Origin: Planctomycetia bacterium
Lineage (GTDB): Bacteria > Planctomycetota > UBA1135 > GCA-002686595
Assembly: GCA_005789645.1 (NCBI GenBank)
Contig: SXXH01000238.1
Span: 1 to 41,563, forward strand
Length of the DNA stretch: 41,563 bases
Reading direction: 5' to 3'
Part shown: positions 1-41,563 of the stretch, in pieces
Numbering within the stretch: position 1 is the stretch's first letter
Layout of the letters: each line of letters starts with the position of its first letter
The notes under the pieces: generated by a model
Seen by the model: only the letters and a program-made list of their open reading frames with translations
Databases searched by the model: none
Told to the model about the DNA's origin: nothing
Made by a program: the position numbers and the translations under genes

Positions 1-2
1 AC

Positions 3-1556
3 GGCTTCGGCCCCATGCCGCGCATGGGCGTACACAGGAACGGCGCCTCGCTCGGCTTGCCCAACGCCCCCGGGCGCACTGGTCACGGCCCGGGCAGCGG
101 TCCGGGCGTCGAAAGCGACGCCCTGTCGACCGGCAACGAAATCCCGATGCGCGTCGCCGGCCCCGCCGGCGCGGGCTCGCGCCTGTACTACTCGGTGGAC
201 AAGCACTCGCAAGGCGCGCCCGGCCAAGGCCAGATGCTGAACCGCCGCCTGCGCGGCGAAGCCCAGGCGCGCGAAGCCGGCAGCGACATCTACACGCCGA
301 TCGCCGTGCTCGTCGGCCCCATCGGTCCGGGTGGCACGCCACCGAGTTCGGTGCTGGTCTTCGACGGCGACGGCATCCCCGGCGCTGGTGGCGGCACGGC
401 GCGCGGGCTCGGCCTGCGCGAGCCGAACATCCCGGGCGTCGTCGACACGGGCGACGACCTCGACGCGCTGAACCTCCAGCCCATGGATCCGAGCGAGAAG
501 CTCTTCTTCTCGGTCGACGGCGCCATCGTCGATCCGCACAGCGGCCGTGCCGGAAGCAACACCGCCAACACATTGGGCGTCTCGCCGGCCGCGGTCTTGC
601 GCCGCCAAGGCTCTTCGCTCGGCGTGTACGCGACGCCCGCCCAACTGGGCCTCGACCGCGCGGGCTTCGCCACGGACGACCTCGACGCCCTGATCCTGTG
701 GGACAACGGCGACGGGGTCTACACCCCGAGCCAGAACCCCAACGACTGGGTCGACGCCGACGGCAACCTCGTGGGCGACATGCTGCTCTTCTCGGTGCGG
801 CGCGGCTCGAGCGTCGTGGGGCGTCCCGACTCGAAGTTCGGCCTGCCCATCGAACCGGGCGACATCCTGATGGCGCCGGTCAACGGCGGCACCGAACCGG
901 CCATCTACCTGTCGGCCGAGACGCTCGACCTGAGCACGGCGCGCAGCACCGGCTTCGCCGACGACCTCGACGCGATCGCCATCACGCCGCAGTCGTACTA
1001 CGACTGCAACAAGAACGGCATCGAGGACGCGATCGACATCGCCTGCGGCGCGTCGCTCGACACGAACACCAACCAGATCCCCGACGAGTGCGAGGACGAG
1101 TACTCGAAGAGCTGCTTCTGCACGACCGGCAGCAGCCCGTGCGGCAACGACGATCCGACGGCGGGTTGCGCCAACTCGCTGGGCGTCGGCGCCAGCCTCG
1201 ACCCGAGCGGCTCGACCAGCGTGGCGTCGGACGACCTGGTGCTCAGCGCCAGCCGCATGCCGCCCGGCGCGATGACGATGCTGTTCGTCGGCTCGCGCGG
1301 CAATCCGGTGGCTTTCGGCGACGGCTTGCGCTGCATGACCAACTCGACGCAAGTGGGCATGCCCAACGCGGACGCCCTGGGCAACATGGTGGTCGGTCCA
1401 GGCATGGGCGCCCTCGCCTGCAACTGGAACGGCGTGGGGTGCTTCGATCCGGGCGGCACGCGCCGCTTCCAGGTCTGGTACCGCAATGCGGTCGACTTCT
1501 GCACACCGAGCACCTCGAACCTGACCAACGCGGTGGATGTGACCTTCACGCCCTGA
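3..1556 (+). CDS. Secreted multi-repeat protein with C-terminal Cys-rich planctomycete domain (5' end missing)
   Basis: The frame is open to the left edge of the window, so the true start lies outside; the ATG at 15 is only the first internal one. The visible part has three copies of a DDLDAL-type motif (in GDDLDALNLQ, TDDLDALILW and DDLDAIAIT), each near a short FFSVD/LLFSVRR strand, suggesting a repeated beta domain. A dockerin-like calcium motif (DCNKNGIEDAIDI then DTNTNQIPDECE) follows. The last ~140 residues are the tail also found in the proteins at 13435, 28250 and 30968: Cys motifs, FGDGLRC, RRFQVWYRN and NLTN close to the stop. Function is unknown; a cell-surface or secreted role is inferred. 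About 130 bp separate it from the next gene. Confidence 0.75.
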   Translation, partial: GFGPMPRMGVHRNGASLGLPNAPGRTGHGPGSGPGVESDALSTGNEIPMRVAGPAGAGSRLYYSVDKHSQGAPGQGQMLNRRLRGEAQAREAGSDIYTPIAVLVGPIGPGGTPPSSVLVFDGDGIPGAGGGTARGLGLREPNIPGVVDTGDDLDALNLQPMDPSEKLFFSVDGAIVDPHSGRAGSNTANTLGVSPAAVLRRQGSSLGVYATPAQLGLDRAGFATDDLDALILWDNGDGVYTPSQNPNDWVDADGNLVGDMLLFSVRRGSSVVGRPDSKFGLPIEPGDILMAPVNGGTEPAIYLSAETLDLSTARSTGFADDLDAIAITPQSYYDCNKNGIEDAIDIACGASLDTNTNQIPDECEDEYSKSCFCTTGSSPCGNDDPTAGCANSLGVGASLDPSGSTSVASDDLVLSASRMPPGAMTMLFVGSRGNPVAFGDGLRCMTNSTQVGMPNADALGNMVVGPGMGALACNWNGVGCFDPGGTRRFQVWYRNAVDFCTPSTSNLTNAVDVTFTP

Positions 1557-1685
1557 CGCGCGGAATGGCGCGTCGGTTGGAGCGCCTGATGCGCCAGCGG
1601 CGGGCGGGCGCAGGGCCGCCGACGACGAATCGAGCGTCCTGCGCCATGCCCGGTCCTCCGGCCACATGGCGCAGGGCGCGCCCAC

Positions 1686-3518
1686 ATGGCTAGGATCGTG
1701 GGCGTGCGATCAGCCGCGAAGGAACCCGTGCTGCCCCGACCCGGCCTGGCGGTGCGGCCTTCGCGCGCCGGGCGCTGGCGGGCCTTCGTGCTCATCGTCG
1801 TGCACGCGCTGATCGCGCTGCATGTGGCGCATTGGCTGGCGACCGGCTCGACCTTGTCGCCGCTCGAACCCAGCGAGTCGATGGAGTTCGCGCGCGATGG
1901 GCTGCTCAACGCCGGCGCCATCTTCTTCGCGTTGGCGATCCTCTCGACCCTGGTCTTCGGCCGCTGGTTCTGCGGTTGGGCGTGCCATGTGGTCGCGCTG
2001 CAGGACGGAGCGCGCTGGCTGCTCCTGAAGGCCGGCTGGAAGCCGCGCGAGCTCGATCTCGGGCCGCTCGCGCTCGTGCCGTGGCTCGCCTGCGTCTACA
2101 TGTTCCTCGCGCCCGCGGCGGTGCGACTGCTGCAGCAAGGCGGACTCGCGCCGCGCGAGACGCATCTGGCCACCACGGACTTCTGGCGCACCTTCCCGGA
2201 CTGGCCGGTGGCGCTCCTGACCTTCGCCGTGTGCGGCGGATTGGCCGTGATCGTGCTCGGATCGAAGGGCTTCTGCTCCAGCGGCTGTCCCTACGGCGGC
2301 GTCTTCGGCGTGGTCGACCAACTCGCGCCGTGGCGCATCCGCGTGGACTCGAGCTGCAATGGCTGCGGGCACTGCACGGCGGTCTGCACGAGCAACGTGC
2401 AGGTGCACGCCGAGGTGCGCGACCACGGGGCGGTGGTCGATCCAGGCTGCATGAAGTGCATGGACTGCGTATCGAGTTGCCCCAACGGCGCGCTGCGCGT
2501 GGGCTTCGGCCTGCCTGCCTTGTTCGCCAAGGCGGCGGCCGCGACGCAGGGTGCGCGGCGGGCGGCTGGAAGAATGGATCTGCCGCGACAGGCGCTGCGC
2601 CTCGGCTTCGCGTTGGCGGCGATGGCCTTGTTCCACTACTACGACGGGAGCCTCTCCGCCTACGCCAATCGCGCGCACTGGGGCGTCGTGGCGCTGATCG
2701 GCGCGAGCGCGTGGCTGGTGGCGCTCGTGTTCCGGTCGCGCGCCCAGAAGCGACGCGACTGCAGTCTCGCGGACGAGGCCCTGCTGGCGGCGTTCTTCCT
2801 CGCGGCGATGTACGCCTTCCGCGGCTTGCACGACTGGTTTCCGTTCCTGCTGTCGCTCGGCTGGTCGTCGATCGTGGCGTGCTTGGGCTTGGCGGCGGTG
2901 CGCGCGGCGAAGAGCGGCGAATACGCGCTGCAAGCCGTCGTCCTGCGTCGCGCGGGGCGCTGGACGCGCGCCGGCGCCATGTATGGCGCCGCCTGCGCGC
3001 TGCTCGCCGGGGGAACCGGTTTGGCGGCGCACGAACAGTGGTCGCTGGCGCGCTCGCGCGAGAACTTCCGCGCCGGCGTCGAGGCCGGAGGCCGCGCCGA
3101 CTGGAGCGGCGCGCGCGCGCGCTTCGAGGAGTCGCTGCGCCACGACCCGGGCTACGGCAAGGCGCAAGCCCGCCTCGCCTTCCTGCAGGCGCTCGACGCG
3201 GCGCACGCCGGCGACACGGACACGGCGCTGGCGGGCTTCGAGGCGAGCTTGGCGGCCGATCCCGCCTTCGCCGAGGCGCGCGAGAACCTGGCTGGCATGT
3301 TGTGCGCCACGGGGCGACTCGAGGAGGGCCTTGGACTCTTCGAGGAGTCGCTGCGCCTCTCCGGACCCGACCCGCGCACGCACGCCTTGGCCGCGCGCGC
3401 TGCCTTGGCGCTGGGGCGGGCCGACGCGGCGCGCGCCCACATCGACGCGGGCCTGCGCCTCGCCCCGCTCGACGCCGAACTGCGCGCGCTGCTCGCCGAA
3501 CTCCCCGCGCCGCGCTGA
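1686..3518 (+). CDS. NapH/CcoG-like 4Fe-4S membrane protein fused to C-terminal TPRs
   Basis: A multi-spanning membrane protein with two FCGWAC/FCSSGCP motifs (Cys96/100 and Cys197/201) typical of the NapH/RdxA/CcoG polyferredoxin family. Two classical [4Fe-4S] motifs follow (Cys224-227-230-234 and Cys255-258-261-265). After further hydrophobic segments, residues ~455-610 form TPR-like helical repeats, an uncommon addition. The likely role is electron transfer at the inner membrane or maturation of a metalloenzyme. The start is uncertain: ATG 1686 has no clear ribosome site, while GTG 1728 has AAGGA about 5 bases upstream and would remove 14 residues. No napA or ccoNOP gene is nearby, so the electron partner is unknown. 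It converges on the peptidase gene 17 bp away. Confidence 0.8.
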   Translation: MARIVGVRSAAKEPVLPRPGLAVRPSRAGRWRAFVLIVVHALIALHVAHWLATGSTLSPLEPSESMEFARDGLLNAGAIFFALAILSTLVFGRWFCGWACHVVALQDGARWLLLKAGWKPRELDLGPLALVPWLACVYMFLAPAAVRLLQQGGLAPRETHLATTDFWRTFPDWPVALLTFAVCGGLAVIVLGSKGFCSSGCPYGGVFGVVDQLAPWRIRVDSSCNGCGHCTAVCTSNVQVHAEVRDHGAVVDPGCMKCMDCVSSCPNGALRVGFGLPALFAKAAAATQGARRAAGRMDLPRQALRLGFALAAMALFHYYDGSLSAYANRAHWGVVALIGASAWLVALVFRSRAQKRRDCSLADEALLAAFFLAAMYAFRGLHDWFPFLLSLGWSSIVACLGLAAVRAAKSGEYALQAVVLRRAGRWTRAGAMYGAACALLAGGTGLAAHEQWSLARSRENFRAGVEAGGRADWSGARARFEESLRHDPGYGKAQARLAFLQALDAAHAGDTDTALAGFEASLAADPAFAEARENLAGMLCATGRLEEGLGLFEESLRLSGPDPRTHALAARAALALGRADAARAHIDAGLRLAPLDAELRALLAELPAPR

Positions 3519-3535
3519 CGAGGCGCGACGCGCCC

Positions 3536-5374
3536 TCAGTACGCCGCGAGCGTGGCCTTGCGCCCGGCGTTCTGGCGCGCGAGCCAGGCCATCAGCGGCG
3601 CGAAGTAGTCGAGCATCGGCTTGGCCGACAAGTCGCCGCCGGTCGACTTGCGCAACAGGACCCGCCAGTCTTCCGTCGCGCCGCGCGCCATGATCGCCTG
3701 CAGGAACGACCCGGCGTCGCGCCGCCCGAAGTAGTTCGTGTCGCGCGGGTCCTCCTTGAGGATGTTGCGCGCGATGTGGTCGTGCAGTTGGAAGAGCAGC
3801 ACGAAGCTGAGCGCGTAGTCGTAGTACGCCGCCGGATCGTCGACGATGTGGGTCTTGGTGGCGGCGTCGCAGTGGTCTTCGCCGCGCGGCGCGGGCGGCG
3901 CGATGCCTTGGTGCAGGGCGACGAGCTCCCACCAGCGCTTGTTCCAGCGCTCCGCGGGCAGCTCCTTGGCGTACAGCTCGCGCTCGAACTCGAACATGGT
4001 CCCCGCCGACCACGGGATGAACACCACGTAGTTCAGCGCCTCCTTCAGCAAGAGCTGGATCGGATCGGGGCGCGCTCCCGAGAACGGCAACCCCACCGCC
4101 TCGGCGAAGCGCGGTTGCATGGCGGCGAGGCCCATCAGCGAGCCGACCGCTTCGTGGAAGGCGCGGTTCGCGCCATTGCGCAAGACGGGCGGCACCTCGG
4201 GACGCGAATAGGCGAGGTAGTAGTAGATGTGACCCAGCTCGTGGTGCGCCGTCTCGTACCACTCGGCGCCGGGGCGCACGCTCATCAAGCAGCGCACGTC
4301 GCGTTCGTAGTCGACGTGCCAGGCCGAGGCGTGCGTGTTCTTCTTGAAGGGCGAGTCCGGCGGCAGCTCCCACAAGGACGAACGCTCCCAGAAGCCTTGC
4401 GGCAGCGGCTCGAAGCCCAAGGAGACGTAGAAGCGTTCGGCCTGCTCGACGATCCAGCGCGGTTCCTTCTCCCTCAAGGTCGCGTCGATGTCGAAGCCCG
4501 GCACGTCGACGAGTCCGGACCAGTCCTGGCCCCAGCGATTCGTGAGCCAGTGGGCGGGGATGAGGTCGGGCACCGGCTGTCCATGGCGCGCGGCGAGTTC
4601 GTGGCGAGCCCACGTGTGCAGCTCCGCGTAGAGCGGGCGCAGTTCGCGTCGCAGCTGGTCGACCTTGGCGGCCAGCTGGTCGGTGGTCATGCCGTACTCG
4701 GCCGCCATGTAGGCGAAGAAGTCCTTGTGCCCCAGCGCGCGCACGACGTCGTTGCGCAGCCCGCGCGCGAGGATCAAGTCGGGCTTGAGCGCGGCACCCA
4801 ACGACTTCGACGACTCCCAAGCCGCCCGACGACGCTCGAGGTCGCGCTCGTCGCGCAACATGGCGTCGAGGGCGTTGGGCGTCGTCTCCGCGCCGTCGAG
4901 CCGGAAGCGGAAGCCGTCGAGCGACTCCTGCAGGCGCGCCTCGACCTCGATGCGGCGCTCGACGAGCTCGGGCACGGTCTGCGGGCTGGCGCCGGCGTTC
5001 TGCAGCACGGCCTGCAGTTGCTTGACCACGAGCGGCGGCAACTCGCGACCGCGCTTCTGGTAGGCGCGCGCCAATGCGATCGTGTCGACGCCGCCGGCGA
5101 AGGCCGCCAGGGCCTCCTCGGCCTCGCGCGTGCGGCGCAGGTTGGAGTCGTCGCCCTCCACGATGCGCGTCTTCGAAGCCCACTGCGCCTCGGCCGCCGT
5201 CGTGGCGAGCTGCTGCCAACGCGCGTTGTAGCGCTCGAGGAAGCCCTCGACCTCGAGGCGGAACGCCTCGTCGCCACCCGCCGCCGAGCCGCAGCCGGAC
5301 GAGCAGGCGAGGGCCAGCAAGAAGGCGCAGGAAGACAGGCGACGCAAGGGCGGATGGAGGCGCGTGGAGGCCAT
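3536..5374 (-). CDS. Peptidase family M2 (angiotensin-converting-enzyme type) lipoprotein
   Basis: A zinc dipeptidyl carboxypeptidase of family M2, 612 aa. The zinc motif HELGH is at residues 378-382, preceded by YETAH, and the third ligand Glu408 lies in NRAFHEAVG, matching the HEMGH...GFHEAIG arrangement of ACE. The N-terminus (ending LLALACSSGC) is a short cationic stretch, a hydrophobic core and Cys24/Cys28, so a lipoprotein anchored outside the cytoplasm is likely. ATG 5374 is chosen because it opens the signal peptide; the same frame stays open another 2 kb upstream only because of GC bias. It is divergent from the TlpA-like gene at 5567. Physiological substrates of bacterial M2 enzymes are mostly unknown; peptide scavenging is an inference. 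Confidence 0.88.
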   Translation of the reverse strand: MASTRLHPPLRRLSSCAFLLALACSSGCGSAAGGDEAFRLEVEGFLERYNARWQQLATTAAEAQWASKTRIVEGDDSNLRRTREAEEALAAFAGGVDTIALARAYQKRGRELPPLVVKQLQAVLQNAGASPQTVPELVERRIEVEARLQESLDGFRFRLDGAETTPNALDAMLRDERDLERRRAAWESSKSLGAALKPDLILARGLRNDVVRALGHKDFFAYMAAEYGMTTDQLAAKVDQLRRELRPLYAELHTWARHELAARHGQPVPDLIPAHWLTNRWGQDWSGLVDVPGFDIDATLREKEPRWIVEQAERFYVSLGFEPLPQGFWERSSLWELPPDSPFKKNTHASAWHVDYERDVRCLMSVRPGAEWYETAHHELGHIYYYLAYSRPEVPPVLRNGANRAFHEAVGSLMGLAAMQPRFAEAVGLPFSGARPDPIQLLLKEALNYVVFIPWSAGTMFEFERELYAKELPAERWNKRWWELVALHQGIAPPAPRGEDHCDAATKTHIVDDPAAYYDYALSFVLLFQLHDHIARNILKEDPRDTNYFGRRDAGSFLQAIMARGATEDWRVLLRKSTGGDLSAKPMLDYFAPLMAWLARQNAGRKATLAAY

Positions 5375-5566
5375 GGCGGTGGTGCTGGGCGGACGAGTGG
5401 CGTGGGGCGGCGCGCACGAAGGACAGTGGCGCGCTGCCGCAGAGCGTAGGCGCACGCTAGGCTGGAATGCACGCCGTGGGCGCGAATGGCCACCCGCCAC
5501 GCCCCCGCCTCGGCCTCCGCCAGCCACATCGACCCGCGCCGCGCCCCGCCCTCGCGCAAGGCCACC

Positions 5567-6802
5567 ATGAAGAAGCTCCTCGCCCTCGTCCTCGTGCCTT
5601 CGCTCCTGCTCGGGGCCGCCTGCGCCGAAGGTGGCGCGGAAGCCAGCGCGAGCCACGCGCCCGCCGTGGCCACGCCAGCTCTGCAAGCAAACTTGACAGC
5701 TGCCGCCGACGGCGCGCCGTCGGCGGTCCAGGAATGCACCGACGCGCCCGGCGAGCTGGAGGCGGAACCGCCCGCGCAGGAGAAGCCCAAGCCGCAGGCG
5801 CCGCAAGGCGTGGACCCGCTGGCCGCGGAGTGGGACGCGGCCGTCGCCAAGCGCGGCAAGGCGGACTACGAGGCCGCCGCCGCGCTGTTCGAGGCGTACT
5901 ACGCCGCGCATCCCGACGCGCCGCGCGCCAAGGAGGCGCTGGTCGAGGCGGGCAACGCGCTGCTTTCCGTGGGTCGCTCGAAGATGAAGCTCGGCGTGCC
6001 CACGCCCGAGTCGCGCCTGGCCTTCCAGACGGCGCTCGAGCGCCTCGCCATCGTCGTCAAGGATCGCGCCAGCCCGCACGCGGCCCGCGCGCAGTACCTG
6101 CGCGGCTCGGTGCTGATGTTCTCGGGCGATCTGGCGGGCGCCGAGCGAGAGTACACCCTGGCGCGCGAAGGTTGGCCCAACGACGCGCGCTACGCGCGCA
6201 AGTCGCTCGAGCGGCGCGCCTTCGTCCGACGCCACCTGCTCGACGCCGCAGGCGCGATCGCCGACATGGATCTGTACATCAAGTCGCACGGCCCCGGCAC
6301 CAACGGCCACGAGGAGAAGGAGTACCAGTCGGTGCAGACCTACCGCTCGTTCGCGCAAGCCTTCGAGAAGCCCGCGCCGGCGTTGCAATCGGCGAGCTGG
6401 GCTCAAGGCGGGCCGCTGCGACTCGAGGAACTGAAAGGCGAGGTCGTGCTGGTCTACTTCCTCGCGACTTGGTGCGACAACTGCGAGAAGGCGCGCCCGC
6501 AGGTCTTGGAGCTGATGCGCCGCCATGGGGGCAACCTCAAGGTGGTCGGCGTGATCGACGACCAGCGCGGACAGACCTTGGAGAGCGTGCGCGCCTGGCT
6601 GCCCACGCGCGGCTATTCGTTCCCCGTCATGCACGACATCGGCCAGAAGGCGATGCGCGAGTGGCAGTCGGCCAAGATCCCCGACATGGTGCTGCTCGAC
6701 CGCGCCGGGCGCGTGCGCTGGCACGACAACGCGCTCAACCTGCAGGACGCGACCATCGAGCGGCTCCTGATGGAGGATCCCAACGAGGCCGCCGGCAAGT
6801 GA
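5567..6802 (+). CDS. TlpA-like thioredoxin-fold lipoprotein with N-terminal helical repeats
   Basis: The start at 5567 begins the signal peptide (MKKLLALVLVPSLLLGAAC) with AAGG six bases upstream; an upstream in-frame ATG at 5486 adds an unlikely leader. Cys19 follows a lipobox-like LGAA, so an envelope lipoprotein is likely. Residues ~85-250 are TPR-like helices; the C-terminal ~150 residues are an AhpC/TSA-TlpA thioredoxin fold with redox motif WCDNC and a cis-Pro loop (KIPDMVLLDRAGRVRW). A thiol-disulfide oxidoreductase in the envelope is the expected role. It is paralogous to the product at 7445 and its stop overlaps the GTG of the LOG gene by 4 bp, indicating translational coupling. Confidence 0.8.
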   Translation: MKKLLALVLVPSLLLGAACAEGGAEASASHAPAVATPALQANLTAAADGAPSAVQECTDAPGELEAEPPAQEKPKPQAPQGVDPLAAEWDAAVAKRGKADYEAAAALFEAYYAAHPDAPRAKEALVEAGNALLSVGRSKMKLGVPTPESRLAFQTALERLAIVVKDRASPHAARAQYLRGSVLMFSGDLAGAEREYTLAREGWPNDARYARKSLERRAFVRRHLLDAAGAIADMDLYIKSHGPGTNGHEEKEYQSVQTYRSFAQAFEKPAPALQSASWAQGGPLRLEELKGEVVLVYFLATWCDNCEKARPQVLELMRRHGGNLKVVGVIDDQRGQTLESVRAWLPTRGYSFPVMHDIGQKAMREWQSAKIPDMVLLDRAGRVRWHDNALNLQDATIERLLMEDPNEAAGK

Positions 6803-7353
6803 GGTCGCTCGCCGTCTATTGCGGATCGTCGAGCGGCGCCCGACCGGCGTACGCGCGCGCCGCGCGGGAGCTCGGCGCCGGCATGGCCGCGCGCGGCATC
6901 GAGCTGGTCTATGGCGGGGGCAACGTGGGCTTGATGGGCGTGGTCGCCGACGCGGTGCTCGCCGGCGGTGGACAGGTGTACGGCGTGATCCCGCGCTTGC
7001 TGCTGGAACGCGAACTGGCCCACTCGGGCTGCACGCAGCTGCGCGTCGTGGAGACCATGCACGAGCGCAAGATCCTGATGGCCAGTCGCGCCGACGCGTT
7101 CCTCGCGCTGCCCGGAGGCTTCGGCACCTTCGACGAGCTGTGCGAGGTCGTGACCTGGAACCAACTCTCGATCCACGACAAGCCCGTCGGGTTGCTCGAT
7201 GTCGAGGGCTACTGGGAGGCGCTGCTGGCCTTCGTCGAGCAAGGGGTGGTCGAGGGCTTCGTGCCCAAGGCGACGCGCGAGCGGTTGTGGCGCGACGACG
7301 ACCAGGCGCGCTTGCTGGACAGGCTCGGCGCCGCCGTCGCCACGGCGCCTTGA
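6799..7353 (+). CDS. LOG family (TIGR00730) nucleotide 5'-monophosphate phosphoribohydrolase
   Basis: A 184-aa protein of the LOG family, often mislabelled lysine decarboxylase. Its motifs are YGGGNVGLMG (residues 38-47) and PGGFGTFDE (105-113), with the Arg-Lys pair of MHERK (90-91) completing the typical active site. Characterised members release ribose 5-phosphate from N6-modified or plain AMP, giving cytokinin-like bases; the bacterial role is often unclear. GTG 6799 is chosen because it gives VRSLAVYCGSSSG, the canonical N-terminus, and lies within the preceding stop (GTGA overlap). Expression is therefore probably coupled to the upstream thioredoxin-like gene, although no biochemical link is obvious. 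Confidence 0.88.
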   Translation: MRSLAVYCGSSSGARPAYARAARELGAGMAARGIELVYGGGNVGLMGVVADAVLAGGGQVYGVIPRLLLERELAHSGCTQLRVVETMHERKILMASRADAFLALPGGFGTFDELCEVVTWNQLSIHDKPVGLLDVEGYWEALLAFVEQGVVEGFVPKATRERLWRDDDQARLLDRLGAAVATAP

Positions 7354-7444
7354 CGCCCCGAGTTGGCGGATGGCCGCGCCGCGCATTGGCGGGTCTGGCG
7401 GAGACGCGTACCATGGTCCGGGTCGCTCTCGACCACGAGGCTCC

Positions 7445-8713
7445 ATGAACCTTCGTCCTTGCTTGCAGCATCCGTCCAAGTTCGCCATCGCCCTCCGCAC
7501 GCTCGGGCTGCTCGCCGCCTGCTGGGCCTCGGCCTGCACCGATGGCGGATCGGCCTCGCCGACGGCGTCGTCCACGCCGCGCGCGCTGGCGGCAGGGACT
7601 CCCGCCCCGCCTTCACCCCTTCCGCCCTCCCCCGCCGCCGCGCAAGCGGAGACGACCGCGCCGGAGGTCGCCCCGGAATGCGGCGATGGCGCGCCACTCG
7701 ACGAAGCGGCGCCGACTCCCGCCCCCGCGCGCGAGGACGCGGCGCACTTGGAGGCCGAGTGGAAGTCGGCCTTCGACTTGAAGACCAAGGGCGACCATCA
7801 AGCCGCCGCCTTGCTGTTTGAAGCCTTCCATGCCGCGCATCCCGCCGCCGCGCGCGCCGTCGAGGCGCGCCTCGAGGCCGGCAACTCGTGGATCAACATC
7901 GGCTTTCGCGCGCGTACCTGCGGCCGCTCCAATCCGGCGGCCAAGGGAAGCTTCGAACGCGCCAGCGCGCACCTCGAATGGGTCGAGCGCCAGTCCGACA
8001 AGGCGCTGGCGGCGCGCGCGCGCTACTTGCTCGGCAACACGCGCCTCTACGACAACGACCTGCTGGCCGCCACCCACGAGTACACGCTCGTGCTCGAACG
8101 GCACGGCGCGCAGGCGGAGTGGGCGCGACGCGCCTTGGAGAAGCGCGCCGAAGTCCGACGCCACGCGCTCGATCGCGATGGCGCCCTGCTCGACCTCGAG
8201 CTGTACCTCAAGCAATGGTCCGGCGTCGACAAGGACCGCGCGAACCATCTGTCGCGCGTGCGCGCGCAAACCACCGCGCTCGGCCAGCAGGCCAAGCCCT
8301 TCGCCTCGGCCGATTGGGTGCAGGGCGAGCCGCGGCCGCTCGAGAGCCTCCTGGGCGAGGTGGTGGCGCTGTACTTCTTCTCCACGCAATGCAGCTTCTG
8401 CGATGTCGAGCGCGACTGCGTGGCCGACTGGGCTGCGCGACTCGCGGGCAAGGTGCGCTTCGTGGGCGTGCTCGTGCCGCAACAGGACAAGCAGACCGGG
8501 GCGATCACCGAGCCGCTGGAGGTCGCGCGCGCCGAGACGCCCAAGAAGCGCTTCGACTTCCCGGTGGTGTACGACCACAAGCTGCGCATCGCGACCTCGT
8601 TCCTCGCCAGCAAGCCCGACCTGGTGCTGCTCGACCGCGAGGGGCGCGTGCGCTGGCACGACTCGCCCAAGAACCTCCAGCCCGCGACGATCGAACTCCT
8701 GCTCGCCGAATGA
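7445..8713 (+). CDS. TlpA-like thioredoxin-fold lipoprotein, paralogue of the 5567 product
   Basis: 422 aa with the same plan as the product at 5567: lipoprotein signal (LLAAC, Cys26), a Pro/Ala-rich linker, a helical repeat region with matching motifs (AAHP...ARAVEARLEAGNS, LEKRAEVRRHALD), then a thioredoxin fold with CSFC in place of CDNC and the closing motif LLDREGRVRWHD. The pair clearly arose by duplication with the LOG gene between them. The Cys-Ser-Phe-Cys dipeptide suggests a different redox potential from its sibling. It starts 91 bp after the LOG stop and could be in the same transcription unit. It converges with the parvulin gene 48 bp away. Confidence 0.8.
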   Translation: MNLRPCLQHPSKFAIALRTLGLLAACWASACTDGGSASPTASSTPRALAAGTPAPPSPLPPSPAAAQAETTAPEVAPECGDGAPLDEAAPTPAPAREDAAHLEAEWKSAFDLKTKGDHQAAALLFEAFHAAHPAAARAVEARLEAGNSWINIGFRARTCGRSNPAAKGSFERASAHLEWVERQSDKALAARARYLLGNTRLYDNDLLAATHEYTLVLERHGAQAEWARRALEKRAEVRRHALDRDGALLDLELYLKQWSGVDKDRANHLSRVRAQTTALGQQAKPFASADWVQGEPRPLESLLGEVVALYFFSTQCSFCDVERDCVADWAARLAGKVRFVGVLVPQQDKQTGAITEPLEVARAETPKKRFDFPVVYDHKLRIATSFLASKPDLVLLDREGRVRWHDSPKNLQPATIELLLAE

Positions 8714-8761
8714 CCGGCATGGGCGCCGGGACCGGCGCGCGGCTTGGCTGGGCCCGGGCCC

Positions 8762-10648
8762 TCAGCGCGCCATGCCTGGCTTGATGCGGACCTCGACCTC
8801 GCGCGCGAGGGTGTTGCGGTACGAACCGATGTCGGTCAGGAACGGGCGCTCGGTGCGCAGTTCCTCGGCCAGTTCCGCCTTGGCTTCCTCGAAGGAGACC
8901 TTGCGGCGCTCCAGCACATGGAAGGCCACCCACGCCGATCCGTAGGACAGCGCGGCTGTCGTGCCGCCCACCGGTTGGCCCAGCACCGCGTCCGCCAGCG
9001 CTTGCGGCACTGAATCGGCGCGGAAGCGACCGGGGCGGCGGCCGCCCGCTTCGCGCGTCGCGAGGTCCTCGCTCGCCTCGCGCGCGAGGTCGGCGAACGA
9101 CTCCCCCGCCGTGGCACGCGCCAACAAGGCCGCCAGCTCGATCCTCGCCGCCTCGGAAGCACGCGCCAATTCGGCCTCGACCGCCTCGCGCGACGGCTCG
9201 CCGGCGGGCAGCGAACCCTTGATGCGTCGCACGATCCAGGCGACCTCGAAGCGCTCGCCCTCGTCTCCGTAGGCGGCGATGTAGCGTTCGCGGAGGGCGC
9301 GCTCGTCGACCACGCGCTCCCTGAGCATCAGCTTCTCGGCCAGGAGATCGATGCGCCAACGCTCGGCCAGCGAAGCGCGGAACGACTCCTCGGTGCGGTT
9401 GGCCCGGCGCAGGAAGGCCAGCCAACCTTCGCGTTGGCGCTTGAAGCCCTCGTCGATCATCGTCTCGATGTGCTCGTCGACGCGCGCGCGCACCTCGGCT
9501 TCGGTCACCGACACGCCCGCGGCCGCGGCCTTGCGCTCGACGGCCCAGTCCTCGACGAAGCGCGTCAAGGCCGTCTCGCCCTGCCAATACAGGAGGAAGC
9601 GCGCGTACTCCGCGCGGCCGACCGGCTCGCCATCGACCAGCATCACAGGCAAGTCGCCCCCGCCCTGTTCGCCCTTGGAAGGCGCCTGCCACATCTGCGG
9701 CAGCACCTCGACCTTCGTGTTGACGTGCAACGGCTCGAGGATGGCACCCACCTCGTCGGGTTCCGGCCCCTTCTCGGCCAGCATGGCGACGATGGCCGGC
9801 CGCGCCGCCTCCAGCTCCGTGGCCTGCACCGCGCGCACCTTGACCAGCCACCAACCGCCCTTGCCTTGCAGCGGTTGGGACAACTCGCCCACGGCGAGCT
9901 TGGCGAGTTCGTCGTGGAAGCCCTTGGGCCAACCTTCATCGCGGAAGGAACTGGGCACGCCGCGTCCATCGCGCGTGTCGGGATCTTCGCTGGTCTCGCG
10001 CGCGACCTTGCCGAAGTCCTCGCCGGCGGCGATGCGCGCGCGCGCGGCCAAGGCGCGGGCCTTGGACTTGGACCAAGCCTCTTCTTGGGCCTGCTTGCGC
10101 GCTTCGGTGTCGGACTGGGCCGAGGAGCGCACTTCGGCTAGGTAGAAGCTCATCGACAACTCGTAGCGGCGACCAAGCTTGCCGTGCAGCCGTTCCCACT
10201 CGCGCACGATCTTGTGCTCGGGGACCACGCGCCCGATCGAGGCCATCTTCCGCGCCAGGAGATGAGGACGCGCCTCGATCTCGCGTTGCCGTCTCGCTCC
10301 CGCCTCGGTGCGCCCCGTGCGCGCGAACTCCGCGCGCCACTCGTCGAGGTTGCCGAAGAACGCATGTTGGATGCGTTCGTCGAAGTCGCGCTGCACTTGC
10401 GCGGACAGCTCCTCCTGCGACAACTCGACGCCGACGGCGCGCGCGGCGCGCTCGACAGCGACCTGCTCGGCGCCATACACGCGCGCCAGGCGCTCGCCGT
10501 GCGTCAGCAGCAGCCAAGAGGCGTACGCATCGGGCGCGATGCACACACCATCGAGCTCGACCACCGCCTCTTCCGCCGCCGGTGCTTGCATGGCCAGGGA
10601 GTGGGTCGAAGCGATGGAGAGCAGCAGGGCGAGGATCATCGTTCGCAT
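8762..10648 (-). CDS. Exported double-parvulin (PpiC/SurA-type) peptidyl-prolyl isomerase
   Basis: A 628-aa exported protein starting at the ATG that opens the signal peptide (MRTMILALLLSIASTHSLA). Two parvulin modules are visible. The first (~residues 135-285) contains GEDFGKVARETSEDP and the hydrophobic WWLVKVRAV closing strand. The second (~470-600) contains GESFADLAREASEDL, the Gly-rich stretch and WVAFHVLERR. Each is preceded by helical SurA-N-like sequence, so the protein looks like two fused SurA units. Its expected role is folding of exported or outer-membrane proteins. It stands alone; the upstream 355 bp are AT-rich and shared with the divergent gene at 11004. Confidence 0.83.
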   Translation of the reverse strand: MRTMILALLLSIASTHSLAMQAPAAEEAVVELDGVCIAPDAYASWLLLTHGERLARVYGAEQVAVERAARAVGVELSQEELSAQVQRDFDERIQHAFFGNLDEWRAEFARTGRTEAGARRQREIEARPHLLARKMASIGRVVPEHKIVREWERLHGKLGRRYELSMSFYLAEVRSSAQSDTEARKQAQEEAWSKSKARALAARARIAAGEDFGKVARETSEDPDTRDGRGVPSSFRDEGWPKGFHDELAKLAVGELSQPLQGKGGWWLVKVRAVQATELEAARPAIVAMLAEKGPEPDEVGAILEPLHVNTKVEVLPQMWQAPSKGEQGGGDLPVMLVDGEPVGRAEYARFLLYWQGETALTRFVEDWAVERKAAAAGVSVTEAEVRARVDEHIETMIDEGFKRQREGWLAFLRRANRTEESFRASLAERWRIDLLAEKLMLRERVVDERALRERYIAAYGDEGERFEVAWIVRRIKGSLPAGEPSREAVEAELARASEAARIELAALLARATAGESFADLAREASEDLATREAGGRRPGRFRADSVPQALADAVLGQPVGGTTAALSYGSAWVAFHVLERRKVSFEEAKAELAEELRTERPFLTDIGSYRNTLAREVEVRIKPGMAR

Positions 10649-11003
10649 GGCGCGCACCTTGGTAGGGCCAGAGGGTGCCAGATCATTCGAAGCCAACCCA
10701 TTCTCGTTTGCGATACCCATTTAAAATCGATGCCACTCTCTACGGCGAGCGCATAATCTCAACATTCAACTGACGCAAATGGCGAAAAAACATTGACTTA
10801 CGAGTGCATACCACAATAGATGATGCTAGGCACTGCAAACATCTTGCATTTCAACAACCCATCCCTAGAATGCGTCCTCGTAACGAAGCGATCTGGCTCG
10901 GCGGGACTTCCCGCGTCGTCGGCTGACCCAGAGGCTTCTCCCCAGCGATGCGTGAGCCGATCATCCGCGGATCGCAAGCTTCTCCAAACACTGATCGAGC
11001 AAC
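10649..11003. other. AT-rich divergent intergenic region
   Basis: 355 bp between the parvulin gene (-) and the first exported paralogue (+). It is the most AT-rich stretch here, especially 10690-10870, and probably carries promoters for both. A TTGACT hexamer lies at 10793-10798 on the plus strand. A small hairpin (GCGGG/CCCGC, 10901-10914) sits in what would be the long leader of the gene at 11004. A 64-codon frame (10820-11014) overlapping that gene's start has no protein-like features. Confidence 0.5.
10793..10798 (+). promoter_or_regulatory. Candidate -35 box of the 11004 gene
   Basis: TTGACT lies 211 bp upstream of the start, in AT-rich DNA. No good -10 is found at 17 bp; GATGAT at 10819-10824 is 20 bp away. 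The paralogue at 12316 has a perfect TTGACA about 229 bp upstream, and both hexamers are followed by a TACG, which is the main support for a shared signal. Confidence 0.25.
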
Positions 11004-11942
11004 ATGAAGAATAGCCTCCTCGCGACGCTGGTTCTCGCCGGCGTCTCCGGTTCCGCCTTCGCTGGCACCACCCAGCCGGGCAGCCTCCTCCTCTTCCCCC
11101 TCTTCGACAACGCCCGTGGCGACGAGACCTTCCTCACCGTCACGAACACGAACGCCACCGACTCGGTGACGATCGAGTACGTCTACATCGACGGCTACGA
11201 CTGCCTCGAGTTCAACCGCACGCGCAACCTGACGCCGAACGACACGCTGACGGTTCGCACGAAGAGCGACAACCCCAACATGGTCACCGGCTACTGCTAC
11301 GTGTTCGCCAAGAACGCCGCGGGCGCCGTGTCCTTCAACCACCTGATCGGCTCCGCCCTCATCAACGACGGCAGCACGGGCAGCGACTACGAAATCCAGC
11401 CGTACACCTTCGAAGCCGTCGGCGCCAAGGGCACCGCTACGGACGTCGACGGCAACGGCGTGCGTGACATGGACGGCGTCGAGTACGAAGCCGCTCCGGA
11501 CGCGCTGCACATCCCGCGCTTCATCGGCCAGGGCGCTGCCACGACGGACCTCATCCTCATCAACCTGACGGGTGGCGCTTCCTTCACGGCCATCGTCGAC
11601 TTCCTCGTCTACAACGACAACGAAGAAGTCTTCTCGGCCCAGAAGTCGGTCCAGTGCTGGGACAAGTACACCCTGACCCAAGTGTCGGGCCTGTTCAGCG
11701 ACTCGTTCCTCGCCGGCACCAACAACGCCGCGGGCGAAAGCCTCGGCGGCGCCGAGACGGGCTGGTACTCGATGAAGGGCCGCCTGAGCTTCAGCTCGGC
11801 CGACTCGGAAGCGAACCCGGCCATCCTGGCCCTGCAGGTCGAGCGTCGCGGCTCGAGCTACGGCGCGGTCGCGGCCCTGCCGTACGGCACGGGCGCCCGC
11901 ACCAACGGCGGCCTGATCTTCCACGGCCCGTTCATCCCCTGA
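11004..11942 (+). CDS. Exported protein of unknown function, tandem paralogue 1
   Basis: 312 aa with a clear Sec signal peptide (MKNSLLATLVLAGVSGSAFA, cleavage before GTTQPG). The mature part is beta-rich and acidic: PGSLLLFPLFDNARGDE near the N-terminus, a Cys pair in YDCLEFNRTR and GYCYVFAK, then INLTGGASFTAIVDF, YNDNEE and ETGWYSMKGRLSFSS. The next gene encodes a closely similar protein with the same motifs in the same order. Codon use is strongly biased to C-ending codons, suggesting high expression, and a strong hairpin follows the stop. I do not recognise a named family; an abundant surface or secreted protein is an inference. Confidence 0.82.
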   Translation: MKNSLLATLVLAGVSGSAFAGTTQPGSLLLFPLFDNARGDETFLTVTNTNATDSVTIEYVYIDGYDCLEFNRTRNLTPNDTLTVRTKSDNPNMVTGYCYVFAKNAAGAVSFNHLIGSALINDGSTGSDYEIQPYTFEAVGAKGTATDVDGNGVRDMDGVEYEAAPDALHIPRFIGQGAATTDLILINLTGGASFTAIVDFLVYNDNEEVFSAQKSVQCWDKYTLTQVSGLFSDSFLAGTNNAAGESLGGAETGWYSMKGRLSFSSADSEANPAILALQVERRGSSYGAVAALPYGTGARTNGGLIFHGPFIP

Positions 11943-11994
11943 TCTGAACGCTGGTCGGGTCCTCGAGCCTCGCGGCCCGGGGGCCTCGAAAAAA

Positions 11995-12030
11995 CCGGGC
12001 GGTCCGCGGAGCAATCCGCGGGCCGCCCGG
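11995..12030 (+). terminator. Strong terminator-like hairpin after the 11004 gene
   Basis: A 16-bp stem (11995-12010 with 12015-12030) with one G-U pair and a GCAA tetraloop, 53 bp after the stop. The downstream tail (CTCGCTTTC) is only weakly U-rich. Confidence 0.75.
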
Positions 12031-12315
12031 CTCGCTTTCACCGCGGATCGCGTGGCGCGGACCATTCCGAACTTCGTCCTGTTTGCTTGACACTACGCAC
12101 TTCGCCGCTGGCCTGCGGCCCCGCTCGGCTGCGCACAAGGCGGCGACGCTCCCCCTCCACGCGACGAATGTCGGCGCTTCCCGCCCTCGCGCATCTTGCG
12201 CCTCCGAACGGGAAGGCGGCGCGAGGCCTGCGGCCGCACTTCCGGACCACCACGACTCCCGGTCCGCGGCAGCCTCGCCCGGTCCGACTGAACGAACGAT
12301 CGAGAGATGGCCACC

Positions 12316-13305
12316 ATGAAGAAGTCCCTGCTCTGCGCGCTCCTCTGCGCCGCCACCAGCCTGCCCGCCCTGGCCGAGGGGCAACGCCCCGGCAGCCTGC
12401 TGGTCTTCCCCTTGGTCGACAACTCTCGCGGCGACGAGACTTGGTTGACCGTGACCAACCTCGCCAGCGGGGCTTCGACCAGCACCGTGGCGGTCGAGTT
12501 CATCTACGTGCGGGGCAACGACTGCCTCGAGTTCAACCGCACGCGCATCCTCACGCCCAAGGACACGATCACGGTCCGCACCAAGAACGACAACCCGCAG
12601 ATGGCCGCCGGCTACTGCTACGCGTTCGCCAAGGACCCGGTCAGCGGCCTGCCGATCACCCACAACTTCCTGATCGGCCGCGAGGTCGTGCTGATCGGCA
12701 TGACGATGCAGACGATCGAGATCCCCGCCATCCCCTTCGTGGGCCTCGGCACGCAGGGACAAGGCACGGATCGCAACGGCAATGGCCGGCGCGACTTCGA
12801 CGGCCTCGAGTACGAGCCGGTGCCCGAAGAGCTGCATGTGCCGAGCTTCGTCGGGCAGACGCCGCAGGTGCCGCCGTTCATCTCGCGCAACGAACTGGTC
12901 TTGATCAACTTGACGGGCGGAGCGGCCTTCACCGCCGTGGTCGACTTCCGCATCTACAACGACAACGAAGAGGCCTTCTCGGCCCAGACGAGCTTCAGCT
13001 GCTGGACGCGTCGCCAGCTGCTGGACATCAGCGGGGTGTTCAGCCAGGGCTTCTTGTTCTTCACCAACCACAACCCGCTCGAGAGCTGGCCGCAGGCCGT
13101 CGGCGTCCCTTTGCCCGACCTCGAGACGGGCTGGTACACGATCGACGGCAACGTCGCCTTCAGCTCGGCCGACAGCGAACAGGATCCGGCGCTGCTCGCG
13201 GTCCAGATCGAGCGCAACTACTTCGGCTACAACGCGAGCCTGCCGTGGGCCACGGGCACCCAGACCAACGGGACCCTGCTGCTCTTGGGCAACCAGTACC
13301 CGTGA
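12316..13305 (+). CDS. Exported protein of unknown function, tandem paralogue 2
   Basis: 329 aa from ATG 12316 (MKKSLLCALLCAATSLPALA signal peptide); GAGAG lies 9 bases upstream. An in-frame ATG at 12307 would add three residues and overlaps no better ribosome site. The mature protein mirrors the product at 11004: RPGSLLVFPLVDNSRGDE, NDCLEFNRTRILTP, GYCYAFAK, INLTGGAAFTAVVDF, IYNDNEEAFSAQ and ETGWYTIDGNVAFSSADSE. It differs by insertions around residues 125-190. The 285-bp gap from the upstream hairpin suggests its own promoter. Function is unknown; the duplication argues for a structural or surface role. Confidence 0.82.
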   Translation: MKKSLLCALLCAATSLPALAEGQRPGSLLVFPLVDNSRGDETWLTVTNLASGASTSTVAVEFIYVRGNDCLEFNRTRILTPKDTITVRTKNDNPQMAAGYCYAFAKDPVSGLPITHNFLIGREVVLIGMTMQTIEIPAIPFVGLGTQGQGTDRNGNGRRDFDGLEYEPVPEELHVPSFVGQTPQVPPFISRNELVLINLTGGAAFTAVVDFRIYNDNEEAFSAQTSFSCWTRRQLLDISGVFSQGFLFFTNHNPLESWPQAVGVPLPDLETGWYTIDGNVAFSSADSEQDPALLAVQIERNYFGYNASLPWATGTQTNGTLLLLGNQYP

Positions 13306-13312
13306 GGAGGCC

Positions 13313-13332
13313 GGTCCGCCCCGCGGCGGACC
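13313..13332 (+). terminator. Short hairpin just after the 12316 gene
   Basis: A perfect 8-bp stem (GGTCCGCC/GGCGGACC) with a CCGC loop, 7 bp after the stop. No U tract follows; it is the first of two stacked hairpins. Confidence 0.55.
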
Positions 13333-13344
13333 GCTTGAAGCATC

Positions 13345-13382
13345 GCGGGCGCGGCATCCGGCATCCCGGACGCCGCGCCCGC
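13345..13382. terminator. Long hairpin between convergent genes
   Basis: A perfect 11-bp outer stem (13345-13355 with 13372-13382), extended by a TCCGG/CCGGA inner stem after one mismatch, with loop CATC. It lies between the convergent genes ending at 13305 and 13435 and could end transcripts from either side. Confidence 0.65.
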
Positions 13383-13434
13383 GGCGCATGTCGTCGTGTT
13401 CGTCGTGTTGGTGGCGCTCGGAGCTCCCCCCCCG

Positions 13435-14259
13435 TCAAGGCAGCCAGGAGACGGTGTAGGCATTCGTCAGGTTCGAACTGAAGCCGCCGCACGCGCCTGC
13501 GCCATCGAGGTACCAAGCTTGGTAGTGGCGCGTGCTGCCGGGCGGAACGAAGCCGCGCAACGACACGGACTGTTCGCCCGGCTCGGGCAGGCGGGCCACG
13601 CCGAAGCTCACGGTCTTCACGCCGAGGCGCACCACGTTGCCGCCCGCGCAGCGCAAGCCGTCGCCGAACGCGACCCCGGCTCCCGCCCCTAGCAAGGTGC
13701 TGCCTTGGATGAAGGTCACGTTGTTGCCCTCGGGCAGGCCGTTGATCCACAGCTGCAAGCTGTCGGATCCGAGGCTCGCGCCGCCGGAAGCGCGCAGGCG
13801 GCCCCCGACGAGGATGGAGCTGCGGCACCCCACTGGTTCGCCGCCACCGTTGCCGCAAGGACAAGCTGCCAGCGTGCCGAAGCAGGCCGCGACGCCCGGC
13901 GCGGGGCGGGCGACTTGGATGGCGCCTTTCATCTGGATGGTGAAGTGCGGCGCGCAGAAGTACTCGTAGCGATCGCCCACGCGCGGGTTCGCGGCGAGGA
14001 AGGCGTCGCTGAAGACGACCGAGTAGCTCTGCACTCCCGAGGTCAGCGACGAGTGGAAGGCCTCGTTGCCGTTGACGACCCCATCCACGCCCTCTGTCGC
14101 GGTGTGGGAGCCGCTGGTCCACACGAAGCGCACCGTGTCGCCTGGGTTGACCACGACTTCGCGCGGCGTGAAGAAGAAGCCCACCTGCTGGACCACGACT
14201 GTCTCCGCGAAAGCGGGAGCGGAGTGCAACAGGGCGAAGAGCAGGGCGAGGATCCTCAT
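13435..14259 (-). CDS. Exported plastocyanin-like cupredoxin with planctomycete C-terminal domain
   Basis: 274 aa. The signal peptide is MRILALLFALLHSAPAFA; that ATG (14259) is used although the frame is open further. Residues 20-120 are a type-1 copper domain with all four ligands: His52 (GSHTAT), Cys102, His105 and Met110 (FCAPHFTIQMKG). Residues ~135-274 are the shared tail: CFGTLAACPCGN, a GCR..S turn, SDSLQLWI, FGDGLRC, RHYQAWY and NLTNAYTVSWLP at the stop. The copper domain should transfer electrons or bind copper outside the cytoplasm; the tail is probably a sorting, anchoring or folding module. It lies downstream of the radical SAM gene on the same strand, 202 bp away. Confidence 0.87.
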   Translation of the reverse strand: MRILALLFALLHSAPAFAETVVVQQVGFFFTPREVVVNPGDTVRFVWTSGSHTATEGVDGVVNGNEAFHSSLTSGVQSYSVVFSDAFLAANPRVGDRYEYFCAPHFTIQMKGAIQVARPAPGVAACFGTLAACPCGNGGGEPVGCRSSILVGGRLRASGGASLGSDSLQLWINGLPEGNNVTFIQGSTLLGAGAGVAFGDGLRCAGGNVVRLGVKTVSFGVARLPEPGEQSVSLRGFVPPGSTRHYQAWYLDGAGACGGFSSNLTNAYTVSWLP

Positions 14260-14461
14260 GGCGGTCCATGAATCCTCTCCCATGCGTGCGGATCGGGCAA
14301 CCGAGAATCGGGAGCTTGGCGCGGAGCGTGCGCGGAAAGCGCAGGTCACGCGTCGCACGCCGTTGCCAAAGGCCTCCGAACGCCCGTTGGCGCACGTCCG
14401 CGCCGGACGCGCAGCCCGCCGTGACGCTCAGCCTGCGATGACTTCCAACCCGCGACGACTT

Positions 14462-16117
14462 CTAACCCGCCGTGGTCTCGGTCATCGCTTCACGGCTCTT
14501 GCTGGCGGCGTTCGAGCTCGTGCCCGTCTTGTGGCCCGGATCGATCCACGAGCGCGAGGTCTCGGCACGCTTGAAGAGCTTCTTCTCGATGCGGTTGTAC
14601 ACATCGAAGGCGCGCGCTTCCCACTTGCCGCTCGGGAAGCCACCTTGCAAGTCGCCACGTCGCAGGCGCTCCTTGGCGCGCTTCTCCCAGAAGCCGATCT
14701 TGCCGCGCGCCAGACCGTAGTCGAGCGTCACGTAGTGCTGGTACAGCTTGCGCTCGAGCGCCACCTCGGGCGGGATCTTGCCGGGCCAAGTCTCCTCGAG
14801 GTGGTACTCGCCGATCGAACCCCACTCCTTGAGCGTGGTCGGCGGCTGGTAGCCCATCGACACCGCCTGGTCCCACATGGCCGTGCCCGGGATCGGGCGA
14901 TACGGCCAGACGGTCGGACGAGCGAGCGGCGCGGCCACGTGCAGGCGGCGGCACTGGTCGATCGTCTTCATCATCGAATCGCGCTCCTCGCCCGGGTAGC
15001 CGATGATGTAGGTCACCGAGGCGCAGATGCCGCGCTTGTCCATCTCGACCGCCGCGTCGATGTTGTCGTCGCCTTTGATCGGCTTGCCGATCTTCTTCAT
15101 CATCTCGTCGGTGCCGGCTTCGGCGCCGATCTCGGCGATGTACATGCCCGACGCGGCCATGAGGTCCAGCGTCGAGGACTCGTACTTGAGGATCGAGTTG
15201 GTCTCGATGAACGCGTTCCACCAAAACTTGGCGCCGCGGTCGAGCAACCCTTGGGAGAACTCCTTCACGCGCTTTTGCATCACGCCGAAGTTGGCGTCGT
15301 GGAAGCGCACCACATCGAAGTTCCAGCGCTCCTTCAGCTCGCACAGATCGTCGAGCAGCCGGTCGGCCCCCATCGCCTTCCAGCGCCTGTCGGTGACGAT
15401 GGGCGAACAACAGAACGTGCACGGCTCGGGGCAGCCGTAGCTCGAGAAGTACGTGATGCCGAAGTACGGCTTGCGCTCGCCCATGGCGGGCGGTGTCGGC
15501 ATGCGCAGCACGTCCTTGTGCGAGCGCCCGCGCAGCTGGTGCGCACGGTACGGCTCGATGTCGATCAGGTGCCACGGCATGCGCTCGACGATCGCGTCCC
15601 AACCGGCGACGCCGCGCTTCTCCGTCTTGACCACCGCTCCGTCGCGCCACAACGCGAGACCGGGCACGCTCTCCAGCGGTTCGCCGCTGTCGAGCGCGCG
15701 CACCACCTCGTCGAAGGTCACTTCGCCTTGGCCGAGCACCACGCAGTCGTAGAGTCCGGTCGCAAGTTGCAGGTCGGGTCGCACCGAAGCGAACCAGCCG
15801 CCGATGACCGACTTGATGTGCGGGAACTTCGCCTTCACCTTTTGCGAGGCGAGCCACCCGTCGTAGACCATGTACCCCAGGATGCCCGTGGTCGCGTAGA
15901 GGAAAGCGCCCTCGCAAGCCTCGACCAGGCGCCGATGAGCCTCGTCCGCCGAGTGCAAGCTGCCATCGACGATGACGATCTCGTAGCCGTGCGCCAGAGG
16001 ACGCGCCGAGATGGTCAGCATCTCCAGCGGCAGCATGTCCTTGCTGGACGGCAGGCCGAGCGACTCGTCCACCTGCTGCGGCTGGTACAGGACGATCTTC
16101 TTCTTGCGTCCGATCAT
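14462..16117 (-). CDS. B12-binding-domain radical SAM enzyme (BchE/MiaB-like architecture)
   Basis: 551 aa from ATG 16117 (MIGRKKKIVLYQPQQ). Residues ~7-165 form a Rossmann-like B12-binding fold, and the radical SAM core starts at the CxxxCxxC motif Cys229-Cys233-Cys236 (YGCPEPCTFC) and runs to about residue 420 with GAEAG, IGYPGEE and PYRPIPGTAMWDQA. This is the layout of class B methylases, BchE cyclases and hopanoid-modifying enzymes. The substrate cannot be told; the tail is a lysine/arginine-rich helical domain. It lies downstream of the pdxA-like gene with a 223-bp gap, so co-transcription is possible. The frame is open 51 codons upstream, but that stretch is not protein-like. Confidence 0.82.
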   Translation of the reverse strand: MIGRKKKIVLYQPQQVDESLGLPSSKDMLPLEMLTISARPLAHGYEIVIVDGSLHSADEAHRRLVEACEGAFLYATTGILGYMVYDGWLASQKVKAKFPHIKSVIGGWFASVRPDLQLATGLYDCVVLGQGEVTFDEVVRALDSGEPLESVPGLALWRDGAVVKTEKRGVAGWDAIVERMPWHLIDIEPYRAHQLRGRSHKDVLRMPTPPAMGERKPYFGITYFSSYGCPEPCTFCCSPIVTDRRWKAMGADRLLDDLCELKERWNFDVVRFHDANFGVMQKRVKEFSQGLLDRGAKFWWNAFIETNSILKYESSTLDLMAASGMYIAEIGAEAGTDEMMKKIGKPIKGDDNIDAAVEMDKRGICASVTYIIGYPGEERDSMMKTIDQCRRLHVAAPLARPTVWPYRPIPGTAMWDQAVSMGYQPPTTLKEWGSIGEYHLEETWPGKIPPEVALERKLYQHYVTLDYGLARGKIGFWEKRAKERLRRGDLQGGFPSGKWEARAFDVYNRIEKKLFKRAETSRSWIDPGHKTGTSSNAASKSREAMTETTAG

Positions 16118-16340
16118 CGTGGTCTGGAGCGGGTTGCGGCGACGCGCGCCAAAGAGGACGCGCGCCCCGATTCTACCCGCAAAGCTCCCGTCAGGGGCCG
16201 AGTCGGGGGCGGAGCCGGACCGTGATTTTCGGCTGGAAGGCCTTTCCAACCCAAGGTCCAGTCCAACCAACCGGGCCAGGACACCCTCTGACGCAGCACA
16301 GACGCGGCGGGAGAGCGCATCCCACGCCGGCCCGGCTCGC

Positions 16341-17312
16341 TCACGCGCCCCAGGCGGGCGCCCAATCCACCGACTTGTGCAAAGCCGCGATCAAGTTGCT
16401 CGCATCCGCCCGTCCCCGACCGGCGATGTCGAAGGCCGTGCCGTGGGCTGGCGACAGGCGCAGATACGGCAGGCCGCACAGGGCCGTCACGCCGCCGGCG
16501 GGATCGAGCAGCTTGAGCGGGATGAAGGCCTGGTCGTGCCACAACGCCACGACTCCATCCCATTCGCCGTGCGCAGCTTGGCGAAAGACGCTGTCGGGCG
16601 AGATCGGGCCATGCACATCGAGGCCTTCGGCGCGCGCCGCCGCGACGGCCGGTGCGAGGATCTCGTCGTCCTCCGAGCCAAGCAAGCCGTGTTCGCCGGC
16701 GTGCGGATTCCAACCGCACACCGCGAGGCGCGGCCGCTCGACTCCCAGCGCGCGCAGCGTCAAATCGAAGAGCCGCGCGCGATCGAGCACGCGCGCCGTG
16801 GTGACTTCGTCCAGCGCGCGCCGCAGCGGCATGTGTCGAGTGCAGAGGATGACGCGCAGCTTGCCCGCCACGGCCATCATCTCCACGCGCTCGACGCCGC
16901 ACCACCGACCGAGCAGCTCCGTCTGGCCTTCGACGCGCTCGCCAGCGAGGTGCAGCGCCTCCTTGCTGACCGGAGCGGTGACCAGCGCGGCGACGCGTCG
17001 CAAGAGCGCCAACTCGTGCGCCGCGCGCAAGGCGGCGAGCGCTTCGAGGCCGGCTGCGCGTTGGACCTTTCCAACCTGCACTGGACCGTGATCGTCCGTC
17101 GCGAGCCAACCGTGCCCGCGCAACGAAGCCGGATCGTCGGTCGTCTGGATGTCGTCGGGTCGCAGGCGGGCGGGCCCCAACGCCACGAGGCGCGCGCGCC
17201 GCGCCAAGCCTTCGTCGCGCAACGCCAGCAGGGCGATCTCCGGGCCGATCCCCGCGGTGTCTCCGATGGTCAACGCGACCAGCGGCTTGGCTCCTTGAAC
17301 TGCGTCGCTCAC
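16341..17312 (-). CDS. pdxA: PdxA-like 4-hydroxythreonine-4-phosphate dehydrogenase family protein
   Basis: 323 aa, the usual family length. In vitamin B6 synthesis PdxA oxidises 4-phosphohydroxy-threonine with NAD. The N-terminal motif TIGDTAGIGPE and all three metal ligands are present: His160 (TRHMPL), the His of GWNPHAGEHG and the His of LWHDQA. Two substrate-site positions differ from E. coli PdxA: the GHTE His is Gln130 (EGQTELL), and the Asn of GVNITLGLP is Thr (GVTALCGLP). Related enzymes act on other 4-phosphorylated acids, so substrate specificity is open. The GTG start at 17312 overlaps the stop of the DUF3050 gene by 4 bp. Confidence 0.85.
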   Translation of the reverse strand: MSDAVQGAKPLVALTIGDTAGIGPEIALLALRDEGLARRARLVALGPARLRPDDIQTTDDPASLRGHGWLATDDHGPVQVGKVQRAAGLEALAALRAAHELALLRRVAALVTAPVSKEALHLAGERVEGQTELLGRWCGVERVEMMAVAGKLRVILCTRHMPLRRALDEVTTARVLDRARLFDLTLRALGVERPRLAVCGWNPHAGEHGLLGSEDDEILAPAVAAARAEGLDVHGPISPDSVFRQAAHGEWDGVVALWHDQAFIPLKLLDPAGGVTALCGLPYLRLSPAHGTAFDIAGRGRADASNLIAALHKSVDWAPAWGA

Positions 17313-18136
17313 GCGTGCGCGGCGGCGCGCGCCGCCGCCTTGTCCTCGAGCGCCGCCGCGATGCCGCTCCAGAACTCGATGCGCGCGCGGATGGCGCACT
17401 CGGCTCCGATGCGCGCCTCCTCCCAACGCGCGGGATCGTCGCCGCAGATTTCCTCCAGCATGCGCGCCGCCATCGGGGCGTGGCGTTCGCCGTCGAGGTG
17501 GATGTGGCGCTCCAAGTAGTCGATGAAGATCGACAGCCGGCCGCCGTGTGCATCCGACAAGTCGTGCACGAAGCGCGTGAACATGTCGGGGATCACATCC
17601 TCGCGGCCAAGCGTGAAGGCCGCCGCGATGCGCGGCAGCGAACGCGACTCCACGATGCGCCAAGTCTCGCCGACGAAGCGCCGCGCGGCGGTGGGCGCCT
17701 GCACGCGCGCCAGGGCCGCGGGCACCAACTCCTTGGCCCGCAGTCGCTCGATGAAAGCCTCGATGACGGTGGTCGAGGCGCCGCACTGCGACATGGCCGC
17801 GAGATAGAGCTCGAAGTGGCTGATGTGGCCGACGCCACCGAAACCGTCGTCGGACTCTTCGCCGACGACGATCTCGTTGATCAGCCTGCGCGTGGTGGCG
17901 CCGCCCTTGGGGATCCACGGCAACTCGATGCAGGTGAGCTCGCGCTGCAGCGCCTTCAGGAGCGACATGAAGTCCCACACCGCCCAGATGTGCTGTTCCT
18001 GGAACGAGCGCACATCGTCCATGTCCGAGAGGCGCGCGTAGATGGGATGCGCGACGAGCTGCGCGCGCAGCGGCGCGAGCGAGCGGTTCAACTGGTCCAA
18101 GGAGCGGGGAGGCTGGCTCGGGGCGGGTTGGCTCAT
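17309..18136 (-). CDS. DUF3050 family protein (heme-oxygenase-like fold)
   Basis: 275 aa, all alpha. The region around SDMDDVRSFQEQHIWAVWDF and the later LPWIPKGGATTRRLINEI are the hallmarks of DUF3050. Glu/His-bearing helices (FQEQHIW, EIVVGEESDD, HISHFELYL, YLERHIHLDGERH) resemble the metal sites of heme-oxygenase-like diiron enzymes, but the exact ligand set cannot be fixed by eye. The start MSQPAPSQPPRSLDQL is the first ATG of the conserved region. It overlaps the downstream pdxA-like gene by 4 bp, so the two are almost certainly made together. The flagellar pair lies 83 bp upstream on the same strand. Function is unknown; an oxidative step on a substrate linked to the PdxA-like enzyme is speculation. 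Confidence 0.78.
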   Translation of the reverse strand: MSQPAPSQPPRSLDQLNRSLAPLRAQLVAHPIYARLSDMDDVRSFQEQHIWAVWDFMSLLKALQRELTCIELPWIPKGGATTRRLINEIVVGEESDDGFGGVGHISHFELYLAAMSQCGASTTVIEAFIERLRAKELVPAALARVQAPTAARRFVGETWRIVESRSLPRIAAAFTLGREDVIPDMFTRFVHDLSDAHGGRLSIFIDYLERHIHLDGERHAPMAARMLEEICGDDPARWEEARIGAECAIRARIEFWSGIAAALEDKAAARAAAHA

Positions 18137-18219
18137 GGTTGTGCCGTGAGCTTAGCCTGCTGGCGCCATGCCACGCAGTCCGAGCACGGTACCTCCCGGC
18201 GATCGGACGGCGGAATCGC

Positions 18220-18543
18220 TCAGGATGCGTCGCCGCGCTGGCGTTCGAAGCCCGCACTTCGCGCGTCCGTGGCGCCAAGGGCCGCGCCGTCGAGCTCGAC
18301 CAGGCACGCGACGAGGCGCGCCACGGCCTCGTACAGCTCGGGCGGCACTTCGTCGCCGATCTCCAGCACCGCCAGCAGGGAACAGAGCGCCGGATCGGAA
18401 CGCACGGCCACGCCATGCTGGCGCGCCAAGTCGAGGATGGCCTCGGCCACGGCCCCCTCGCCGCGCGCCACGAGGCGCGGGGCTGCGTCCTCCTTCGCGT
18501 CGTAGGAGAGCGCGGCGGCCCGGGGTCGCGCGGGATGGCTCAT
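18220..18543 (-). CDS. Stand-alone FlhB C-terminal-domain protein (FhlB type)
   Basis: 107 aa corresponding to the cytoplasmic part of FlhB/YscU: RAAALSYD, APRLVARGEGAVAEAI, LARQHGVAVRSDPALC, EIGDEVPPELYEAVARLV. The autocleavage motif NPTH and the membrane domain are absent; the protein begins where the released FlhB fragment would begin. Such small homologues occur next to fliK-like genes and are thought to stand in for the FlhB tail in switching flagellar export. ATG 18543 overlaps the stop of the FliK-like gene (ATGA). Confidence 0.85.
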   Translation of the reverse strand: MSHPARPRAAALSYDAKEDAAPRLVARGEGAVAEAILDLARQHGVAVRSDPALCSLLAVLEIGDEVPPELYEAVARLVACLVELDGAALGATDARSAGFERQRGDAS

Positions 18544-19994
18544 GCGCGCACATCCAGCACGGCGCCTCTGGAGCCGCCCTCGGCCGCGCTCGCAGCACCT
18601 GTGTCCGAGGCTGATTCATGGGCCACTACGACGCGCGCCACCTTGCCGTCGAGCGCCAAGCGCGTGGCGAGCCACTCGACGCGAGCGGCGATTTGGCGCG
18701 CCGCCGCGGCATCCGCGCAGGCGAGTCGCACCTGCAGGCCCTCGGGCGTGCTGCGCAAGTCGGCTCGCAAGGCACCGAGGCGCTCGAAGCCGAGTTCCAC
18801 CACGAGGCGTCGCGCCTCGCCTTCGGTGGCACGACGTGGTTCGCGTCGCCCGGAGCGCAATCGCAACCAACAGGGTGCGTCGCCACCGAGCACCAACCAT
18901 GGTCCCGGCTCCGCGCCTTCGCGCCGTCGCGCGACCTCGACCAGCGCCTCGCCATCGAGCACGTCCAGGGCCTGCGCGACCAGCGCGCGCGACGCATCGT
19001 CCTCGAGTCCCTCCAACGCGGCGGCGAGCCGACTGGCTGGCGTCTCGGCGGCGAGGCGCGAGGCGATCCGCGCCAGATCGTCGCGGCCCGCGGGGTCGCC
19101 CAACAAGGCCAGCAAGGGACCGCCGCCGAGCTGCTTCAGCCGCGTTTCGTCGAGCGAAGCGCCCAACAGCGCGCGCACGAGTTCTCGCAAGCCGCCCATG
19201 ATCTCCGCCGCGCGCGCGGCATCGGCCGGAGCGGAGAGCAAGCGCAGCACGCCCGCGCGCAGGCGCGTCGCGAGGGCGGCATCGTCGACGCGCAGGCCCT
19301 CAAGCAACGACTGAACCACCTCGCTCGCCAAGGCTTGCACCATGCGACCCTCCGCACGGCCCTCGACCGCCCGCGCCAACAAGGCCTCGGGACGCGACGC
19401 GAGCCGCTCGCCGGCTTGCGCAAGCCGCGCACCGTCCTCGCCTGCGCGCCACTCCAAGCTTTGCAAATGCTCGAGCAAGCCCTGCACGGCCGCGCGTGAA
19501 GCGGGCGGCAGCTGCTCCAAGCGCGCAGCGAGTCCGCGCGCCAGTTCCTGCAAGACCGCCGGGCCGGACTCCGCTCCGAGGCGCGCGGCCAGGAAGGCCT
19601 GTCGCAGCGTCGCGTCCGAGCGTGGCAGGCGCTGGACCAGGCGCAGGAGCGGCGCGCCTTCTCGCGTCCCGCCTTCGGCCTCGAGCAGCAGTCGCTCGCC
19701 CTCCTCGAGCTCGACCTGCGAGGCGGCGGCGACCTTGCGTCCCGCCAGTCCCAGCACCACCGAGCCACCGTCGAGGCGCTGCACGACCTCGGCGGCGACG
19801 AAGCGCGCTCGCGCCAGCACCGCGGCGAGGTCGTTCCTCTGCTGCGCGAGCGCCGGCAGATGCGGCAAGGAAGCCGAGACAGGATCCACGAATGGGTTGT
19901 CGGCCGCCGCGCGCGCCACTTGCGCGCCAAGCGCGAGAAAATCAGGCCCCTTGGCCAGTTCAGGCCGCTCGATGCATGCATTCCTTGCATGCAC
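18540..19994 (-). CDS. Putative FliK-like flagellar hook-length control protein
   Basis: 484 aa, Ala/Leu/Arg-rich and helical, with little sequence conservation. The last ~100 residues have the beta-alpha-beta pattern of the FliK C-terminal domain (VVELGFERLGALRADLRS, LQVRLACADAAAARQIAARV, then KVARVVVAHE). Coupling to the FlhB-tail gene by a 4-bp overlap is the strongest support, because FliK acts on FlhB-C during substrate switching. The start is unsure: GTG 19994 is the furthest upstream in frame, but the best AAGGAG nearby ends exactly at that codon, so an internal GTG (for example at VARAAADNP) may be used. Other flagellar genes are not in the window. Confidence 0.55.
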   Translation of the reverse strand: MHARNACIERPELAKGPDFLALGAQVARAAADNPFVDPVSASLPHLPALAQQRNDLAAVLARARFVAAEVVQRLDGGSVVLGLAGRKVAAASQVELEEGERLLLEAEGGTREGAPLLRLVQRLPRSDATLRQAFLAARLGAESGPAVLQELARGLAARLEQLPPASRAAVQGLLEHLQSLEWRAGEDGARLAQAGERLASRPEALLARAVEGRAEGRMVQALASEVVQSLLEGLRVDDAALATRLRAGVLRLLSAPADAARAAEIMGGLRELVRALLGASLDETRLKQLGGGPLLALLGDPAGRDDLARIASRLAAETPASRLAAALEGLEDDASRALVAQALDVLDGEALVEVARRREGAEPGPWLVLGGDAPCWLRLRSGRREPRRATEGEARRLVVELGFERLGALRADLRSTPEGLQVRLACADAAAARQIAARVEWLATRLALDGKVARVVVAHESASDTGAASAAEGGSRGAVLDVRA

Positions 19995-20016
19995 TCCTTG
20001 CGGCCCGGGAAAGGAC

Positions 20017-20052
20017 TGCGCGCCGCCGTCCGAGCTCGGACGGCGGCGCGCA
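20017..20052. terminator. Perfect 36-bp palindrome
   Basis: An uninterrupted palindrome with 18-bp arms (core CCGTCCGAG/CTCGGACGG), 32 bp after the stop of the 20085 gene and just upstream of the FliK-like gene. It is most likely a transcription terminator for the sigma-factor operon; no U tract is present. A perfect dyad could also bind a dimeric protein. Confidence 0.6.
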
Positions 20053-20084
20053 GGTGCACGACTCAGGTGCGCGTCATGGCGCGC

Positions 20085-20657
20085 TCAGCGCCGGCGTTCG
20101 AAGACGATCGTGTCCGCGTAGGCCTCGCGACGGAAGCGCACGCCCTCGATCGAACCGCGCAGCGACTCGACCTCGGGCAGGGCCGAGAAGCCGCCACCGG
20201 GCGCAGCGACGCCGACCACGAGACCGGCCCGCTGGAACACGAAGCGGTCGAGTCCAATACGCACATCGCCGACGAAGGTGACGCGCACGCGCTCGCCGTC
20301 GAGGATCTGCAGGCGAGCGCGCGAGGATCCGCGCAGCTGGCGCAGGGCGGTGGCGATGTCGGCGTAACGGCCCTCGAGCGCGAGTGCCGGACCATCGAAG
20401 CGCGCGTGACGCACGACCTCCAGCCGCACGCCGCTCGTGAGCGGCAGGGTGCCGATGGTCTCGTCGCCACCGCCAGCGGCAGTGTTGCCGGAGTTGCCGG
20501 TGTTGCCGGTACCCACGCCGGCTTGGGCGGAGGTCCCGCTCGCGGCGCCCCCCGCGCCGGCCCACGCAAGGGTGGCGCAAGCGAGGGCGACGACGAGGCC
20601 GCGCAGCGGCGCGAGCCAGCGTGTGTCGCGTGTGTCGCGTGTCGTGAAGGTCGTCAT
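20085..20657 (-). CDS. Exported protein of unknown function in the sigma-factor operon
   Basis: 190 aa. An N-terminal hydrophobic segment (LRGLVVALACATLAWAGAGG) is a signal peptide or membrane anchor. It is followed by a low-complexity Gly/Asn/Thr stretch (GVGTGNTGNSGNTAAGGG) and a ~120-aa beta-rich domain (DGPALALEGRYADIATALRQL, RVRVTFVGDVRIGLDRFVF, REAYADTIVFERR). The N-terminus repeats RDT (TTRDTRDTR) owing to a short DNA repeat. GGGAGA lies seven bases before ATG 20657, and the gene begins 21 bp after the anti-sigma-like gene. No family is recognised; it may be a target or sensor partner of that pair. Confidence 0.7.
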   Translation of the reverse strand: MTTFTTRDTRDTRWLAPLRGLVVALACATLAWAGAGGAASGTSAQAGVGTGNTGNSGNTAAGGGDETIGTLPLTSGVRLEVVRHARFDGPALALEGRYADIATALRQLRGSSRARLQILDGERVRVTFVGDVRIGLDRFVFQRAGLVVGVAAPGGGFSALPEVESLRGSIEGVRFRREAYADTIVFERRR

Positions 20658-20678
20658 CGTGGAGTCTCCCTACCCGTA

Positions 20679-21737
20679 TCAGGCGCCCCCGGGGGCGGCG
20701 AAGAGTTCGGGACAGGTGTGCAACAAGGCTTCAGGGAACCCTGTTTGGGCGTCGATGGCGGCGCGCAGCTTGGGCGAACGCGCCACGAGTTCGGCTACTT
20801 CGGCCACCCGCGCGGGATGGCGATCGAGCAGCACGCGGAAGTACTGCAGGGACCGCGCGCGGTTACCTGCGAGTGCGTGGACCATACCGATGTTGAACCG
20901 AGCGGCCCAGAAACGCTCGTCCGCATCGGCCAAGCCGCTGATCGTGATCCAGCGCCAGCAACGCACGGCGGCGCGCCAATCCTCTTCGCTCGAGTGCAGG
21001 CGGCCGAGCTGCATCATGGCGTGGCCGCGGTTCTCGGGCCGAATCGCCTCGTCGAAGATGCGCCGGTACTCTTCCGCCGCGACGAGACGCTTGCCCTCGT
21101 GCGCGTGCAGGTAGGCCAGCCACAGCGAAGCCTCCTCGTGCGACGCGTCGACGCCCAAGGCCTCCTCGAGCAACTTGCGTCCCTTCTCCAACGGCGATTC
21201 GATGCGTTCGAGGCGGCCGTTGAACATGGCGCGCGCCCTCGTCCAATCGAGCCGCGCCGTCGATTGGCGTTCGCCACGCAGCACGCCGTCGACGAAGCCT
21301 CGGCCTTGGCCCTGCGTGGCGGCGATGGGCAGCACGGCCTCGAAGATCTTCTCGCGCCACCCCGGATCGACGGCCGCCACGACGTAGGCCTTGCCGAGCT
21401 GGTAGAAGATCGTCGCCAGCGAGTGGACCAGGTCCACGGACTCGGCCGCGCGCGCGGCCTCGCGCGCCCAATCACCACCGACGAGCATCGACAAGCGCGC
21501 CTGGAGCCGAGCTTCGTCGTGGATGTCCTTGTGCAGCCGCATGTGCGCGCGCGTGTCGTCTACGAAGGCTCGGCACGACTCGCAGGCCTCCATGTGGCCG
21601 ATGGCGCGCGCCGCAGCCTGGTCCTCGAGCTCGTCGTCGAGCAGGCAGGACAGATCGACCTGGAAGGCGGTGCAGGGACCGGCCGCGAGATCGTCGCGGC
21701 CATCGTCGTGGGCGTCGAAGGATGCCTGGTCGTTCAT
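20679..21737 (-). CDS. Zinc-finger anti-sigma-like protein with TPR-like C-terminus
   Basis: 352 aa. Residues 20-60 hold the anti-sigma zinc-finger motif H-x3-C-x2-C (His48, Cys52, Cys55 in GHMEACESC) preceded by LSCLLDDELED. No obvious membrane span is present. Residues ~165-350 are TPR-like helical repeats (LEEALGVDASHEEASLWLAYLHAHEG, ARFNIGMVHALAGN). The gene begins 2 bp after the sigma-factor stop, the usual sigma/anti-sigma arrangement. A soluble sigma-binding protein whose TPRs sense a partner is the best inference. Confidence 0.75.
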   Translation of the reverse strand: MNDQASFDAHDDGRDDLAAGPCTAFQVDLSCLLDDELEDQAAARAIGHMEACESCRAFVDDTRAHMRLHKDIHDEARLQARLSMLVGGDWAREAARAAESVDLVHSLATIFYQLGKAYVVAAVDPGWREKIFEAVLPIAATQGQGRGFVDGVLRGERQSTARLDWTRARAMFNGRLERIESPLEKGRKLLEEALGVDASHEEASLWLAYLHAHEGKRLVAAEEYRRIFDEAIRPENRGHAMMQLGRLHSSEEDWRAAVRCWRWITISGLADADERFWAARFNIGMVHALAGNRARSLQYFRVLLDRHPARVAEVAELVARSPKLRAAIDAQTGFPEALLHTCPELFAAPGGA

Positions 21738-21739
21738 GG

Positions 21740-22606
21740 TCAGTCCCTCCCTTCTTGTTCGTCCGATGCGCGCGGATCCTCGAGCAGCTCGGCTTCGTCG
21801 TCCGCGCCCAGCAACAGCGCGCGTCCCGCCTGCGCGGGGCGTTGCGGTTGGAGGGCGGCGTCGAAGGCGCGGCGCATGGCGCGCTGGATCTTGCGACGGG
21901 CGCGGAACACCACCATCTTGAGGTTCTCGAGCTTGATGCCGAGCTCCTCGGCGGCTTGCCGGTAGCTGGCGTCCTCGACCTCGACCATCTGCAGCGCGCG
22001 GCGCTCGCGCTCGGACAAGAGCGCGTAGAACGCGAGGTACATCTGCAGGTAGGTCAGGTAGACACGCGCGCACTCGCTGTTGCTCTCGGTCTCGACCGCG
22101 CGCGCCAACGGCCCGGCGCCCTGCGTCTCCACCTCGCCGGCCAGATCCTCGATCGCCACCTCGCCGCGATGGCGACGCGAGACCGAGCGCAGGTGCTTGA
22201 GCACCGTGTTGCGCACGATCATCGCCGACCAGACGCGGAAGGCGTCGTCGCGGCTGGCGTCGAAGCGATGCGGATAGCGGTAGACGTTGAAGAACACCTC
22301 CTGCAAGACGTCGAGCGGATCGCTCTTGCAGCCGTAGCGGCGCAGGCGCGCGGCGACTTGCACCAGCAAGTGCTGGGCGTTGAGCTCGTAGAGCAGGCCA
22401 AAGGCCCCGCGTCCTCCATGCAGGCGGAAGCGCTCCATCAACGCGGTCGAGAGGGCATCGCGCAGCAACTCGCCGTCGCGCGCTTCGTCCGCGACGAGGC
22501 GCAGCAGCCCGGCCGAGGATTCCGTCCCCAGCTCTTCACGCAGGTCCCCGAGCCGCTCGACCAGGCGCGCGCGGTACGCGGCGCCCGGACTAGGCTGCGA
22601 GTGCAT
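21740..22606 (-). CDS. RNA polymerase sigma factor, ECF-like sigma-70 family
   Basis: About 288 aa. Region 2 is visible in SDPLDVLQEVFFNVYRYPHR and VWSAMIVRNTVLKHLRSVSRR; region 4 is LSERERRALQMVEVED with the helix-turn-helix SYRQAAEELGIKLENLKMV and VFRARRKIQRAM. The N-terminus is longer than in most ECF factors (~70 extra residues). The start at 22606 (MHSQPSP) is likely; ATG 22624 is an alternative and neither has a clear ribosome site. It heads the operon sigma factor, zinc-finger protein, exported protein. The upstream 538 bp probably hold its own promoter. Confidence 0.85.
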   Translation of the reverse strand: MHSQPSPGAAYRARLVERLGDLREELGTESSAGLLRLVADEARDGELLRDALSTALMERFRLHGGRGAFGLLYELNAQHLLVQVAARLRRYGCKSDPLDVLQEVFFNVYRYPHRFDASRDDAFRVWSAMIVRNTVLKHLRSVSRRHRGEVAIEDLAGEVETQGAGPLARAVETESNSECARVYLTYLQMYLAFYALLSERERRALQMVEVEDASYRQAAEELGIKLENLKMVVFRARRKIQRAMRRAFDAALQPQRPAQAGRALLLGADDEAELLEDPRASDEQEGRD

Positions 22607-23144
22607 GGCGGAGGTGGCCTGCATGTGGTGCGCTGCTTGGTTGGTTGGAGGCCGAGGGCCAACTCGGGCGCCGCGCGGGCAGGCTTCCGGTCGGTTGGAC
22701 CAGGCGCGAGCAAACGGGGCGGACGCGCAGGCCGTGCGTGCCGGGGCGAAGCAGGGGGGTGGTCGGGCGCGTCGAAGGCCCGGCACGGTGCACACCGGGT
22801 TGGCAGCCGGTGACACAGGGCAGGTCGCTACGAAGCTTCGAGAGGAGGAACCGCGGCGGGTGTGGGGAACCCGGCGGGTGGAAGCCCTCGTGGACGATTC
22901 TAGAGCCGGTGAGAAACGGGGTAACGCACACCCTTTGCTTCAATTTTATTCTCTTGAACATCAGCACCTAAACTACTTGCTGGAAATGACATGCACGCAC
23001 GCCTCAGAGCCATGACACCAAGCTGGAGGCCAGCTAGGAGGCTCAAGTGCGTGACTCCGCGCGGCGGGTGATTCGCCAATTCGCCGTTCGCCTTCTTGTG
23101 CGCGCCCTTCCCGCGCAGGGGGCGCGCAGGTCAGGATTCCGCCC
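22607..23144. other. Divergent intergenic region between the sigma factor and queG
   Basis: 538 bp, mostly GC-rich without a convincing gene. An AT-rich patch at 22930-22990 contains, on the minus strand, TAAAAT (22948-22943) with a weak -35-like TTAGGT 17 bp upstream, a possible promoter for the sigma operon with a leader of ~330 bp. On the plus strand AGGA (23133-23136) is the queG ribosome site. Confidence 0.35.
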
Positions 23145-24257
23145 GTGGGACGCGAACAACTGGTGTTCGAGATCGCGGCGGAGCTGGGCTTCGACCTGTG
23201 CGGCATCGCGCCGCTGGCTCCCCCGCCGGACGCGCAACGCTTCCAGTCGTGGCTCGATCAAGGCCGGCACGGCTCGATGCGCTGGCTCGAGGTCGACGCC
23301 GAACGGATCCTCGATCCGCGCAAGATCCTGAAGCAGCCCGGCAGCATGGTCGTGCTCGGCCTCGCCCAGTCGCGACCGTCGGTCGAGCTCCAAGGCGGTG
23401 GACGAGTGGCGCGCTATGCGGCGGGACGCGACTACCACAACGTGCTGGCGCACAAGCTGCGCAAGTTCTCCAAGCGCCTGGAGCGCGCCGGGCTCGGCGG
23501 GATGCAGCGCCGGATCGTCGATGCGGGGCCGGTGCTGGAGCGTTCGCACGCGCGCGTCGCCGGCGTCGGGTTCAGCTCGAAGGCCGCCAACCTGCTGCAC
23601 CCGCGCTTCGGCCCGTACTTCTTCCTGTCGGAGCTGCTCTTGTCGCACGAGCTCGAACCGACTGCGGCGCAAGCCGCTGGTTCATGCGGCACTTGCACCG
23701 CCTGCCTCGATGCTTGCCCGACCCATGCGATCGTCGCTCCCGGCGAAGTCGACGCGCGGCGCTGCATCAGCTACCTGACCATCGAGCACAAAGGCCCGGT
23801 GGATCCGGTGCTGCGCGACAAGATCGGCACATGGGCCTTCGGCTGCGATGTGTGCAGCGAGGTCTGCCCGTGGGCGGCCAAGGCACCGGATCTGTCGCAC
23901 CGCTTCGGCCACCACCGCGCGGTGGCGGAGCTGGGACTCGTCGAGTGGCTCGAGGCCGGCGAGGCCTTCGGCGAGTTGTTCCACCCCTCGCCCACCGACC
24001 GCCCTGGACGCGAAGGCGTGGCGCGCAACGCCGCCATCGCCTTGTCCGGGGCGCCCAGCGAACGCGGTCGCGGCGCGTTGCTCAAGGCCCTGAGCTTCGA
24101 CCCGAGCCAAGTCGTGCGTGAAGCGGCCGCCTGGTCGCTGGCCAAGGCGCACGCCAAGGACGACGGGGTGTCGGCGGCGCTCGAGCGCGCTGCGACAGCC
24201 GAAGCCGATCCGGCCGTCAAAGCGGCCATCTTGGAGTGGCGCGGCCGCTCTACCTGA
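23145..24257 (+). CDS. queG: Epoxyqueuosine reductase QueG
   Basis: 370 aa, full length. QueG reduces epoxyqueuosine to queuosine in tRNA using cobalamin and two [4Fe-4S] clusters. Present are the catalytic Asp126 (VDAGPVLER), the first cluster motif Cys181-184-187-191 (CGTCTACLDACP), Cys207, the second motif Cys234-237-241 (CDVCSEVCPW) and C-terminal HEAT-like repeats (VARNAAIALSG, VVREAAAWSLAKA). The stretch GVGFSSKAANLL replaces the more usual GW-GK-T motif. GTG 23145 is used; AGGA lies eight bases upstream. queA, the preceding pathway step, is ~10 kb away on the other strand. Confidence 0.92.
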   Translation: MGREQLVFEIAAELGFDLCGIAPLAPPPDAQRFQSWLDQGRHGSMRWLEVDAERILDPRKILKQPGSMVVLGLAQSRPSVELQGGGRVARYAAGRDYHNVLAHKLRKFSKRLERAGLGGMQRRIVDAGPVLERSHARVAGVGFSSKAANLLHPRFGPYFFLSELLLSHELEPTAAQAAGSCGTCTACLDACPTHAIVAPGEVDARRCISYLTIEHKGPVDPVLRDKIGTWAFGCDVCSEVCPWAAKAPDLSHRFGHHRAVAELGLVEWLEAGEAFGELFHPSPTDRPGREGVARNAAIALSGAPSERGRGALLKALSFDPSQVVREAAAWSLAKAHAKDDGVSAALERAATAEADPAVKAAILEWRGRST

Positions 24258-24644
24258 TGCCTCGAGTCAGGCCGGGCGTGGCGACAGCACCACAGTCGCC
24301 TCCACAACTGTGGCGGGCCTTCGACACGCGGCCCGGCTCCAGCCGCACCAAGCCGCCATAAGACTCTGTCAAAAATAAACTTGCGGCAAGGACACCAGCC
24401 GCGGCTCGACGCGGCCACAGTGCAGCCAGCATCGAAACCGGCCTGCTCAGGGCGGCGACCGCGCAGCGCACTGTGGTGTAGGCCCCACAGTCAGCGCAGG
24501 TGGGCCAATGGCTAGGCCAGCCCCGGCGCATCATTGCAAGTTCCTATGACTGCGGAAGTTGCGCCCGAGCTGCACGCGCGGCGAGTCACTTGGCCATCGG
24601 CGTGCTGAAGGAGGTGGGCAAGCACCCACGCAGGACACCGCACG
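24258..24644. other. Intergenic region with five CCACAGT motifs
   Basis: 387 bp between queG and the zinc-ribbon gene. The 7-mer CCACAGT or its complement occurs at 24290, 24307 (rev), 24415, 24470 (rev) and 24485, making two inverted pairs. Alternative stems overlap at 24280-24313: GGCGAC/GTCGCC (24280-24300) excludes CCACAGT/ACTGTGG (24290-24313). A 94-codon reverse frame here is judged a shadow. AGGA at 24632 is the likely ribosome site of the next gene. Confidence 0.5.
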
Positions 24645-24863
24645 ATGAACCTCAACCGCGACTACTACAGCGACCAGAAATACTGCAGCCACTGCCAGAA
24701 GTACGTCTCGTACCTCATGTCGCTCGATCGCAGCTACTGCATCGAGTGCGGAGAACGCGTGCGTCTCTTCTCGGGCGATGACTGGTCGGAGTTCAACGAC
24801 ACGATCACCCGCCAGAAGCCCAAGGGCGGACGCCCACGCAAGAGCGGCAAGGAATCGGCCTGA
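24645..24863 (+). CDS. Small zinc-ribbon protein
   Basis: 72 aa. Four cysteines in two CxxC knuckles (Cys14/17 in CSHC and Cys32/35 in CIEC) separated by 14 residues predict one zinc ribbon. The N-terminus is Tyr/Asp-rich (NLNRDYYSDQ), the middle hydrophobic-aromatic (KYVSYLMSLDRSY), and the C-terminus basic with an AT-hook-like GGRPRK. AGGA is nine bases before ATG 24645. Nucleic-acid binding or a role in transcription or translation is inferred. The coding quality (cysteine spacing, non-shadow composition) argues that it is real. Confidence 0.7.
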   Translation: MNLNRDYYSDQKYCSHCQKYVSYLMSLDRSYCIECGERVRLFSGDDWSEFNDTITRQKPKGGRPRKSGKESA

Positions 24864-24974
24864 CCCACGCCTGCGCGCGAGTTGGCGCGACCGCGAGGTC
24901 GTGCCGAGCACGTGCAGGAAGACTGTACACCCGCACCGCCAACTCGCGGCGACAGCGGGACGAACGGCACCGCG

Positions 24975-25054
24975 ACTCTCTCTCACTCGACTCCCGCGAC
25001 TCTCTCTCTGACTCTCTGTCTCTCTGTCCCCTCTCTGTCCTCCTCTCTGTCTCG
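24975..25054. repeat. Polypyrimidine/polypurine microsatellite-like tract
   Basis: About 80 bp of interrupted CT and CTGT units on the plus strand (ACTCTCTCTC, ACTCTCTGTC, TCTCTGTCC variants), almost all pyrimidine. It is unlike the surrounding GC-rich sequence. Confidence 0.85.
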
Positions 25055-25090
25055 CATGACGCAGCCCGCCCACAAGCGGGCTGCGTCGTG
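25055..25090. terminator. Hairpin between convergent genes
   Basis: A 15-bp stem with one G-U pair (core ACGCAGCCCGC/GCGGGCTGCGT) and loop CCACAA, between the plus-strand zinc-ribbon gene and the minus-strand TPR gene. It could serve both directions; on the plus strand it follows the pyrimidine tract. Confidence 0.7.
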
Positions 25091-25113
25091 TCGCCCGCAC
25101 TCAGCGGACCGCC

Positions 25114-25173
25114 CTGCAACGGTCTTTGTCGCAATGGTCTTTGCTGCCACGGTCCTTGCTGCAACGGCCTCAG
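25114..25173. repeat. 4 x 15-bp imperfect tandem repeat
   Basis: Four 15-bp units of the form CTGCAACGGTCTTTG, differing at 3-5 positions, starting at 25114, 25129, 25144 and 25159. The last unit overlaps the stop codon of the TPR gene on the minus strand. Confidence 0.8.
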
Positions 25174-26360
25174 CGCCCGCGCTCGAGGCGACGCCAACGT
25201 TCGCCGGCGGCGAGGCGCCGTGCTTGATCGCCACGCTCGGACCACAGCGCCTCCAAGCGCTTCCATGCCGCCGCATCCGTGCCCGCGAGCTCCTCGACGC
25301 GCGCGGCCACCTGTCCGGCGAAAGCACTCGACGGCGCGATCAAGTCGAGCGCCTGCAAGTGCGCCGGCAGGTCGTCGCCCCGGAGCGCCAACCAACGACG
25401 CAGCGCCTGTTCGGCGCGCCGCGCGTCCCCCAGCGCATGGTGGACCAGGGCTCGCTGACGCGGTAGTTCGGGATCCCCGGGCGCGTACTCCTCGTCGGAC
25501 TCGAGTTGGCGCAAGCGCGCCGCGGCGTTCGACAACTGCTCGAAGCGCGCCCGCTCGAGCTTGGCGGCCTCGAGATCGCCTTGCTCCTGCAGCACCTGCG
25601 CCAAGACGAAGCGTGGCGCCGAATCGAAGGCGTCGAGCTCGACAGCCTTGCGCGCCGCGACCAGCGCGCGCGCAAGGTCCTCGTCGTCGTGGGCCAAGCG
25701 AGCGAGCCAGGTCCAAGCCTCGACATGCGTTGGCTTCGCCGCGACGACCTCCTCGAGCAAGGCGCGCGCGCGCACGGTCTCGCCGAGCCGCGCCAAGGAC
25801 AACGCCAGTCCACGCCGCGCCTCCACGTCGCGCGGCGCCGCGCGCAAGACGGCCTCGTAGTGTTCGCGCGCCTCGCCGTGGCGACCAAGCGTGTACAACG
25901 CATGGCCCAGCACGCGCGTCTCGCCCACGCGATCCGGACACTCCTCGAGGTAGCGGCGAGCGCACGCCACGGCGTCGGTGTGGCGCTGCAGGCGAAAGTG
26001 GAGCACGGCGCATTGGTGCAACGCGGGCGGCCAGCCAGGTGTTTCGTCGAGCAACGCGTACAACTCGACCAAGGCCGCGATCGGCGCGCGACGCTCCAAC
26101 GCGGCGAGCGCCGAGCGGTAGCGCGGCGGCAGATCCTCGGGGCGCAACGCCTTGGGATCGAAGCGCGTCCATCGCCCCGCGCTGGAGCGCGGCAATGTAG
26201 CGGGGTCGCGCGCCAACGCGGCTCGTTCCGCGTCGGACAAGTCGCCGCGCACGGGTGAACTTCCGGCCCGCGAAAGGTCCGAGTTGGTGGGGCTCGACGC
26301 GCTCGAAGCGTCCTGCACTTGCACGAGGACGGCCAAGGCCAACCAAGGAAGCAGGCTCAC
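25170..26360 (-). CDS. Exported TPR protein coupled to the ASPIC/UnbV gene
   Basis: 396 aa. The GTG at 26360 (MSLLPWLALAVLV signal-like segment) overlaps the stop of the upstream gene by 4 bp. After a linker, residues ~95-330 are TPR units: APIAALVELYALLDETPGWPPAL, YTLGRHGEAREHYEAVLRAAPRD, LARLGETVRARALLEEVVAAKPTH, then a last block with LVHHALGDARRAEQALRRWLALRG. TPR proteins are regular partners of ASPIC/UnbV proteins, and the coupling suggests a shared complex outside the cytoplasm. The C-terminus is basic (WRRLERGR). Confidence 0.82.
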   Translation of the reverse strand: MSLLPWLALAVLVQVQDASSASSPTNSDLSRAGSSPVRGDLSDAERAALARDPATLPRSSAGRWTRFDPKALRPEDLPPRYRSALAALERRAPIAALVELYALLDETPGWPPALHQCAVLHFRLQRHTDAVACARRYLEECPDRVGETRVLGHALYTLGRHGEAREHYEAVLRAAPRDVEARRGLALSLARLGETVRARALLEEVVAAKPTHVEAWTWLARLAHDDEDLARALVAARKAVELDAFDSAPRFVLAQVLQEQGDLEAAKLERARFEQLSNAAARLRQLESDEEYAPGDPELPRQRALVHHALGDARRAEQALRRWLALRGDDLPAHLQALDLIAPSSAFAGQVAARVEELAGTDAAAWKRLEALWSERGDQARRLAAGERWRRLERGR

Positions 26361-28003
26361 TTGCCCGCCCCTTCCTCGGGCGACGCAGGCTCCACCACGA
26401 CCAGCAACTGATCGACGGTCGGCGTCGCGACGACGACCGATCGACCCGAGAGGAAGCGCACTTCGACGCTCGCCACCGCGGCGCAAGCTCCCAAGCCAAA
26501 GTGCGCCTCGGCTGGCACGGCGGCCTGGTAGCCGCCGCTGGTTCGAATCTCGGCGGCGCGCCGGTTGCCGCAGGCGTCCACGATCACCCGCGCGCCCAAG
26601 GCATCGACCTTGCCGCCGGGGAGCTTGGCGCGCACACGCAGATGGTGGCGGTCGGAGTCGCGCACGGCGCGATTCAAGAGCACGTCGACCGGCCCGTCGA
26701 GCCGCGTGGCGACGAGGTCGAGGTCGCCGTCGCCATCCAGATCCCCAGCGGCGGCGGCGCGCGAAACACGCGTGCCCGCCACGAGCGGCGCCTCCACGAA
26801 GCGCAGCTTCCCATCGTTCAGGAGGAGCTGCGCACGTTGGGCATAGCTCGTGTCCGTCCCGGGCAGGTCGGCCTGCGGGTAGACATGCCCGTTGAACACG
26901 GCGAGATCGAGATCGCCATCGAGATCGAAGTCCTGCATGGAAGCTCCCCAACCAAGCAGCGGGATGCTGGGTCCGCTGATGCCGGCCGCCATGCCTCGTT
27001 CGCGATAGCCGCCGCTCTTGGTCGAACAGTACAACGGCGTCGCTTCGCCGCTGAACACCGTCACATAGAGGTCGTCGCGCAGATCGCCGTTGAGATCGCC
27101 CGCGGCGATGCCCATCGCGGCCATCTCGCGGCCGTTGGAGTCGTGCGACACACCACGCGCGAAAGCCACCTCGCGAAAGACGCCGGCGCCGTCGTTCTCC
27201 CAAAGGAAGTTGGGCATCGAGTCGTTGGCCACGAACAGGTCCGTGTCGCCATCCGCGTCGTAGTCGAGGGCCATCACGCCCAGTCCATAGCTCGGCGTCT
27301 GCGTCCCGATGCCCGACTCCTTGGTGGCGTCGACGAAGGTCCCGTCTCCACGCCCCTTGTAGAAGCGGTCGGCCTGCGGCGCGAGGCCCTCGGGACCGCA
27401 CATGACGGCATGGCCCTTCCAACGGCAGGCGCCGCTGGCGCGCGACTTGACGAACTGGGTGGAGAACTCGAGGTAGCGCGCGACATACAAGTCGAGCGCG
27501 CCGTCGGCGTCGGCGTCGAACAGCGCGGCGCTGGTCGACCAATCGCCCGGCTCGCCGAGGCGCGCCGACTCGCGCCAGCCCTCTGCGCCGTTCAAGAGCA
27601 CGCGCACCTGCCCTTGGTCGGTCAGCACGAGGTCGAGCCGCCCATCGCCGTCGATGTCGCCGGTCCCACCGCCCGAACCGAGTCTCAAGGCAGGCAAGGC
27701 CCAGCGTTCGCCGCCGCTCGCGAAAGTCCCGTCGCCCTTCCCGAGGAACAAGCGCGCGGGACGGGCGGGCTTGCCGGACTCGGCGGCCTCGGCGGTGGAG
27801 CCGTCGACCAGGACGAGGTCGAGCACGCCATCACCGTCGAAGTCGCCGAGCAGCACGCCGCCGCCATTGACCTCGGCGATCCAATCCTTGCGCGCACCTC
27901 CGTAGGCCGACTCCACTCCCGGCAACGCGCGCTCGGAGATGTCCTCGAACAGGGTGGGCGGCGCCGACTGCGGCACTTGGAGCAGGAGGAGCGAAGCAAG
28001 CAT
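26357..28003 (-). CDS. Exported FG-GAP/VCBS protein with ASPIC/UnbV C-terminal domain
   Basis: 548 aa from ATG 28003 (signal peptide MLASLLLLQVPQSAPP). Seven FG-GAP-type calcium loops follow, for example DFDGDGVLDL, DIDGDGRLDL, DADADGALDL, DYDADGDTDL and DLDGDGDLDL, predicting a seven-bladed beta propeller. Residues ~455-540 are the ASPIC/UnbV (CRTAC1-like) domain: LRVRAKLPGGKVDALGARV, GYQAAVPAEAHFGLG, VEVRFLSGRS. A secreted, calcium-dependent binding protein is expected; the ligand is unknown. It is translationally coupled to the TPR gene. Confidence 0.9.
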   Translation of the reverse strand: MLASLLLLQVPQSAPPTLFEDISERALPGVESAYGGARKDWIAEVNGGGVLLGDFDGDGVLDLVLVDGSTAEAAESGKPARPARLFLGKGDGTFASGGERWALPALRLGSGGGTGDIDGDGRLDLVLTDQGQVRVLLNGAEGWRESARLGEPGDWSTSAALFDADADGALDLYVARYLEFSTQFVKSRASGACRWKGHAVMCGPEGLAPQADRFYKGRGDGTFVDATKESGIGTQTPSYGLGVMALDYDADGDTDLFVANDSMPNFLWENDGAGVFREVAFARGVSHDSNGREMAAMGIAAGDLNGDLRDDLYVTVFSGEATPLYCSTKSGGYRERGMAAGISGPSIPLLGWGASMQDFDLDGDLDLAVFNGHVYPQADLPGTDTSYAQRAQLLLNDGKLRFVEAPLVAGTRVSRAAAAGDLDGDGDLDLVATRLDGPVDVLLNRAVRDSDRHHLRVRAKLPGGKVDALGARVIVDACGNRRAAEIRTSGGYQAAVPAEAHFGLGACAAVASVEVRFLSGRSVVVATPTVDQLLVVVEPASPEEGAGK

Positions 28004-28085
28004 GCGCACGCTCGAGTCTAGGCCGCGGCGGCGACGCGCGCCACGCGTCGCACGCGTGCTTTGCAGGATGGGGCCACCGGCGGAG

Positions 28086-28101
28086 CCCCCCCGGGGGGGG
28101 G
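28086..28101. repeat. C7G9 homopolymer block
   Basis: Seven C followed directly by nine G in the gap between the subtilase and ASPIC genes. Such tracts are prone to slippage, and to sequencing error. Confidence 0.8.
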
Positions 28102-28249
28102 CGGTCGGCGAGCGGCCTCGAGGCGCAGGACGGCGCGCGGGGCGACGAACTTGCAAGGTACGCTGACGGAGGCCGGGACTCGTCGGGATCGCCGACCAGG
28201 CCCGGCTGTCAACTTCACCTGACAACCGCCGCGTGGCGGCGCGCGCCCT

Positions 28250-30727
28250 TCACGGAGTCCAGACCACCGACAGGCCGTTGGTCAGGTTGAAGGTCTCCGC
28301 CGCGCAGAACGCCGCGGCGTTCCTGTACCAAGCCTGGTAGGTGCGCGTGCCGGGCGCGGTGACATAGAAGCTGATCGGCAGATCCACCAGATCTGGGTAG
28401 CTCGAAGCACCCGACACGTTGACCTTGGCGCCCAGGCGCACCACCGACCCCGCGGCGCAACGCAAGCCATCGCCGAAGCTCGAACCAAGGCCCCCGTTTT
28501 GCTGGGTGGTGCCTTGGAAGTACAGCGCCGTGCTGTTCGCCATGGCGGTGCCACGCAACCTGAAGTCGTCGTTCACGAGGTTCGCGGTGCCCGTGCCGCG
28601 CAAGGTGCCGGCCGTGCCCAGCGAGTTCAGGCAACCGGCGTTGGAGCCCGCGGGGGATGCATTGCCGCACGGGCAAGCCGAGCCAGATCCATCGCCGAAG
28701 CAGAACGGCGTGCCCGAAGCGATGACCAGATCGCCAGTCGCCACCACCGCGTAGCCGCAGGGACCTTGCGGCACGGATGCGCCCACCACACGAACGGTCC
28801 ATGTGCCGGGCAGCGGAGCGTTGAAGGTGGCGCGCTCGACATTGTTGATCGCGTCGGCTGTGCCGCCGGAGATGGTGGCGCCCGAGGCGTACACATTCCC
28901 GCGGTGGAGCGTGCCGTTGGGAGAAACCACCTCGAGGTTGAGGTTGTTGACCGCTGCGTTGGTGGCGTTGACCGCGCCGGCGAAGTCGGTGAAGGCCATG
29001 GTGATCTCGAGCGGCTGCGTCGAGGTGGCGACGTCGATCGTGTAGGTGCGCGTGGCTCCTGTGGTCACCCCCGCGGCGCGGCGCACATCGACCAGCCACA
29101 TGCGGCCTGGATCCCCCGGCAAGCGCAACGACTCGTCGAGCACGATGCGCCCCCAACCTTCGGTGTTGTTCGGCACCGTGGCGGAGACGCCGGTCATGTC
29201 CTGGCACGTGTTGAGCAAGGTGGCCTTGACGAGCGCCGCCGTGGGCGTGAATGCGTCGCCCGCGTTGGCCGAGCCGGAGGGGTGGTACCCCTCGAGGTAG
29301 TACTGGCGCACGAGAGCCGCGGCCGCCGTGGCGGCCGGACAGGCCATGCTCGTGCCCGACAGCGAGCTGGTCCCGCACGAGGCGGTCGAGGCGGACACGA
29401 TGTTCGTGCCTGGCGCGAACAAGTCCGGCTTGCGCCGCCCGTCGGAAGTCGGCCCGACGCCCCCACCGCCCTTGCTCATGTAGGAAGCGCCGTTCAGCGC
29501 GTTGCCCACGGCCAGCAAGTTCTTGGCGTTCTCGGGGTTCTTGAGCGTGGACAAGTTCGTCTCGGCGAACAGCACGAGGTTCTCCTCGTTGGCCCACATG
29601 AAGGCGTCGATCGCGTTGCAATGCGAGTTGTACGCGGTCGTGCTGTCGTTGCCCCACGAGTTGGTGTGCAAGCGCGCGCCGTTGTTGCGGTGCGTCGTCG
29701 CGAGCGAACTCCAAGCCGCGGCCGAGTAGTTGCTGCTGTGGGCCAGTCTCGAGAGATAGGCGAGGCCGCGGTTGGCGGTCGAGCCGTTGACCGGCTGCGC
29801 GTCGCCCGCCACCGTGCCGGCGGTGTGGGTGCCATGCAGGTCGGCCGCGCCCGACCCGGAGGTGTAGACGATCTTCCTGTGGCTCGGTCCGATGGGATTG
29901 GCCGGATCGGAGAAGTAGCACGAACCGGACGCCAAGGGGCCATCCATGTGGCCGATGATCTGTCCATCCCCGCGCAATCCGGCGTCCCATAGGCGACGGC
30001 TGTTGGTCGAAGCCGTCTGCACGGACCAAGTCATGGTCGTGTTGCGCGTGGTGACGAGGCTCTCGGGCTCGACCCATTGCACGTCGGCGAGGCGCGCGAG
30101 ATCCCGCGCGAGACCCGCGCGTGCTGGGACCAGCAGCAGCCAGCGGCCGACCTGCTCGTGCACTTCGGCCACCTCGACGCCCAGGGACTCGACTTGGGAG
30201 CGCAAGGCTGCGGCGGAGACGCCAGCGAAGCCAAGCACCGCGAGGCGGGCGGGCGCGGTGCCGGCGAGGAGCGCGGGTTCGATGCGCCAAGCGGGGTGGA
30301 GCGGCGCCGACCACGCCACCAGGCCCGCGGCGGCGCCAGCGTCGACCATGGTGGAAGTGCCGCGCACGATCCAAGCCCGGCTGGGGATGTAGTCCATCAG
30401 CTCGAGGCCGAGTGCACGCAATCCTTGCTTGTTCACTTCGTCGACCTCGGAGTCGAGTTGCACCAGGAAATAGCTCGAATCGGCGCGTTCGACGCGCAAC
30501 TCCTCGGGAAGGGCCGGGCCGGCGCCGCGAGTGTCGAAGCCCCCCAAGCGCAGCGAGAGCCAGCGCGGAGCTTGGGCCAAGGCGTTGGCTTCATCGAAGG
30601 ATGGAGTCCGCGAGGGTTCGAGCTGCACCTGTCGCGCTGCCGCGGGAGCCACGCAGATCCAAGCGATTCCGAGGACCAGCGAAAAAGTGCCGAGAGGAGA
30701 TCGAGATGTTGTGCGGATTGGCTGCAT
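28250..30727 (-). CDS. KP-43-like subtilisin-family (S8) protease with planctomycete C-terminal domain
   Basis: 825 aa from ATG 30727 (MQPIRTTSRS, then a hydrophobic signal core). Residues ~75-225 resemble a propeptide. The catalytic triad is Asp262 (GQIIGHMDG), His298 (DLHGTHTAGT) and Ser460 (LSGTSMACPAA), with oxyanion Asn391 in FAETN. The beta domain after the catalytic part (ITMAFTDFAGAVNATN, NNLNLEVVSPNGTLHRGN) is typical of KP-43-type S8 proteases. The last ~150 residues are the shared tail: CFGDGSGSACPCGN, GCLNSLGTAG, FGDGLRC, RTYQAWYRN, FNLTNGLSVVWTP. It is expected to act outside the cytoplasm. It lies 240 bp downstream of the FG-GAP gene, whose product has a nearly identical tail. 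Confidence 0.9.
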   Translation of the reverse strand: MQPIRTTSRSPLGTFSLVLGIAWICVAPAAARQVQLEPSRTPSFDEANALAQAPRWLSLRLGGFDTRGAGPALPEELRVERADSSYFLVQLDSEVDEVNKQGLRALGLELMDYIPSRAWIVRGTSTMVDAGAAAGLVAWSAPLHPAWRIEPALLAGTAPARLAVLGFAGVSAAALRSQVESLGVEVAEVHEQVGRWLLLVPARAGLARDLARLADVQWVEPESLVTTRNTTMTWSVQTASTNSRRLWDAGLRGDGQIIGHMDGPLASGSCYFSDPANPIGPSHRKIVYTSGSGAADLHGTHTAGTVAGDAQPVNGSTANRGLAYLSRLAHSSNYSAAAWSSLATTHRNNGARLHTNSWGNDSTTAYNSHCNAIDAFMWANEENLVLFAETNLSTLKNPENAKNLLAVGNALNGASYMSKGGGGVGPTSDGRRKPDLFAPGTNIVSASTASCGTSSLSGTSMACPAATAAAALVRQYYLEGYHPSGSANAGDAFTPTAALVKATLLNTCQDMTGVSATVPNNTEGWGRIVLDESLRLPGDPGRMWLVDVRRAAGVTTGATRTYTIDVATSTQPLEITMAFTDFAGAVNATNAAVNNLNLEVVSPNGTLHRGNVYASGATISGGTADAINNVERATFNAPLPGTWTVRVVGASVPQGPCGYAVVATGDLVIASGTPFCFGDGSGSACPCGNASPAGSNAGCLNSLGTAGTLRGTGTANLVNDDFRLRGTAMANSTALYFQGTTQQNGGLGSSFGDGLRCAAGSVVRLGAKVNVSGASSYPDLVDLPISFYVTAPGTRTYQAWYRNAAAFCAAETFNLTNGLSVVWTP

Positions 30728-30787
30728 GACTTGTGGACCTGTGTGGCGCTTGGCGCGGGAGACGCTACGCCAGCCGCTGGACGGAGG

Positions 30788-30816
30788 CTCGTCGGCCCGG
30801 GATCCTTGCCGACGAG
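30788..30816 (-). terminator. Hairpin downstream of the FG-GAP gene
   Basis: A perfect 9-bp stem (CTCGTCGGC/GCCGACGAG) with an 11-base loop, in the gap between two minus-strand genes. It lacks a U tract, so the terminator call is weak. Confidence 0.4.
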
Positions 30817-30898
30817 GATTCGAGCAAGCCGTGCGGCCGCTGCTTGGAGGCGAGCAGTCCCTCCAAGCGACACCAAGGGCCGAGCCCGGACTTCCAAG

Positions 30899-30912
30899 CG
30901 AGTTCGAACTCG
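30899..30912. promoter_or_regulatory. 14-bp perfect palindrome upstream of the subtilase gene
   Basis: CGAGTTCGAACTCG, 172 bp upstream of the subtilase start. It is the size and symmetry of an operator for a dimeric repressor; no regulator is identified. Confidence 0.3.
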
Positions 30913-30967
30913 TGCACACCGCGTTGTCCACGAGCGCGCCGGCCGGCCGTGGCGGCTCGATCCCCGC

Positions 30968-33229
30968 TCAGGGGGCCCACGCCACCGACAAGCCGTTGGT
31001 CAGGTTGAAGGTCTCCGCCGCGCAGAACGCCGCGGCGTTGCGATACCAGACCTGGTAGGTGCGCGTGCCGCCGACCGGCACCGCGCCGCGCACCGAGATC
31101 GACGGATCGCCGGCGCCGGGGAAGGTCGACTGTCCAGCGGCGTTGACCTTGGTGCCGAGGCGAATGACCGACCCGGCGGCGCAGCGCAAACCGTCGCCGA
31201 AGACGGTGCCCAGGCTCGCGCCGGCCTGCGTAGTGCCTTGGAAGTACAGCGCGGAACTGTTCGCCATGGCGGAGCCGCGCAACTGCAAGCTGTCGGCCGC
31301 GATGCTGGCCACGCCGAAGCCGCGCAGCGCTCCAGCCGTGCCAAGCGAGTTGAGGCAACCAGCCGCGGCTCCCGCCGGCGACGCGTTGCCGCACGGACAA
31401 GCGGCGCCGGAACCATCGCCGAAGCAGTACGGCGTGCCGGTATCGGTCGCGGGCAAGACGAGCGTGGGCAAGGCGACCATGGTCGTGTTGCCGCTCCAAT
31501 CGACGAAGCGCAGCTGCCGCGCGATGCCGGTGCCGGCACCCGCGCCGGGCGCCGTGGTGGCGAAGCGATACTGCTGGCCACCTTGATGCAGGCCTTGCGC
31601 GCTGGTCCACGCCCCGGGGGCGACCGTGAAGTTGGCCGAGCCGCCCTGGCTGGTCGTCACGGCATACGAGCCCGGCACGACGCACCCGACCACCAAGGTC
31701 GCGCTCGGCGCGACATTGCCCGACCATGGACGCGGACCAGCGACCTGCACGCTGGCGCTCGTGGGCCCTTCGTTGCGCAACGCGAGCAGCGTGCCCGCCG
31801 GGACGCTCGCGGGCAGCGGCAAGACCGCGCCGTTGAAGCCCACCGCCACCTCGTTGGCGATGGCCGACACGGGAATCGACTCGATCCAGCCGCGCACGTG
31901 GTTCACGCCGTCGTCCAGCACTTGGTCGCGGATCTTCGCCTTGGCGATCCAGGGCCCGCTGCCACCGGCCGCGGAATCGGCCTGCACGGCCACCACCACC
32001 GGCGCGCGAGCGTCGATGGCGCCCGTGTTGCGGTAGAACTTGTTGGTGTACACGCCCGACTCGCCCTGCACGGTGATGATGTCGTGGCGTCCGTCGTTGT
32101 TCAGGTCGGCGATGGCCACATCGAGCGTCGAGTCGGCTTGAGCTTGGATCACGCCCGCGAGCGTCATCGTGCCCGCGCCGTTGTTGGCGTAGATCTTCTC
32201 GCTCGAGCCCAGCGAACCGACCACCACGTCGTAGTCGCCATCCATGTCGTGGTCGAACAAGGCGATCTCGTTGTCGTCGTCGGCGCCGTAGGTCTGCTGC
32301 TGGGTGTAGTTGAAGGTGCCCGCGGCCAGGTTGCTCCGCAGCGTGCCTTCCACGAAGCCCGACAGCGACACGAAGACGAGATCGAGGTCCGCGTCGCCAT
32401 CGAGGTCTCCCAAGTCGACCTCGTAGGTGTTGCCGGAGGCGCTGGCGATCAGGTTCGAGCGGTCGGTGAAGGCGCCCGTGCCGTCGTTCGTCATCAAGTA
32501 GTGCGCGCTGCCGGCGGTGGTGCCCTTGTTGGACCCCAGGAAGTCGATGTCCCAATCGCCGTCGAGATCGGCGAGCTGCACGTCCATCTGCCCGCGCTTC
32601 AAGGGCACCGTGGCCGCGAAGGCCGCGTCCTCGACGAAGAAGCCCGCGCCATCGTTGCGGTAGAGCCGCGGCCGGCGCGTGGTGGCGGCCGAGGTGTTGT
32701 ACGCGTCGTTGATCATGACATCGAGGTCGCCGTCGTCGTCGATGTCGCCGAAGGCGGCGCCGCCCGAGTTGAGCAGAGTGGTGAAGCCGCGCGCCGCGCC
32801 TTCGAAGTCGAAGAAGCCCGGCTGCGCCGCGCCGCGGTTCATGTAGAGGAAGGGCAGCTGCGTCGAGAAGGCGTTGGCGAACAAGGCGTCGGTCCAGCCA
32901 TCGCCGTCGAGGTCGCCGGTCGTCACGCCCTTGGCGTTCGAGGTGTGCGTGCCGAGGCGCGCGATCGACTCGTCGACGATGGTCCAGCTCTGGCCTTGGG
33001 AATGCTGGTTGATCCACAGGCGGTTTTGGCGCTGGGTGCCCGCGGAGGCGAAACCGTCGCCGTCGGCCACGAAGATGTCGAGGTCGCCGTCCTGGTCGAC
33101 GTCGGCGCACTCGACCCCTTCGCTCCAGAAGGCCGTGCCCGGGAAGGCGGTGACTTGCTGGAACTGCTGGGCACCCGCGGACGCGGAGAGGAGGACCGGC
33201 AGGGCAAGGGCGGTGAGGGGCTGCTTCAT
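30968..33229 (-). CDS. Exported FG-GAP repeat protein with planctomycete C-terminal domain
   Basis: 753 aa from ATG 33229 (signal peptide MKQPLTALALPVLLSASAGA). At least six FG-GAP/VCBS calcium loops are present (DVDQDGDLDI, DLDGDGWTDA, DIDDDGDLDV, DLDGDADLDL, DHDMDGDYDV, DLNNDGRHDI), then a beta-sandwich-like region (~400-600). The ~150-aa tail is almost identical in motifs to that of the subtilase: CFGDGSGAACPCGN, GCLNSLGTAG, MANSSALYFQGTTQ, FGDGLRCAAGSV, RTYQVWYRNAAAFC, FNLTNGLSVAWAP. A secreted or surface adhesion-like role is inferred. Divergent from thiE. Confidence 0.88.
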   Translation of the reverse strand: MKQPLTALALPVLLSASAGAQQFQQVTAFPGTAFWSEGVECADVDQDGDLDIFVADGDGFASAGTQRQNRLWINQHSQGQSWTIVDESIARLGTHTSNAKGVTTGDLDGDGWTDALFANAFSTQLPFLYMNRGAAQPGFFDFEGAARGFTTLLNSGGAAFGDIDDDGDLDVMINDAYNTSAATTRRPRLYRNDGAGFFVEDAAFAATVPLKRGQMDVQLADLDGDWDIDFLGSNKGTTAGSAHYLMTNDGTGAFTDRSNLIASASGNTYEVDLGDLDGDADLDLVFVSLSGFVEGTLRSNLAAGTFNYTQQQTYGADDDNEIALFDHDMDGDYDVVVGSLGSSEKIYANNGAGTMTLAGVIQAQADSTLDVAIADLNNDGRHDIITVQGESGVYTNKFYRNTGAIDARAPVVVAVQADSAAGGSGPWIAKAKIRDQVLDDGVNHVRGWIESIPVSAIANEVAVGFNGAVLPLPASVPAGTLLALRNEGPTSASVQVAGPRPWSGNVAPSATLVVGCVVPGSYAVTTSQGGSANFTVAPGAWTSAQGLHQGGQQYRFATTAPGAGAGTGIARQLRFVDWSGNTTMVALPTLVLPATDTGTPYCFGDGSGAACPCGNASPAGAAAGCLNSLGTAGALRGFGVASIAADSLQLRGSAMANSSALYFQGTTQAGASLGTVFGDGLRCAAGSVIRLGTKVNAAGQSTFPGAGDPSISVRGAVPVGGTRTYQVWYRNAAAFCAAETFNLTNGLSVAWAP

Positions 33230-33444
33230 GGGGATCCGTCGGGGAGGACTGCGGCCGTGCGGGTTGGCTGCGATGCGGCCCGGCCAAAGTGTGGCCCAAG
33301 CTACCCCTGCAGGCGGCGCGGCGGTGACTCGAGGACGCGAAAAAGGCCGATTTGCTCCCTGCAATCGCCGCGGGATGTGGTGCGCATCCGCTGCGGACCC
33401 GTCCAGCCCGCGTCCAGGCAGCGCATGGGATAGAGTGGACCGGC

Positions 33445-34116
33445 GTGCGCAACCGCCTGCAGGAAGCCCGTTTGATGCTGCTCGTGTCGCCGGAACTGGC
33501 GCCGGGCGGGGATTTGCTCGAACGCGTGGCCGCCGCCCTGCCCCATGTGGATGTGTTGCAGGCGCGGCCCAAGGACCCGCGCACCCAACCCTCTCCCAAG
33601 GCTCCTTGCCCGGCCCGCGCGACCTTCGACTTGGCGCGCGAGCTGCTGCGGTTGGTGCGCCAGCGGCGCTCCGAGGCCCTGGTCCTGGTCGACGATCGGG
33701 TGGACGTGGCGCGGGCGCTCTTCGACGAGGGCTTGGCGGGGGTGCACTTGGGCGCCGACGATTGCCCGGTGGAAGTGGCGCGCGCGCACCTTGGCGACGA
33801 GGCGCTGGTGGGCTTGTCGACCCACTCCTTCGAAGATGTGCTCGCGGCCCAGGACCACCCCGTGGACTACCTCGGCTTCGGGCCCGTGCACGCCACGGCC
33901 ACCAAGGGCTACGCGCGCGGACTCGGCGCCACCGCCGCGTGGCTGGCGTGCGAGGCGAGCCCCTTGCCGATCTTCCCCATCGGCGGCATCGACGCGCACA
34001 ACGCCGTCGAGCTCGCCCGCTGCGGCCGCGCGTGCGTGGGCTCGGCGATCCTGGCCGCCGACGATCCCGCCGCCGCCGCGCGCGCCATCCGCGCCGCGCT
34101 CGAGGCGGGCGATTGA
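33445..34116 (+). CDS. thiE: Thiamine-phosphate synthase (ThiE-like)
   Basis: 223 aa. ThiE joins HMP-pyrophosphate and thiazole phosphate. Family motifs: LLVSPEL (first strand), LQARPKD (Q-x-R-x-K), VHLGADD, GLSTHSFED, YLGFGPVHATATKG, FPIGGID. The spacing is usual except for a Pro-rich insert after the second strand (KDPRTQPSPKAPCPAR). GTG 33445 gives the normal short helix before strand one; ATG 33475 has a better ribosome site (AGGAAG) but would start directly on the strand. It stands alone, convergent with queA. Confidence 0.82.
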   Translation: MRNRLQEARLMLLVSPELAPGGDLLERVAAALPHVDVLQARPKDPRTQPSPKAPCPARATFDLARELLRLVRQRRSEALVLVDDRVDVARALFDEGLAGVHLGADDCPVEVARAHLGDEALVGLSTHSFEDVLAAQDHPVDYLGFGPVHATATKGYARGLGATAAWLACEASPLPIFPIGGIDAHNAVELARCGRACVGSAILAADDPAAAARAIRAALEAGD

Positions 34117-34129
34117 ACGGACGCGCCTT

Positions 34130-34149
34130 CCGTCAAGTATATTTGACGG
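34130..34149. terminator. Short hairpin between thiE and queA
   Basis: A perfect 7-bp stem (CCGTCAA/TTGACGG) with an AT-rich loop GTATAT, in the 45-bp gap between convergent genes. It is a likely bidirectional terminator. Confidence 0.5.
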
Positions 34150-34161
34150 CCACCCGGGGCG

Positions 34162-35205
34162 TCACAAGACGAGCATGGCGTCGCCGTAGCTGTAGAAGCG
34201 ATAGCCGGCGCGCGCGCATTCCTCGTAGGCCGCCAGCACGCGCTCGCGACCGGCGAAGGCCGCGACGAGCACGAGCAAGGTGCTGCGCGGCAGGTGGAAG
34301 TTCGTGAACAGCGCGTCGCAGGCCGCGAAGCGCGAGCCTGGACGCAGGAAGATGCTGGTGGCGCCTGCTCCCGCGGCGAGCGTCCCGTCGGGCCGAGCGC
34401 AGGACTCGAGCACGCGAGCGCTGGTCGTGCCGAGCGCCACCACGCGCCCGCCGCGCGACTTGGCGCGGCCCATGGCGGCGACGCAGTCCTCGCCGAGCAC
34501 GTAGTCCTCGGCATGCATGCGGTGGTCGTCGAGTCGTTCGCATTCGACGGGAGCGAAGGTGCCGATCCCAACGTGCAAGGTCAGGCTGGCGCGCTCGACG
34601 CCCGCGGCGGACAGCTCCTCCAAGAGACGCGGCGTGAAGTGCAGGCCCGCGGTCGGAGCGGCGATGGCGCCGCGCTCCTTGGCGAAGATCGTCTGGTAGC
34701 TTGCGCGGTCGGCGGCGGGATCGCGCTCCGCGCCGCGGCTCTTCAAGATGTAGGGAGGCAAGGGCATGCGGCCATGCCGCTCGAGCGACTGTTCGAGGTC
34801 GCCATCGCAGGCGAGCTCGACCAAGGTCTCGCGCCCAAGTCGTCCCAGCACCTTGGCTCGCAAGGCCCCCCCTTCGAGCTCGAGGACTTCACCTTGGTGC
34901 AATTTCGCGGCTGGCTTGGCCAACGCCCGCCACGCGGCGGGTGTAGGCCCCTTGTCGACGAGCAGCAGCTCGACCTTGCCGCCGCTGGCGCGTTGCCCCA
35001 CGAGGCGCGCAGGACGCACGCGCGTGTCGTTCGCCACCAACAGGTCGCCCGCGACGAGGAAGCGCGGCAAGTCGCGCACGCTGGCGTGGACCAGCGTCGA
35101 CGCGCTGCGATCGAGCACGCACAAGCGCGCCGAGTCGCGCGGCTCGACCGGCTGGCGCGCGATCTGCTCCTCGGGCAGGTGGTAGTCGAAGTCTGCGAAG
35201 CGCAC
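34162..35205 (-). CDS. queA: S-adenosylmethionine:tRNA ribosyltransferase-isomerase QueA
   Basis: 347 aa, full length. QueA transfers and isomerises the ribosyl part of AdoMet onto preQ1 at tRNA position 34, giving epoxyqueuosine. Motifs: DFDYHLPEEQIARQP, ANDTRVRPARL, GRMPLPPYI, YQTIFAKERGAIAAPTAGLHFT, LHVGIGTFAPV, MHAEDY, GTTSARVLES, TNFHLPRSTLL and the ending YRFYSYGDAML. The GTG at 35205 is chosen because conservation begins there; the frame stays open about 280 codons upstream without protein-like sequence. The weak ribosome site leaves the exact start open. Confidence 0.93.
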   Translation of the reverse strand: MRFADFDYHLPEEQIARQPVEPRDSARLCVLDRSASTLVHASVRDLPRFLVAGDLLVANDTRVRPARLVGQRASGGKVELLLVDKGPTPAAWRALAKPAAKLHQGEVLELEGGALRAKVLGRLGRETLVELACDGDLEQSLERHGRMPLPPYILKSRGAERDPAADRASYQTIFAKERGAIAAPTAGLHFTPRLLEELSAAGVERASLTLHVGIGTFAPVECERLDDHRMHAEDYVLGEDCVAAMGRAKSRGGRVVALGTTSARVLESCARPDGTLAAGAGATSIFLRPGSRFAACDALFTNFHLPRSTLLVLVAAFAGRERVLAAYEECARAGYRFYSYGDAMLVL

Positions 35206-35408
35206 GCCTAGAGGATGCGCGTCCGGGGCCCCGCGGTCGAGTGCGGCGCCCACCCATGCCTCGCGCGATGCGATGGACGAGCCCGCGGACCACGCATCCA
35301 AGGCCGTTCTACGCAGTGAAAGGAAGGGGTAATACTCCCTTGTGCCCACTGAGAAACGAGCCCGATCAGCCGTAAATACTGGTGTGCGATCGATGAGCTC
35401 GCACCAAG

Positions 35409-35443
35409 CCGCGCGCCGCACCCGGGGGGGCTGCGGCGCGCGG
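35409..35443. other. Hairpin 1 of the queA upstream region
   Basis: A perfect 12-bp stem (CCGCGCGCCGCA/TGCGGCGCGCGG) with loop CCCGGGGGGGC, which contains a G7 run. Confidence 0.75.
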
Positions 35444-35448
35444 TCGGA

Positions 35449-35489
35449 CCCGGCCGACGCGATCTGGGAGAGGACTCGCGTCGGCCGGG
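35449..35489. other. Hairpin 2 of the queA upstream region
   Basis: A perfect 14-bp stem (CCCGGCCGACGCGA/TCGCGTCGGCCGGG) with a 13-base loop TCTGGGAGAGGAC, purine-rich and ribosome-site-like on the plus strand. It is six bases from hairpin 1. Confidence 0.8.
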
Positions 35490-35753
35490 GCACCGCTTGC
35501 TGCAAGGCCGCGACGAGCAGCGCCTCGACTTTGGCCAGAAGCAGCTTCAAGGCCGATACTCGATCTGGGCGCGTGGGCGCCGCCTCGCCCTTGGCACGGC
35601 GGTGGCAGAGCGCAACAACCAGAAACCACGCACAAGCCTCGCGCGCCATGCGCGTGGACCGCACACATCCCGCCGATCGTGGCCGCCATCTGGGTCGAAC
35701 TCGCACCGCGACGCCGATCCCATGGCGACGAGAGGTTGGATAGGGAGTGCAGA

Positions 35754-35787
35754 CATCCGGCCGCCGGGCTTGCTCGGCGGCCGGATG
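35754..35787. other. Hairpin 3 of the queA upstream region
   Basis: A perfect 13-bp stem (CATCCGGCCGCCG/CGGCGGCCGGATG) with an 8-base loop GGCTTGCT, 269 bp after the AAA+ gene stop. It may end the regulatory operon. Confidence 0.75.
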
Positions 35788-36055
35788 CATCGTCCAGGCA
35801 TCGGTCTCCCTGCTTGCTGAGTCTCCCTGCCAGCCGTCTTCGGCGCGCACCGCGCCGTGTCGGGCAACGATTCCAACCAGCCCCAATGTCCCCCCCCGGC
35901 GGCGACACACTTCGGCACGCCTAGTCTTCGACCCGCCTTGCTGCCAGACGGGCCGTTCCGAGCCAGGTTCCGATCTTGACGAGTTCCCGCCCTGGACCTG
36001 CGCGCTCAGCTCTGCGCCCGCAACCACCTGGAGCGGCGAGTCCATCCGCGTGGCA

Positions 36056-39000
36056 TCACATCTCGGCCTCGTCCTGCTGACCCGAGGCGGACTTCGAATC
36101 CGGCGCGACTGCTCCTTCCGGCGCCTGCCACGCGGCGCGCGGCTCGACCTCGTCGGAGATCCCGAGGTCGGCCATGCGCGCCACCAAGGTGTCGGGATCC
36201 CAGCCCAGCCACAGGGCGGCGCGCGTCTTGTTCGTGCGACCTGATTGCATGCGCGTGCTCCACAGCGCGTCGCGGATGTCCTCGACGCGCGGATGGCGCG
36301 AAGCAATCCGCGGGGCGAGCTTCCAGCCATGCTCGCGTGCGACGCGCTCCAAGTCGGCCGCCGTCACGACGCCACCACGCTCGTGCACCACGAGCCGCTG
36401 CGCCACGGCTTCGAGGTCGCGCAGGTTGCCGGGGTGGTCTTGGCGGAACAAGACCGCCAGCGCCTCCTCGGCCACCTCGGGCGCATGGCAGTCCTCCTCC
36501 TCGGCGAAGCGCGCCAGCATCGCGGTGAACAGCACGGGGATGTCCGCGCGGCGGCGCCGCAGAGGCGGGACGACCAGTTCATAGCGCGCGAGGCGCGCAG
36601 CGAGGTCGGGGCGCAAGCGCCCGTCGGCGGCCAGCCGAGCCAAGCCCTCGAGGCAACAGACGACGATGCGCGCGCCGGAGACGCGCAAGGGTCGCTCGTC
36701 CTCCAAGTGTTGGCCATCGAGCACCTGCAAGAAGCGCCGCTGCTCCGCGTCCCCCATCGACTCGAGCTGGTCGACGACCAACGTCCCGCCTTGCGCTGCG
36801 CGCAACAGCCTCGGCCAATCCAATGGACCGCCGCCGGCAGGCTGCACGACGAACGGACCGCGCGCCGAGCCGCCTTCGAAGTGGGTCCACCTAGCCACGA
36901 CCGACTTGCCGCTGCCGTGCTCGCCGGAGATAGCCAGCACGCAGCGCGAGCGCGCCACTTCGGCGAGTCGCGTGGCGAAGGACAACAAGTCGGCGCGTCG
37001 CGCGTCGAAACCCGGCGCCCAACCCTGCCGGCGGCGGTGGTCGTCCCGGAAAGCCGCCAATCGCAAGCCGACGACGCGTCCCGCCAAGCGATGCTGGAGG
37101 GCATGTCCGTCGAAATCACGGAAGTCGCGCACATGCTGCGACTCGATGGCGATCGCCCCCACCACGCGCCCACCGAGGTCGAGCGGCAGCACGACTCCGG
37201 ACTTGGCGGATGGCGACAAGGCTGCTTGCGCATCGGGCGTCTCGAAGCCCGCGCAAGTACGCCATGCCAAGGCGCGCGCCAAGGCCTTGCCGCCAGGAGC
37301 AGCGCAAGTCTCGGCCTCCGCGCGCGCGGGCAAGGCCTCGAGCCCGAAGGCGTCCAAGGCACCACCGCGATGAACCTCGATCGGCGCTCCATCCTCGACG
37401 ATGAAGGCGCGCCACGCGCGACGAGTCCACTTCAGCCCCAGCGACTCGATGCACTGCTCGAACTCGACGCGCAGGTGCTCGCGCGTCGACGCTGCCGCGT
37501 GCACATGGCGTGCATCGAGTGCTGCCGTCGCAACGGGGGAACGGCCAATCGAAGCGCTGCGCACCTGCTTGAGCGAAGCACGCAGGAGCTCCAGAGCGCG
37601 CACGGTCAGGTTGCGCCGCACGCCCTCGGGCGGCACCAGGTGGTGCTCCCACTCCAGGTGCAACCAGCCCAACGGCTCCCCGGCTTCGTCGACGATGGGC
37701 TCGAGCGCCACGGCCGTGGAGGCGCGGCCGATGGCCCCCCGGATGGGGACCATGCGCTCTCGATGCGAGTCGCCGACGAGGGCCTTGCCAGGTGGAATCT
37801 GCGCATGCTCCACCACGCCGCGGCCAGCGGCGAACAGACGAGCCTCGAGCGAACCCGACAACGCCAAGGCATCCTCGCGACCGGCGGCATGCTCGGCCAA
37901 CGCAGCGCGCAAGCCCACCGCGGCGTCCGCGTGCACGGAGCGCACGCCGCCATCGTCGTCCTGCGCGTACACCACGAGCGCCGCAGCTCCCACCGACCGG
38001 CGCTCCAGCGGCAGTCGAGCAGCGACGACCGCCTCGCGCGCACGCGTGGAAGCCGCCGGCAAGGCCTCCGCCACCTCCGGCAACGCGCGCGCCATTTCGA
38101 CTAGCGCCAACGGCACATCTGACGCGTCCACGCCCGCGAACAGCGCGCGTGCCGCGCTCCAGTCCCCTTCGGCGAGGGCGAGGGCGCCATCCAGATAGCC
38201 CCAGTCCTGCGCTCCCGAGCCACCAACATCGCTCCGGCCCGACTCGGCCAATTCCAAGTCGCGGCACTGTGCGCGCCATTGGGTGCGCCACGCGGTCGCC
38301 TCGCGCACCGCGCCGCGCTGCAAGTGCAGCGCGCAAACGGCCCTTGCCGCCGCGAACCTCGCGCTTGGCGAGCAGTTCCCCTGGCCCTCACCCAAGCCAG
38401 CCTTCGCGCACGACGCCTTGCCGAGCCGCGCATGTTCGACCGTTCCAGCGGCGGGCGCTCGCGCCTCGCGGCTCGCGGCGACGGGGGGCGAGGTCGCCAC
38501 GAACCTGTAGAGCACCTCGGCCTCGTCCAGCGCCCCGCTCGCGTGCAACCAGCGGGCGCGCCACAACATCCCCAGCGCGGGCTCTTGCGTGCTCTGCGCG
38601 AGCGCCTCGAGCAGTTGCTCCGCCAAGTGCGGCAAGCCCAACTGCGCCGCCTCGGGTCCCGGCAGCCACGGCTGTTCGTCGCGCAAGTCGTCGAGCTGCC
38701 TCCACGCGGCGCGCGCGTCGAGGACCGCCGCCTCGAGCGCGAGCCAGCAGTCCGCGGTGGCCGCGGCTCGCAAGGCATGCTGGAGCAAGGCGACCAGCGC
38801 CTCGCAGGCCGCTTGCCGATCGCAACGATCGAGCTCCACGCGCGCGGTCTCGAAGCCCAGGCTCGTGCGACCACCATCGAGCGACTGGGCGTCATAGACG
38901 AGCAGTTGCAGGAAACGCATGACGACATGCAGCTCTTCGCCTGCGCCCATGCCGCGTGTCTCGACCACGGGAGCTTCGGCGGCGCGCGCCTTGGCGGACG

Positions 39001-39067
39001 CGCGCGTGCGGCCGAGCACTAGTTCGAGCACGTCAAGTCCACTGTACATGGCGGATCCTGCGTTCAC
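36056..39067 (-). CDS. GAF-AAA+-Fis transcriptional regulator lacking the GAFTGA loop
   Basis: 1003 aa. The GTG at 39067 is chosen: AGGAGG lies six bases upstream and it overlaps the previous stop by 4 bp; ATG 39049 also has an AGGA. Residues ~1-330 are helical, TPR-like. Two GAF-like regions follow (~350-500, and ~545-665 with VVGAIAIESQHVRDF). The AAA+ domain has Walker A GEHGSGKS (715-722), a Walker B ending Asp766-Gln767 instead of Asp-Glu, an arginine-finger segment RPDLAARLARYEL and PPLRRRRADIPVLF. The GAFTGA stretch needed for sigma-54 contact is deleted. The C-terminal Fis-type helix-turn-helix is NKTRAALWLGWDPDTLVARM. Regulation without sigma-54, as in TyrR-type proteins, is inferred. 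Confidence 0.8.
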   Translation of the reverse strand: MNAGSAMYSGLDVLELVLGRTRASAKARAAEAPVVETRGMGAGEELHVVMRFLQLLVYDAQSLDGGRTSLGFETARVELDRCDRQAACEALVALLQHALRAAATADCWLALEAAVLDARAAWRQLDDLRDEQPWLPGPEAAQLGLPHLAEQLLEALAQSTQEPALGMLWRARWLHASGALDEAEVLYRFVATSPPVAASREARAPAAGTVEHARLGKASCAKAGLGEGQGNCSPSARFAAARAVCALHLQRGAVREATAWRTQWRAQCRDLELAESGRSDVGGSGAQDWGYLDGALALAEGDWSAARALFAGVDASDVPLALVEMARALPEVAEALPAASTRAREAVVAARLPLERRSVGAAALVVYAQDDDGGVRSVHADAAVGLRAALAEHAAGREDALALSGSLEARLFAAGRGVVEHAQIPPGKALVGDSHRERMVPIRGAIGRASTAVALEPIVDEAGEPLGWLHLEWEHHLVPPEGVRRNLTVRALELLRASLKQVRSASIGRSPVATAALDARHVHAAASTREHLRVEFEQCIESLGLKWTRRAWRAFIVEDGAPIEVHRGGALDAFGLEALPARAEAETCAAPGGKALARALAWRTCAGFETPDAQAALSPSAKSGVVLPLDLGGRVVGAIAIESQHVRDFRDFDGHALQHRLAGRVVGLRLAAFRDDHRRRQGWAPGFDARRADLLSFATRLAEVARSRCVLAISGEHGSGKSVVARWTHFEGGSARGPFVVQPAGGGPLDWPRLLRAAQGGTLVVDQLESMGDAEQRRFLQVLDGQHLEDERPLRVSGARIVVCCLEGLARLAADGRLRPDLAARLARYELVVPPLRRRRADIPVLFTAMLARFAEEEDCHAPEVAEEALAVLFRQDHPGNLRDLEAVAQRLVVHERGGVVTAADLERVAREHGWKLAPRIASRHPRVEDIRDALWSTRMQSGRTNKTRAALWLGWDPDTLVARMADLGISDEVEPRAAWQAPEGAVAPDSKSASGQQDEAEM

Positions 39068-39846
39068 GGAAGTCCTCCTGCGCGTTGGTCGATGCTGGTG
39101 TGGGCGACCGTGCTCGACTTCGAGCTCTCTTCGCATTCCAAGCCTGGAGGCCCGTCGACATCCAGCTCGCGCGCCAAGTCGCTCGGACGAATCCTGGGTG
39201 GCACGCTGCGCAGCCATACGCGCGCCTCGCCGATCGATCCCGTGAGCAGCGAGGCCCGCGCGCACAACACGCGGTGCTCGTCGCTGGGCGACCAGATGCA
39301 AGCGGCCTGCGCCAAGCTCGCAGCGGAAGGCCACGCCGATGTCGGGCTTCCAAAGGCCTGGGCCAACACGGAAGGCACGGCCAAGCCCTCCAATTGCAGC
39401 GCCGTCAACAAGCAACGCACGCGCTCGCGCCATGACTCGATGCGCTGCGCCAAGCACGCGCGCGCGCGCTTGGCAACTTCAGGATGCCGATCGCCATGCC
39501 ATGGATGGTCGATGGCTCGATCATCGACATCTCGACCAACAGGGTCTTGCTCGTCGCCGAGCGCGAGGCGGGCGCCTAGTTGGCCTTCGGGCTTTGGCGA
39601 CTCGGGCCTGGACGACTCGGGCCTGGGCGACTCGGGCTCTCGCAACGCCAACGCCAGGCGCGCCCCGTCGGCGCAGGCAGAAGCCACCTCCTCCCGCTCG
39701 AGGCGCAGCAGTTCGATCTCGACCTGCTCGACGAGCAACGACCGACAAGGCGGACGCAATAGACCGACGCCGTGCCGTGCGAATGTCGCCTCGCTGCGAT
39801 CCGCGTCTTCGCGTTCGCCATGCAGGGGCCCGTGTTCAGCGCGCAC
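39064..39846 (-). CDS. Unknown protein of the regulator operon with PES repeats
   Basis: 260 aa, no recognised family. The GTG start at 39846 has GGGAGG six bases upstream and overlaps the previous gene by 11 bp; its stop overlaps the regulator start by 4 bp. The N-terminal part has an amphipathic helix (VEQVEIELLRLEREEVASACADG), then a short repeat (PESPRPESSRPESPKPEG) from a DNA minisatellite, then helical sequence resembling the N-terminal region of the downstream regulator (ARASLLTGSIGEARVWLRSVPP is TPR-like). No signal peptide or membrane span is seen. Confidence 0.68.
   Translation of the reverse strand: MRAEHGPLHGEREDADRSEATFARHGVGLLRPPCRSLLVEQVEIELLRLEREEVASACADGARLALALREPESPRPESSRPESPKPEGQLGARLALGDEQDPVGRDVDDRAIDHPWHGDRHPEVAKRARACLAQRIESWRERVRCLLTALQLEGLAVPSVLAQAFGSPTSAWPSAASLAQAACIWSPSDEHRVLCARASLLTGSIGEARVWLRSVPPRIRPSDLARELDVDGPPGLECEESSKSSTVAHTSIDQRAGGLP
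39584..39643. repeat. 15-bp coding minisatellite
   Basis: Three clean units GACTCGGGCCTGGAC-type starting at 39599, 39614 and 39629, plus a degenerate copy before them. In the minus-strand gene they encode the PESxR/K repeat. Unit length divisible by three keeps the frame. Confidence 0.8.
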
Positions 39847-40645
39847 GCCGCACCTCCCGCTTGGATGCAGGCGCCAACGCGGTGCTGCCGGCGACGAGCG
39901 GCGGCGCGACCACGGAGAGGAATGGCTCCAACGCGCGTCGCAACGCTTGCAGCTCCGTCGCGTCCGGCGACCGCGAGCGCTCGGTGGAATTCATCGGACG
40001 ACGCAGCAACAGCCGGAAGAACACGCGCCGCGCCTCGTCGTCCAGCTCATTGAAGAGCGCGCATGCCGCGGCGAGCCGAGCCGCATCCAGGCGCAGTGGA
40101 CGCGCCAGTTCGAGGAAAGCCCCCCCGACCGGTTGCGACTCCGACGGAGCGCGAACGCGCAAGGAACGGCAATCGTCCAGCGCGAGATCGACATGGCCAT
40201 CGAGCCACGGACCGAGATCAGGTCGTCCTTGGTAGCGGCACGCGCCACGCGCTATGCGCGCGAAGGACCGCAATAGCACGCGGTCGGCGTCGAGCAACAA
40301 GCAGCGCTCGAGGAGTCGCGCGCCTATGCGGGCGCGCAAGCGCAAGGGATCGTCGCGCACGATGCGCGCCAAGACCTCGCGTGGACTGGCTCCGCACAAG
40401 AGGAGCCTCCAGCGCGTGCTGTCGACCTCCGCCGTCCTCGCGTCGTTGGACGCTTCGACTAGCTTGGTCGCGCAAGGCTCGCTCGCGTGCGACTCTGGCG
40501 CGCGAGACTCGGCTCGGCCGCGCTTGCTCGCGGTCGGGAGCATCGGCGCGTCTTCGCCGCGAGACGCGGATCGAGCGGCACAGCCAGACGCAGCGGGTGG
40601 GTTGGACGAATGTGCGGGCTGGCGACGCGGCGCTCGACTAGCCAT
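39836..40645 (-). CDS. Possible divergent sigma-70-like protein, first gene of the regulator operon
   Basis: 269 aa from ATG 40645, with GAGG seven bases upstream. The first ~85 residues are low-complexity and basic. Residues ~105-190 (PREVLARIVRDDPLRLRARI, then YQGRPDLGPWLDGHVDLALDD) recall the WL-R-N-x-D-x-R pattern of sigma region 2. A later block (ALFNELDDEARRVFFRLLL) resembles the start of region 4, but no clean helix-turn-helix follows. It is therefore either a degenerate sigma factor or an unrelated helical protein. It is followed by two overlapping genes, the last a DNA-binding AAA+ protein, so a regulatory role is the best inference. Confidence 0.6.
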   Translation of the reverse strand: MASRAPRRQPAHSSNPPAASGCAARSASRGEDAPMLPTASKRGRAESRAPESHASEPCATKLVEASNDARTAEVDSTRWRLLLCGASPREVLARIVRDDPLRLRARIGARLLERCLLLDADRVLLRSFARIARGACRYQGRPDLGPWLDGHVDLALDDCRSLRVRAPSESQPVGGAFLELARPLRLDAARLAAACALFNELDDEARRVFFRLLLRRPMNSTERSRSPDATELQALRRALEPFLSVVAPPLVAGSTALAPASKREVRRAR

Positions 40646-41068
40646 GGGGGCACCTCGAAAGCAGGCGGACGTGGATCTCGGCGCGACGTAGGAGCGTGCG
40701 GCCGAGCGCGGTCGGCGACCAAGTGGTCGTGTGAACCGCGCTTCCATGCGAAGCTAGAGGCGACCTCGAAAGAGCAGGGATAGGAAAAATGACAACGCCG
40801 GAGGTCATAGCAATTTGCAATATTTCAAGTGACTTTGAATTCATTGGTAATGCGCCGTAATCATCACTCGCTTGGCCAGTCGACCACCTCCCGTCCCGAC
40901 CGTGTCAGGTCTTTTTTTCCCCGCTTTGAAACGCGAGCAAGCCACCTGACGCGGCCGCGCACCATGGCGTGTCCGGCGCGCGAAGTCGCTATCCTCGCCG
41001 ATTCGCGCGCAGCGACTGAAAGATGGTGGCAGACCATCGTCCTGCGCCCCCCCCTGGACGACCACTGC
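40646..41068. other. Divergent intergenic region upstream of fabI
   Basis: 423 bp between the regulator operon (-) and fabI (+). An AT-rich stretch at 40780-40865 probably holds promoters for both, but no -10/-35 pair is convincing. A T7 run at 40912-40918 follows a weak GACC/GGTC stem. A C8 tract at 41047-41054 lies 14 bp before the fabI start and no normal ribosome site is present. Confidence 0.5.
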
Positions 41069-41563
41069 ATGGACAAGTTGCTGCAAGGCAAGACGGGCTT
41101 GGTGCTCGGCGTCGCCAACCGCCGCTCGATCGCCTGGGCCTGCGCCCAATCCCTCTCCAAGGCCGGCATGCGCCTCGCGCTCACCTACATGGGCGAACGG
41201 ATGGAGAAGGGTGTCCGCGAACTCGCCGCGGAGCTGCCCGATTCGCTGGTCTTGCCGTGCGACGTCACGCAACCAGACACGATCGACTCGGTGGCGCAAG
41301 CCTTGAAGGAGGAGTTCGGCGGGCTCGACTGCCTCGTGCACGGGGTCGCGTTCGCCAAACGCGAGGAACTGCAGGGCGACTTCTTCAACACGAGCCGCGA
41401 TGGCTACATGATCGCGCACGAAGTGTCTGCCTACTCCTTGACGGCCATGACGCGCGCCGTGCTGCCGCTGATGGAGGGCCGCCAAGGCTCGATCGTGACG
41501 CTGTCGTACATCGGCGGCGAGCGCGTCATCCCCAACTACAACATCATGGGCATCGCCAAGGCG
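41069..41563 (+). CDS. fabI: Enoyl-[acyl-carrier-protein] reductase FabI (3' end beyond window)
   Basis: The first 165 residues of a FabI. It catalyses the last, NADH-dependent reduction of fatty-acid elongation. The start MDKLLQGKTGLVLGVANRRSIAW contains the nucleotide-binding Gly motif. TYMGERMEKGVREL, CDVTQPDTIDSV and LVHGVAFAKREEL match the family, and the catalytic region SYIGGERVIPNYNIMGIAKA includes the Tyr-x6-Lys pair (NYN...AK). The reading frame is intact to the window edge. It is a single gene upstream of which an AT-rich region lies. Confidence 0.93.
   Translation, partial: MDKLLQGKTGLVLGVANRRSIAWACAQSLSKAGMRLALTYMGERMEKGVRELAAELPDSLVLPCDVTQPDTIDSVAQALKEEFGGLDCLVHGVAFAKREELQGDFFNTSRDGYMIAHEVSAYSLTAMTRAVLPLMEGRQGSIVTLSYIGGERVIPNYNIMGIAKA

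Follow-up and report, generated by a model that had tools for sequence, protein, structure and literature searches.

A C-terminal tail shared by unrelated exported proteins of Planctomycetota is a candidate sorting or anchoring domain

The window, which is the whole stretch of 41,563 nucleotides analyzed here, encodes four proteins that end at the stop codon in a common Cys-rich tail of about 150 residues. The original prediction had placed a shared C-terminal domain on four proteins, and all four are real. Protein 3-1556 is encoded on the + strand. The coordinates given for the other three (13435-14259, 28250-30727, and 30968-33229) are right, and all three are on the - strand, which had been left unstated. 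The features of the four genes are as follows.

3-1556, + strand: tailed protein, 5' end cut by the window, N-terminal part without a Pfam match
1095..1556, + strand: C-terminal tail (Cys-rich subtype) of protein 3-1556, stop codon included
13435..13902, - strand: C-terminal tail of the cupredoxin-domain protein, stop codon included
13903..14259, - strand: signal peptide (MRILALLFALLHSAPAFA) and plastocyanin/azurin-like cupredoxin cargo (PF00127, E 7.6e-10)
28250..28720, - strand: C-terminal tail of the subtilase, stop codon included
28721..30727, - strand: exported subtilisin-like protease cargo (PF00082, E 1.2e-23)
30727, - strand: ATG start of the subtilase cargo, N-terminus signal-peptide-like
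30968..31444, - strand: C-terminal tail of the FG-GAP protein, stop codon included; first row of the modelled alignment (A2), pLDDT 96.3
31445..33229, - strand: exported FG-GAP repeat cargo (PF13517, E 1.7e-33)

The N-terminus of the FG-GAP protein, MKQPLTALALPVLLSASAGAQ, is a signal peptide by eye; the automatic rule did not accept it. The last ~150 residues of the four proteins can be aligned end to end, up to the stop, and their similarity is far above chance: in six-frame translation, the tail of protein 3-1556 recovers the other three with E-values of 3e-19, 5e-17, and 3e-14. The ordered motifs are found across the four tails as originally described, with the small exception that the cupredoxin protein has GCRSS instead of GC-x-NS. 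The N-terminal parts are indeed unrelated, being a cupredoxin (PF00127), a subtilase (PF00082), an FG-GAP protein (PF13517), and one part without a Pfam match.

The source genome, from a lake planctomycete, is 3.6 Mb in 330 contigs and 72% complete. With the tail of protein 3-1556 as a query, 76 places in the whole genome were detected at E <= 1e-3 (six-frame translation). An HMM was built from the four window tails and iterated over the fetched loci, and 77 Cys-rich tails were recognized with it in the source genome, 75 of them at the last residue and 2 within 2 residues of it. The contigs of three other planctomycete assemblies (uncultured planctomycete Erken-D8_bin-0018, LacPavin_0920_WC90_MAG_71_14, and "new MAG-30") include 133 more tails. 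Among the 131 in complete frames, 130 end no more than 2 residues before the stop, and no protein has more than one. In the lone exception (L089), 35 residues follow a match that is itself partial; decay or a frameshift may explain this copy. The C-terminal position proposed for HMM hits is thus almost invariable (77/77 in the source genome and 130/131 in the others).

Signal peptides, whose presence on every tailed protein had been proposed as a check, are strongly enriched. A simple and crude rule, several of whose misses are signal peptides by eye, accepted 144 (77%) of the 188 tail proteins whose 5' end is intact; among long ORFs without a tail on the same contigs, it accepted 57 of 402 (14%). 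Sec export of the cargo is supported by these predicted signal peptides. The cargo is diverse: the matches of 72 N-terminal parts are spread over 49 Pfam families, each with four members at most. They include RCC1, FG-GAP, subtilase, reprolysin-like, amidase, endonuclease I, CBM96, and phosphoesterase families, as well as GBD_T9SS_assoc, PPC, and TSP_3 domains. No conserved linker or cleavage motif was found in the 40 residues preceding the tail. No dedicated partner gene is evident beside the tail genes; to judge by the beginnings of their sequences, the most frequent neighbour families seem generic.

Six cysteines are found at columns 5, 14, 16, 26, 82, and 135 of the Cys-rich profile. All six are present in 180 of 210 tails, and the commonest alternative is column 82 alone. 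Because the cysteines come largely as a block of six, they would suit three disulfides. Strongly conserved columns include FGDG-x-RC, Q125, W127-Y128-R129-N130, N141-L142, N144, and W150. The terminal motif YQ-x-WYRN ... NLTN-GL-x-V-x-W-x-P* is conserved, and the final predicted strands reach the stop. AlphaFold2 with 64 aligned tails predicted a compact beta-rich fold (mean pLDDT 96.3, pTM 0.92). Foldseek against PDB returned no match at E <= 0.001 for this model (best 0.065, TM-score 0.41). A match to an already described domain had been named as a refuting outcome, and none was found: searches of Pfam, NCBIfam, and PDB sequences gave no family that matches the Cys-rich tail.

Genomes that are almost tail-free by the Cys-rich profile contain C-terminal relatives without the Cys block. 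An alignment of such tails (~125 residues), designated A8, matches the Cys-rich tails with an hhalign probability of 99.3 and an E-value of 8e-21. Judged from this sequence comparison, the Cys-rich tails make up one subtype within a larger superfamily. The original label "Cys-rich" thus suits one subtype but not the superfamily, many members of which have no cysteine block. A wider profile gave 83 matches in the source genome, about 15 of them new, which brings its tails to ~91. Searches with A8 gave no match in Pfam or NCBIfam and no convincing one in PDB. Its predicted fold is an eight-strand beta domain (pLDDT 90.7), with weak Foldseek neighbours in PDB (best E 0.0023, TM-score 0.39). Among 111 complete ORFs at A8 loci, 107 stop no more than 4 residues past the match and 3 at 6 residues. 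The sole clear internal case is L215 (locus on G002, 1150-3369, - strand), in which 113 residues of Calx-beta-type appearance follow the domain.

The two subtypes can be carried by orthologous cargo. In the pair L058 and L072, the N-terminal cargo can be aligned over 878 residues at 46% identity, but the tails differ, one having YCIGAPNS and no Cys block, the other being Cys-rich with CPCAN. Since orthologous cargo can have either subtype, the cysteines are not the defining feature, and the swaps indicate that the subtypes probably do the same job. In 38 reciprocal best cargo pairs between the source genome and the three others, tails are mostly inherited with their cargo; where cargo identity is high, the most similar tail in another genome usually belongs to the ortholog. 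Concerted evolution of tails inside a genome was considered and is not seen, as most close pairs match the ortholog's tail best across genomes.

Of the 61 genomes sampled from the GTDB family, 41 have many matches to the Cys-rich profile and the other 20 have 0-4; the profile has none in 16 genomes of seven other families in the same order. Absence of the tail from 20 of the 61 genomes holds for this profile only, as a preliminary wider profile matches all 61. Across Planctomycetota, A8, which may overlook distant forms, matched 54 of 246 genomes and left 192 without a match. The positive genomes include all 16 sampled from the order and members of other families, e.g., f15, f27, f33, f43, f47, f71, and f75. 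Restriction to one GTDB family is therefore wrong for the superfamily. Genomes usually have many copies or zero: 48 of the 54 positive genomes have six or more matches, the highest counts per genome in this search being at least ~17.

Co-occurrence with a specific transport or peptidase gene, which the original prediction had raised, did not appear for the candidates searched. SprA_N (PF14349) was found in 0/61 family genomes, a weak negative as the control genomes are also silent, and PorV (NF033709) in 0/61 above the cut-off. The C25 peptidase (PF01364) is present in 133 of 246 genomes of the phylum and does not correlate with the superfamily (32/54 positive versus 101/192 negative genomes, p 0.44). 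In two loci (G095:C119:42447-43844 and G258:C330:23372-24769), a C25 (gingipain-like) peptidase and a superfamily tail share the same 709-codon frame. C25 is thus a cargo there, in an arrangement that mirrors that of gingipain and its CTD. Exosortase (PF09721) is anti-correlated with the Cys-rich tail. It was not found in the source genome, as far as the 72% recovered goes, and it occurs in 6 of 41 family genomes with the Cys-rich tail versus 14 of 20 without (Fisher p 3e-5), or, by genus, 4/25 versus 13/17 (p 1.3e-4). It looks as if one sorting route replaced another, and shared ancestry within the family may contribute in part to the association.

That none of SprA_N, PorV, and C25 emerged as a partner is compatible with a folding or stability cap, i.e., a generic terminal domain that shields secreted proteins from proteolysis and is recognized by nothing in particular. 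The compact and often disulfide-rich fold would suit such a cap. However, the conservation of YQ-x-WYRN and NLTN exceeds what a mere cap needs, and a generic cap need not be missing from 192 of 246 genomes. This explanation is considered improbable.

A C-terminal sorting-like domain is a known kind of thing, and the nearest counterpart is the CTD of the type IX secretion system (T9SS). That CTD folds as an Ig-like beta-sandwich, and its last 22 residues carry the export signal (PMC4804311). Like the planctomycete tail as predicted, the T9SS CTD (Por_Secre_tail, TIGR04183/PF18962; RgpB CTD) is a beta-structured C-terminus on many unrelated Sec-exported cargos, and the terminal strands are strongly conserved in both. 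The planctomycete tail lies at the extreme C-terminus, its cargo carries Sec signal peptides (144/188 by the simple rule), and its models are confidently beta-rich, with no PDB match at E <= 0.001 to set beside the Ig-like sandwich. It differs in being larger (125-155 residues) and, in one subtype, Cys-rich. T9SS sorting-domain profiles of Pfam and NCBIfam gave no hit, either with whole proteins or with 64, 24, and 26 tails. It is very unlikely that the tail is a true but divergent T9SS sorting domain. The common logic of a Sec signal peptide plus a C-terminal beta-rich domain, the similar cargo repertoire including GBD_T9SS_assoc, PPC, and TSP_3, and the C25 peptidases of some tail genomes would fit one, but no sorting-domain model matches, the GTDB family yielded neither SprA (with its control silent) nor PorV, and C25 is uncorrelated.

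The tails of GlyGly-CTERM, LPXTG, and MYXO-CTERM proteins are short, with a hydrophobic helix and a basic end. The planctomycete tail, in contrast, is predicted to be a soluble folded domain. GlyGly-CTERM/rhombosortase (PMC3237569), LPXTG/sortase, and MYXO-CTERM likewise put a C-terminal label on many cargos. The PEP-CTERM/exosortase system has a common C-terminal homology region on many cargos (PMC1569441), and, as with the planctomycete tail, it is present in some genomes and missing from others. Unlike PEP-CTERM, the planctomycete tail has no PEP motif, transmembrane helix, or basic cluster, and no NCBIfam CTERM model matches it. The earlier statement that the tail differs from T9SS and PEP-CTERM tails thus agrees with the models of both. 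As it fails to match either, it is not filed under T9SS or PEP-CTERM; it may still work alike. No paper describing the tail was found in the open-licence literature, and it appears to be an undescribed family in the sources searched, belonging to no described one.

FN3 and Ig-like adhesin modules are beta-sandwich-like, as predicted for the tail, but as a class they are not terminal-only, and the best Foldseek E-values, 0.065 for the Cys-rich and 0.0023 for the wider form, come with TM-scores mostly below 0.5. These neighbours bear on the main rival to the sorting reading, a surface- or matrix-binding module. Such a domain would bind polysaccharide, lipopolysaccharide, or a stalk or S-layer component, and would tether secreted enzymes to the cell without taking part in outer-membrane transport. 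The beta-rich fold predicted for the tail and its conserved aromatic and Arg residues would suit it, as would the weak structural neighbours, which include FN3, adhesin repeats, and polysaccharide monooxygenases, and the cargo of proteases, CBM96, and FG-GAP proteins is what cell-surface enzymes would be expected to include. Binding modules are usually found at either end, in tandem, or internally. The planctomycete tail, however, is single and nearly always terminal, and no structural match is significant. The binding module is regarded as rather unlikely, while deserving more weight than the other alternatives.

The reading preferred here, with moderate confidence, is that the tail is a folded C-terminal sorting or anchoring domain that works in the manner of the T9SS CTD and represents a separate, undescribed superfamily of Planctomycetota. 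It follows from the T9SS CTD pattern of a single terminal domain, unrelated exported cargos, and many or no copies per genome. The sorting or anchoring signal proposed in the original prediction accords with the C-terminal position, the signal peptides, and the lack of any described domain; a specific partner gene did not emerge among the three T9SS components and exosortase. The position, cargo diversity, and spread of the tail are observed and its fold is predicted, whereas recognition, translocation, cleavage, and anchoring are inferred. Under this sorting reading, the cargo would cross the inner membrane by Sec, and the tail would fold in the periplasm, where the Cys-rich subtype could form up to three disulfides. 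A putative outer-membrane receptor or translocon would recognize its C-terminal strands and take the cargo to the surface, where it would be released or retained. More tentatively, and at somewhat less than even likelihood, the tail could mark cargo for an outer-membrane system that Planctomycetota dedicate to secretion or surface attachment. This system would lie outside the described numbered ones and would be used, in related forms, in about a fifth of the genomes sampled, the subtypes perhaps being read by paralogous receptors.

To our knowledge, protein delivery to the planctomycete cell surface is poorly known. A tail that occurs about ninety times in a single incomplete genome and is missing from Pfam, NCBIfam, and PDB offers a handle on surface export. 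It marks a large group of exported proteins, so that hypothetical proteins can be placed, and its profile of presence and absence can be used to seek the transport machine.

Several other genes of the window encode exported or peptidase-like proteins. Two adjoining, similar exported proteins (11004-11939 and 12292-13302, + strand) both have the motif PGSLL-FPL-DN-RGDET-LTVTN, and neither has the tail; the former is without a Pfam match, and the latter has relatives on at least two other fetched loci. An exported PpiC-type peptidyl-prolyl isomerase, periplasmic chaperone-like, is encoded at 8765-10720 (- strand). An angiotensin-converting-enzyme-like peptidase (3539-7471, - strand; PF01401, E 2e-94) occupies the last ~570 codons of a 1311-codon frame, and its true start is probably much further inside the frame. 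Directly downstream of two tailed proteins, an FG-GAP/ASPIC-UnbV protein without the tail (26360-28225, - strand) is a possible natural control for localisation.
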